This document shows positions 1-64,000 of a DNA stretch of 64,000 nucleotides, one piece after another. Source of the stretch: Sipunculus nudus (lineage: Eukaryota; Annelida; Sipuncula; Golfingiida; Sipunculidae); contig CM049319.1 of the NCBI GenBank assembly GCA_026874595.1, positions 58,536,917 through 58,600,916 of the forward strand, read 5' to 3'. How positions within the stretch are numbered: position 1 is the first letter of the stretch; the number at the start of each line of letters is the position of its first letter. The notes under the pieces are model-generated. The model had not been told where the DNA came from. It saw only the letters and a list, made by a program, of their open reading frames with translations, and did not search any database. A program made the translations under genes and the position numbers.

Positions 1-708
1 GGGGTTATTTTTTTCAAATATATATGTTATGACAGACTTCGGCACTGAACCTGGTTTGGCCCGGACTAAAGGCAAAATAGGTCTATGATTACCTCATGAC
101 AAAAAAACAATCATTTTTATAAATACAGCCTAGCTTACAGTTCTTCTGAATTTTGCAATTGGTTTCCAACCATTTTTTTTTTTTAATTTACGCTAATGAA
201 AAAAAAAATTCAGCAGCTTTTAGTTTGAACATATGACCAGTGACCTTGACCTTCATTGAAAAATAAAATTGATATTGAATTTTTCTGAGCAAGGTATATT
301 TTTTAATTCATTGTGGATAATAATTAAATGCCTCATTCCTTCACTGCAGCTTTATCTTTGGATCTGATCTGATAATTAATGAAAATATTGGAAATTTTCA
401 ATGGGCAACACCATGTGGAAACTTGGTTGTCATATTAATGGAAATAAAAAAAATACAGTTCTAATTTTCTTTGACTTTGAATCTTTGAATCAAAGGTAAC
501 TAGATAAAAAGAAAGATATTTGGCTCTATCATATTTTATTTCAATTCTTAGGGAATTAAAAAAAATTAATACGAGCAAACAAATCTGTTAAGTCTCAACG
601 AGTTGAATGGTGAAACACACATGGAATAGAATGTAAGAATTATGGCCATGGACGTTACTTGGAAATTATGAAAAAATACGATTGTAGACGGTCCTCCCAT
701 TCAGTTCT

Positions 709-712
<4 letters not shown>

Positions 713-784
<72 letters not shown>
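713..784. repeat. (AT)n microsatellite
   Basis: Nearly pure AT dinucleotide run of 72 bp with one AAAT interruption. Confidence 0.95.
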
Positions 785-787
<3 letters not shown>

Positions 788-1995
788 TGTCTGTGTGGGT
801 GTCTGTCTACTATAAACGGATATTTTAACTGACACAATCGAGTAGATCTGTCCACATAACAAAAGAAAAACAAAAAGGGGTTCGATGGTTTTCTAGCAAC
901 CATTTTGTTTTTCCCATTTTAACAAAAAGGCGGACATAGTTTATCATCTGGAACCCAACGGATTCGGATTCAGAAAGTCAAAATGGTTTAGAAACAGTTA
1001 TAAATATAATCTATGATACAATTTTATTACCATACATACTTAGAAAAAACATACCCGAGAATAAGTATATAATATATATGCATCATACTTATCTGAGCTT
1101 AAGAGGTTATGTTTTTCTGGAGCTTACGGGAATGACTTTAAGGGAAAGGAACTACGATTTGAGATTAACACGCCTCTAGGTGTATAATAAGAAGGGCGTA
1201 GAAATGCCTTCCGCTCAGTTTTCAACATTAGTCAAAGAGATTGGAATGAAATACGACGAAGCTACACTAGTATGACCGATCGAAACACACAAGTGCAGAA
1301 TGTGCGAAAATATTTTGTGTCCACTTCATAAGTTCTGTAGGTGGATACTTAAGGAGCCTTTAAATAGCATCACTGGTTTAACTTTGTCTGTGATCGACAA
1401 ATATAGCCACGAGAGGTGTGAGGACCAAGGCAAAGTGTGGAGGAGGGGGAGATTGAACTTCACAATGTTGCCCTTGGTAACCGGAGTGCAAAGAGTGTAC
1501 TTATTCATGCAGAGCGTGCTTTTAAGAAAGAACCGCATGTGCTGATCAAAACTACAGGTATCTAGACAAAGTGTCTCTTTCTTCCGCCCCTATATCTTGC
1601 ATGGAAGAAGGTTGCGCCTCATATCGATAGCTTCGCACGTAATAGCACTAAACATACACGTAAACACTATTATACTTGGCTGTATTACGATGTATTTCAA
1701 GAATTCTATTTATATGTGACCTTCAAGTTTTTCAAATAACATTTGTTGTGTGTTTTTTAATATCTTTTGTTTGTGATGCTAAATTCAACAAGATTTTGAT
1801 ATTTTTAGATACGTTTGTTAAATTCTTATATTGACAGTACACATTGCGTCTTCAATTTCATTTGTGTGCATAAGTATGTGTATAAGCATGCCAAAAGTAA
1901 ATAACTGCATTTTGGCTAAAAAAGCTTTAAAATGGTAGTAAAGTACCATATAACGGTTTTCTTGACGGACAGGCTTAACTGAAGAAAATTCCGAA

Positions 1996-1998
<3 letters not shown>

Positions 1999-2050
<52 letters not shown>
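1999..2050. repeat. (AT)n microsatellite
   Basis: Uninterrupted AT run of about 52 bp. Confidence 0.95.
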
Positions 2051-2055
<5 letters not shown>

Positions 2056-4779
2056 AACCAGTCAGGTGAAAATAAACCTACCTAGAAATCGATTCTACAT
2101 TGGCCCATCCCGAAATGCCCTGAACATTTCACGATATTCCTTTCATGAATGCGTGAGCTATGTTGTGAACAAGCACCCAATGGGGATGAATGCGTACCTT
2201 CATGACGTAGGCAATAAAACGTGTATATTTGATATCTTGGAAAGGGAAAGTACAGTGAAGGTGCAGCAGGGGCCAGCAGTCCCCACGCAGCGGTTATACA
2301 CTGCAGTAATCCCAGTCCTCATTTTGTTTTTAACCGCTATGTGTGTGTGTGTGTGTGTACATTCACTAAACCTTTGGTTTGTGGCCTGATTACAACGAGA
2401 CATCCACTCCTGATGGTTTAATTGTTACCCTTATGCCAGAACTTCTGAAATCGGACATACGATTGCGGTTGTCGCATGTTTAAAATTTTGTGCTGGATGC
2501 AGAATTCCATGCCACGCTCTCATTGGTCTAATTATAATTATTGGCTCTTGTGGTGTAACCCAGAGAACCTTGCACTACAAAGCAGCGGTTAAAAACCAAA
2601 GGAGTCCTGGGACGACTGTAGTGTGTAACCGCATGCGTGAGGAACGCAGGTAACCTTCTCACTTCTCTAACCTTAAAGAATCTTAATATATAATGGTATC
2701 TACCAAAATTCTTCCACAAATGTTTTGCATATTCCTGTAACAAGTCAAGGTAAGCTTGAATCCGGCGCACGTTTTTGATACCACGTAAATCAAGGTTTTT
2801 CAAACTTCAAACCGGTGTTTCTTCAGCATATCTTCTTTCATGTTTCTCCCTTTACCAAATTTCAATTTTGGAAGTTGTCCCGCATTCGCAGAATCGGACC
2901 TCTTTTCACTCTCAGTCTTGTTATGGTAAGCAGACACATGGATGGACCGTGTTTACTCAAACGCAGAAATACAACAACGCAAAATAACAGGTGAATTAAG
3001 GGAGAGTATATCGGTATATCGGGATGGGTATTTGATTTCTGTGGAATAAGGAAAGACCACTTTACCAAAATTAAGGACACAAATTAGGCGCCACGGACAT
3101 CGCAGACGGGTTCAACCAAGTATAACAACTTTATTTGTAACCCAATATACCAAAGCTTATTCGTATTATAATAATTTGCTACGATTTACTGGGACAATGG
3201 GCACTAATGGACTGATTTCTATCTAGGCTGGGCAAGGCCACGAGTGATCACACGGATTAGTGGCAAATTAAATTACAGGCTGGTCCTAGGTGCCCACATT
3301 ACCAGAGTGATCGAGCATTTACTTAGCAATCTCACTCATTAAGAAATGAAGGACAAGGTTTCACAGGTTGTCAATAAGACTCAAACCTCTTTACCAACCA
3401 AGTGCACAGAGGTCTGTTATGTTTATTTGTCAGTTTAAGTAACAAAAGGCTGTGTGAGAATACTATCCTTTACTATCCTCGGTTTATCGCCATTTTTATA
3501 ACTTTCGTTTTTGAGCTATACGGCTATATAAGTATACAATATTTACAGAGGTTTATCGCCATTATTTTTAAACTTAGATGAACATTTATACATTATTTTA
3601 CAATCTTGATCCCTGCCAGATACTACTAAAGAGTCTTTGCGGTGTAATTGTAACTGTACACTCCGGTCTAATATCCGTATGTTAACATATTTAGTAGGAA
3701 TTTCGGACTGTCAAATGAGCAAATTTTGTTAGTCTGAATAATGACGAAGCATAAAAAACACAGGTAACGCTTTACAGGCAAAACTAGTGTCAAATGACAT
3801 TGCGCTTGGGCCTGAAATAAAACATTCTTGCAACCTATAAAATACAGAATTTTACATATTCTAATAAAGTTTTAAGTGCTTAAGACTATAAAATTGCTGC
3901 ACTCGCAAGTAGCGCATACCTTGTACTAGTTAAAAATGTGTTTAGCGTTTGCCAAACGTTCTTGGCTTACGTGTAGCATGGCTTACAGCAAGAACATGAT
4001 TTATTTCAATAATCAGAACATCTTGGTCTCTATTGGGTACATTTGTCAGATATCTTGATTTGAATAGGATTTTCCTCATGAATATTTACAGGTATGTAAT
4101 TCCATGTTCAATACAACCCACGTCCAGCGCAATGTTTATAGGTTAATTTGTTTGAAGTGTGATGTCTCATCTGATGCAAGCATCTTAGAACTAATCAAAA
4201 TACACTTTTTGCTTTCCGAAAATCTTCGATTTCGGCAATCATGTTGGTCAGTTCTGTATGTCTGTTTGTAACGATGTTCGTTTGTCTGCCTGTCTCCAGT
4301 ATAAAATGCACAGTTTTGCAGCGATCGCTTTCAAACTTACATAGTCGATAGAAAACCAGAAGTCTCCGAAGACTTTTGTCAATATCGGGCAAAGGTCAAG
4401 GTCATAGTCATAAAAAAACGTTGAAAGTTTATTTTCTTCATTACTTTGTAACAATTATCATATCTACTTCATTCATAGCTCATTTTCTTTGTAATACCTA
4501 GGCTTTTCTCTAATGTGTATATGTCTGAAATCTGCTGTAACCATAGTAACGCATTTTGGAGAAAAAAATCATGATATTCAAAGAAAGGGGTCTTATTTTT
4601 CTAACAATGCCAGTTTTAAAGCTACAGAGGTCTAGTTTTATTTGCATCAGGTAGCATACACGGAGTGTTAATTGATTATATTAAAAGTCTCGCATTATCT
4701 TCTACAATATCTCGGCAAACGAGATATTTCGAGATATTGCTTGCTGATAGCCTAGAGTCCACAAGTATGCAGGAATCAT

Positions 4780-5580
4780 CTTGAAACTGATATATCTTTT
4801 GTCATACACTTATATCTTGAAACATATTTTTTTTCATTTTCCGGATATGGCCACAAGGAGGCGCTGTACTCGAACCTCCCAAATATGCTATTTTATGCCA
4901 TATCACCAAAACTTTATACCTCAGTTACAGAAGCTGTGGCTTATTTTCTTCCTCTGGGTCGTCTCCGTAACCTGAGTAAGGCATCTGGTATCAATCTTGT
5001 GTCTGTTTGTCAGTTGGCCTCAAATTCGCCTGCATGTTGGTTCTTCTGTCTCAAATATAGCACTCTACAGGCCACAGTTTTGGAGGAATCCTTTGAAAGT
5101 GGTACATCTTATTTCTTACACTCATATCTCGAAACAGATTTTCATTTTCCGGTTATGGCCACTAGGGGGAGCTGCACTGTAACCACTGCAGTATATCATG
5201 TTTTAGCCGTATCTCCAAAACTATAAACCTTAATTACATTAACTACATTTCTAGCTTATTTTGTTTCTATGGGTCTTCTTCATAACCTGATCAAGTCATT
5301 TGGTCTCAATTTTGTGTCACTTGGTCAGTATGTCTGTCTGTTTGTCAGGTGTTCTCAATTTCGCCTACTTGCTGGTACTTGCGTCTTACATACAGCGTTG
5401 TACAGACAACAGTTTTGCAGGAGTCCTTTTGAAAGTGGTACATCTTATGTCATACGCTAATATCTCGAAAATGATTTTTCATTTTCCGGATATTGTCACT
5501 AGGGGGCGATGTACCACCACGACATATCATTTTTTGGCCGTAGTCCAAAACTGTGATCTGCATAAAAGATAACTCATTTT
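4780..5580. repeat. Tandem units of ~310-340 bp with CTCF-like motif
   Basis: CATTTTCCGG recurs at 4835, 5143 and 5480, each time followed by an ATGGCCACTAGGGGGCGC-like string. Around it are shared boxes (GTGTCTGTTTGTCAG, TTTGAAAGTGGTACATCTTA). Related degraded pieces lie at 4240-4400 and 5630-5800. Confidence 0.75.
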
Positions 5581-5864
5581 GTTTATAATTACCTTCCCAT
5601 AAGATAATCTTGTCATCTGTTATCTCAGATGTGTCAGTATGTCTGTCCGTTTATCGGTTGTTGTCAGCTATGTCTCCTTTCATGTTCTTTTGTGTGATAT
5701 ATGTCGTTCAACAGGCCCAATTTTTTCAGCAATCGCTCTGAAAGTCTCTCAATTGATAGAAAACCGACAGTTTGTTCTATCTGTCCGTCTATCCGTCATT
5801 TCAACTTCCGGCAAGCGCTCGACCTATGGTCGTCTAGTTTGTTTTGCTATCGATTGGTTTATTA

Positions 5865-7617
5865 TTTTTTTTTTACTAAAGCTGGATTTTTACTCGACTT
5901 TCTCGAACAATGTAAACAATGTGACGATGTAAGCGGTTGCCAGTAGCGGACAAGTGTAAGCTGACAAGACACCACGACGGCGTATGGTGACAGGGATTTC
6001 TGACTATACCTTTAAAATTAATTGATAATTAACAATAAAAAAACTTTCTGTAAATGGTTTTATGCATTTCCGTTTGACGTTCGTTCGCTTGTTTGTTTAA
6101 CTTGGAACTGTCATTGAGTGGCATTTTAATGTCTCAGGGGTTGCCGTCCCCCTATTTTAAAACCTGACAATGATCGATATAATTCTAGCATTTACAACTG
6201 CATGAAATGGCAGACACATATCATTGCAGGTTTTTCTTCACTTAAAAATTTTTATATATCGAAGGTTTATATGGTTTATAGTAGGTGTATTCTATAACAA
6301 GTAAAACTGATCATCACGATATGACTAAAACATGACCAAATTAATTTTTTTTTCTTTAAAAAAGTCAACAGAAATAATCATCAATCTTTGTTGGTAATCA
6401 GTTTGAATGTTAAACCTTGAGTCCAGTGCCTTCTCTGATTAAATGTTAAAGCAGTTTTGTTGGTTGAAGAGCGGTCGTTTGCATCTTCTGTGGTTCCAAA
6501 TGGACATTTCATTTAACTACATGTAGTTATGATATTCACAAATACCAGAGAGGTCATGGTCATAAGGAATCGGCCAGTAAAATCAGTCATTTTAACCATG
6601 TGTAAATAGTGTTTTTCATATGACGCAGTGTTTAAAAGGGGAATAATTTTAAAATCATTTGTAACACTTCCCTAAAAAAAAGGTATGTATTCTTCAAAAG
6701 GTGTAAGTTCGAGCGGGGGGGGGGGCATACCCAGCAAAGAGTATTATTATTATGTCAGCACATAATTTCAATATCCTTTAACATTTAACATTTATCATTT
6801 TTTTTTACTAAAGCTCGAATTTTATTCGACTTTCTCGAACAATGTAAACAATGTGAATATGTGAGCGGTTGCCAGTAGCGGACAAGTGTCAGCTGAAAAG
6901 ACACCACGACGGCGGTTTTCTGACTATCCCTTTAAAATTAACTGATAATTAACAATAAAACAACTTTGTGTAAATGATTTTTTATGCATTTCCGTTTGAC
7001 GTTCGTTCGTTTGTTTGTTTAACTTGGAACTGTCATTGAGTGGCATTTTGATGTCTTAGGGGTTGCCGTCCCCCTGTTTTAAAACCAGACAATGATCGAT
7101 ATAATTCTAGCATTTACAACTGCATGAAATGGCAGACACATATCATTGCAGGTTTTTCTTCACTTACAAATCTTTATATATCGAAGGTTTATATGACTTA
7201 TAGGAGGTGTACTCTATAACAAGTAAAACTGATCATCACGATATGACTAAAACATGACCAAATTAATTATTTTTTTTTCTCTAAAAAGGTCAACAGAAAT
7301 AATCATCAATCCTTGTTGGTAATCAGTTTGAATGTTAAACCTTGAGTCCAGTGCCTTCTCTGATTAAATGTAAAAGCAGTTTTGTTGGTTGAAGAGTGGT
7401 CATACGCATGTTCTGTGGTTCCAAATTGAACTTTTCATTTAACTACATGTAGTTATGATATTCACATATACCAGAATTAAAGGAGGAATAATTTAAAAAA
7501 TAAAAAAGATATGTATTCTTCAAAAGGTGCAAGTTCGAGCGGGGGGGGGGGGGGGGTACCCGGCAAAGAGTATAATTATTATATCAGCACAGAATTTCAA
7601 TATCCTTTAACATTTCA
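5865..7617. repeat. Head-to-tail duplication, units of ~930 and ~820 bp
   Basis: TTTACTAAAGCT(G/C)GA … TCTCGAACAATGTAAACAAT starts at 5870 and again at 6805. Both copies run through GCGGTTGCCAGTAGCGGACA, GGGGTTGCCGTCCCCCT, AACTACATGTAGTTATGATA and GTTCGAGCGGGGG to TTTCAATATCCTTTAACATT. The second copy lacks about 100 bp present in the first (around 6545-6660). Confidence 0.9.
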
Positions 7618-9439
7618 AGACTCAAAACAAAATGGACAAGGTCACTTATTATCATTTTAGAAATAAAGTCCCTCCATAGGATAGATTTGATTCTGTGTAA
7701 ACTTAATACCTGCAGATGATAGTTTGTGGTAAAGAAACTTCATGTAAACATGACAGATATTTTCATGTTTATAAACTTTCATAGTATTATTTTCTTAGCA
7801 GATATTTAGTGTCTGCAAAGTCGAAGGTGGGGAAGGGGGCGGGGGAACGAACATGCACCCCCCCCCCCCCCCGCGGCATCCCTGGCTACGGCCCTGCTGG
7901 GTCTTCTGTGGTCACGTTCGACTAACAGGGGCAACGTGGACTCTATAGAAGAAAGTGGGCCTTAATACCAATTAATTCCTGGTCAAAGGATCGATTCTGT
8001 ATTGAAATGATATATAGTCCTTTGAATATATAGTATATTGTGGTGGTCTATAATTTATTGGATTATTTCTTGGGTGGCTACAACGTGGGAGGTTTTTTTG
8101 TTAAGTTGCTAACATAAAAACCAATTATATCTCCTTCCACATTGGGCGAAGTTATATAAGAAATATCCAGCTGAAACCTTCGTCTCTGAATTTGTAAACA
8201 TTCATTCTGAGGAAACGGGGGTAGGTGTAAGTCGCCAAACAAACATACTGTTTAGCAAGTCGGTCTTTGTTCACTAGACTTTTAATCATTTGAATCTGCA
8301 CTTGAGCAGCACCCGCCAGAATCACGTTAACAAGGAAACAGGCAGCTGGAATGACCAAGATATCCTGGGCTTTCTTGACAATGGCATGAAGCTGGTTGGA
8401 ATTTTTTGTCATCCTTAGCTCTATAACGAGTCTCGGACTAAGCGTCCAAAAAGGTCGTGTCATTCAATCATGTTGGTCCGGGCGGGGGCGTGAGGAAGGA
8501 AGTCCGAAAAGTCGGAAATGTAGGTTTCCGTGTCGGTAATGCCGACTTCCAATCATGGCGTCAGTAATTTGACTGTAGCACGTGCAGGAATATTTTACAA
8601 TTAACATTCTACATCCTATCTACATCCTTGGAAAAAATCTTCCAATTAAGATCCACCTAAAAGTTATTTTAAATTTACATTAGACATAAAAAAGTTTAAT
8701 ATTTTAAAACTTTACATATTCTTTCTATGGTATATGGGGGATATTATCATGTAGTCTAATGGTATCCCGCAATTTTAAAAGAATTTTTATATTTCAATAA
8801 AACGAAAATATCACAGGAAAATAATTTCGGAAACACCTATACCATAAGTAAGAATACTCTACCAGATTTAAAGTTCTGTATACTTTATTTTTGTGTAATA
8901 TAAATTTAGAATAACTTACGGATTGGTTTTAAATGACATTATTTACTAGTATATTTTAAATGGATAAATTAAAAAAATGTGTCGAGTAATTATTGTCAGG
9001 GCCGAAATTTTGCCCGCTGTATTATGCAGGTCTCCCTTCTAACTTTCTTTGAAATGTTGGGATTTTGTTTCAAAGCATCTTTATTGATGCAAATAAAAAA
9101 GTTTGTCGGATATTGTCATGTTTTTTTAATGTTTCCTCAATAGTAAGTGGCTTGTCCATACTAGGTGCATGATTACAAGTATGCTCTTTGATATCATCTG
9201 TTTGCTTTATTATTTAAAAAAATCAAAAGAAAATTAATGAAACTGTTATTAATGTAATGTAAGGTTCAAAATGATATGCTACACTTGGTTGGGGGTGTGG
9301 GGTTGGGGTGGGGTGATATGAGGATAACTGTACACCTATGACCCCAGCTCCCCCATTTACCGTTGCTAAGCTGAGTCAAAGGAGATGCCAGGAGTGAATC
9401 CATTACATAAGATGGTGAGGCTGCATCTCACTACAGACC
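7618..9439. other. Intergenic, no supported gene
   Basis: Contains a C15 run (7858-7872) next to CGCGGCATCCCTGGCTACGG and a G-quadruplex motif at 9291-9313. A minus-strand frame of 103 codons (8463-8152) contains a hydrophobic stretch but resembles nothing I recognise. Confidence 0.4.
9291..9313 (+). other. G-quadruplex motif
   Basis: GGGGG-TGT-GGGG-TT-GGGG-T-GGGG: four runs of at least four G with loops of 1-3 bases. Confidence 0.85.
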
Positions 9440-9956
9440 ACTGGACTTGGTTGGCTTGATGTAAACATCACGTTACACGGTGTTTGAAAACCTGAATAAA
9501 AGCTTCCCTTTCACCAATTCCTTTCAAATTTCAAATTTTATTTGCTTATCAGTCCATCATGTGAAAATAAAAGCGAACGTATATACAAGATTAACATGTG
9601 CCATATTCAAAGTTGGTCCAAATTTTAAGGTTATGATTTTATATTTATGCTTATAACTTTAAAAATTACAACATTTTGATCTTATTTCTCGTATACAATT
9701 ATAACTATGTTGAATATAGATATATGCTTGAAATAAGCTCTCTAGCTAAACCAGTTACCATGTTAAGTGAGTAAATATATTTCCTGATTTTTGACAAAGT
9801 GCATTATGGTTAGGGCTCATAACTTCAAAGATTTATGCAATGTCGACCTAATTTCTGGCATGGAAATATATGCAGGAATGGCAGTTTCAGATATGAATAG
9901 ATTAATAACAACAGTTTGCATAGTGGGCAGTTTAGGAGTGTAACAACCTTTTTTTT
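9440..9956 (+). repeat. Hairpin-ended repeat family, 3'-truncated copy
   Basis: Matches the copies at 47.7-48.24 kb and 61.7-62.2 kb through GTGTTTGAAAACCTGAATAA, CATGTTAAGTGAGTAAATAT and TTTGACAAAGTGCATTATGG. It stops at GTGTAACAACC, directly beside the inverted hairpin at 9957. Confidence 0.7.
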
Positions 9957-9989
9957 AGCTCAGCTGAGTGAAAGTCATCTGAGCTATAG
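9957..9989 (-). repeat. Left inverted terminal hairpin
   Basis: AGCTCAGCTGA and TCATCTGAGCT pair with one mismatch around a 7-base loop. This is the reverse complement, with small differences, of the 3' hairpin seen at 23055, 48438 and 63131. A run of T precedes it. Confidence 0.75.
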
Positions 9990-10029
9990 CGATCACCCTT
10001 TGTCCGTCGTCCGTCCAGCCGTCCGTCCG

Positions 10030-11070
10030 GTTGTCCGTTAACAGGGCACAAATTGTAACCACTGGACCTAGAATATTCTTACTTAACATCCAAGGAGGTC
10101 TATAAAAAATCACCTTGGTAACCTGAAATTAGGTCTCTGTTACCCATATACTCCGAGCTATAGGGCTCAGATGTACTTCTTAGAATAATAAAAAAAAACT
10201 GATACAAAAACTTCAGTTTCTGAACAAGTACATTGATCACCATGATTCTTTGCATGCATATACATTACAGAGTGTTTCATCAGTTTCTACAGACTGGTGG
10301 CTCCACCTGTATTTTTCCGAATTTTTACACATTTTATTCTTTATTTTCAGACCTTTCAATAAAGCCTCATCTGTTAGCAGGGCACAAATCTTAACTGCTG
10401 GACCTAGAATCTTCATACTTCACATCTAGGGAGGTCCATGAAAGATCTCCGTGAAAACCTGAAATTAGGTCTCTGTTAACCAATATTCTCTAAGCTAAAG
10501 GGCTCAAAAATATTCCTTAGAATAATAAAAATTATATTCAAAAACTCTAGTATCTGAAAAACAAGTGCATTCATTACCATGATTCTTTGCATCATGGAGT
10601 GTTTTATCGGTTCCTGCAGACTGGTGGCGCCACCTGGATTTTTCACAGAATTTTTAGGCATTTTTTTTCTCTAATTTTGAGACTTTCAAAGATGCTGTCA
10701 CCATTTATTAGGGCAAAAATCTTAACCATTTGACCAAGAATCTTCTCACTTGACATCTAGGGAGGTCCATGAAAATTTTTCCTAGGAAACCTCAAATTAG
10801 ATCTCTATTACTCATATTCTCCAAGCTATTGGACTTTTAAGTAACCTCCAGATTAATTTAAAATTTGATATAAAAGCTTCAGTATCTGAATAACTAATAC
10901 ATTTATTTCCATGATTTCTTGCATACATATTGAGTGTTTTATCAGTTCCTGCAGACTGTTTGTGTCACCTGTATATTTTTTTAAATATTAATGTATTTTT
11001 TTTCTCTATTTTTGAGAGGTTCAAATGAAGAGGTTTTCTGTTAACAGGGCACACATTATGATGTTCCAGT
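10030..11070. repeat. Three tandem ~335 bp units plus start of a fourth
   Basis: The phrase (A)GGGCACAAAT-TTAAC-GGACCTAGAATCTTC recurs at about 10036, 10376 and 10707, and its start again at 11043. Each unit repeats the same body: a GGAGGTCCATGAAA box, a GGTCTCTGTTA box, CCATGATTCTTTGCAT, and the near-palindrome GGTGGCGCCACC. Related fragments lie at 21830-21930, 30600-31010, 42050-42200 and 48500-48760. Confidence 0.75.
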
Positions 11071-11079
11071 TATTGGCTT

Positions 11080-12300
11080 ATTGTTAGTTCATTTTTAGCA
11101 CTTAACAGATTGGATCAGTGCAATATCAGTAATGTATTACCAGTTTGGATGAAAGCTCAGTGAAAGAGAGGACATATCAATGAAGAAGTGACAAAAATTA
11201 ACGGGGCTGTCACTCTATTTGAACAAGAGGCAAACAGACAGAAGAAAACTGACCATACTCAGAACTGCTGATGGTACACTCAATAAATGAAGGACAGCTT
11301 GGCCCTGATGCACAGGACTATTATAAAAAAATGACTTGCCTTAATGAGTTATGTGCTGGCTTGTGTTTTCACTTTCAGACATATGTCCTTAGTGCACCTT
11401 ACTTATAACATAAGGCATATTCTTTGTAACATTTTCAGTTGCAAAGATTTGATACAAATGCTCTGAAACAAAATATTGTTCACAGAATAGTTAATTTTTG
11501 TATATTTAAGGTCTTCCTTGGACATATGAGGTGTTATGTCTACCGGATTATGAAAAATGATCATTATATTTCAATATACAAAAATGAAAATAATAATTAT
11601 GTAGAAATATTAAAACACAAATGGTTCTCTGTACCACAGTAGATGTTAGGCTGACTTGTATTCCTAGGTGACATCATGGTAAATCAGAGCTTTTGTTGAA
11701 GTTGCCATGCATCTTATATTATTGAATAAAGTTTTTTTTTCCAATATTGGATTTTGGTTATCATGTCTATCTCCATTTTGTTTCCTCAAGTTAATATAAA
11801 CTGGATATGGATCACATTGTTCCCTGCAAAGACCATATCCATAAATACATGCAGCTATGCTGTGATGTAATTATATTGATGTTTATATTTAACATATATG
11901 CCCAGAATGTTATATTATGTGATGCTGTACAGACAAAATAAAAGATGATAAGTGAGATGATAAATATATCATGTTTCATCAGCCAGAGTTAACTCTCAGG
12001 AAATATTTCTTTTTAATTACCTGCAATAATTGCTTCTGTTTCCAAATATATTATAATTCCGAGTATTTTCAAACTATGCAGTCATTTTAATAATTATTTT
12101 AAAAAATATTTTTGAAACCACTAAAACATTTGATTATCATATGGTTCTGATTTGCCTCATTGGACTTTTTATCACATAGGAACATCTGGTTCAGTTACCA
12201 AAAATAACTGTTCAAGTGGATAGCTTTATGACATATCATAATATTTATTTTTAAATTATGTAACAAAAATGCATTAGTACTCGTAACATGCAGGTTAGCC
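11080..12300. other. Element interior without recognisable gene
   Basis: AT-rich sequence between the tandem units and a GC-rich block. A + strand frame at 11439-11642 (67 codons) shows no recognisable domain. I see nothing else supportable. Confidence 0.3.
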
Positions 12301-12310
12301 CACAAGTAAA

Positions 12311-12734
12311 AACTGGTTTGTCCCAAGCGAAGCCAAGCCAAAGAAAGTTTACGCTCTTCGAGCAGCCACAGGTTGCTGTGGTCAAGACCTCAGCCCTGTG
12401 CGCTCCTTAAGCACGTTCTCCGAGCCAATAGACGCTATGCCACACCAAGCCAAACAGAGAGCCGCAAAGGCTGCCACCGTCCATCCCGAGTCGGTGATCT
12501 ATTCAGGAAAGCTGCAGCATCCACAGCCGCAAAGCCAGAAGCAACCTGCATTCCCTCTACCGATCCCAGCAGCGGAGACCAAGCCATATGCCATTCGAGG
12601 GCCGAACCCGATCTTGTGAACGACAGTGTTTCGAGACGCAACGCCTTTATACTTGCGGTTTGGCCATTGGACCGTATGACCAGTTTCCCAGTCATGCTAG
12701 CAAGTTCTTTCGACATCGGCAACTGGTTTGTCCC
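12311..12734. repeat. GC-rich block flanked by 14-bp direct repeats
   Basis: AACTGGTTTGTCCC occurs exactly at 12311-12324 and 12721-12734. The sequence between is much richer in GC and CpG than its surroundings. It is open for 95 codons on the minus strand (12722-12435) and 121 on the + strand, but neither reads as a known protein, and it does not match rRNA or snRNA cores that I recall. It may be an insertion with a target-site duplication, or a fragment of a foreign repeat. Confidence 0.45.
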
Positions 12735-15065
12735 TTAGGCATGCATTTTCTGGCTTCCAATCTTCGACATCCATGTTTTAGTCCGCACTTACATTTAGTT
12801 TCTAACTTGGGCACACCGTGGCGCTCGAGTTCGCCTAGGCACAACTGTGGCACCAGCATTGAATTAATATGATATAAGTAATTTTTTCACGTTAACCTGG
12901 GTTTTTTTGTTTTGTTTTTTTTTTTAGAATTTTGCGAGTTGTTGCTTGATATATTGGTATTATTACGAATTATTTTCCAGTAACTGAACATGAGACGTCC
13001 GACACATGTTTCGGTATTGTTCAATGTTATAACACCCGACATCAAGATTTTAGTCGAGGCGGAACTTCAATATCCACCAGAGGTCACTACCGATACGCTA
13101 ATATCATATGTGAGATAAATAAATATTTCAGGGAAGTTGCTGAAAGTTGGTCGTACATTTCATTTGACATTGATGATCAGGTTAATGCATATAATTGATG
13201 AATGAATGCCACAGACAGTGGAATATCAAACTTATTCAATATATCGTAAACATATACATTCATCATTCATATTTTATGTAACAACTTTGTCTTAAATATT
13301 TAGTAGCTTTAAAATATTTATCTAATAAGAACGCTTCACGGGTTATCAATCAGGACCGCGTGAGTGTCCATGACAACTGGCTTGATCATGCATTCGGATT
13401 GAATAAGTTGGAGTAAGTCTACTGGAAACTCAGGAGTTGCTTTGTGCGCCCGTCTCTATGATTGGCTGGGAGACCAATATAGAGCGGCATACCAGTCTAG
13501 GTTCTAAATGTGATTTGGCGGGACAATCGTCGTATCGAGTTAGTGCACAAATATATATCTAGCGAACTTTTCAAAGAAAACTTGGTTTGGACAGCATGTT
13601 ACAGCAGTGAACTGCTTCGCTGACTCGTGTACAGTCGTACTCAGTGAACAGTGACATACTTTGTCTCATTTGGATTTTATTTGTGGCTAATTGAGCAGGT
13701 GTGAACAAGGTGAGTGTCTTTTAATTAGTTTGTTCAGCAGGGGTAAATTACATGTTACACTCATATTTTGCCTTTGGGGCCACAATGAAGACATCGCAGT
13801 GGATCTACCGAGAACCAAATGTCTGAATTAATCTGTTAATTGAACTCTAAAGAGATAATTTGTTGATAAAAAATGCTAGTAAAACTGAGATTGCTTATAA
13901 TCAGCATATTGTATTATTGAGAAGAATTACTTTTGTAAGACGGCAATGACTGCTTTCTTGGAGATAGGACATGTGTCATTTCCTATAGGCCTACCATAGA
14001 TATAATATTTTGTTAACTGTACAGTTTTTAGTGATGTCAAGATCGATCATTAGTTTATTTATTTGTTAATACTTGTCAGGAGTAGCTTTATATCATCATG
14101 TTTCTTAATGGATATATTGTTGTTCATAAAGCATGTTACAGTGTATTTCTTGAAGTGAACTGGTAAGGATCAAGCTTGACCACAGGTCTTAAGATTACAA
14201 AAATATAAACTTCCACATAACTATATAATAAGTGAACTTGTGTAGTCTTATAAATGTGTCACATGTAATACAAGTAATGCTTCTCCATGTTCTTCCCTGC
14301 AGAAACAGTTCTAAAACACATTTGCCAGTTGCATTTTTTTGCAAAGCATTTCTGGTTGGCCCAACTTATAAATAAAAAAAAAATGAGAATGAGATATTTT
14401 CTTCGCAATAGTTCAGTGCACTCTAAAATTGTTATCCTCTGTCTAAGTAAAACTTCTAATAGTGGTTAGCTTTATTTGCAGGTTGGACCTCAGTGTTATA
14501 AGCTGTATTCATTGTAATTATTTGCTACATTGTTCATTTTTATATACATTGTCCATCTTTTATATTCAATTCATAATCAATATTTTCCCATACTGTAATA
14601 TATTTTTATTTATCTTTTCAGATACCTGTGAGGGTTTGAATAGAACCCACCAATATACAAAACAAGAAGCAAATCCAGATAAAAAAACAGATAAGAAAAC
14701 CAGTTATAAAAACCAGATTAAGGATAACCAGATTAAAAAAAAACTAGATCAAAACCAGATAAAAAACAAGATAAAAACACAAGAGCAAACAAACGAGCAG
14801 ACAATCCTGAGAAAACAAACAATACTGAAGTAATTAAAAAATTGTCATTTACTGAGTTTGAGTTTGTCATTTATTTCCATTTTATGAACTCTGTTTCATC
14901 AAGGCATCCTCACCATATCCTTTGCAACTCCCTAGCTACTCTGATATTGCTTTCACTATCATTACCAGTTTCATAAAATATTTTAAATCCTGATCCTGAC
15001 TTATTCAGCATGGCGCAGCTATACATGCCCCTAATGTATCTGTCAATAAGGTTGTTAGAGGCACT
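12735..15065. other. Helentron 5' region; possible leader exon and basic ORF
   Basis: No domain is recognisable. A possible spliced leader is visible: GAACAAG|GTGAGT at about 13705-13716, and an acceptor TTTTCAG|ATACC at about 14621. After that acceptor a Lys/Gln/Asn-rich frame runs to 14833. Whether this is the leader of the element's gene is inference. Confidence 0.25.
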
Positions 15066-15620
15066 TTTCACCAAGGTGATCATCAGTTTCCATTTGAGTC
15101 CATTGGAAAACAATGTTTGCCTAATTCAGTTGTTGCTCTGCTGTATTCTACGTTTTTTTTTTATGTTACTGAATGGAAAACAAGTGATATGGATACAATA
15201 TTAATTGAAGGTGATCATTTGTATAGAAAATTGATGTCAGATATCCTAGATAAAGGGTACATGGCATGGGATGAAATACCAGAGTATTTACAATGTCTTG
15301 ATCTATTACTTCAAGATAAAGCCAACCGTGATCACCGGTGGTTTCCTTAATCATTCTGATGTGCAAGCACCCTATATGTTTCACACTGATGCTTTGGCAG
15401 AGATCACTACCAAGAAAATGGGCTTTTAATAGTAGGAGGCGATGCAATTGCAATTTCATTTCACAAGAATTGTTAGTTTGTGTTTGATCCTCATAGCAGA
15501 AATCATCTTGGCTATCCCTCGCCATGGGGCACATCTGTTCTTCTGACATTTGAAGGCTAATCAGAATTCTTCCAATATATATCAAACTATGCAAATTTGA
15601 TGAAAGTGACTGTCTTTGAA
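15066..15620 (+). pseudogene. Helentron N-terminal cysteine-peptidase-like domain (broken)
   Basis: Read across at least two frame changes and stops. Block 1 (15066-15350) has FHQGDHQF, then GKQCLPNSVVALLYS with Cys at 15114-15116, then DMDTILIEGDHLYRKL. Block 2 (15328 on) has GGFLNHSDVQAPYMFHTDAL. Block 3 has LLIVGGDAIAISFHKNC, then FVFDPHSRN with His at 15492-15494, then GTSVLLTFEG. The order of an early Cys-Asn motif and a late Asp-Pro-His-Ser motif is that of papain-like peptidases of the OTU or tegument-deubiquitinase type, which occur in some Helitron-like elements. Family assignment is by motif memory and so moderate. In-frame stops at 15348 and within block 3 make it non-functional. 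Confidence 0.55.
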
Positions 15621-16560
15621 GCAACATATTTCAGAATTACTCAAGTCACCACTAAAGCATTTAAACTTGGACTGATACGGCAAACTAAAAAGTCAGCCAA
15701 CTCGCGTCATCTGGCAGTGCATGAAACTCCGTCAACCACAAACCCCCTGGATAAATCAAGAGAAAGTCCAGCTTCAATTGGGAATGTTCCTGACGAAGGT
15801 GTTCACTTGATTCAAGAATATTTTAAAGATCAGCAGCAAAAATTGACAAGAAAACAATATATGAAAGAGTACATGTGCAAGAAAAGAATGGATCAAACTC
15901 AAAGGAACAAAGAACGTTTAAAAGACCAACAAAGGAAACAGCTATCAATCAAGATAAAACCTACAAAGAAAAAGAACTGTCTGCACAAAAAGCATATAAC
16001 CAGAAGATAAGGAAAGATGAGGTTCGAAGAGCACAAGAAAGAGAGGCTGAGAAACAACAAAAGCAAATTGTCAGAAAAAAAGGAAACTTACAGACAAAAA
16101 GAACGTTCTGATGAAAAAGCATATAAGCAGAAGACAAGGTGAGTTTCGAAGAGCACATGAGAGAGAGGTTGAGAAACATAAGGAGAAAGTTGCTAAAAAA
16201 CGAAATTTACAGGCAAAAAGACTGTTCTACTGAAAAAGCATATAACCAGAAGATAAGGAAAGATGAGGTTCGAAGAGCACATGAGAAAGAAGCTGAAAAA
16301 CAACAGAAGCAAACTGCTCGACAAAATGAATCATTTAGACAAAGGGAACGTCTCAGAGAACCGGCCTGTAAAAAAGGAAAAAGGCTGAAGATGATTTTCT
16401 TAGAGAAACTGAGAGACTCGCTAAAAGGAGAAAAAGAACTTATCTGTTACATAGGAGAACTGAGACCACAAGAAACACTGCCACCAGGGCACAAAAAAGA
16501 ACTGGTGAATCATACAGACACAATGAAAAGGCAGCTAATCTTAAGAGAAAACAGGGTGTA
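15621..16560 (+). pseudogene. Helentron basic coiled region with tandem units
   Basis: Lys/Arg/Glu/Gln-rich sequence spread over three frames (for example 15597-16010 and 16139-16561), with RKQYMKEYMCKKRM and KAYNQKIRKDEVRRAHEKEA. At DNA level a unit of about 125 bp (AAAGCATATAACCAGAAGATAAGG … TTCGAAGAGCACA … GAGAAACAACA) occurs at about 15981, 16108 and 16231. Such basic repeats are usual ahead of the DUF6570 and Rep regions. A frameshift between units shows decay. Confidence 0.6.
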
Positions 16561-17170
16561 GATCTGACAGAATGTATAAAGAAATGTCATACTTCAATAT
16601 CTGAAGGTCCAATAAATGCCTGTTGTTGTTGTAATCAGACATGGTTCAGGCACTCGATAAAAAAATCTGATAACTGACCAGACAGAATAGATCCTACTTT
16701 CCTAGCAACACATATTACCGTTGTAAAATCGGTGGACAATAAACAGTGGTTATGCACAACTTGTCTTGCAGCTCTCAAATGCCACAAGACGACTCCAAAA
16801 CTCTCTGTATCAAATGCAATGCAGTTTCCAGGAAAAAACACCTGAATTGAATTTGTATCCCATAGAAGAAAGGCTTGTTGCATTACGCATATCATTCATT
16901 CAAATACGAGAATTACCTAGAGGTTCACAGTTGTCACTGAAAGGATCATTGGTCAATGTACCTACGCATAGTGAAACAACAGTGAATATGTTGCCATGTA
17001 CATCAGATTCCACTTCAACCATACCAATCAATTTAAAAGGTAAACGTGAGTGCAAAAATGTAGCCTGCACCAAAAATGTACGTCCAGCTGTTATACTTAC
17101 TGCACTTCACTACTTGTTGAAACCTAGTCAGTTGTATAAAGATGCCAACATTACAATAAATAGTGACTGA
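16560..17170 (+). pseudogene. Helentron DUF6570-like zinc-binding domain (frameshifted)
   Basis: One frame gives a zinc-knuckle-like start (INACCCCNQTWFRHS … WLCTTCLAALKCHK … NAMQFPG). After a frameshift near 16840 the next frame (to 17170) gives ELNLYPIEERLVALRISFIQ, then LPRGSQLSLKGSLVNVPTHS and VRPAVILTALHYLL. The series of Cys pairs, then ELxxxEERLxxxRxxFxQIRxLPRG, then VNVP, is typical of the DUF6570 region next to Helitron Rep proteins. A stop after SDN at about 16675 and the frameshift break it. Confidence 0.7.
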
Positions 17171-17199
17171 CTTCAAACTTTCAAAAATTCACAAGAGCA

Positions 17200-18864
17200 T
17201 GAACCTCTTTACAAAACTGACCATTCAGTGTATATAGTGATGAGGACCATTTTGAAGAAATACCTGAAGATGAACAAGGAGGAATTCTAGATACCATGCT
17301 TGATGAATCTGAACTCACAGGAAATGACATTATATCAGTAGCCCTTGGAGAAGGACAGAAGCCTTTGAGTCTCTTTCAAGACGAAGATTCCGAATATATG
17401 TCATTTCCCTCAATATTCTATGGACAAAGGGACAATAGAAAATGCTGAAAGAAAAACCTTCTGTTCATTACAGTGACATTTGCAAATAGGAACTCAGGTC
17501 ACATGATCGCAGAGTTGCCGTAAATGTTCCAAATCTTTTCTACAAAATAAAGAAATTACAAATAGAACAAATTACAGGAAAGTTTAGCCCAGCAATTCAT
17601 CGAATCAAAACTAAGAAGAAGAAATATTCCGTCAAGGGTGTCATGAATGAAAGCAAAGTTCATGAGTTGACGAGGTTGGATCAGGGCTACAGAATATTCA
17701 GGTCCATACGAGGCTCTCTTCCATATTCTGAAGCACGTAAAAAAGACTTTATTTGCAATGATTAGACAACTAGGATTGCCATCATGGTTTATATCTCTAT
17801 CAGCTGCAGACACACATTGGGATGACCTACTGATCATCCTTGGTAAACTGATTGATGGCAAAACTTATTCAAGTGATGATATCAGGCAAATGGATTTGGT
17901 GAATAAAACACGCTTGGTTAAGGCAGATCCTATAACCTGTGCGAGGTTTTTTTGATCAAAGAGTTCATTCCTTCATTCAAACCATCTTACAGAGTGCACA
18001 TTCACCTCTTGGAAAGCTTAAAGATTTTTTTACAGAGTTGAATTTCCGCAGCGTGGCTGTCCACATGTTCATATGCTTATGTTGTTTAAAAATACACCCA
18101 TATATGGTCAACATGATCGTACTGTCACCAAACACATTGATGAGCATGTTATCTGCTCCAAAAATGATGAGGACCATGAAGATCTGATAAGTCTACAAAC
18201 ACAAAGACACTCCAGGTCTTGTAGAAAGAATGGAAAGCCAATTTGTCATTTTAACTTTCCATTACCACCCATGCCAGAAACTAAAATCCTCGCACCTAAT
18301 GAGATTGAAGTTGGTGAAAAACTTTACCAGAAGATCTCTCAGGCACTCGCAAGCTTAAATGTTGACAATGACCAATCATTTCATGATTTCCTTAACTCTC
18401 TAGGACTCTCTCTAGATGAATACTACATGGCCTTGCGTACTTCTATTAAAGGTCCATAAGTATTCCTCAAAAGGTCACCATCTGAAATGAAAACAAATGG
18501 ATACATGAGACTTTTGTTTACTGCATGGAAAGCAAACCATGACCTTCAGTTTATACTTGATCCTTATGCATGTGCAATATACATAGTTTCCTATGTTAGT
18601 AAAAGTCGAAGGGGAATGAGTGCTTTGTTAGATGCCGCCTGCAAAGAAGCTAGAAAAGGGGGAAAAACAATCCGGCAGCAGGTGAGAGATATGGGAAATC
18701 AAATTTTAAAGGCTGTGAAAATAAGTGCTCAGGAAGCAGCATATTTGGTATTTCAACTTCCAATGACAAGAGCTACCAGGGATGTAATATTTGTACCCAC
18801 TGCCCCTCCAGATGAAAGAACTTTTCTACTCAAGAGTAAAGAACAGCTTGAACATCTCCCATAA
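17200..18864 (+). pseudogene. Helentron HUH Rep nuclease (Helitron_like_N), frameshifted
   Basis: Rolling-circle initiation nuclease of Helitron type. Visible in order: ALGEGQKPLSLFQDEDSEY (about 17340), LPSWFISLSAADTHWDDLL (17776 on), ADPITCARFFDQRV across a frameshift near 17945, then EFPQRGCPHVHMLMLF with the HUH-type HVH at 18064-18072. Next comes YYMALRTSIKGP, broken by a stop at 18457, and DPYACAIYIVSYVSKS with two tyrosines at 18580-18582 and 18592-18594 spaced as in the Y2 active site. Catalytic residues survive, but the frame breaks at least four times, so no single protein is possible. Confidence 0.8.
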
Positions 18865-19492
18865 GATTCAACTGACATAGCAGCAAATAATATCATTGAC
18901 AAATATTCAAAGCGCCCAAAAGCATTTGAAAATTGGTGTCTGGCTGACTTTGCATCTCAAATTAATATAAATTACCCCTCAGAGGGAGAAGCAGATGCAT
19001 TCCATTACAACAGGGATGATGATAATGTCAGTGGTCAAAATGAAGCAAATGCTGATGTAAACACAGGAGAAAAGCTCAGTGTCACTTTACCTAATGGTAC
19101 ATGATACACTCGAAGACAAGTTCCAAGAGTTCTTCGATATGTTCGTTATACTGAGAAAATAGACCCGGAAAACTGCTTTCGTGAAAGGCTACTTTTGTTC
19201 ACATCGTGGAGCGATGAAACAAAAGACCTTTTAAATGGTTCACTCACATACTCGAATCAAAATACGAAGAAAAAAAAATACAAATTGAATTAAAAGGAAA
19301 ACAGTATGAGCACAATGCAGATGTTCTACAAGAAGCACAGGAACAAGCTGAGCATGGCCATGAAATTAAATATGCACATATAGCTCCTACAACAGAACAT
19401 GCAGAGAATGAAGATGCAATTCAACACCCAGTTTCCAGTGGAGAATTTGCTTTTTTGACCCAGAGAGGTCAGATCATCTGAGAAACTATGAT
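18865..19492 (+). pseudogene. Helentron Rep-to-helicase linker (broken)
   Basis: Frame fragments such as FENWCLADFASQININYPSE, then VPRVLRYVRYTEKIDPENC and RERLLLFTSWSDETKDLL match the linker between Rep and helicase in Helitron proteins (RRVLRF, PE-FYRELLLLFxPWR pattern). Stops and frame changes interrupt it. Confidence 0.55.
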
Positions 19493-20545
19493 ATGACAAC
19501 TGATCTTGGACTCCCACCAAGAACCACTGCAAAAGAACCACTAACATTGCCTGGTAGAATACCCGATGGCGAGTACAAACAGTTAATACAGGGTCTAAAT
19601 GAGAAACAACTCACAGTCTTCAAACACATCATCAAACATGTAAAATGTTCAACAATACCTTTACACTTTACCTGACAGGTGGGGCAGGTGTTGGAAAATC
19701 AGTTTTGCTCATAGCCCTCTCAAGCCTAGCATCGTCACTTATGTGGGACTGAAGGTGAGAATCCGTTTGACTGCAAGATATTATTTACAGAACCTACAGG
19801 AAAGGCTGCTTACAATGTTCAAGGTTCCACTCTGCATAATGCTTTTCGAATATATCCAAATAAAGGATTGATTACAGAAAAATTGTTATCTGACATCCTG
19901 AATACACTGCGGACACAGTACAGGCACCTTCAGATATTAATGATTGATGAAGTAAGTATAGTAGGAAACCGCATGTTCAATTTTGTAAATTTGCGGCTCC
20001 AAGAAATTAAAGGCAACAAAGAACCATTTGGTGGCATCCATGTAATTGTGATTGGAGAACTCTTTCAACTTCAACCAGAAATAGACAATTCGATTTTCAA
20101 GAACTTGTCTGATAATTACCGACCTCTAGCACTCAACTTTTGGATAGACACTTTTCATATGTATGAGCTGAAATTATGCGGCCAAAAATAATCCAGTGTA
20201 CAAACACAACTAAAGTAATAATTACAGCAGTTGACAATAATTACAGTAGTAACAGATGTGACAGGTGATGTGAAGAAAGATGTACTTTCAAGAATACCAG
20301 ATAACCCATCAAAAACTTCAGGCCTGCTGAAAACGCTTCAGATTTGGTTTATCATATGATATCACCTGCAATGTTGCAGTTCAAGATTGAATCACTAACG
20401 GTTGTTCTTGTATATTGAAGAAAATACACTACCTGCATAGCAGATCTGTACCGAGTATTCTTTGGGTTCAGTTTGACAATTCAAACATTGGCTCAGACAC
20501 CAGAAGAAATTATCACGCCTTTTACACTCCAGCCATATCAGAAGA
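19493..20545 (+). pseudogene. Helentron PIF1-type helicase (broken)
   Basis: Superfamily 1B helicase that would unwind DNA during rolling-circle transposition. Frames give LNEKQLTVFKHIIKHVK, then LTGGAGVGKS (Walker A, 19672-19701) in another frame, FTEPTGKAAYNVQGSTLHNA, then LQILMIDEVSIVGNRMFNFV (Walker B) and VIGELFQLQP, where intact relatives have GDLxQLxP. A stop at 20189-20191 ends this block. Sequence from there to 20545 is scrambled, so motifs IV-V are lost. Confidence 0.8.
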
Positions 20546-21565
20546 ATGGGCTCCACTTTTTTCACCAAGCGCACATTTCACACAGGCAGGAGACATATAC
20601 TGGTAACTCAGTTCCCATTAAAAATTGGTGCTGCAAAAACAATATGGAAGGCACAAGGCAGTTCCCTTGACCAGGTGTTTGTCGATATGACAAGGACCAG
20701 AAAACTGAGGCATGCACATTATGCAGCATTGAGCAGAGCAAGAAATATGAATGGCTTGCATATATTAAATTTAGATGAAAAAAAAATATCAACTGATCCC
20801 CAGGTGACAAATGAAATGGCCAGACTGCGTAATGTTGCTAAACTTGCTCTTAATTTCATACCACCAACATCTGTACCAACTGATACACTCAAGACAGTAT
20901 ACCATAACACAAGATCTCTTCATTTGCATTTCAAAGATGTGATTTCTGATTGTCATATCCTTAATACCCATAACATTGCTTTGGCTGAAACACGTTTGTG
21001 TTCTTTGGATACTGATGAGTCGTATTCGATCCCAAATTTCCAGTTGATCCGAAATGACCATCAAATAACAGGTTCAACATGTCCATCAAAAATACCACAC
21101 TATGGATTAGCTTTCTATGTGCACAAAAACCTCTGCCTATTCATTCAAGTGCATCATCAGTCTAATGTTAACATTGATGCATCTGTATTATTGGTAAATA
21201 TTCCAAGGTCTTCCTTACAACTAATTAGTGTGTATAGATCCCCTCAGTCAAAACTGTCTGACTTAAAATCAAAGCTTTCCCAGCTTATGACACATGTTAA
21301 TATCCAAAAACCATTGTTAGTAATGGGAGATTTTATTATAGATATTAGTAAACAAAACAATATGTCAGCCTTGAATGATCTTTCTCATCTTTTACACTAT
21401 CAACAACATATAACAGAAAAGACAACTGATTCTGGCATCTTTATTGATCTGGTGTTTTCTAACTTCCCTGATGCTACAACCTCAACAGTAGAGGCTACAT
21501 GGTTTGATCATAAAGTTTTGTTCACTATTGTTCCAAAGAGTGTTTTCCAGTTTCCTCTTTATTAA
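20546..21565 (+). pseudogene. Helentron helicase C terminus fused to EEP endonuclease domain
   Basis: Longest open frame of the element (339 codons); the listed start is arbitrary because the frame is internal to a larger protein. Residues 29-75 hold the PIF1 C-terminal motif (AAKTIWKAQGSSLDQVFVDM … HAHYAALSRARNMNGLHIL). Residues 118-330 resemble an exonuclease/endonuclease/phosphatase fold as in non-LTR retrotransposons and Helentrons: YHNTRSLHLHFKDV, IALAETRL with Glu near 148, GLAFYVHKNL, LLVMGDFIID near 258-265 and WFDHKVL near 319-325. The usual GDFN reads GDFI here, so the metal-site Asn is missing. The direct fusion of helicase to EEP is the Helentron hallmark. Confidence 0.82.
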
Positions 21566-22400
21566 TAATTTTGATAAAAGTTCACAGTTACATTAAATCT
21601 AATTTCATAGTCATGGTATAAAATTTGATACTATTTTAGACAAACTTAAAATTACCCAAAATGAAATTGCTGTTGATATGGACAATTTGATGTCTTTCAT
21701 ATATTGTGCTAATGTGTAATCAAGACAGTGCACAAGACAGAAATCTCGCATTTGAGTAAGATACAGCTAAACAACTAGGAAATTTCTGATTAAGAATCTA
21801 TGCACATAATGCACAACACAGAAACTTCCAATTTGATTAAGATCCAGAAGGGTACCTCTAAAAATTTCTTGGAAACCTGAAGTAATGTCAGTGCCACCTA
21901 TATTCTGTGAGCTATGTGAAACTTATGAAGTAGTTACTTTAAATATTGGTAGTAAGGAAAAACCTGACATACACGTATCATCAGAGATATAAGAGATTGA
22001 TCAAGCCTGACTTTCAAACAGGTAGAGAAATGCTTTTTCCAGGAGTTAAATTAAAAAGGGAACTGAAGTAACCAGTCATTTAGCCTCCCCCATAATGTTT
22101 CATAAAGACCTGCAGTGGACAGTAATCATAATTCTTTGATATCACTCTGACTTGGACCTGCCAGTGCATTGTTATAAATATTGTTTAGATCATGATGTAT
22201 CATCTCATGTCAGATGAGTACTAACACATTTGATTTGCTCATCTCAGACTAGAACTAGTTAATCAATGTGATTTAGGTTAACAAAGATGCTTTTGTTTTC
22301 ACTAACATACTTTTCCTAACAAACAAGATTCCTAAGACTATGGAAAAAGTAAATTTGTGGCATTTAATAATATGTCAAATGTGTATGTTGTGAGACAAAT

Positions 22401-22456
<56 letters not shown>

Positions 22457-22640
22457 GTTCTCATATATTTTTTTATAGCGTCTATAACTGGTCCCTGCAG
22501 AGCGTGAGCACAGACTAGCCCAGACCTCTGTGCTGTGAATAAGACTTCACATCATCATATTTAGCTTGAAACATTGTCAGTCACATGCATCAGTAACTGT
22601 AAGTGATATGAGTGTACCTCCCCACCCAACCTGATATCAA
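21566..22640. other. Helentron 3' non-coding part
   Basis: AT-rich. A stretch at about 21830-21930 resembles the interior of the 335-bp units near the left end (GGAAACCTGAAGTAATGTCAG, TATTCTGTGAGCTAT). A (TA)n run lies at 22404-22452. No gene seen. Confidence 0.4.
22404..22452. repeat. (AT)n microsatellite
   Basis: AT dinucleotide run of about 49 bp inside the 3' part of the Helentron region. Confidence 0.95.
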
Positions 22641-22789
22641 AACAAAATGATTTTAGCACTCAGCAGTTGGACAAAAAACTTCTTACCAAGCATCTGGGGA
22701 CTTCCTTGTAAAATAGGTCACTGTAACCCATTTCTAAGAAATACTCATAAAATTCATGTTTTTTTTCGCACTCGAGCAGTCATTTTGCT

Positions 22790-23090
22790 CATTGTTCAAC
22801 AATCTTTGAATTCAGCTGGGCGTCATGGCCCATGGGCCACTAGTTACTTGAAAACGGAAGTTTTTCCTTTATTTCTCACAGGAACGAAGTCGCAGTGACC
22901 CAGTTTCAGGTTTGTGAGGAAAACTCAGGGACATCTAATTCTATGTCAAATTGTTGATTCGCAGGACTTGCAGTTTCAAAACGAGCCCTGTGAACGGACG
23001 GATGGCACGACGGCAAAACGGCCGCACGGATGACGGACAAAGGACCATGACTATAGCTCAGATGACTTATATAGTCAGCTGAGCTAAAAC
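22790..23090 (+). repeat. 3' end of hairpin-ended repeat family
   Basis: The last ~300 bp of the element match the 3' ends of the copies at 47.0-48.47 kb and 62.4-63.16 kb: GAACGAAGTC … GACCCA, then GGGACATCTAA, then a GGAC-rich run, GGACAAAGGACCA and the hairpin. Confidence 0.7.
23055..23085 (+). repeat. Right terminal hairpin
   Basis: AGCTCAGATGACT and AGTCAGCTGAGCT pair around a short TA-rich loop with one mismatch. A GGAC-rich stretch (22996-23042) precedes it and AAAAC follows. Confidence 0.75.
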
Positions 23091-26000
23091 TGTAGGCAAA
23101 ATATATTTCATCCCTGTAGTAACATTGTAATTATACCACAGAATGTAATGTTTAAATATTTATTTTCACTTTCTGTTCTTTTTGAGGTCGAGGAAAAATA
23201 TCTGGAGATGGGACATCACAGAAGATCATCAGCGATCTGATGTAATGAGATGCGAGATCTCGTATTTTCTCGGAGGGAACGTGATAAGGAACGGCCAAAA
23301 CTTCTGATCTCTAATGCCAATTTGTTTTTCTCCAGGTGATTGTTTCTTTTTTTACACAGGAAACGAATTTTTTGTCCTGATTTCTAGAAATGACATTTCA
23401 GAGATGATACTAATCAATTTGATATCTTACGAAGACTGATACATGGTATAATAAGCTGCCATTTTAAGACATTAATCTGCATGATGAAGTCGTATTAACA
23501 ACAATACGGCTGTATTAACAACATTATCAACAAAGACAACGCAAATAAACCGCCATGCTTTAGCATTTTAGCGACCCAGTATTACCTGAAATCACTGAGA
23601 GCAATCATCGCCTCATTACAAATCAATAAAATCTTATAATAATCCTATAATGCATTTCTTTGTGGATTGCGTGTATACATGTTCTGTGTGATCTTCAACC
23701 GCAACAGCCAAGTGGTATGTATTGATATGAACACAAAGCTATATAAATCCTACACCCAGGTGTCTAGAATAAGTTCATCATCATAGTGTATCCAAAAAAA
23801 AACCTGTACAATCAGCAAAAAAGGAGTGTTTTGTATACGGCCAAAAAAGGTTATAGTTTCTAGGTCAGCCCCCCCCCCCGAGAAAAATGTGTGTGGGAGA
23901 TTTTATCATAAATAATTCTGTATGATCTTTAATTTGCTGCTATTTACTCCCCGCCACCCACACCCATCAAACTTGGGAACAAATAATGCCCCCATCGTGA
24001 TACATATTCCTCAGTCTATGGTCCAATCTTTTACAAGAATAAAATTCGCACACTGTTTATTCTTTGTATAAAACTTGCAGAATCGGACACCGATTTAGAG
24101 TACGACTCAACTAGTTAAGGTTTGTGTTTATCCATAATTATAATGCACGGTGGCTTCTAAATTCAAGATATTCGAGTGGCGTAGGTATAATTGTAGTAAA
24201 GAGGGTAATAATGTATAGTCCGTTCAAATATGTTGGATAAGAATTGTTTCAAACCAAAATAACCTAACAATGGGTGTCTTTCTGGTAAGGACTTAACGGA
24301 GTAGTAATATTTTGTAAGCATGTGCATGTGCAATGTAAACAGCTAATAATTCCTTAAAATATAAAAAAAAAATTATAATTTTAAGTTTGACAGTTTAGAC
24401 AAGTAGTCCCGGCCGTCCTACACTACATAAATGGAAGAGCTTCGTTTTGAGTGGAAACGACATCTATAAAATATAAGAGTGTTTAATTCGTTCCCTGTGG
24501 CACTTTATTTTTCCTCTTTGTAGTTAGGTCTTTATCTAGCATCGGGATATTATGAACCACAATAGAACGATCATCAGTTTTATTAAATTTGAGTTATTTT
24601 ACAAAGATCAATACGGGAAAACAAATGCAGCATAAATTTTATCGTAACACTTTGTTCGGTATAATTTCCTATAAGCAATTCCTGGTGTTCTTGATGTAAC
24701 ATATATACATGAACATATATGCCAGAGAACCCTTTTATGTTTCTCAGGATAAAAACTGATCTGGTAACTGGTTCAACATATTTGTTCAGTTATTAGAACT
24801 GTTATAGTTTCTTTTTCGTGTCTGACATTCTGCTGACCCAAAATGGAAAATTGCCTTTTACCAAGAAGGTACGTGACGCTCGATATCGATTTCCCACGCT
24901 TTAAACTAAAATGCTAAACATCCCACTGGACGTATGATCAATTAAATGTACAAGATGTACCGAATCTGCTTTTTAAGGACTTTACATTAGTCAATATTCC
25001 TTGATGACTTTCCTGAATCCGGATCAGATGTCGGAACCACACCCAAATTGAACCGATCCTTAATTTTTGCCTATTCACGATGTGTCCTGAAAATGTCATG
25101 AGATTCCGTTCATGATTGCGTTAGTAATGTTGTGTATAACCACACCCACAAACGGGATTGATAGTATAACCTCCTGTTCAGAAGTGGATCGGCCGGAGGG
25201 GGGGGGGGGGGGGTTATCCACAGGGAGTATCCCCTATTTTAAACCGCCGCAACCTTTTTAAGTATTTCGGACCAGTTTTTGAGGCCTAGGTTCCCCTTTT
25301 CTAGGGGACATGATTTAAGGTTTGACATCAGTCTTCCTGGGTTTGACCCCCACCTTTCCTAAATCCTGGATCCACCCCTGCTTTTGGTGAAGGCAACAAT
25401 TAAACATGTATTCTTTTTAACAAATACATGTCGCTGAGGCTCTAAATGAATAGTCAAGGTAATTTAGAATGTACTTATATAACCTCACACCTCGGTTAAA
25501 TAATAGCAGACCTCATGTGACTGACATATACCGGGTACTGAAAAGGTTTTCCACACAAATCCCATGCATCTCACCAGGCCGCCATCGGTTCTGTCCAAAC
25601 GTGGTGGTAATCCAACTTCAATGTCATATATTAGAGTAATCGGACGGCAGAGCCGCCCACGAGTGAATGACAGCCCAGTCTGTCAGAGGAAGAGACCCAG
25701 GGCATATGTTTCGTGACACTGCAGAGAAAGAATACGTCTTCTGGTGCTTAAGGTGTTATTATTGGTTCGAATATCGGATCGGCGAAGTATTTTAGCCTGA
25801 GCAAAATGTCTTTTAACATATTATTCATCACTTTAGAAATCATATACGGGAAAACCACAGGGCTTGGTAACGCTATAGTTGTATCTGTCATTTTGTCAGA
25901 TCAACTGTCCTATTTTTGGACCATACAATATCATTATAACTTTATATTTTATTTATACTTGTTGTATCCTTCTATTGGACCAAGGTAACCATCAAACTTG

Positions 26001-26439
26001 ACTCAATTTGATCATATCCCTGGTAACACACACATATCTTTTAGCGTCTGCATGACACATTTTAAATATATACCAATTAAGTGTAAGGTTTTAAAAAAAA
26101 TGAGTTATGTTTCTAGTATAGACTAATTCTAAATCAGGTTTAGATATACATTTTATTGTTAATTTATAGATGAAACGAAAGTCTATACTTCACATTATTG
26201 ATATATTTAGTTTCCAATATATAAATATTATTATCTGAATATCAGGAGGCGGTGGCGGGGGGGGGGGGGGGGGGGGATCCCCCCATGGTAAAAAGTTGGG
26301 GGATGTATACCCTCGTCCCCCTATATTGACGCTCCTGTCAATTATTTTATACATTTATCATTATTTAATGAAGTTTTTCCACTTGGTTCCTCATACAATT
26401 GTTAAGATTTTATTATTAAGACAGTGATATAATAATGGT
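23091..26439. other. Intergenic, no gene seen
   Basis: Unique-looking AT-rich sequence with C11 (23869-23879), G16 (25198-25213) and G20 (26257-26276) runs. The sequence after the 25.2 kb run ends in TGGATCCACCCCTG, a phrase resembling other poly-G-linked spots (31.25 kb, 36.05 kb). Confidence 0.5.
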
Positions 26440-27700
26440 TTTGTACATTGTGTAAGCTACAGCCTGATAAATCGCGAAAATGAAACCCTCGCGAAACATT
26501 GAAGAAGTGAAAACGTGAATATTTTACCTCGCAAAATGAAGCTAACAACAATATATTATTATGATAAGTGAAAAATGAAGATGAAGATAAGTTGAAAATG
26601 CTAAATTACCCCATTATTTATCCATAATTTGGCTCTTATAATATCATATTATGCATACTAATAGATTTAATTATATTTTGTATATCATTAATTTGTTAAA
26701 ACAATTTTAAAATTATATTTTTTAAATGCTTTATTACCACAACATGGCATTTTCAGGATTATTTCTTGAATTAATTTTCAAGAAATGTTTTGTACATTGG
26801 ACTGGAAACAACTTTACAATCAAGGACAGGCAATTCAAACAATAATAAATATTGCATTACACTTGATGTACATTGCTCTGTTTGTTTTATATTAGAATAA
26901 TTGTGTACCTGTGACAGCAAGGGTGCTCCCTAGGGATGCATTACTTATCAGGTAGTCAGGTAAAGTTGTATTAAATGACGTTCAGTGCCCAGAAGTAGGC
27001 TGCCTGGATCTTGACAATGCAAGCGAATACAGTAGAGCCTTAAAAACTAAGTAACTAGCCCGAATTTTGACCTTTTATTTTCAAATTTCAGATTTGAAAA
27101 ATAAATATATCCTAATGTGTATATGTGAAAATAAAACAGTACTTACAGAAGTCATGATGTCATGTGTCATGGTCAAATTTAAGTAAAGTTTAAGGTACTG
27201 ATTTTACATTAATGCTGAGAACGTTACACATTTACAAAATTCTGATCTAATTTCGTGTAACAATTAAATCTTGATTAAATAAAATTATATCCTTGAAAAG
27301 TAGTATCTCATTTCAACAGTTACCGTGCCAAGTATCAAAATATATTTCTTGTTGTTTTGATAAGGTACCCTATGTTCCTTCCCACAACTTTTACAAATTA
27401 CACAATACTGAGCCAATTTCTAGCACGTATATGGGTAATCTTCAGTGGAATAATAATGCTAAATATGAATTAAACAGATGAATGGTTTGGAAATTAGGCA
27501 GGCCTGTAGTGTAAAAATAAGTTTAATTTTTTATGGAATTTTTTATCAGTTTTTCGAAGGAACTAAGTGACCTAGTTAAGAGTTTGGTAGAACATTAGAG
27601 ACATCTGAATGAATTTTGTATTCGTAGGTCTAACGGTTTCAGAACGTGCCAGTCTAACGGACGGACGGACAGACGAACAGACAACGGACAATGAACCATT
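26440..27700 (+). repeat. Hairpin-ended repeat family, long copy lacking the hairpin
   Basis: Starts with CGCGAAAATGAAACCCTCGC, ACCTCGCAAAATGAAGCTAA and CCACAACATGGCAT, shared with 46.99-47.2 kb and with the window end near 63.9 kb. It runs through the shared body to a GGACGGACGGACAGACGAAC run at 27656-27690 but lacks the terminal hairpin. Confidence 0.65.
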
Positions 27701-27815
27701 CGAACTCAAAATGAATATTGTTCCTATCATTGCAGCCTCATTACACGGCATAATCTTTATATTATTCTGTATGCTAATTTCGGATATAAAATCGAGGGGG
27801 AAAAAACACTTAAAC

Positions 27816-27905
27816 AGTGAAACCTCTATAATGTAGGCACCAATGGGACTAGGCCAAACTGTCCACTATACAGAGGTGCCCACTTTAGAGAGGTTCTGTT
27901 CATCA
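27816..27905. repeat. Possible DNA-transposon end with inverted halves
   Basis: AACCTCTATAATGTAGGCAC … CCAATGGGACTAGGCCAAAC … ACTATACAGAGGTGCCCAC shows loose inverted symmetry (CCTCTATA / TATACAGAGG). It resembles the ends of widespread invertebrate pogo-like MITEs. Confidence 0.4.
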
Positions 27906-28629
27906 CTTTATATTATAATTATGCAAATATATGCAAAATGATAAAAAAATGTAAAATTCAGAATGAAATTAGTTGGGTTTGCTATCTACGGGCAATTAAC
28001 TAATAGCAGTGATCATGGATTCTATGTGCTGCATTTTGTTGTTCGTTACACCTATACCTATGTATAACATCAACAAAGTTAATATTTTCTTTGAATATCA
28101 GCATTATTGCAAACTGACCAAGGTTGCCATGAAAAAGCTCATATTGTGAACATAGCTTCTACCCTCGTACTGCTACAATTCATTTTGTGTTCTAAAGATC
28201 AAAATCTTTAAAACAAATGTTGCTAGTAGCAAAACCTCCTCTGATCCTACTGACTAATTACACTGCATACACCTTCACGAGACTCCAAGGTTCAACCGTT
28301 CAAGTGGAGTTCTCTTTCTGAGTGACTTGAATTTGTCTGGACATGCCCTGGTTCAGTCCAACCATACATAATACCACGTTATCGCTTTCCGCAGATTTGA
28401 CGTTAATTATGTAAATACTGCTATGACAGGTATTGATATGTTAATGTTATATTAATTGACGGTTGCTCGGAGAGAAGGTTTAAAAATAGGTATATCTACA
28501 TGCAGATGCATTGTCTGACATGACAAGCTAAAACTGGCAGTTGTGACGAAACCATAGACGTTATTTTTTACCTTTATGTGGTAGTATGATCACTTAACCT
28601 CCCTGATACATACATAGTTACATACATAC

Positions 28630-28683
<54 letters not shown>

Positions 28684-29430
28684 GATTCAAGGAACTTTAC
28701 CAGCATAAATGACGATTTGCATTAGATGATTCACCATTTATATAATTGCCAACCTGCTGTCGAATAGCGGACGTTATATCAGATGCCAACAGACCAAAAG
28801 TTATTTAATTAGCCTGTAATAAACATTGGAAGCAATATTTTTGTTGTGTTTCCCATCAGTCCAATCAAAATATAGTGGTGTGCTTATTAATCGGACAAAT
28901 TATATGGCCCTTGGAATCAATCGGTATCAAGCCTGCTTCATTTCAAGCGTAGATAAACTAAACTGACATGCCGTAAACTACAAAATGCACCGGGAGAATA
29001 CAAAGGAAATAAAAGTCTTTTAAAAATCTTTAAAATAATCTTTTCTTCTAAGAATTGTTTTGTCTGTTCTGATTATTCATCGCAGCCTCGATTAAAGGAT
29101 AACACACCTACTACAACTATAGGCGGATTAAAGGATAACACACCTATTAAAACTAAAGGAGGATGCACTAATATATCGATTATGTATATCACCCTTTTCT
29201 ATATATTTGTATGGAATCGGAAGATCTTTTGTTTACTAAATTGATAAAGGATCTATTATTCGGTTCTCAGTTTTAATTGTTTTATGAACGATATTTAACA
29301 AACGACTCCGTACAATATAATTCATTTATTAAAGGATATAGAAATAACTAGAAAAACTAGGGACTCATGGGTCTCGACGTTCAGCTTTTCTGTAAGGATA
29401 TGTTTATGAGCATTTTCAGAATATGGGTCC
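27906..29430. other. Intergenic, no gene seen
   Basis: AT-rich, with an (AT)n run at about 28637-28680 preceded by CATACATA repeats. Nothing coding is recognisable. Confidence 0.5.
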
Positions 29431-29439
29431 TGAGATCCG

Positions 29440-30300
29440 TTTGAAGCCAACCTGTCTACCAAAACTGGAGTTATCATCCATAAACTAATTTGTGAATGGA
29501 TCGGCCCTGTGACCTTGACCTTTAACCTATTGACCCCAGAGTCAAAAGGAAACTTCCCCTACTGTCTGCTGTGCCACACGTGGAAGGCAAAAGGTTTGCG
29601 ATGAAAAGTTTCACTTAAAATGCATACACAATCTTTTCAATTAAGTGGGTCCTGTGGCCCTGACCTTTGATCTCATGACCCCGGAATCAACTTACTTTAG
29701 GGGTGGGCCATATATAAGTCAAGTCTGAAACCAATAATTCAATCCAAACTGATGTTATCATCTGGAAACTAATATGTGAATAGATAGCCTCCGTGAACCC
29801 GACATTTGACCTTGTGACCCCAAAATATGTTTCGTCCACTATTGACAAGTGAGCATTATCTGTATGATGGAAGGTTTCGGTTGAAAGATTTGGCTTAAAA
29901 TACATCCATAATCTTTTTAAAGAAGTGAGTCCTGAGACATTGACCTTTGACCTCATGACCCCAAAATCAATAGGGTTTTTATATTATTGGAGGTTTATAT
30001 ATATTAATCAAAATTTAAACCAATATGTCTATCCAAACTGGAGTTATCATCAGGAAACAAATATGTGGACAGATGGTCCCTGGGAACTCTGACTTTTGGA
30101 CCCCTAAATCAATCAGATTCTTCCCCCATTGGCAGGTAACCTATATGTGCAAGATGGACGATTTGGGAAGAAAGATTTGGCTTAAAATGCATCCAAAATC
30201 TTTCAAAATAAGTGGGTCCTGTGATCTTGACCTTTGACCTCATGACCCCGAAATCAATAGAGTTCTTGCATTAGAGGTGGGCCATATATAAGTCAAATTT
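29440..30300. repeat. Array of ~145 bp monomers rich in AGGTCA half sites (copy 1)
   Basis: TGACCTTTGACCTCATGACC-like boxes at about 29511, 29661, 29799, 29938, 30088 and 30225, roughly 137-150 bp apart. Boxes alternate between CTCATGACCCC and CTTGTGACCCC forms. Intervening text (AGTCAAGTTTGAAA, GGAAACAAATATGTG, AAGATTTGGCTTAAAATGCA) repeats too. The same array occurs at 40.87-41.8 kb. Confidence 0.85.
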
Positions 30301-30599
30301 GAAATTCACATGTCAAACCAAACTTGAGTCTACTTCAGGAAACAAATTTGACGGACATACAGCTAGACGAACAGGGTAAATAATATCAGGCATCCGTTTT
30401 TCAAGCGGGGCCCTAATGGACACACAAGGTCACAGATGAAACCCAATCGCATATCTGAAATTATCAATATAATTTGTCAGTCTCAAAATAAAGGGGGGGG
30501 GGGGGGGGGGGAAATGCAATAAAAATAGAAATAAATATACCTGAGGTGCCACCATTAATCAGAAACTAAATTAACCAATCATAAGCAATAAAGACACTG

Positions 30600-31020
30600 G
30601 GTTTCAAGACACTGAATGAAACCACAGCTGTGAAACTGACACAATTGTTGTCATTTATGGCATCAATAAAAAAACCTTAAAATAAGAAAAAATACAGGTG
30701 GCGCCATCAGTTTTCGGGAACTGACAAAACTAGTCATGGCCAACATACTAGGCAAGATTCATGGCCATCCATGCATCACTTATCAAGATACTGAAGGATT
30801 TGCATCAATTTTTTTAATAATAATAGAAGGGGGAGGGGTTACTTAAGAGCCCCATAACTCGGAGGCTAAAGGTCGAAGTGACCTTATTAACGGTTTCAAA
30901 GGTGATATTTTGTCATCCTATCTAGATATTCAGTCACAAGTTTATAGGATTAGCGGTTACGATTTGTGCCCTGAGAACGGACGCCCGGACGGACGACGGA
31001 CAAAGCGCCAGTCGATCTAA
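30600..31020 (+). repeat. Single unit related to the 335-bp family
   Basis: In + orientation it reads as the reverse complement of the units at 10.03-11.07 kb: CAGGTGGCGCCATCAG, GGTTACGATTTGTGCCCTG, then GGACGGACGACGGACAAAGC. The terminal hairpin is degraded. Confidence 0.65.
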
Positions 31021-34000
31021 AACACAGTCACAGACCGCATATATACTTTCATGTGCTCATGAAATACATAGGAAAAGTTTGGCTTTCTCACCCTTTGGAT
31101 CGGTTTGATGTTTGCATCAAAGGTCACTTCTGTGGATTAAATGTTGGTAATTTATTACCCTGTCCTATAATGCTTATTAATCAGCTGAACCCATATATTG
31201 GTGATCAAGATTACCTCCATTATTCAGGGGATTAATGCTCCACCGGCGCATATCTAAATCCACCCCTGCCAGTCTTTAAAGATGGTTGACCAAAACCCGA
31301 TCAAAACCTATTAAGGTAAGTTAATTGCTACCTCTCCGCAGGTAGATTCTCCCTTGGACGCTGTCCTCGGAACTTCTTTATCGAACCCTTATAACTTTAT
31401 TTCTCTTAATTTTTCGAAACCGCTCATGGGGGATGCCATTTTCGGTGCAACCTAAAACCCCGATGTCGCAGGTCGCTTGTCTAAATTTTGGGTATACCGC
31501 TGGTGATAATACAATCGCTTCTAGACATGCTCACGAAAAAGCGACATTCGAGTCTGTTAGCGGAGAAACAAACCCCAAGGCATTCTTGTTACAAGAGATA
31601 AGACAAGCCTTCCGGTGCACAAATTCTTGATATATAATCGCGCTGCTCAGAGAGCTTGCAGGTAAGAATTGGAAGGAGTGTTAACTTAAGAAATAGTGTA
31701 GGCCACACCTGTCATTTCTTCAGGGTGCGTACCTCAAATTGAATCCCAAATGTTTACATACTTGTCTTAATATACCCATAATACTACAAGGAGACATTTC
31801 TGGAGTTGCGAGACTATTCCTCTGACATACCAGAGCATATTAACCTTCGAAATTGGTAATATCCTCGGCCTACAGTTACGCCGTAACTTAAATAAATCAA
31901 AACAATTATTAAATGTTTGTATACTATTTAACAACACCTGCCATATGCGAGAAAAAAACTCCATTATAACACCGTTTCTCCCAGTTTGTTTACTCCAATG
32001 GTCAAGTTGAAATTTTCTTTAATTTCAACAAAATTTTAATTTAAAATCAACTATATCTGAACTCCCCTGTAGCCATTTCTTTGTTTTACTGTATTATAAT
32101 ATAACCGTAACTAGATAAAGCAAGTTTCAATACATGTATGTTATAACACCCTCTCAATGTGTTATTGCTTGTAAATACAGGACGCATAGGCGTTTTATAT
32201 AACGCCAGTCATACGGAAACTGCTTGCAACGGCTATCCATTCTACTGTAATGATGACGTGGACGCTTATCTTAAGACTTGGCTATGAGTGGGGAATGAAA
32301 ACAATAGAATACATATGAACCCACGAACCAAAGCGTATAACCCCAATATCTATTGTGCGGCTCGTACGACGTGGCTGTCAGTATCATAACCCTCACCAGA
32401 CATACTTTTGTTAAAAAAAATTCAGTAATGATTGAGGGATTTTAAAAATATGTTTGATTTTAAAGGACTTTCTTTCGCACATGTTGGGTCTTGTTAAAAT
32501 TCACACAAACTTTAATTTGTTTTATTGGAACACCGTCCATAAAGGCTGTGAGATGATAAAATTTCCTCATATAGATTTTAACTGTGATTTTCGATTTTAA
32601 CATTTTCTGTCACGCTTACATTTATGACAGAAAGGGAGAACCGCCAATTCACTCCTTTTTGATCAGGGAAATCGTCAGAATAGCAGAGTATTGGTCGATT
32701 GGCAAAACATGACGTGTCATTTTACGTGTCCAGAGTCATAAGTGTCCCTCTTCTAACAAACACTTCATAATAGAAATTCTTGAATCCGCCCCGGGGCATA
32801 TAATATGAGGCGTCATGTTTTTAACACAAGTTTAAACTTTAGTTGCCGGGAGGATGTTTCAACTTTCTTATTGTTAGACTTCCGTATATTTAGCAAGGTC
32901 ACCGCTAGGACGAAGGAGTTTATGAGATCTTTTCACATACACACGTCACGTGTTTTCGCGGGGGCAGCCGGGAGTGGTCCCATGAGGTAGCAAAAAATCG
33001 TCAATAACCAAATAACTGTTAGATTTTGTTGAGCACTTTCTATGGTCTGAAGGTATGTACAGCTAGAAAAAGCTGTGTAGTGCTTAGAGAAAATTGATCC
33101 ACAGTTATGTTCAAGGTTTCTTCAATAAAAGGACGAGCTCAATTGAAAGTAAAACATCCTGGTTGTCTAGTTTATACGTATTTTCGACAGCGTTTCCTCA
33201 TTTAAGATGAAAACTTGTTTATTTTTATCATGGTACTGAATGCAAAGATGTTTCCTTCAACTAGAACATGATCTGAAATGCCAGGGCGTTTTTCGGGACG
33301 TCGGTGGAATATTTGATAAAATGACATGATCTGCTTTTTTGATCTGTATGAATTTTACAATACATAGAACCCCCTATAGCGGACAACAGTCGCGAGACCA
33401 GATCTATTATAGCGGGATTAATGCCCCATAGTTGGTGGGCGGTCCTGATGTCCAAGATCCAGGAACCGTGCGGGCCACAGACAACCGTGAAAACCTTTTT
33501 TTTTTTGTGTGTGTGTGTGTGTGGGTGTGGGTGGGGGGGGGTGGGGGGTGGTTCAACGTCCTCATTTTATGTGAAAAACATTTGATTACGATTTTTTTTC
33601 TAATTAATGAGGCTGTTACGTGAAAATTATTTGGTTCGCAAACTTCATTATTTGGAATTTTCTTACATTGCTGTCAGCGGAAGGACTTACTCGTATAGAC
33701 ACGCCGTGTTGTCAGAATGCAATTCCTAAATGTCAAAGTTCATAATAAGCCGATCTTTTCCTGATCTTAAAAAAATCAATTTTAAATACATGTTAAACGA
33801 ATTGTTACACTTTTTCATACAAGTTCATAATTATTATTTAATTACCACGCCACTTCAGTTTTCCACGATCCTACCCAAACGTATAGCGGTAGTTTTGTGC
33901 TTTCGACCATAGGGAGTCCATAACGGAAATCGTTCGAGTGTCTTTGAAAATTACTACATTACCAATTAATAAGTACTAAGTTTTATAAATGTCTTGTTCG

Positions 34001-34200
34001 GTCCATTATTTCTAAAATTGTATTCCTTTAGTTAACTAAATTAAATTACAGGAGTTACAGTATGACGGAGCCGTATCAAAACAACCTTTCAATACTTCCA
34101 GAAAATTATACAGAATATCACATCAAAATGGATTTATAAAAAGATATAAATTTCTACCCGAATTCGGTTATCCTCGATTTCATCGCAATTTACATGAATG
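31021..34200. other. Intergenic, no supported gene
   Basis: A frame at 31433-31630 (65 codons) is unrecognised, and the DNA just before it (31320-31430) is a diverged relative of the 175-bp family near 44.5 kb. A GT-rich then G-rich run lies at 33508-33552. Confidence 0.4.
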
Positions 34201-34229
34201 TAACGTTCATTTATTTTATATTCATGGTT

Positions 34230-34740
34230 TTGTTGTAGGGGATTTCTTCACTCTGTACAAAGATAACAAGAGCGATGCAAAGATAAAACGCCCGCAGTAA
34301 GTCTTACGACCTCTGACCTTATTAAATATGCGTTGGTTTTGTCGAGAATTTTAAACAGGCGAGAAATTTATTTGGTAAATATTTCCGACGAGTTTTTATG
34401 AAAATCCATAAGATTTTTTTGGTCATCTCTAACCTCGTTATATATACAAGGGACTATACCGGGAATCAAACGGCGAGATATTGCATTGGTTAATATTTTT
34501 TTTTCGTTTCTTTAAAGTCCTGGTCAGTTTTCGTTGCGACACCACCAAGACGTCTGGTGATTTTTGGCCTAATTATATATGCGTGAATTTTGCAAGGAAC
34601 CTAACTCGGGCGAGATAAGGTATTTGTAAGTACTTGGTAGTTCGTTTCATGAAAACCCCTAAAAGGCCTGCTGAGTTATCGCGACGACAATAAAGGTAAA
34701 GGGACTGACGGACGGACCCTGGTATATACCAGTCTCACTT
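34230..34740. repeat. Possible dispersed repeat ending in GACGGACGGACC
   Basis: AACAAGAGCGATGCAAAGAT … TATATACAAGGGACTATACC … GGGACTGACGGACGGACC. The GGAC-type terminus is like that of other repeats here. No second copy in the window, so the call is tentative. Confidence 0.3.
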
Positions 34741-36105
34741 ACTTATCATTCAAGCAACCTGTAAATAATAACCAACGGTGAAACAGAGAATTTATAATCT
34801 GGTATAAAATCCCATCTAATCTTATTCTACACATTTTCTTTTTCGGTAGTGTTGACTGGTGTGTTCTATCTAGACTCCCTAGGGCGCATAGAACCAGGGC
34901 AGTCATAGCGGGCTTCTCTCTCTCTCTTCATGGTGGTTAAGTTATTGGCCCGGGGTTTTGCAGGGAGTAAGGAGAAAAGAAGGCATGAGCAAACAATCTT
35001 GCGATCAGATTACACTAATATGCTCATTCTTACTCGCAGCATGTTCAAAACATGATTATGCCAAAGGCACAGTAGCTTTCCTCGTTTAAAAGGCTCGCTT
35101 AACGAAGAATTACAAAGTAATAATCATATAAATATCAATGTAGGTCGGACATTAGTACCTTAACGTTCTTTTAAAACTAAATTTCGTTTTTATCAAATAA
35201 GCCTGCTGGTAAATTATCAGCTGGAGGAAATAGCAGAGAAAATAAAAGTAAAATGACTGCTACACTGGCGACGAAGATAATGGACTCGGAAGATCATAAA
35301 AATGGCATTGACCTTAAGAATCCGCCGCGTGGCAAAACCAGTATCTAAATTTACCTCGTCTAATTACCTATATACTTTTAAATATATACCGTGTCAAAGA
35401 GAACGTTTTTCCTAGGAATTGTACACGTGTGTAATGGTTTTACATGTTTTTTTTTCATTCTCCAATTAAGAATGCCCATAACTAATAGAAGCATTCAAAC
35501 TTCTTGGGCTACATCTGTTAAGTAATTTCCAGTTCGTTTCCGATTGTCTTACACTTTTGACCAACAGGCTGCATAGCACCATTAAAAGTTTTTCGCATTT
35601 CCTTACTTTCCAGCATTAGTGCGGAACGGGAGTCCCATCCACATGCAGCAAAAAATGTCTCTTCAGCCTTCCTTTACACGCCAGAAACGTTAATTAGCTT
35701 GGCTATGATTATATACGGCTGCCTTTCCACACCATACCGGTTTTGTCAGCGAGGATATCCTGTTGCGTCATTTTTACAGTGTCAGAGTTTGGGCCCACAT
35801 GATGAACCGTAAACTTTGGTCCCTCCGATCTGACTAGCTTAAACCAAGCATTGTTAAATTCCAACGAAGGACCAGCCGGAGTTCACCTTTTGTGGAGGAC
35901 TGCCAGGGGCGGATACCGAATTTAAAAATAAAAACTTTTAAGCACTAATGGCGCCATCTGGGGTAGGTTTGAAAGTTTTCTGGCATCAAGCTCTAATTTT
36001 TCTATTTAAGATTTTTTTTTGGTCGGAAGAGGGGAGGAGGGCCTAATTCCACCCCTGAGAACACTAAGCTGACACTCGAAAAGCGGGCAATAGACAAATT
36101 AGTTT
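34741..36105. other. Intergenic, no gene seen
   Basis: Includes a CTCF-like string on the minus strand at about 35950-35963 (CCCAGATGGCGCCA). Otherwise featureless. Confidence 0.4.
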
Positions 36106-36780
36106 CCCTAATCTCCTCATTATTTCTTCTCCTTATTTCTCTCTATTCTTCTCACCATTCTGTCTACTGCCTGAAACCTTTCTCTTATCCATTCCACCCG
36201 GTTTCACTCTTTTTCTTCTCATCATTTCCTCTTTTTTTCTCCTGCTTTTCTCATCACTCTTCCTATTTTCACTCTTTTCTCCTCCCCATTCTCCTCTTTT
36301 CTCTTCATCATTCCCCTTTTTTTCCTCATTCATTTTCTCTTGGTTTCCCCTTTTTCTCATTTCCATTTTGTTTACTAGCCTCCGCCTTTTTGTCCTCACC
36401 AACCACCTATGGGATTTCCTCTTTCTCCTCTTCGTTTTCATAGATTCCTCGTTCTTCTCTCAATTCTTTGATTTATTTTTTTTCTTCTAATCACACCATC
36501 TAATCACAACTCCCCTGTCTTCTCTTTTTCCCTAACAATTCTTTCTCCTGCTCTCGATCTCCCCGAGCTTCTTTCCCGTGCCTTCCCTTTTTCTCCTCAC
36601 TATTCTTCTCCCGGTTTTCTTCCTCATTATTCACCCCCGTCCCCTATTTTCCCCTTTTCTTTTAAAATCCTTTAAAATGTTATTCTTTCTTCTCTTAACA
36701 TTAACTTCCCTTGCTTCCCCTCTTTCTCCTTTTCCTGGTTTCTTCTCCTTTAACTCTTTTCCCCTTAGTCTCCTTAACAT
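36106..36780 (+). repeat. Polypyrimidine tract
   Basis: Almost all C and T on the + strand for about 670 bp (TCTCCTTATTTCTCTC-like text), with few purines. The long frames on either strand (for example 36441-36133, Lys/Arg/Glu only) reflect composition, not coding. Confidence 0.9.
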
Positions 36781-37054
36781 TCCTTATGTGGTTTCGCTTG
36801 GCCAACTTGCCGTTTCTTACAAACCTTGGTTGTTTTATATAATTACCATCCTTTCTTAGGCTATACACCGTACCCAGTATTTCCCTGCTGCAGCTGTTTT
36901 CACATGGCCCATTAACGTCAACAGTCAGTTACCTCTGGCTTTCCAAAACGTTCAAGCCCCTCTATTGTCTTGTTATTGATTCCTATTTATCTCCATTGCT
37001 CAAAGTAAAGCAAATCGTTGATTTATAATAATGGCAAATATTCAATACAAAATA

Positions 37055-38623
37055 TATATTTATTATCCATAGAATCTTAGACATACACATGATCACATAG
37101 TTGTATTTGAAACAAATACGATCAAGGTCTCATGTAAAATTAAGAATTTAAGAGAAATACTTGTGAAAATATGGAGTGTCTAAATGTGTCCCCATTTAAA
37201 GTATTCCTGACCATTGTCTTAAATGATAGTGTGAGATCTGTCCAGTACCTGTAGATATCTAGGAGTGCTAATAAATCATCTTCTACTGTTTGATGATCAA
37301 ACCAGAATTGCTTGCTATTTGCAGTTGAGTAATTGTCCTAAACAAGATGGTACAGAAAGTGGTCACCAGTTGTCACTCGGTAACAGTAATGCAAACTCAA
37401 CTGCCTATTTTATCTTGTGCTTAAGGCCCCCTTTCTATGTTTTCCTGAAAATGTATGCAGTAAAGCTTGCAAAGGAAGAACTAACCATGTTCTAACAAGT
37501 GTTATGAAAATAGTAAACATTCCAGTATAGTTGAAATGAAATATTGGAGTAGGGGCCAAATGGGAATCACATTACCATAGTTACCCTTGCCCTGCGCTTC
37601 AGGCTGCAAGGGGCAGTGTCTGCATGCATATAGGTATGTCCAAATGTATTCCTGCTTGTGTGTAAGTCTGTATTTATGTACGGCTGTCCAGACCTGAAAC
37701 TATAAACCTACTGCACATTTGCAATCACTACACACCAGGTGTCAACAGGGCAAGGGTCTACAATCTGTCTTGTTAGCTACAGTTTTGCTTGTGGTAAGTT
37801 TACTGTATTCATGAAACAAAACCTACTGACTATCAGAGATAAGTCTCCTAAATGGTCAAAATAAATTAAGACTACAAATGTCAGTTAACATCAAATACAA
37901 GATCTCTGATAGAGGTTAAAGTCAACCATGTAATATGACATGACACAAATGAACATACCTTTTACAGTAGGGGTTAGAGCAAACCTTTTTTTATTTCTAA
38001 ACAATATCTCACTCTCACATAAAACAGTTTGTAATGTAGGGAACAAATTACTGAAGACACCACCCTTTCTCTTCAAAGTAAAGCTCCATCTCTACACACA
38101 GACATCAGTCTCAGAGGACAAAGTTCTCACTGAACAGTAATATCCTTAACTGCCACAAGGGCAGCAACAATACATTATATCATATGACACATACAGGGAT
38201 ACTCATGATATAATACACATTATGTGTAATTTATATTTTGGTTGAAACTTAGACAATTGTTATTCCTTGTTCATAGAGAGAAAACCCCTGCACTTCAGGG
38301 AGAACAGATAATGGATCAATAACAATCTCTTCTATTGGTCTACTCATGCTGCCATTAGCCAATCAGAAGCTGATAAACTTATTAATGACAAATGACACTG
38401 CACCTTCCATGGCTTGAAAAGTGGTAAGAGACTATATGTTCAACATTGCTCCCCATCAAATAATAAAAGATTGTATTAGTATCTACACACGGATCTCCCA
38501 TTGATGCATATTCCTTTTATTTGTTGGTATCTCAATGTATCGGTACAAAAAAGTATCGTTGCCGCCCCTGTGTATTATTCCAGCCCAATTTGCGACAGTT
38601 CGTATTGAGAACACAGAGACACC
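37055..38623 (-). other. SUPT5H 3' UTR and downstream flank (extent uncertain)
   Basis: Sequence just downstream of the SUPT5H stop, with no coding signal of its own. A minus-strand AATAAA at about 37064-37059 is one candidate polyadenylation signal; I cannot tell which signal is used. Confidence 0.3.
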
Positions 38624-38770
38624 TCAATCCACTTCTGCTGGCATCTTGCATAAATGTGATAGGGGTGGCATGTGGATGTTCCCTCGGTCCATCTTTACCA
38701 CGCCCTCCCCTCCGTCGATACTCAAAAGCTGACCTGTGCACTCCCGGTCCTCTCCCCAGATTATCTTCAC
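38624..38770 (-). CDS. SUPT5H: SUPT5H last coding exon (final KOW and stop)
   Basis: 147 coding bases ending in TGA at 38626-38624. It encodes [20 protein letters not shown] and then EGVVKMD, ending with [10 protein letters not shown]. The CKM-type ending resembles arthropod rather than vertebrate Spt5. Acceptor GTTCAG|GTGAAG. The 3' UTR continues to the left. Confidence 0.94.
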
Positions 38771-41700
38771 CTGAACAAGAGGATTGAATTAAAGGATTTC
38801 CATTTATATTAAGTAGGGCTGTGTTATGCCAGGCAGCCTGCTAGACAAACTGATTCACAATACAGGACGGCAATATGCAAATCAGTTTGCGAACCTTTTG
38901 CCCTGTAAAGTTCATTGAAAGGAATAAAAAAATAATCCCGTGCACGTTGATTAATGTGTATTAAATTATATTTAAAAATAAAGTACCAATGTACTTTGTT
39001 TGTTGTTTTACAGTTTTCTATTTCAGCATCATCTGAGTCATTTACTATGGCCACTGAACAAGCATCAAGCCAGGTCAAACCTATCAATAAAATGCTTGAT
39101 ATAGGTTTCTCAGAAGATTTGTGAACCGCAAATTTTGCAGTAGGCGAATATCTGTGCTCAGATTTCATGTACAGATTGAGAACTCTCAAGAGCTAAGACA
39201 TTCTTTACAGCCCTAATATTCAGGAAGCATCCAGGGCAAAACACCCACATTCATAATAAATCAAACAGTTGTTTCAAATTCATGCTAGAAAAATATAAAT
39301 CACTGTAATCCTTTCCTGCTCAAATTATTCTAGATTTTGGACAAATTCTGACATCATTACATATATATTACATGTACCATCTTGCTCATTTTTAATAGTA
39401 CCTTTACAAAATTTTCATTGGTCATTACAGAGAGGGTTTGCAATAAATTGATGGAAATCATTAGAACTGAAAATGAATATGCAATATGTTTAGCATTTGG
39501 ACAGTGGAGTGGGTAGTAGAGGTGAGTATCAGTCAGCCCATTTACGTATTGTGATATACTTACAACGATACCAGATACATATTGCCCATACCTGTCATTT
39601 TTCTTTGTGTATCATTTCCGATTTAAAGCTATGTGGATAAAGTTTTTTTATAAACAAATAAAAAACCTGTTATATTGGACTATCATTGCTCACATGCGCT
39701 GGCATTGAGACAGAACTATGTACATTCCTCATCCAGTTGACAATATGTGATCCTTTCAAGTCATGAAAGGTAAATATGAGAGCTAAGAAGCAGCTTCGGT
39801 TTTAAAATTAACTCAGATTATAGTTTAGGGTAGGGTTGTATGATTTGTATCTATATTAGTGAGCAGTTTTTTTGTGTGTTTCATCAGTGAGATGATACAG
39901 CATGCATAGCGTACCAGTAACTGTATTCATGTGATAAATCTTCTGTATAAATATATCTGTTTATTGATACAGCCCTAGTAACAAGCTCAACCTACCAATC
40001 TGACCAAGGTTGTTTCTAGAATGGCCAAGAGAAGGGGTTGTAGTGGCCTGTCCAAGGTTGGAGACATGACTTTATCTCAAATTTTTAATTCTATCACCTT
40101 TCTTAAAGCATGCGTTAAAAAATATTCTATTTCATTCTCCCTTAAGAAAGATTACAGTAAGAAAAAGAAATTTTGAATATAAAATATTGTTTTAGAGAAT
40201 TATGCTGTCTCTTTAAGATATCAATAGATCAGAATTAATAAAAAAATACTATTTTCAGCAGATGTGTGCCATTATTGAATCCTGAGGATATAATACACAG
40301 CCGGTAGTGTACAGGACATCTCCAGTATAGTAACACATACACACATAGTGTTATGGGACTTACCCTGTCTCCTTTTGATGGTATTACCGGCTCTAAATGT
40401 TCTGCTGCTACATTGACCACTTTGTCCGCTGCGGTGATATACAGGGAACACATACCTCCCTGAAATAATAAGTAAAACTAATTTTTTAATGAGTGTTTCA
40501 ATACATATTTTTTATAAACTAGGCCCATAATTATTAAATATAATTTAACCCAACAGATTAAAATAATTTATGATAAAATAAACAGATAAAATAAGTATCA
40601 TGATAGTAAACAATATATTTATTCAAACCAGTCACTTCTCTTGGAAAAATAATTTGTGAATATCAAGTTTTATTATATATATGAACTTGGAGTGGATTTT
40701 TGCCTTAGAATGGCCTGGTCACAAGGCATAACTAGACATTTCTTGGCACTGCAGGTGCAAGAGTATCCCCAATATAGTACGCCCCCCCCCCCCTTTAAGA
40801 ATAGGCCCCCATTTTTAGCAGCATATACTGACACTTGGCAAGCAATTATTGTTTCTTCCATATATCAATCCACAATCTTATTGAAGATGTTGGTCCTGTG
40901 ACCTTGACCCTTGACCTCATGACTCCAAAAATCAATTGGGGTCTTGCTTTTTCAATGGGACATATATAAGTCAAGTTTGAAATACATATATTAATCCAAG
41001 CTTGAATTATCATCTCAGGAACCAATTTCTGGACAGATGGCTCCTGTGACCTTCACCTTTGACCTTGTGACCTCACAATTGACAAGCGTCTTCCTCTATT
41101 GGCAGGGAAACTGTATGTGCAAGATGAAATGTCTGAGATGAAATGTTCGGCTGAAAATGCATCCACAACCTTTTTAAAGATGTGTCCTGTGACCTTGACC
41201 TTTGACCTCATGACCCCAAAATCAGTTCGGGTCTTGCTTTTCCAACGGGACATATAATAGTCAAGTTTGAAATCTATACATCAATAAAAGCAGGAATTCT
41301 CATCCAGAAACTAATTTTTGGACAGATAGCTCCTGTGACCTTCACCTTTGACCTTGTGACCTCAAAATTGATAGGGTTCTTCCTCTCCTGGCAGGTGAAC
41401 TATATGTGTAAGATGAAAGATCTGAGATGAAATGTTTGGCTGAAAATGCATCCACATCTTTTTAAAGATGTGTCCTGTGACCCCAAAATCAATTGGAGTC
41501 TTGCTTTTCCAATGGGACATATATAAGTCAAGTTTGAAATTAATACATCAATAAAAGCAGGAATTATCATCCAGAATCTATTTTTTTTACAGATAGCTCC
41601 TGTGGCCTTGACCTTTGACCTTGTGACCCCAAAATTGATATGGATCATCTACTATTGGCAAGTGAGCTATAAGTACAAGATGGAAGATCTGGGATGAAAA

Positions 41701-44700
41701 GTTTGGCTTTAAATGGATCCACAATATCTTTAAAGATGCAAGTCCAGTGACCTTAACCTTTGACATCATGACCCTAGAACCTATAGTGGTGGGCCAGACA
41801 TAAGTCAAGTTTGAAATCCATATGGCTAAAAACACTGGAGATATCATAAGAGGTGTGTGATTTTCACCAAAAATGGAAATATTAAAGGTCAAGGCCACTC
41901 TCATGGTAAAGGTCATGATCCAAAATTTAAATAGACCTCATCCCATAACCCATCTCTCTACATGTTCATAATATGAAAGAAATCTGTCAATTAGTTTTTG
42001 ACTTATAATGCTCACAATACTGTCAAGTGGCAATTATTTGGGTATTAAAAGGTGTATAATCAGGAAAAGGATAACAGGTGGCACCACCAGTTTCCGGCCT
42101 GTCACAAGGCTTTCCAAGATCTTCGGTATAAATGATTTATGGACCAGTCCATTCAAGCTTTCTTGAGATATTTAAGAATTTGTGTTATTTTTAGCAAAAA
42201 AAGGACCTATTCAAGGTCAAGGTCACTCTACTAGCAAAGGTCATGACCCCATTTCAAATAGGCTTCGTCCTCTTACCTATATCTATACAAATGTAAAGTT
42301 TGAAAATGATCAGTGAAATATTTTTTTAGTTATCCCGCTCACAAGATTTTTCTGCGGCGGTGGTAGCGGCAGCAGCGGGACAGTCGTGAAACCATAGAAC
42401 AGTTGTGACTTGATAATCCGACACTAAATGTAATACCCTTATTTATGTCGGATTGCAAGGCTGTCGGATTGTCAAATCCATAAATGTGATGGATGGTCAC
42501 AATACATTGTGACCTGAATGTTAAGAGGACTTGTTAGTATTCATTAAATATTTTCTTATAATAAACTACGTATATGATATTGTTATGATTTATGTGAATA
42601 AGAAAATAAAACATCCGTCATGGAGTACTGTTTTATTTCTTATATACATGTCTATATACACAAAGCTAGTCAAGATTGACGACCTATGCAGATTCTTCCA
42701 TTATGAGATATGATTATATTTCTGAACAAACTTTAAATAAATGTATATAATAAATGAACCATTGGTTAATCTACTTAGCTCATGTACGTCTTAAGAATGC
42801 AAGCATATCTGTCTGGTATCCTGTTCTTTTATTTTTTTCATTTTCACAGACTTTTCTAAGCGGTCGGCATCAATGTTCCCTACAGCGAAGCCCTGCTCCT
42901 CCATATACCGTAGTCCTGTTTTTATCCCCCTAATCGTGTCTCTGGGAGTTATTGGTTGAGGAGGACATCTTCTCCCTCAGACTCGCTGTCACTTTCGCCT
43001 CCGTCTTCTTTGACCATTGACACAATATCAGCGGGCGTCAGCATTGCTTCCGTGGGCTCCATGCAGTCAAAAGCAAGGTATTCCTCCATGGTCAACCATG
43101 TTGAGTGCCTAGACAACCTCGTTCACCACCTCCGCGTATTTTACACATGGAGAAGTACATACGGATCCAAACTGACTTAACTGGTGAGCAAAATTGACTC
43201 AATAATTGGCTCTAGTGTACAGTTAGAACAATACGCATCGCTGGATTTCACGCCTGATTGATCAGGGGTGTTGTGTGCACGAGCCCAACGACTGACATCA
43301 AAGGACCATTTTCAGGTCGGACTGTCAAGTCAGAAAATACGTTGGTATCCTAGTTTGTGTTGGGAAATGTCATGTCGGAGTCGCAATCCAAGGCTGTCTG
43401 TTTGTCAAGGCTAAGTGCTATGGGTCCCGTTCGTTTTTTACATAAAACCATCGGATTGCAAGGTTTTCGGATTGTTAAGGGTTGGAATGTCAAGTCGCGA
43501 CTGTATCCCGACTTTGTCTGGGGATACAATAAATCTTCCTCAATAAATAAAATTTAAACACTCTTGGCAACAAGTGACACAGACTGTGTTTCAGAAACAC
43601 ATGCTTATAAATACCTATTTAAACAACTGTCAAAAAGGGTCAAAATATTTAATACTATGAAGAAATGATTTTTGAAAATCCAAGATATAGGACAGTTATT
43701 TTTACCAGGATGAAAATAAGATCTAATTCTGGCTCCAGAAACATTTTATTGAGATAACATGACATGCAGAAAAATAATTGTACTTTGTAACTATTTTTTT
43801 TTTATTGTTTTTGTGATATGAATACATAAGTTTGTATGAAACACATTACTTACAGAGATTCCTCTGACAACACCGATTTCATGTATAAGAGCTGGATCGT
43901 CATGCGACTCTTTGACTTTGACTTCTATTTCTGTAGCAATCCAGTCTCCTGCTCCCATGTCCATTCCTACAACATCACCATACACAGTTCTCTTATTTTG
44001 TATGATACATTTCCTAAATTATGGTATTTGAGCTAACTTAATTTCCTCTGCTAACAAAGTGTCCTCAAATGTTTTCAAAAGAGTTCAATGAAATTTTGTT
44101 GGAAGGTGAGCCACTGGCCAAATTTGGGGGCACTTATCTAAGCAAGGATCTGGACTTGGAGCCTGGTGATGGTGGAGGTATGTGCTCTCTGACTGCTTTT
44201 AAGCTATTAATGTATCTTTCTAAAATATTCTATGTAAATTGAATTTACTAGAACAGCAGATATTCACATGTGGACCCTTAAGTATTTATAAGAGGTGATC
44301 AAGTTAGATATTCACTTGTTACTCATTTCTCTAATTTTAAATTGAAAGACTTTAATAGCATTTCCATGATTGGAATACAGATCACTTTTAAAAACATGTT
44401 TCAAGAATAGATGTCAGCAGCAGTAGAGACTGAGGTAAGTTCAAGGCACATTTGGATCAGTCTTGTGGTAAAAATGTGGACAAGGATTTGGGCATGGTTC
44501 AAAAAAGCATTATTCCACTCTAACCTTTGCCAAACTCTTCTGCAGATAGATTCTTGCCTGTACACTGTCCTTTGAGTAGTTGTAACTGTATACACATGAG
44601 TATCTAGCTATAAGCGATTCCCTTAAGAGATTTTTTTTAGTTTATTTGCAAGTCTTTTATTTTTGGCATGGTCCAAAAAAGCATTTTCTCACCCTAACCT

Positions 44701-47700
44701 TTGCCAAACTCTTCTGCAGATAGATTCTTGCCTGTACACTGTCCTTTGAGTAGTTGTAACTGTATACTCATGAGTATCTAGCTATAAGCGATTCCCTTAA
44801 TAGATTTTTTTTAGTTTATTTGCAAGTCTTTTATTTTTGGCATGGTCCAAAAAAGCATTTTCTCACCCTAACCTTTGCCAAACTCTCTCCAAAGATTAGA
44901 TTGTTGTCTGTACACTGTAATTTCATGCTGGATCTTCTTGCACTTAAAAAGCCCTGACAGGCTTATTTCTCTCAGTTTCTCAAAACCACTCATAAGGGCT
45001 GCGATTCTGTGTACACATAAAAACCTGGATGTAAAAGGTCAAATTATGGGGATATGGCCAGTATTTTATCTATTTTGACTTTTACCTTGTGACTATTCAT
45101 CCACATTGCCCTAAATCTTTAGCATTATTTCCATACAGCTATTTGGATAACGGACATTCATAGTACAGTCTTACCGGCTCCGGGTGTTTGTGGTGTGTAA
45201 GGGTTTCCTGGTGTCATTGGACTGTAGCTCATGGGAGATGGTGTTCCTGCGAAACCTGCCCCCGGTGAAGGTGTGCTTCCGTAACCAGCGGGGCTAGGTG
45301 TACCCACAAACCCTGCAGGACTCGGCGAACCAGCTGAAACATCAAAATGTAAGGTCAGATATAACATCAACAATGAGCATGCAGAAAGAAGCAATGCAAT
45401 GAGGTGTACAGCATTTTCAGGCAATATAAATACATGAAACAAAATACAACCATCAACCGTGACAGCTTTCATAAATCGGGAATTTAGGTAAAAGCTCAGC
45501 AACACAAAGTTAAGGCCTAAACGAGAAAGATGGTAATATATTAAGGGTTTATCCAACAAACTCATAAAAAATATTTTATGTGATCTAGTTTAAGGTTTCC
45601 AAGAATATTAAGACTTCTCATTGGGTAAAACCAGAAGTTTCTAACCTTGGAGGTTGTGAAACATGCCCCAACCATACATTTAAGCACAGATATATTGCAA
45701 TAGGGTCAGATATTGTTTAGGTATTGTGGCCATGTCTGTATGTTAATGATATGTTTTCATCAATGTCTATCACGTAATGATAGCTTCCAAGTAGCATAAA
45801 ATGCTTGTTTGAGGACATATCATTAATCCCTAAATGTCAAATGCCTTCTTTTTAATTCCTGTTTGGAAATAATTTTTTTTATCCTGAGTTGGAAATATGA
45901 TGAAGTTTAATTATATTCAATAAACAAATTGGGGTTATTAAGAATAACAAATACTCCATGTTTCAGGAAACTAGATGAAAACTACAGTAGAACAAGGGAC
46001 CCATGCGTCACGGCGCTCAGCTGTTATATATGATAAAAAATATGATTTGGGATAGAGGCATATGCTGGTTTTGTGTGGTAATAAATATAAGCTTTATTAT
46101 GAGTTGTTGGTGTTTAGCTTATGTATGATTTTGATAGTATTTTTGGAGACAGGGAAGAGGATTCATTTCATTTATTTTATTAACAAATGGAGTGCTATTG
46201 TCACACAGATTTTGACCTGGCCATATAACTTATAAGCAGCACATAAAATAAAAGAGTTCCAACTACTTATTAAAATTTAATAACAAATGTTGTGCCAATA
46301 TAATATTTATTAAAAATAATAAGAGAATCATATGATTTTTTTAATAAAATATAACTGAACTAATTATTAAAATAATATTATAGAATATATGCATTCATGA
46401 ATACATTTTGAAAGTATTTGCACTGGTATTCAAATACTTTCATTTTTACCTGAATTCCCATTCTTATGCAAGAGATTTTATAATGGAGTACATATTCATA
46501 TTCATATTCATATACATTTGCAAAGTATTTGCACCATGTCTGGTATTTATTCAGTTTTAGCCAAACAATGATGTGGAGAATCCAGAATATAAACAAAGGA
46601 CCCATGGGTCAGGACAAAAGTTTGAAATTTTTGCAAATGCAAAATATGAAAAATATTCTATTGTAATGTTTTATATTTATATAAGAATATGAGAAGCTAA
46701 GAGGAAAGGGTCCTCCTACTTGGTTATAGTAAAGTTCTCAATATATGATTGCAAACTAATACTCTGACAAGACTGTCATGAAGAAAAACAGTAAAAGTTT
46801 TGAGATACTGTGATGCATATGAAAAATTTACAGATGGACAGGCAAGTGGACAGAATGGACTAATACCTTCATTTCACATTCAAAGGAATAATGCATTTAA
46901 GTTTATATACAAGCCTATTTTTTTAGCATATCCACTTTTTTCATTAATAGTTTTTTATCTGATTCATTTTTTTTATTTACAAGTGTTATAAATTTGTAAT
47001 ATAAAAGTGAAAATATAAGTTAAAATATTAGAATTCTAAGTTGCAATCATTATATATCCAGATTGTAGCTCACATTGGGTCATATTATGCATACACATAT
47101 ATTTTATTATTTTTAAATCAAATGTTTAAACTGAATGTAAAAGAAAATAATGCCACAACATGGCATCTACAAAATTATTCCTTGAATTCCTATTAAAAAG
47201 TTTTGCACATTGGAGTTTTATTCACCAAAATAAAATAAAAGATTCAGTAAATTTGATAAAATAAAAACATCTTTTCAAATAAAGTATACACACTGTTGGT
47301 TGAATGAGGGACAAACAATATCATTATGCTAATTACAATCTAAGCTATAATTAATAACTGGAATTAATAGTTAATAGTCAATTTCACACCTGGTGAAGTT
47401 TTACTCTTCTGAAGTAAAGCATTACTTATCTGATGAACATCCATACTTTCATAGCAATACATCACTTTGTGGACACAATTAAATGTGCACTTTAATCATT
47501 GTAACCCTGGTGGTACAATCCAAAATCTAAAATGTAGCATGTCCAAGAATAAAATAAAATACAGAAAATTATAACATTTATCTAGTTTATGCACCAGCTG
47601 GGGGGGGGGGGGGGGGGGGGTTGAGTGCAGGGCAGAGGAGAAGCCTGCTAGTAGTGGCCAAGCTGGGTCAAGGCAAGCTGCCTGGGTGGGTTACATAATG

Positions 47701-50700
47701 CAAGTGAAGGCTGTACTACTAGGTGGGCCAGATATAAACAACACTTGACATGGTGTATGAAAACTTGAATAAAAGCTACTCTTTTCAAACAATTTCTTTG
47801 AAATTTCAGATTTTAAAAGATTAAATCCTTATGTATATATGCTGTGAAAATTAAATCAACAGTGCTTACAGGGAAAAAATGTGCCACTGCCAAAGTTGGA
47901 CAAAATTTAAGGTATTAATTTTTTATTTATGCTAATAACTTGAAAAATTTGCAAAATTCAGATCTAATTTTGGGTAAACAATTTAATCTTGATTAAATAA
48001 AGTTATATTCCTGAAAAAAAGTCTTCAGCTTCAGCAATTCTCATGTTAAGTGAGCAAATATATTTCCTGATTTTTAAAAAATTGCATTATATTTGGGCCT
48101 ATTACTTCAAAATAATACCCAATACTGACCTAATTTTTGGTATGTGCACAGTAAATATATGGAAGAATATGAATACTAAATATGATCAAAAACAGATCAG
48201 TGGTTTTGATATTTGGCAGACTTGAAGTGTAACAATTGCTTTTTTATGGAAAACGGTGGTTTTTCCTTAATATCTCAAAGGAACGAAGTTCTAATGACCC
48301 AATTTTCGGTATGGTAAGAGATTTTGGGGACATCTAATGGTATGCAGAATTTTGGATTCGTAGGTCCAACGGTTTTAAAATGTGCCCTGTTAACGGCCGG
48401 ACGGCCGGCCGGACGACGGACAAAGGACCACGACTATAGCTCAGATGACTTACAGTCAGCTGAGCTAAAAACTGACACGATCCATGGAATTTGGCGGTCT
48501 TAAAGTCATCAACAACTGATGAAACTGTCCCTCATCAACAAGCAAAGGAAGAATATCAAGGCAATCTATGCATTAATTATCGAGATACTGAAGTTTTTGT
48601 ATCAAATTTTCAATTTTTCTGAGGTACACAAGCAAGCTCAATAACTTGGGAAGATTCAGGTCACAGTGACCTTATTTCAGGTTTCCAAGGAGATCTGTTA
48701 TGGACCTCCACAGATTTACAGTAAGAAGTTTCCAGGTCCAGCAATCACGATTTGTGGTGATTATGTGCTGTATGAATGGTGATTATTGTAGCTAAGCATG
48801 ACAAAAAAAAAAGGGCGAAAATTGGTTTAGATATGGATTTTATCCTGAGCAATGTATCACAAAATTTACCATATCATGAGAAAATGTATTGTTCTAGCCC
48901 TATATAACAGGATACCAACTGTACCTTGATAACCAGCAGGTGACGGAGATTGTTGTTGATATGGTGAGTAGGTGGAGCCAGGGGTCTGGGGGGTGTACGG
49001 TCCCGCCGGACTCGGGGTGTCAGCCTGGTAACCTGGGGTGGCAGGGTTGGGGGTTCCGTAATCCATCGGGGAGGCAGCAGGCTCATCAAAATTGTAGTCA
49101 AAGTCATTAGACCTGAAATTAACAACATGTACATCATAGTAAAGCAAAAACCAAGTTGATTAAAGAGCAGTGATCTTATTCCTAAGAGTTCCAATGTTTG
49201 GACATCTGAAGTAGTTTTCTAATGTCTGAAAACAAGTACACATACTGTTTTCCCCGAAGATAAGCCACATTTTTTCTTCATCAATCAAAACAAAAAACTT
49301 CTGTGCATATAATATATGGAAACATAATTTTTCCCTATTATTTTCCAGCTGCACTGGAAAGCCAATAGACCACCAAAACATCCGTCAATGTTGAGCAATA
49401 ACTGGGGAATCAATAGTACTGGTTTAATTTTTAATTAGATAACATTTACTGTTTTCATTCTAAAATACTTCATATATACCTTTAACAGGCTTGCATTCCA
49501 AGAGAATTGATGATATGCTTACTGAAATATGCATGAAGGCACTAATTTATAGACATTTTTTTATACATTTTTAGTTGTTATATGGTCCAATTTTCTCAAG
49601 CACTGGGGATTGTCAGGGACGTGACTTCTTTCATGGGGAAATGATACATGACACACTAACCATTTCAAAACAACTTGATCAAAGCAAGGAATATTGGGCT
49701 GATTGCTTTTTTATTTTGATTACCCTGTTGTGAACAGCGTCATGGTCAGACTGATCAGTTATGATTGCGCCTTTTAATTGGTGACACTTAAGGTACTCCA
49801 AACATATTACAGGTAAAGCTTCCCTATGCCAAGTATACAAGTCATCCAGCTTTGTTGAATTACGCTTTGCTGCATCAACTTCTGTGCTTGATCTTAGATA
49901 CTTTAACAAGTGTCAGTCTGAATGTCATTCTTAAAAGTTCATTACAACAGAACCAGTAAATTTTCCTATGACTATCCTAAACACCAAATACATCATTCAG
50001 GATTTTTGCCAGAAACAGGGTGCAAATTATACAAAGGGTAATTTGTTTTTCCACCAAATTTTGCTATAAATGGGGCGTGTATTACCTATGGTAGTGGATT
50101 ATCTTTGGTGAAAAACAGTACTCATTTAAGTTGCATCAGTCTGTCTGTTACAACATTTTGGTGAGTGTTACAATATTTTTGTGTAAAGAATCATTTTGGT
50201 TATATATCAGTTAAAGAAAAAAATTGTTCTATCATATGACCTACTTTAACTTGTATTCATCAGAGTCCCATAAATGTTAAAAGTGATATGTATAAATTTA
50301 CATCATCATTATGAAATATACATAGCTGAATGCTAGGAAGTGCTGAAAATTTAACTACTTAAGACATCTTCAACAGTTCCTGAGCTAATGTAATGTAAAA
50401 AGTGTAAAACATGGGATATTGACAATAAGAGAGTAATTTTCTTAAGTAAAATATAGTGGGTACAAGTGTATGTGTGATTTGACCTATTCTGGAACTCTAT
50501 GTGACCTTAATCTCATATTCATTCAATAAATAATCATGAGCACTGGACTACCAAGCAACCAATCATGTGACTGTAAACATTGTAAAGCATCTATCATCCG
50601 ACAAAAACAAAATTTGTATAATTTGACAAAGTTCTGTCAAACAGAACATGGGTAGTCTGTACCAATACCCATGTCGTCATTGTTTCCAGGATCTTTTTTT

Positions 50701-51792
50701 ATTCAAAGGAGACATTATAAAAAGTTCTAGGCTTTAGGTTGCAGAAGCCATTTCTCAGACTACCCATTAAATAATAATGTCAAACTTGGCGCGTAATTGG
50801 GATGACACAAATAATCCAAAATACTGAATGACAGTATATTAAACAATGGAGGACAGTGATACCTGTTGATGACGTTAGTCAATACGTCATGAGTCAATGA
50901 TCTTTGTGACTTCATTATTATGTTGTAAACAGCTCTCACTACCATGGGCATGGAAGATCTGTGTAGGAGCATTTTGGGGGCTCATTATAATATTTAGGTT
51001 AAAGGGCGGAGCATATGGGCTGTGGTGGATAGGTCAATTGCGCTGTGAGTCCAACTATCACAGAATTGGCCTTATATAAATAGCATCTATTATTATTATT
51101 ATTATTATTATTAAATATGAAAAGGTAAAATATGATGTTGTTTTACCTGGATGGTGTGTTAGCATTTGATGGATCCCAGGCACTGGCTCGTCCTGGAGTC
51201 ATGCTGCCATCATGTGACGGTGTCTGTCCTCCATAGTGCGGCGTCCTGCTGCCGTCATGCAGCGGCGTTTGTGAACCGTACATTGGAGTCTTTGAACCGT
51301 ACATTGGTGTCCCGCCTGTCATGGGTGTACGGCCTGGGTATGCTGACGTGGAACCACCAGACACACGACCACCACTGAAATAAAACAATGTTACATTAAA
51401 GCAGCACCTCACTGTATTCACCAATACAGAAGAAAAATAAATTTATATAAATAGAAAAGATATATGCTGGATACATATTTTTCTCTGCCATTTATATCAA
51501 CATTTTCACATACAATGGAATAAATAAGTACCCCATCTTATGACCATATGTTAGGAAAAGCAAATTATAATAACCAAACAGAGTATGATGTATTTAAATA
51601 CAAACACATCTTCAGTGATCAACCTATGACAATTTCTTGTGTATTGGCATGGTTCATTTTATATTTTTTAATATTGTATTAGTATGCTGTGTATGAAATA
51701 TGTTTAATTTATAAGCATTACAGGCTATAATTACATACATGTTTATATGAGTAAGCACTTGTCCTGTTAATAGCAGATACTGTTTGAAAAAG

Positions 51793-51827
<35 letters not shown>

Positions 51828-54800
51828 GGAAACCTATGATCACACAAAGATACATCAGCTATATAAACTGCAACAAATAAATACATACGAAACATTGCTG
51901 AGACGTGTCTTATCCACAGATATCGTCTGACAACTGGATGTCAATTCGACACGGGCAGTGCTGTCTGTGGCATCCTTGACAATACCAATATAACCTGTAA
52001 ACAGAAATACTGGGTGAAATACAAATATAACATATTAACAGACTGAAATACTAATATTACCTATGCACAGACTGAAATACCAATATAACCTATAACTAGA
52101 ATATCAGCAGAATCTGAGAAAGTCCCTCAGCCAAAAGAACAGTGTTTATAGGTGGTTACAGTAACAAGTACAAAATATTTGTTGAAAAATCTGATAAAAA
52201 TTCAGAACTGACCGAGATTTTGTCAATATACATCTTAATCAAAGAAATAAAATTCCTACGGTGAATCCTTTAAGAGATATACCGCTCACAAGACCAAAGT
52301 AGAAAAATCCGATAAAAATTCATTTAAAATCAGAAATTGTAGGTGGCGCCACCAAACTTGTGCAGCAGGTACAGACCATCAGTCCCAATGACCATAGTAA
52401 ATTTTGTGAAAATCCACCTAATTGTTCCTTAGAAATAAACTTATAAGTGTTTTTCTATAATCAGCTCTAAAATGTAGAAAAATAGGTCAAGGTCACCCAT
52501 TTATGAACTTGACCGAGATTTTGTCAATATACATATTCAGCGAAGAAATAAAATTCCTATGGTGAATCCTTTTAGAGATATCCTGCTCACAAGGTAAAAG
52601 TTAACGGACACCGGACGGACGGACAGCTTGGGTGACGACAATAGCCCATCAGTGTAAGGGCTGAGGGCTAAAAAGGATGAAATAATGGGTGAAATACCAT
52701 TCTAACCTGGCAGTGAAATACTAGGTGAAGTAACAATATAACCTGTAGACAGTGAGATACTGAGTGAAATACCACTATAATCTGTATACATAGTGATATA
52801 CTCAATGAAAACCAAAATAACCTGTTCACAGAGTAAACATTTGCGTAAATCATGCTGTAAGTTGTACAGAAGCAACACCATGTATACTTAATGAACAACT
52901 TTTGTTTCTATCATCAATGTCTTTTTTAACCTTCAGCAAAATAGCCAAACTTTATACATTTGTTTCAACCCATACATTTCAGAGCCCACAGGACAATTCA
53001 TTTTCATAGAATATGGAACTTGCATACCTTTGTATGGCCCCTGAATGATCCTGACTGTCTGACCAATAAGACTCCTGTCTCGCCTGTCCATGCCCCGCCC
53101 CCTCCCTGCACCCCGCCCTCCAGGTGTGCCCCCTCCACTACTTGGATGTACTGGACTGTGGATCCGCGGGGACATCGGACTGTATGGACTCATGGCAGGG
53201 CCAGCATTGGATTGCTATGGAAACAGGTAAAATTAATAACAAGATCTGGAAACCTTGGTGAAATATTTTGGATGAAAAGAATGTCAAGTGTCCCTGAATG
53301 TATCATTAAGTGCATAAGCAGATTCACATAAGACCCCAAACCAACTTCATATGTTATTTGCACTGATACAATTTGATGTACATGATGCATTTCCTAAAAG
53401 CACCACTTTGATAGCTTCAGTTTCATATTTAATTACATTTATGATGAGATAAAATAATATTTAATAAATTTAACTTTGTTTTAATGTGTGCTTTTTCAAA
53501 TTTGGCAAAACTATACTGAACAGTCTAAAATGAAATTTTTTCTTGAAATATGGAATTATCAGGTAAGAATCGTTAATTATTGGACAATTACAACAGGTTA
53601 AATTTTAAGCACACATTAGATATTTCAAATGAATTTTAATGTAAATCGAACTGAATAACAGAAGATCAAGGGTACATACCCTGTTTCCACCAGCTAACAC
53701 CAGATGGCGTGTCTTGCAGACAAATATACCAGCATTGTCCGTCATAAGCCTTGAGTACAGGAAGGCCCAGCTTCTGTACAAGTGTTTTATTTCTCCTTGT
53801 CTTCCCTTTAAACAGACAAATTCATGGTTATATATAAAATGTATGCACTTTGTCAATTATTTCTAAACAAATTTCGATATTTACTTCATCACTGCATACA
53901 TAATTAGAAATACTTTGACTTGAAATGTCAGAGGTTCCCTTCTCAATTATTTTTCATTAATTAATTCAGTGGTCTGAATATATTCCAAATTGAATAATTT
54001 ACCCGTTTTATGTGCTGATCACCTGAATACAATATCTATATTAAACCAAAATAAACCTTAAGTAGTCCAACTTTCACCTGTTGTAAATATATTGTCAGAA
54101 ATTACTTCATTAAGATACAAAACAAAGACTATAAAAAATATATTATTATATAAGTCAAATGGTATCAATAAACATTTATAACTGCTTTATACTCACTGAG
54201 TGAGGCCCATCAATGACCTTGACAATGTCCTTGACCTGTATGTTGTTATTTTCTGCGTCAAGTGCTACAGCATTCCGAGAATCTCTCTTTTTAGAAACTG
54301 ATGAATGTTTCATGTGGACAACCTGAAAGAACAATTTATCTAGATGAAAATAATATACAAGTTTGAGAAGAAAACAAACCACTGAAATGTTTAGGCATCT
54401 GGCAAAAATTATCACTACTAACCAGACACTGAGCGACTAAGATCCATACCAGCACACATTAAAAATGTCAAAATTTAAGCTTATAGCAAAAATGTATCTG
54501 GAAAAATCCTCATTATAAAATGAAAAGAATTGTCTGTAACATGATGCCTAAAAATATGCATTTAGTTATAATATTCAGTGGATATGTTGCGACTTTCTTT
54601 TGTTATTAATAAGTCAATTATGGCTGAATAAGTTAATTATGAACAGTGTTCACAGTTCTGTTATAAGAATTACATTTCTTCACCCACAAATGTATGTATG
54701 TATGTTAAGGAGATATATGGGTCATGAGTCTAGTGTATAATGAAGTGACACACAAATTACCTTTCCAAACATATTGAGAACTTGGAAACTTTCCCTCTCT

Positions 54801-57800
54801 AGCCGTACAATTACTCCACATGTCTGAGGGCTACCAAAACATACATGTTATGAACAATGAAAGAGAGCTCCTAAAGCATGTGAATAATGGGAAAAGAAAT
54901 AAACTTATATATTTATATATATATATATATTTATATATAAATTATCAAAATAAAACATTAAGGTTCAATAAATCAATGTGAAACTGCTCTACCGGGGGGG
55001 GATTAATAATATATATATATAGATATATATATTACAATCATATGGGCAAATACACAATAAAAAAGAATGTACATTTAATGAACAGGATTTTTAACAATAA
55101 TTAAATTCAAACTTCAGCTTGGGTTGATAAAGAAATATCTCACAGAAATTAGTTTAATTTAAAACTGAGTGAGTATTCTGTCATGGATTTACAATACAGT
55201 CTATGATTCTGAAAACAATTACAACTCGTGTTGTATTCCAACTGCAAGAGGTTTCATTTATACTCACTCTATCTGTACCATGTCACCAAACTGGAACTGA
55301 CCCATGGAGTCCACCCCCGTGGCCATTTCTGTACACAACTGTAGGTCCATGGGACGCACTTTTAACTGCAACAATGAATTTGAATGACAGGTTAAACTGG
55401 AAGAAAGATGTACATAAAATAATAAACCTCAACCATACCTAGAGTTTAAGGTTGCATTCCTGGCAAAAACCAGCTAAATTAAAATAATTCTTAAAGTTGT
55501 TTCAAATGCCTACATATTGACACCATAAAATATAAATCATTTAAAACCTTGTACAGAGTTCTTTATATATAGTTTATGATATATTTTTTTTAGGAAATTC
55601 ACATTCATTATCATATTATTATATTTAATTTTTTAAAGGGTACATAATTTTAAGCAACCAAAAACAACAAACCACTTTTTAGTGGGCTAATATCAAACTA
55701 CTTAACAAAATCTCTAAACCTTGTTTTTGTTTTTCCTTGACCATTTATCATTCTTGCTGAAAATATTCAAAATCTGATTTTACGTTTTAGTAGAAATGAC
55801 AATATCCTGTAGTTCTATGAACCAATGTTGCAGTGTTTTTTTTTTATGTGAAAATAAATATGAGCCATAGTTTTTTACAGGAACTAACAATAGGTTAGCT
55901 TTTTGAGGCCCTTCTTATATAATTTGACATATAATAAATACTATCTTTCTTGTAAACTTAATGGACTCAAACATTTAGTGTTAGGTAAGAACAGCAGGTG
56001 GTGCTAGTGAGGTGGAAAAAATTTTTACAATCCAGCTATACCTCGTGCATTGTGAGATCAGAGAAAAGAACTATGATGTTATCTTCTACACGAACAATCA
56101 ATCCGGTGTCCCCCTCATAACGTCCTCCAATAACCTTGACGTGATCTCCAACTTTGAAGTATTTGCGAAGCTCACTTGCTGGGAACTCCAGTGGGTCCTA
56201 AAAAACATTGATAGAACAAAGTGTACCATTATTGAATACCAAAGTGAACTATTTAATGTGCCAACCAAATTAATAATTTTTGCATTATAAACAATACAAA
56301 CAGTGTTGTTGCATATAAGCGGACTCTTGTTTAATTATGATCACAGTAATAATGAGAAGAAAAATAAAATTATTTATTATACTATAAATCTTAAGCTTTT
56401 AAGCACAAGACTAAGGCAATATGATTAATTATAATGCTTTGCTCACAACACAATACAATACACAATATGATACAAATATGATATATTATAATTCAGATTC
56501 CATGCCAAATTTTCCCTCCTATACAGCATTATTAATAACCTTATACTCCAAGGATTTATTTCCAAATCATCAATAAAATTGATTCCCAAATGATTGGTGA
56601 ATGAGATGCTTCCTAAATGATGGGTAAATAAGATGCTTCCTAAATGACTGGTGAATGAGATGCTTCCTGAATGATTGGTTAATGAGATGCTTCCTAAATG
56701 ATAGGTGAATGAGATGCTTCCTAAATGACTGGTGAATGAGATGCTCCCTAAATGATTGGTGAATGAGATGCTTTCTAAATGATTGGTGAATGAGATGCTC
56801 CCTAAATGATTGGTGAATGAGATGCTTTCTAAATGATTGGTGAATGAGATGCTTCCTAAATGACTGGTGAATGAGATGCTTCCTAAATGATTGGTTAATG
56901 AGATGCTTTCTAAATGACTGGTGAATGAGATGCTTCCTAAATGATTGGTTAATGAGATGCTTCCTAAATGATGAGTGAATGAGATGCTTCCTAAATGATT
57001 GGTGAATGAGATGCTTCCTAAATGATTGGTGAATGAGATGCTTCCTGAATGATTGGTGAATGAGATGCTTCTTAAATGATCAGAGAATGAGATCCTTCCT
57101 AAATGATAAGTGAATGAGATGCTTTCTAAATGACTGGTGAATGAGATGCTCCCTAAATGATTGGTGAATGAGATGCTTTCTAAATGATTGGTGAATGAGA
57201 TGCTTCCTAAATGACTGGTGAATGAGATGCTTCCTAAATGATTGGTTAATGAGATGCTTCCTAAATGATTGGTTAATGAGATGCTTTCTAAATGACTGGT
57301 GAATGAGATGCTCCCTAAATGATTGGTGAATGAGATGCTTTCTAAATGATTGGTGAATGAGATGCTTCCTAAATGACTGGTGAATGAGATGCTTCCTAAA
57401 TGACTGGTTAATGAGATGCTTCCTAAATGATTGGTTAATGAGATGCTTTCTAAATGACTGGTGAATGAGATGCTCCCTAAATGATTGGTGAATGAGATGC
57501 TTTCTAAATGATTGGTGAATGAGATGCTTCCTAAATGACTGGTGAATGAGATGCTTCCTAAATGACTGGTGAATGAGATGCTTCCTAAATGATTGGTTAA
57601 TGAGATGCTTTCTAAATGACTGGTGAATGAGATGCTTCCTAAATGATTGGTTAATGAGATGCTTCCTAAATGATGAGTGAATGAGATGCTTCCTAAATGA
57701 TTGGTGAATGAGATGCTTCCTAAATGACTGGTGAATGAGATGCTTCCTAAATGATTGTTGAAGGAGATGCTTCCTAAATGATTGTTGAATGAGATGCTTC

Positions 57801-60063
57801 CTAAATGATCGGTGAATGAGATGCTTCCTAAATGATCAGTGAATGAGATGCTTCCTAAATGATCGCTAAATGAGATGCTTCCTAAATGACTGGTGAATGA
57901 GATGCTTCCTAAATGACTGGTGAATGAGATGCTTCCTAAATGATTGGTGAACGAGATGCTACCTAAATGATCAGTGAACGAGATGCTTCCTAAATGATTG
58001 GTGAATGAGATGCTTCCTAAATGATTGGTGAATGAGATGCTTCCTAAATGATTGGTGAATGAGATGCTTACTATTCAATTGGTGAATGAGATGCTTCCTA
58101 AATGATCAATGAATGAGATGCTTCCTAAATGATCAGTGAACGAGATGCTTCCTAAATGATCAGTGAATGGGATGCTTCCTAAATGACCGGTGAATGAGAT
58201 GCTTCCTAAATGATTGGTGAATGAGATGCTCCCTAAATGATTGGTGAATGAGATGCTCCCTAAATGATTGGTGAATGAGATGCTCCCTAAATGATTGGTG
58301 AATGAGATGCTAACTAATCAATTGGTGAATGAGATGCTTCCTAATTAATTGGTGAATGAGATGCTTCCTTAATGACCGGTGAATGAGATGCCATTCAGAA
58401 CTTCCCTGCCAAAGATGTATCATCTTAAATGCCTTTAATGATGCTGGAAGACTTATTATCCATCAGATGATATATCGTCATTGTATTGATACACTGAAAT
58501 CTGACGATACCAATACGACATCAAGATGTATCGCTGTACCAGTGAATCCTTATAATGCTACACAGGACCCAGAACAAACAAGGATTAATAATCACTAGAT
58601 CAGCGATGAGAATACATCTCTGAGCTCATGACAGGAAATTATCAGTTCACAATTAAGATTTTGGCAAGGATCAGACCAAAAACCTTCACCTCAGCAGTTC
58701 ATTGTCTGAACCCCTCCATGCCATGTCAAATCACAGATTAACCAAAACCAAATTTAAAGGACAAAATATAGGAATTTATAGGAATTTTCAGTAAAAAATA
58801 TTGAATAAAATATAAAGGGAGTTTTCACAGTGCAATCATGGTTCACAAGGTATATAAACAGGACCCTCTATCCTCCAAGCGGATTTTAAGAGTCTATATA
58901 ATTTGTTCAGATGGCTGTCCTTGTATAACTGCACCACTCACATGGACAGCTCCACTAGTGTTGAATGTTTTTTTTTTATATGGGTTTATATAACAATAAA
59001 TAATAAAAAAATAAAAAATTTTATCAGAAACACAATTCAGCAATAAAACATATAGGAATATATATTTTATTCTAAATTCTGGAAAATATTGGAAATTTTA
59101 GGAGACAATTTTTCATAGGAAAATATGGGAAATACAAGAGTATGTGAATACCCTGTGATACCTTTACCACAACTGCCCAAGTCATACTTGATCCATCTAC
59201 CAGACTTTATACTGCTGCCCCCTAGTGAGAGCACAGTGAACAAGCCTTAGGTTTGTGACTGTCTATTATAAACTTTTACTAAAAGCAATTCAGTCACCTG
59301 CCTTATCTGTAGAATATTCAATCTCTGGCTTATTCTCCATACATATCAATGAACTGCAGTAAGTTCTAATAATGTCTCTGTGACTGATGTGTGAGCTTGT
59401 TTATCTGTAAGCTGTTAGTATTCACTGTACAATGTTGACAAACAGAAAGGTCATGTGACTGAAGGTGGCTGGTGGCACGTGCAGATGTTGAAAGGTCAGT
59501 AATGGCATTTGCAAAAATCTGGTTCGTCTGTGTTGAATGTGTTTGTATTAATTAATTAGGCCCTCTTTAAACACATCTGTGATACATGACTACAAATTCT
59601 TCCAAAAGTTTTAATATCCCTCAAGGAGGTTATGTTTTTGACAGCATTGGTTTGTCTGTTCGCCTGTTTGTCTGATAGCAACATTACTCAAAATGTTAAG
59701 AACAGATTTGACATTTTCAGGATAGCTTGGCCATGATACAAGGAACAATTGATTAAACATTTTCTGGGTGATCTTGATCACCATCTGGACCCAGGAATTT
59801 TTTTAAGGTAAATTTCTGCATTTCTAAAAATGCAATATGAGGGTTGTGAGCTGCCTTGGCGAATGTTTGCACTCGCTGAGTGCTTTTCTAATTGACAAGC
59901 ATTTTCCTCACCTTGAGATCTTCGTGTTTAGGCAGCATGGTAATTTTGTTCCCGTCAATACGTATGATTTTTCCCTGTAGATGAACCAATTCACCCTCGC
60001 ACACCTCCACGGCATCACCTGGGGCGAAATTATGTCCGACCTGCGAGGATGAGGTCTTACCTT
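38624..60063 (-). CDS. SUPT5H: SUPT5H (Spt5), DSIF large subunit, 3' part; 14 exons
   Basis: Transcription elongation factor Spt5, which with Spt4 forms DSIF on RNA polymerase II in the nucleus, controlling promoter-proximal pausing and, once phosphorylated by P-TEFb, processive elongation. Fourteen minus-strand segments flanked by AG acceptors and GT donors join without a frame break into 1952 coding bases (2 + 650 codons, 649 residues plus TGA). The order matches animal Spt5: KOW2, KOW3, a degenerate KOW-like segment, KOW4, a Ser/Pro/Gly/Arg linker, KOW5, CTR1 (TPMYGS-type repeats), CTR2 (SPSPAGY-type repeats) and terminal KOWs. Animal Spt5 is about 1,080 residues, so roughly the first 400 (acidic N terminus, NGN, KOW1) lie beyond base 64000. 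No stop or frameshift is seen, so the gene looks functional. Exon joins: 60063..59912, 56197..56042, 55365..55268, 54830..54761, 54322..54197, 53805..53680, 53214..53028, 51994..51889, 51374..51147, 49112..48925, 45333..45175, 43966..43854, 40459..40364, 38770..38624. Confidence 0.95.
38771..40363 (-). other. SUPT5H intron between last two exons
   Basis: 1.6 kb AT-rich intron without recognised repeats or genes. Confidence 0.8.
40364..40459 (-). CDS. SUPT5H: SUPT5H exon m (penultimate KOW, second half)
   Basis: 96 bases, phase 0. It encodes [20 protein letters not shown] and then [12 protein letters not shown]. Acceptor TTTCAG|GGAGG, donor GACAGG|GTAAGT. Confidence 0.94.
40870..41790. repeat. 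Array of ~145 bp monomers rich in AGGTCA half sites (copy 2, SUPT5H intron)
   Basis: Boxes at about 40900, 41047, 41188, 41335, 41474 (deleted form), 41604 and 41748. Monomers alternate as CTCATGACCCC and CTTGTGACCTC types, giving a dimer of about 290 bp. GGACATATATAAGTCAAGTT and GGACAGATAGCTCCTGTGAC mark each type. Confidence 0.9.
42400..43503 (-). mobile_element. pogo/Tigger-like DNA transposon remnant in SUPT5H intron
   Basis: Ends are inverted: CAGTTGTGACTTGATAATCC at 42400 and, on the minus strand from 43503, CAGTCGCGACTTGACATTCC, with TA beyond the right end. On the minus strand at about 43130-42845 a transposase C-terminal tail can be read: [20 protein letters not shown], an acidic stretch ([10 protein letters not shown]), then after a frameshift [20 protein letters not shown]. 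This is the acidic tail pattern of Tigger/JERKY-type transposases. The DDE catalytic core is missing, so it is an internally deleted, inactive copy. Confidence 0.7.
43854..43966 (-). CDS. SUPT5H: SUPT5H exon l (penultimate KOW, first half)
   Basis: 113-base exon encoding [16 protein letters not shown] followed by [10 protein letters not shown], the start of the penultimate KOW. Acceptor TTGTAG|GAATG, donor ATCTCT|GTAAGT. Confidence 0.93.
44492..44900. repeat. ~175 bp tandem units (two and a part)
   Basis: GCATGG(T)TCCAAAAAAGCATT … CCTAACCTTTGCCAAACTC starts at 44492, 44667 and 44841. The first two units are nearly identical (TCTGCAGATAGATTCTTGCC, GAGTATCTAGCTATAAGCGA). The third diverges after AAACTCT. 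Confidence 0.9.
45175..45333 (-). CDS. SUPT5H: SUPT5H exon k (CTR2)
   Basis: 159-base exon of CTR2 repeats: [29 protein letters not shown], then [16 protein letters not shown]. Acceptor TTTCAG|CTGGT, donor GAGCCG|GTAAGA. The repeat count looks lower than in vertebrate Spt5. Confidence 0.95.
45992..46591. repeat. ~600 bp direct repeat, copy 1 (SUPT5H intron j-k)
   Basis: ACAAGGGACCCATGCGTCAC … GGAGAATCCAGAATATA. Very similar to 60486-61094 over its whole length and in the same orientation. Confidence 0.9.
46990..48470 (+). repeat. Hairpin-ended repeat family, near-complete copy in SUPT5H intron
   Basis: About 1.5 kb between exons j and k. It has the shared body, a G21 run (47600-47620), a GGCCGGACGG-type run (48390-48425) and a terminal hairpin at 48438-48466 followed by AAAAA. 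No coding capacity, consistent with a non-autonomous element. Confidence 0.7.
48925..49112 (-). CDS. SUPT5H: SUPT5H exon j (acidic bridge and start of CTR2)
   Basis: 188-base exon. It begins with the acidic segment [10 protein letters not shown] and continues into Pro-rich repeats ([34 protein letters not shown]) of CTR2. Acceptor TTTCAG|GTCTA, donor TCAAG|GTACAG. Confidence 0.94.
49113..51146 (-). other. SUPT5H intron between exons i and j
   Basis: 2 kb AT-rich intron with an (ATT)n run at about 51088-51112. No gene or clear repeat seen. Confidence 0.7.
51147..51374 (-). CDS. SUPT5H: SUPT5H exon i (CTR1, P-TEFb target repeats)
   Basis: 228-base exon encoding CTR1, a run of short repeats centred on threonine-proline: [43 protein letters not shown] and MTPGRAS, then [12 protein letters not shown]. 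In animals these Thr-Pro sites are phosphorylated by CDK9. Acceptor TTTCAG|TGGTGG, donor ATCCAG|GTAAAA. Confidence 0.95.
51796..51822. repeat. (AT)n microsatellite
   Basis: Short TA dinucleotide run in the intron between exons h and i. Confidence 0.9.
51889..51994 (-). CDS. SUPT5H: SUPT5H exon h (end of KOW5)
   Basis: 106-base exon encoding [20 protein letters not shown] and then [11 protein letters not shown], the second half of KOW5. Acceptor TTACAG|GTTATA, donor GTTTC|GTATGT. Confidence 0.95.
52130..52640 (+). repeat. Two ~300 bp tandem units ending in a GGACGGAC run
   Basis: GACCGAGATTTTGTCAATAT … AAATAAAATTCCTA(C/T)GGTGAA … CCGCTCACAAG occurs at 52208 and 52510. GGTGGCGCCACC lies at 52342 and the unit ends in ACACCGGACGGACGGACAGC, linking it to the other GGAC-ended families. 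It sits between exons g and h. Confidence 0.75.
53028..53214 (-). CDS. SUPT5H: SUPT5H exon g (linker and start of KOW5)
   Basis: 187-base exon. The first half is a disordered linker ([19 protein letters not shown], then a Gly/Arg-rich run). The second half starts KOW5 with [15 protein letters not shown]. It is far more GC-rich than its introns. Acceptor CCATAG|CAATC, donor ACAAAG|GTATGC. Confidence 0.95.
53680..53805 (-). CDS. SUPT5H: SUPT5H exon f (end of KOW4)
   Basis: 126 bases, phase 0. It encodes [18 protein letters not shown] and then [15 protein letters not shown], completing KOW4. Acceptor TTTAAAG|GGAAG, donor AACAGG|GTATGT. Confidence 0.95.
54197..54322 (-). CDS. SUPT5H: SUPT5H exon e (start of KOW4)
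   Basis: 126 bases, phase 0 on both sides. It encodes a basic stretch ([14 protein letters not shown]) followed by [15 protein letters not shown], the first half of KOW4. Acceptor TTTCAG|GTTG, donor CACTCA|GTGAGT. The next exon is also exactly 126 bases and phase 0. Confidence 0.95.
54761..54830 (-). CDS. SUPT5H: SUPT5H exon d (degenerate KOW-like segment)
   Basis: Small 70-base exon encoding [19 protein letters not shown] and MFGK. It completes the KOW-like fold begun in the previous exon. Acceptor TGGTAG|CCCTC, donor GGAAAG|GTAATT. Confidence 0.93.
54905..55035. repeat. TA-rich simple sequence with G8 run
   Basis: TATATTTATATATATATAT-like text at 54905-54940 and (AT)n at 55009-55033, separated by CCGGGGGGGG (54992-55001), in the intron between exons c and d. 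Confidence 0.8.
55268..55365 (-). CDS. SUPT5H: SUPT5H exon c (KOW3-KOW4 linker)
   Basis: 98-base exon in phase 0/2 encoding [11 protein letters not shown] and then [11 protein letters not shown]. Acceptor TTGCAG|TTAAAA, donor ATAGA|GTGAGT. The split Asp codon is completed by the first base of the next exon, giving QIDPQT. Confidence 0.93.
56042..56197 (-). CDS. SUPT5H: SUPT5H exon b (KOW3)
   Basis: 156-base exon joined in phase 0 to the previous one (HEDLK|DPLEF). It encodes the KOW3 core, with the signature [10 protein letters not shown] followed by [11 protein letters not shown] and LFSDLTMHE. Acceptor TTTTTTAG|GACC, donor CACGAG|GTATAG. Confidence 0.95.
56575..58390. repeat. 27-bp minisatellite, about 67 units, in SUPT5H intron
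   Basis: Unit GGTGAATGAGATGCTTCC + TAAATGATT, spaced exactly 27 bp where checked (AGATGCT at 56604, 56631, 56658). Variants recur: ACTGG/ATTGG, CTCCCT/CTTTCT/CTTCCT, GGTTAATG. Blocks of variants repeat in order, suggesting higher-order amplification. The right edge is more degenerate (CTTACTATTC, CTAACTAATC). Confidence 0.97.
58391..59911 (-). other. SUPT5H intron, 5' part before the minisatellite
   Basis: No gene seen. A CTCF-like motif lies on the minus strand at 59230-59214 (TCACTAGGGGGCAGC). Confidence 0.6.
59912..60063 (-). CDS. SUPT5H: SUPT5H exon a (KOW2)
   Basis: First SUPT5H exon in the window, encoding the KOW2 region with residues [20 protein letters not shown] and ending PKHEDLK. 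The donor AAG|GTGAGG is clear. I set the 5' edge at the acceptor GTTTCAG|AAGG. A second CAG at 60043-60041, in front of GTCGGACAT, is possible and would remove seven codons. Confidence 0.9.
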
Positions 60064-60485
60064 CTGAAACCACTTCAATTAAGTTAAGGATTACACATCA
60101 TGCTTAAATTAGCTCAAACGGATTCTATTATATTCAGTGAGTTTGATGTTGATGACTCTACAGCTATGAAGGGCTTAAGTTATTTTTATATGTAAGAATA
60201 ATTCAGTGTAGTCAATTCCTGTATAAGCCTGAATGCAGCATTAAAATATTCTGAATATATGTGATTAAAATGGTGAATTATATTGAGAACCTAACGGTAT
60301 TTATCCCACAACATCATTCAGAAATGGGCATTTCAAATGACTGAAAATACAAAATGAATTTCTAAAATAATAAAATACATAGTAAACTTTGGATAATAGC
60401 AAGTTCACCATCAGACCCCTGATGCCCTCTATCAGGTATGACCTAAACTAAAACTATTCCATCAATTTGTTCACTTCTCCTAATA

Positions 60486-61094
60486 ACAAGGGACCCATTG
60501 GTCACGGCGCTCAGCTGTTATATATGATAAAAAATATGATTTGGGAAAGCGGCACATGCTTGTTTTGTGTGGTAATAAATATAAGCTTCATATGAGTTGT
60601 TGAAGTTTAGCTTATGTATGATTTTGATAGTATCTTTGAAGACAGGGAAGAGGATTGATTTCATTTATTTTATTAACAAATGGAGTGCTAGTCACACAGA
60701 TTTTGACTTGGCCATATAACTTATAAGCAGCACATATTATAAAAGAGTTTAACTATTTATTAAAATTTAATAACAAATATTGTGCCAATATAATTTTTAT
60801 AAAAAAAAAATAATAAGAAAATCATATGATTTTTTAAAATAAAATACAACTGAAATGATTATTGAAACAATATTATAGAATATATTAATGAATGCATTCA
60901 TGAATACATTTTGAAAGTATCTGCACTGGTATTCAAATACTTTCATTTTTACCTGAATTCCCATTCTTATGCAATACAATTTTTTAATGCAGTACATATT
61001 CATATTCGTATTCAAATACATTTGCAAAGCATTTGCACCATGTCTAGTATTTATTCAGTTTTAGCCAAACAAAGATGTTGAGAATCCAGAATAT
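60486..61094. repeat. ~600 bp direct repeat, copy 2 (SUPT5H 5'-most intron)
   Basis: ACAAGGGACCCATTGGTCAC … TGAGAATCCAGAATATA. Differs from copy 1 by scattered substitutions and small indels. Confidence 0.9.
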
Positions 61095-61599
61095 ACAAAA
61101 TTCACACATTTAAATAATGATCATAAGTACCTGGTTTTGTAGCTTTTATTTATATTTAAAAAAAAATAAATGTAATATATTCACTTTGGACTACTTTCAC
61201 ATCAATCTACACACTGGACACAGTAGGAATCTAGATTAATATTATCAACTGCATCTTTGTCTATCATTTATTTCCTTCATATGATCCCTAATGATTAGTA
61301 ATGAATAATATGATTTATTTTTTTATCATTAAAATTTCACTGAAAAATACCATAGGTGACTGCATGGTGTCATTTGGAATAACATTGACATTGACATTCT
61401 ACCCATCCATACAAGATTCTTACATCATCAGTAACTGCAAGTTAATTTTCTGTTACTCATCAACTAACAAATTCCTTTTCTATTAATTTTTCTTTAATTT
61501 GTTATAAAAAACCAATACAAGATTATTAATTTATTGTTTATTGTTATGTTGTTTTTCAAAACAACTACTAGATGAGTTGGGTTTGACACCTGGATCAAC

Positions 61600-62340
61600 T
61601 GTGGCTGGGCATTAGCTGCCTGGCTGCCCCAGTGTATGCTTCGCTCAAGCATGCATAATCTGATGAAAGGTCAACAAGGTCAACATACAGGTGACTGAAG
61701 AGGGGCTGGATTAAGCCTGGGTCTGACATGGTCTCATATAAACATTAATAAAAGCTACAATATTTGGCCAATTTCTTTCAGCTTTCTAAACTACAAAGAT
61801 GAAATCCTCATGTGTGCATGATATGAAAATTATATCAACAGTGCTCTCAGGAAACAAACGTGCCATGGTCAAAGTTGGGCAAAATTTAAGGTACTAATTT
61901 TATATTTATACTAATAACTTATAAAATTTGAAAAATTCAGAACTAATTTTTGGTATTCAATTGAATCTTGATTAAATAATGTTACATCCCTGAAAAAAAA
62001 TCTCTAGCTTCAGCAATCCTCTTGTTAAGGGAGTAAATATATTTCTTGATTTTTTAAAAAGTGCATTATGTTTGGGCCCATAACTTAAAACAATTACGCA
62101 ATACTGACATCATTTCTGGCATGTGCATAGCGAATGTATAGAAAAATATGTATATTATACATGATCAAAGTCAGATCAGTTGTTTTGATATTAGGCAGTC
62201 TTACAGTGTAACAATGGGTTTTTAATGGAAAAATGAAGTTTTTCATTAATATTTCAAAGGAATTAAGTCCTAGTGATAAAATTCTTGGCATGGTAGGGGA
62301 TTTTAGAGACATCTAACTGTATGCTAAATTTAAGGAACTG
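61600..62340 (+). repeat. Hairpin-ended repeat family, 3'-truncated copy
   Basis: Shares CAAAGTTGGGCAAAATTTAA, TTGTTAAGGGAGTAAATATA and GTGCATTATGTTTGGGCCCA with the next copy, which begins where this one stops (about 62340). Confidence 0.7.
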
Positions 62341-62369
62341 AGAGCTGAAGCTGGGGAGCTGAACTCTAG

Positions 62370-63163
62370 CAAACTGCATAACACTAGCTTGATGTAAACT
62401 TGATGTGACATGGTGCTTGAAAACTTTAATAAAATCTACAGTTTTTGATCAACCGGTTTCAAATTTTTGGTGTTAACAGACAAAATGCTAACAATAACAT
62501 GCTGTGAAAATTAAATCCACAGTACTTACAGGAAAAAAACGTGCCATGGTCAAACTTGAGCAAAATTTAAAGTACCAATTTTATATTTTTGCCAATATTT
62601 AAAAAAATTAACAGATTTTGATCTAATTTTTGTTTGGTATACAATTAAATTTTGATCAATTAAAGTTGTATTACTGAAAAAAGTCCCTACCTTTAACACT
62701 TTTGGTCTTAAGTGACCAAATATCTTTCCTGATTTTTTTACAAAGTCCATTATGTTTGGGCCCATAACTTTTTTAAATAAAATAATACTGACTTAATTTC
62801 TGGCATGTACATAGAAACAATATAGAGAATTATATTTATGGTTAATATGAAGAAAACCAGATGAGTGGTTTTGATATTAGGCAGTCCTGAAGTGTGAAAA
62901 TAGATTTCTAATAAAAAATTGAGGTTTTTCCTTAATATCTCGAAGGAACGAAGTCCTATTGACCCAATTTTCGGCATGGTAGAAGATTTTTGGGACATTT
63001 AACTGTATGGCAAATTTCAGATTCGTAGGTCCAATGGTGTCGAAATGTGCCAGTCTTACGGATGGACATCCGGACAGACGGACGGACGGACTGACATACG
63101 GACAGACGACGGACAATGGACCACGACTATAGCTCAGATGACTTATAGTCAGCTGAGCTAAAA
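62370..63163 (+). repeat. Hairpin-ended repeat family, 3'-complete copy
   Basis: Body as in the other copies, then a GGAC/GGACAGAC run (63056-63116), GGACAATGGACCACGACTAT and the hairpin at 63131-63159 followed by AAAA. Confidence 0.75.
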
Positions 63164-63266
63164 TACTGTATTTCCTGATCTGTTTATCCTATTCACCATA
63201 TTTGTGGTCATCTGAGCTAAAAATACTGTATTCCCTGATCTGTTTATCCTATTCACCATATTTGTA
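63148..63266. repeat. Two 60-bp tandem copies spanning a repeat end and its flank
   Basis: TGTTTATCCTATTCACCATA occurs at 63181 and 63241, exactly 60 apart. The duplicated unit begins inside the hairpin (GTCAGCTGAGCTAAAA or GTCATCTGAGCTAAAAA) and continues into host flank. Confidence 0.85.
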
Positions 63267-63839
63267 CACTGACAATGTCTGGCCTTGTCTTCTATTTTCC
63301 TTCTATTTGAACTAAGTTATTGTTCGGCCATTGTTTGACAAATGTCTCCTTAAAGCTTGAAGAAATTTGAATTCTAGTTTCCATTAGAGCGATCTTAAAA
63401 TGTAGAACATCTTTGACAACTGAATTTTATTGAACACAAACAAATATTATTATATAAATTGCCTCCAACATGTGGGTATGTGTTCACCCTGTTTGTGTGT
63501 ATGGTTGTGAGTTTGTTCACAATATACTTTGGTTGCCTGTTTGTTTGCGAGGGTTTCAAATTGGCGATGTTCACGAAAGAAATTTTATCGCAAAATAAAA
63601 CCTTTAAGGATAAAGAATAAGAGGTGCCCTCATCAAAGGCAATTCAAGATTGATATTATAAATAATAATTGATTCTGTACATGTTACCATTAACCTAAGA
63701 TAGTTATCATAAATAATCATCTTTAAATTACCTGCCAACAATAAACAGTGGTTTCTTCTCATTCGATATTCACTTAGGTCCCTGTAAGTTTTTTTATCGC
63801 TTCTGTGAACATATTACTTTGTATAATTAATTCATAAAA

Positions 63840-64000
63840 TAATAGATAAACTCTGTGTAGAGATGGCAAAAATTGAACCCTCCAAAAAAGTGAAAATTTT
63901 AAAATCGCTGAATTTCAACCTCGAGAAAATGAAGCTAACCACAGTAACTCATGCTATGATGAATGGCATGTCAAGAAAATTTTCAGAGTATTTTGGGAAT
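63840..64000 (+). repeat. Start of another hairpin-family copy, cut by window end
   Basis: ACCTCGAGAAAATGAAGCTAA at 63918-63938 matches the 5' part of the 26.44 kb copy (ACCTCGCAAAATGAAGCTAA). Confidence 0.5.

Follow-up and report, generated by a model that had tools for sequence, protein, structure and literature searches.

The middle of this locus reads as a chain of transposon domains broken by many frameshifts, and it raises the question of whether these belong to one element, where that element begins and ends, and what became of it. The window, that is, the whole stretch of DNA analysed, comprises 64,000 nucleotides of Sipunculus nudus. The initial annotation proposed a fossil Helentron, and we are left in little doubt that a once complete Helentron inserted into an oligo-T tract of an inverted HINE older than itself and then underwent neutral decay. 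The fossil copy is ordinary of its kind, and the kind, Helentron, is already well known; the part which goes beyond the earlier reading is the definition of the element's termini (Table 1).

Table 1. Features of the decayed Helentron and of the HINE which surrounds it (window coordinates)
Feature	Position	Strand	Remarks
Host HINE, inner part	9445–9956	-	Left of insertion; 70.6% to 47718–48246
Whole decayed Helentron	9957–22845	+	12.9 kb; 3' limit uncertain by a few bases
5' end	9957–10036	+	SubTIR AGCTCAGCTGA (9957–9967), complementary arm TCATCTGAGCT (9975–9985), GTCC microsatellite
Three 331-bp tandem satellite-like units	10037–11060	+	TRF period 331, 3.0 copies; adjoin 5' end
Insertion of about 410 bp	12311–12734	.	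Missing from L029/L027 copy; direct repeat AACTGGTTTGTCCC at 12311 and 12721
VTD-type deubiquitinase (Herpes_teg_N)	15010–15820	+	Stops and one frame change; Cys and Asp-Pro-His codons intact
Lys/Gln/Arg-rich minisatellite	15879–16475	+	Period about 119–124 bp in window
DUF6570	16727–17170	+	Pfam E 1.6e-11
HUH Rep (Helitron_like_N)	17490–18864	+	Interrupted; HVH and YIVSYVSK retained
PIF1 helicase	19412–20760	+	Lacks about 168 bp near 20187
EEP (AP-type) endonuclease	20760–21565	+	GDFN changed to GDFI
Degenerate piece of 331-bp unit	21837–21915	+	Behind ORF; E 3.6e-6
3' end	22812–22845	+	SubTIR-like TCAGCTGGGCG, palindrome GGCCCATGGGCC, ACTAGTT
Host HINE, 5' part	22846–23090	-	Right of insertion; 74% to 48249–48470

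The coding part spans about 15.0–21.57 kb. The order of domains first proposed (peptidase, DUF6570, HUH Rep, PIF1, EEP) is borne out by Pfam searches with window fragments and by collinear paralogs, and the peptidase is more exactly a VTD-type deubiquitinase, a domain already known in Helentrons. Matches were obtained to Herpes_teg_N at 15000–15350 (E 2.9e-4; 21 bits, under the cut-off of 25), Helitron_like_N at 17671–17955 (E 1.5e-6, at the cut-off), PIF1 at 19730–20191 (E 2.2e-10) and, in a 362-aa open frame at 20477–21565, Exo_endo_phos_2 (E 2.6e-5; 24.5 bits, under the cut-off of 27.4); the EEP scores lie under the curated cut-offs both in the window and in the paralog L039. The only solved relative of the L039 deubiquitinase domain at E ≤ 0.01 is 8ADD. 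The length of the minisatellite varies among paralogs.

As claimed, HVH and both Rep tyrosine codons are present in the window copy, the tyrosines of YIVSYVSK presumably being the catalytic ones. FYR stands beside Rep motif 2, and the Ser position of GSPHxH is a Ser codon in seven of eight paralogs, Pro in L028 and Cys in the window, where it counts against the Helentron reading; the Helentron signature at this motif, in the sections of PMC4067079 drawn upon here, is F/Y-x-R ahead and Ser between G and P. Residues 36–126 of the 362-aa frame match the C-terminal ends of PIF1 proteins with a solved structure (best E 2.1e-8), so that the helicase does continue into the EEP without a stop, as originally described. 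The EEP Asn of GDFN, said to be lost, is gone in the window and retained in all seven paralogs with data.

The several frame changes between the blocks might suggest that Rep, helicase and EEP came from different elements, joined by nested insertion. The blocks nevertheless match the same loci collinearly (L015, L018, L020, L025, L027, L028, L039 and L040), at 73–90% DNA identity and therefore not by chance, and L039 carries all the domains in one open frame of about 2341–2342 aa, which refutes nested insertion and leaves it practically no chance of being right. The single lineage assumed at the outset for the three blocks stands. Long open frames were found when the genome was searched for intact paralogs, that of L039 and one of 2420 aa among them; the latter copy is preceded by a worn 5' end and accompanying repeat units, and the 2 kb behind its frame did not reveal the 3' end. 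The PIF1-EEP frame has at least 119 matches in the genome, with 113 of 4975 first-look candidates scored and pieces of one locus counted apart; the closest after the window itself, among scored candidates, show 84% and 86% identity. A recent subfamily, with 98.7–98.9% likeness among its copies, also occurs.

Against the open frame of L039, the window copy shows interrupted domains as annotated: 10 of the 2160 codons that can be compared are stops, two deletions remove 127 and 168 bp, and 24 indels are not divisible by three, this last figure being an upper bound because the repeat-rich stretch aligns uncertainly. Substitutions private to the window copy are evenly spread over the codon positions (60:62:73, p 0.47) and those private to L039 are not (56:41:121, p 1.6e-11), the repeat-rich residues 300–480 having been left out of the test. 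For Rep alone the counts are 16:16:16 in the window versus 5:2:18 in L039; for EEP alone, where the test has low power, they are 2:6:8 (p 0.17) and 11:7:15 (p 0.23). In the seven-copy comparison, which left out P25 and P40 as near twins of L039, P27 (p 0.008) and P28 (p 0.0001) depart from an even spread, and P15, P20 and P18 fit it. The even spread in the window copy and the open frames kept by paralogs support the earlier claim of neutral decay from a once complete element. One might consider instead that the host retained part of the copy, for example the PIF1-EEP frame, as a gene of its own for a while: the 362-aa frame is still open, and its private substitutions lean slightly towards third positions (5:8:11), although not significantly (p 0.32). 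Given that private substitutions are evenly distributed across the entire coding part and that the EEP Asn is lost, such retention is extremely unlikely, and we prefer neutral decay throughout.

The limits of the element are based upon a 5' end common to L029 and a kind of 3' end found in L030, L015, L020 and L025. The matching 5' end, with subTIR, arm and GTCC microsatellite, lies at L029:280, and that copy has about six 331-bp units at the corresponding place. As DNA the 5' end of the window element forms a hairpin (-8.2 kcal/mol, z -2.9); the 3' palindrome folds no better than shuffles (z -0.04). By eye the 5' and 3' subTIRs agree at 9 of 11 positions in the window and at 10 of 11 in L029/L030. 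Both ends match the published Helentron/HINE kind, that is, a 5' subTIR with inverted arm and a 3' subTIR with palindrome, as far as the consulted parts of PMC4067079 and PMC7492417 describe it. A piece like that behind the ORF occurs in two of the four other copies compared (L027 and L025). Ahead of the coding part, at 11060–15000, there are five ORFs of at least 90 aa; three of the five were scanned for an RPA gene or other cargo and gave no Pfam match. The matching region of the L029/L027 copy has no ORF of at least 90 aa, and ahead of the ORF the L025 copy has two, and the L015 copy one, of at least 110 aa.

The insertion site is the oligo-T of the inverted HINE, with no target duplication beyond the Ts, and all four aligned uninterrupted HINE copies in the window read through the insertion point and represent empty sites. 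The right-hand part of the host HINE forms a hairpin (-12.7 kcal/mol, z -6.9). The 9.9–23.1 kb suggested in the initial annotation holds the element and is too wide on the right, because 22846–23090 is part of this host. A 51-nt inverted repeat (9972–10022 / 23018–23068) is real (84%), and we at first adopted it as the ends of a larger, 13.1-kb unit with terminal inverted repeats; in the L020 copy, too, an inverted HINE 5' end lies behind the 3' end, at the same column. This unit was abandoned when both flanks turned out to belong to a single HINE. Since the element sits inside an inverted HINE with continuous flanks, which the four copies read through, the repeat represents the 5' ends of two different elements. 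Moreover, L027, L015 and L025 have no match to 22875–23090 within 1.2–2 kb past their 3' ends, and the L020 HINE piece scores 0.758 against that of the window and 0.811 and 0.808 against two other copies. The larger unit is thus largely refuted and very unlikely. That the L020 copy adjoins the same HINE column as the window element led us to consider site-specific insertion into the HINE; its left flank, in the stretch examined, has no HINE match, however, and two copies are insufficient for a rule.

We therefore return to a single Helentron within a HINE. By analogy with the known families, the HUH Rep would nick and join single strands, PIF1 would unwind DNA, the EEP might help in cutting the target, and the deubiquitinase may protect the transposition proteins. 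A complete element with an N-terminal VTD deubiquitinase and Rep/PIF1/EEP would have entered the oligo-T of the older HINE, and point mutations, frameshifts and deletions would then have worn it down.

It is possible, if somewhat short of probable, that the genome's HINEs have their autonomous source or partner in the Helentron family of the window element. The family and the window HINEs have in common the 11-nt 5' subTIR, its arm and the GTCC microsatellite, as well as a kind of 3' end (CAGCTGAGCG + CATGGG + CTTGTT). Satellite-like units flank the ORF of the window Helentron on both sides, so that a deletion of the ORF between units would directly give a HINE with a central array. The ends and built-in repeats may show how satellite-carrying mobile elements arise, and the origin of satellite-carrying HINEs becomes testable in one genome, which offers a coding Helentron whose ends and empty site are established, together with relatives that keep open frames.

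Among known systems, the canonical Helitron, which has 5' TC and 3' CTRR, inserts between A and T and lacks an EEP, does not fit, since an EEP is present and the ends differ, and neither does Helitron2 (asymmetric TIRs, no endonuclease domain), on account of the EEP, both as characterized in the portions of PMC4067079 used. With the Helentrons outlined there the window element shares a frame in which Rep/PIF1 is joined to a C-terminal EEP, an FYR next to Rep motif 2, a 5' subTIR with inverted arm, a 3' subTIR with palindrome, and a T-rich target; it differs in being a broken copy in which no RPA gene came to light and in carrying 331-bp satellite-like units, tandem repeats being mentioned there for some HINEs. 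VTD-carrying Helentrons (zebrafish DrT1-VTD2, 8ADD), for which the excerpted text of PMC9741609 gives vertebrates, insects, cnidarians and molluscs as hosts, likewise have a Herpes-tegument-like deubiquitinase in the transposon's frame, with the Cys and Asp-x-His that are here known from sequence alone; unlike them, the frame of L039 has no OTU match (Pfam at E ≤ 0.01). The Cg_HINE of the Pacific oyster shares a left end of subTIR, inverted repeat and GTCC-like microsatellite, a right subTIR with palindrome, and central satellite-like units. That study, in the passages of PMC7492417 available, was unable to relate autonomous Helentrons to its HINEs, whereas here the coding copies themselves bear such ends and units.

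The window holds a decayed Helentron, a known kind of element, and the initial annotation, which had described a fossil Helentron, was right in substance. Pfam matches to its domains lie on the plus strand in the order that it had claimed. The PIF1 helicase continues into the EEP endonuclease domain without a break, as also claimed, since residues 36–126 of the 362-aa open frame have matches among solved PIF1 helicase structures. Against the assignment counts the Helentron-diagnostic Ser of Rep motif 2, which is Cys in this copy. No RPA gene was found in it by a Pfam scan of three of the five ORFs of at least 90 aa between 11060 and 15000.

Domains and ends of the Helentron in the window
Feature	Position	Strand	Basis or composition
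5' end	from 9957	+	AGCTCAGCTGA, short loop, TCATCTGAGCT, then GTCC microsatellite
Herpes_teg_N (VTD-type deubiquitinase)	15000–15350	+	Pfam; below Pfam cut-off on window fragment
DUF6570	16727–17170	+	Pfam
Helitron_like_N (HUH Rep)	17671–17955, domain end from 18022	+	Pfam
PIF1	19730–20191	+	Pfam
Exo_endo_phos_2 (EEP)	within 362-aa open frame 20477–21565	+	Pfam; below Pfam cut-off on window fragment
3' end	22812–22845	+	TCAGCTGGGCG, then GGCCCATGGGCC, then ACTAGTT

Compared with solved structures, the N-terminal domain of L039, a paralog elsewhere in the genome, has a single match at E ≤ 0.01, namely 8ADD (E 9.7e-12); PMC9741609 describes this protein as the VTD deubiquitinase of a Helentron from zebrafish. 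In the window copy the Cys and Asp-x-His codons of the peptidase are kept despite the broken frame. The transposase frame also contains a Lys/Gln/Arg-rich minisatellite, here (15879–16475) and in paralogs, with 8 of 10 large indels between copies being multiples of 63 bp.

The Helentron is 12.9 kb long. Its closest copy (L029, L027 and L030 together) starts in the same way, and L030, L015, L020 and L025 end with a similar 3' structure. An insertion of about 410 bp (12311–12734), with a 14-nt direct repeat at both ends and a Pfam match in none of three ORFs, is absent from the closest copy. A 13.1-kb unit bounded by a 51-nt inverted repeat (9972–10022/23018–23068) was rejected, because the flanks, 9445–9956 on the left and 22846–23090 on the right, are neighbouring pieces of a single HINE on the minus strand. 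Four other copies of this HINE in the window (47718–48471, 61724–62331, 62391–63168 and 27079–27698) cross the site without a Helentron; the host HINE is therefore older than the insertion. The Helentron sits in oligo-T and shows no target duplication other than of Ts. The 3' end of the L020 copy (L020:9291–9570) adjoins the same HINE at the same column; this HINE piece has a likeness of 0.758 to the window's versus 0.811 and 0.808 to other copies, and the sequence available to the left of that Helentron copy gave no HINE match.

A Rep profile search of the genome (1.43 Gb, 153 contigs, the window lying in C14) gave at least 143 matches, with 150 of 195 candidates scored. Six of 20 loci drawn from this list belong to the window's family (L015, L018, L020, L025, L027 and L028); with L039 and L040 added, eight paralogs were queried with seven window blocks. 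The peptidase had no match in L018 and L020, nor the helicase core in L028. Indels aside, the closest copy matches the window copy over its whole length, starting with the outermost 5' base and reaching the 3' end; identity is 92.2% over 6107 coding sites. As to the intact paralogs that the initial annotation proposed to seek, a single 2342-aa frame in L039 encodes Herpes_teg_N, DUF6570, Helitron_like_N, PIF1 and Exo_endo_phos, although the Exo_endo_phos score is below the Pfam cut-off. The match of the window's EEP frame to L039 ends at residue 338 of 362. The PIF1-EEP frame has at least 119 genome matches (pieces of one locus counted separately), one within a 2420-aa open frame. Since L039, L040 and L025 are 98.7–98.9% identical to one another, the family has probably moved recently. 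A second Rep family, L003–L009 (e.g. C7:31573500–31583499), has several similar copies with frames up to 2250 aa and, judged by eye, presumably an OTU-like stretch between DUF6570 and Rep; the window's PIF1-EEP frame had no hit in L009.

The window copy departs from L039 by 10 stops in 2160 codons, two deletions (127 and 168 bp), 24 indels not divisible by three and 6 that are, in keeping with the frameshifts noted initially. The other seven copies each have 1–12 stops and 5–20 indels not divisible by three. The stretch missing near 20187 is present in all five other copies aligned across it. Differences private to the window copy, counted where the other copies agree (195 in 4387 sites), are spread evenly over codon positions (60:62:73, p 0.47), which supports the proposed neutral decay, whereas those of L039 are skewed (56:41:121, p 1.6e-11), as expected for a lineage under selection. 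For Rep alone the counts are 16:16:16 versus 5:2:18; for EEP alone (2:6:8 and 11:7:15) the counts are too low for a conclusion. The reported loss of the EEP Asn is real and private, GDFN having become GDFI in the window with Asn kept in all seven paralogs with data.

The host HINE and the Helentron have in common the 5' subTIR, the arm and the GTCC microsatellite. Minus-strand 3' ends of the kind CAGCTGAGCG...CATGGG...CTTGTT at 60503 and 46009 are probably those of the HINE copies at 63.2 and 48.5 kb; HINE-type 3' ends on that strand, a palindrome followed by CTTGTT-like bases, also lie at 46610 and 29373. Units of 331 bp follow the Helentron 5' end, three in the window and about six in the L029 copy. 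In the window, L027 and L025 the ORF is followed by a weak piece of this unit; none was found there in L020 and L015. Deletion of the ORF between such units would, we hypothesize, yield a HINE with a central array. Arrays with GACCTTGACCTTTGACCTC at 29614–30347 (287-bp units) and 40868–41774 (267-bp units) are perhaps the centres of other HINEs. Elsewhere in the window, a 27-bp tandem repeat (56583–58391; 67 copies at 91%) reads on the minus strand as an open frame of 543 aa in which nine residues recur.

The end anatomy seen here is that described for Helentrons and HINEs (PMC4067079, PMC7492417), and VTD domains are reported in Helentrons from vertebrates, insects, cnidarians and molluscs (PMC9741609). 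The GTCC-type HINEs of the window appear to resemble those of bivalves.
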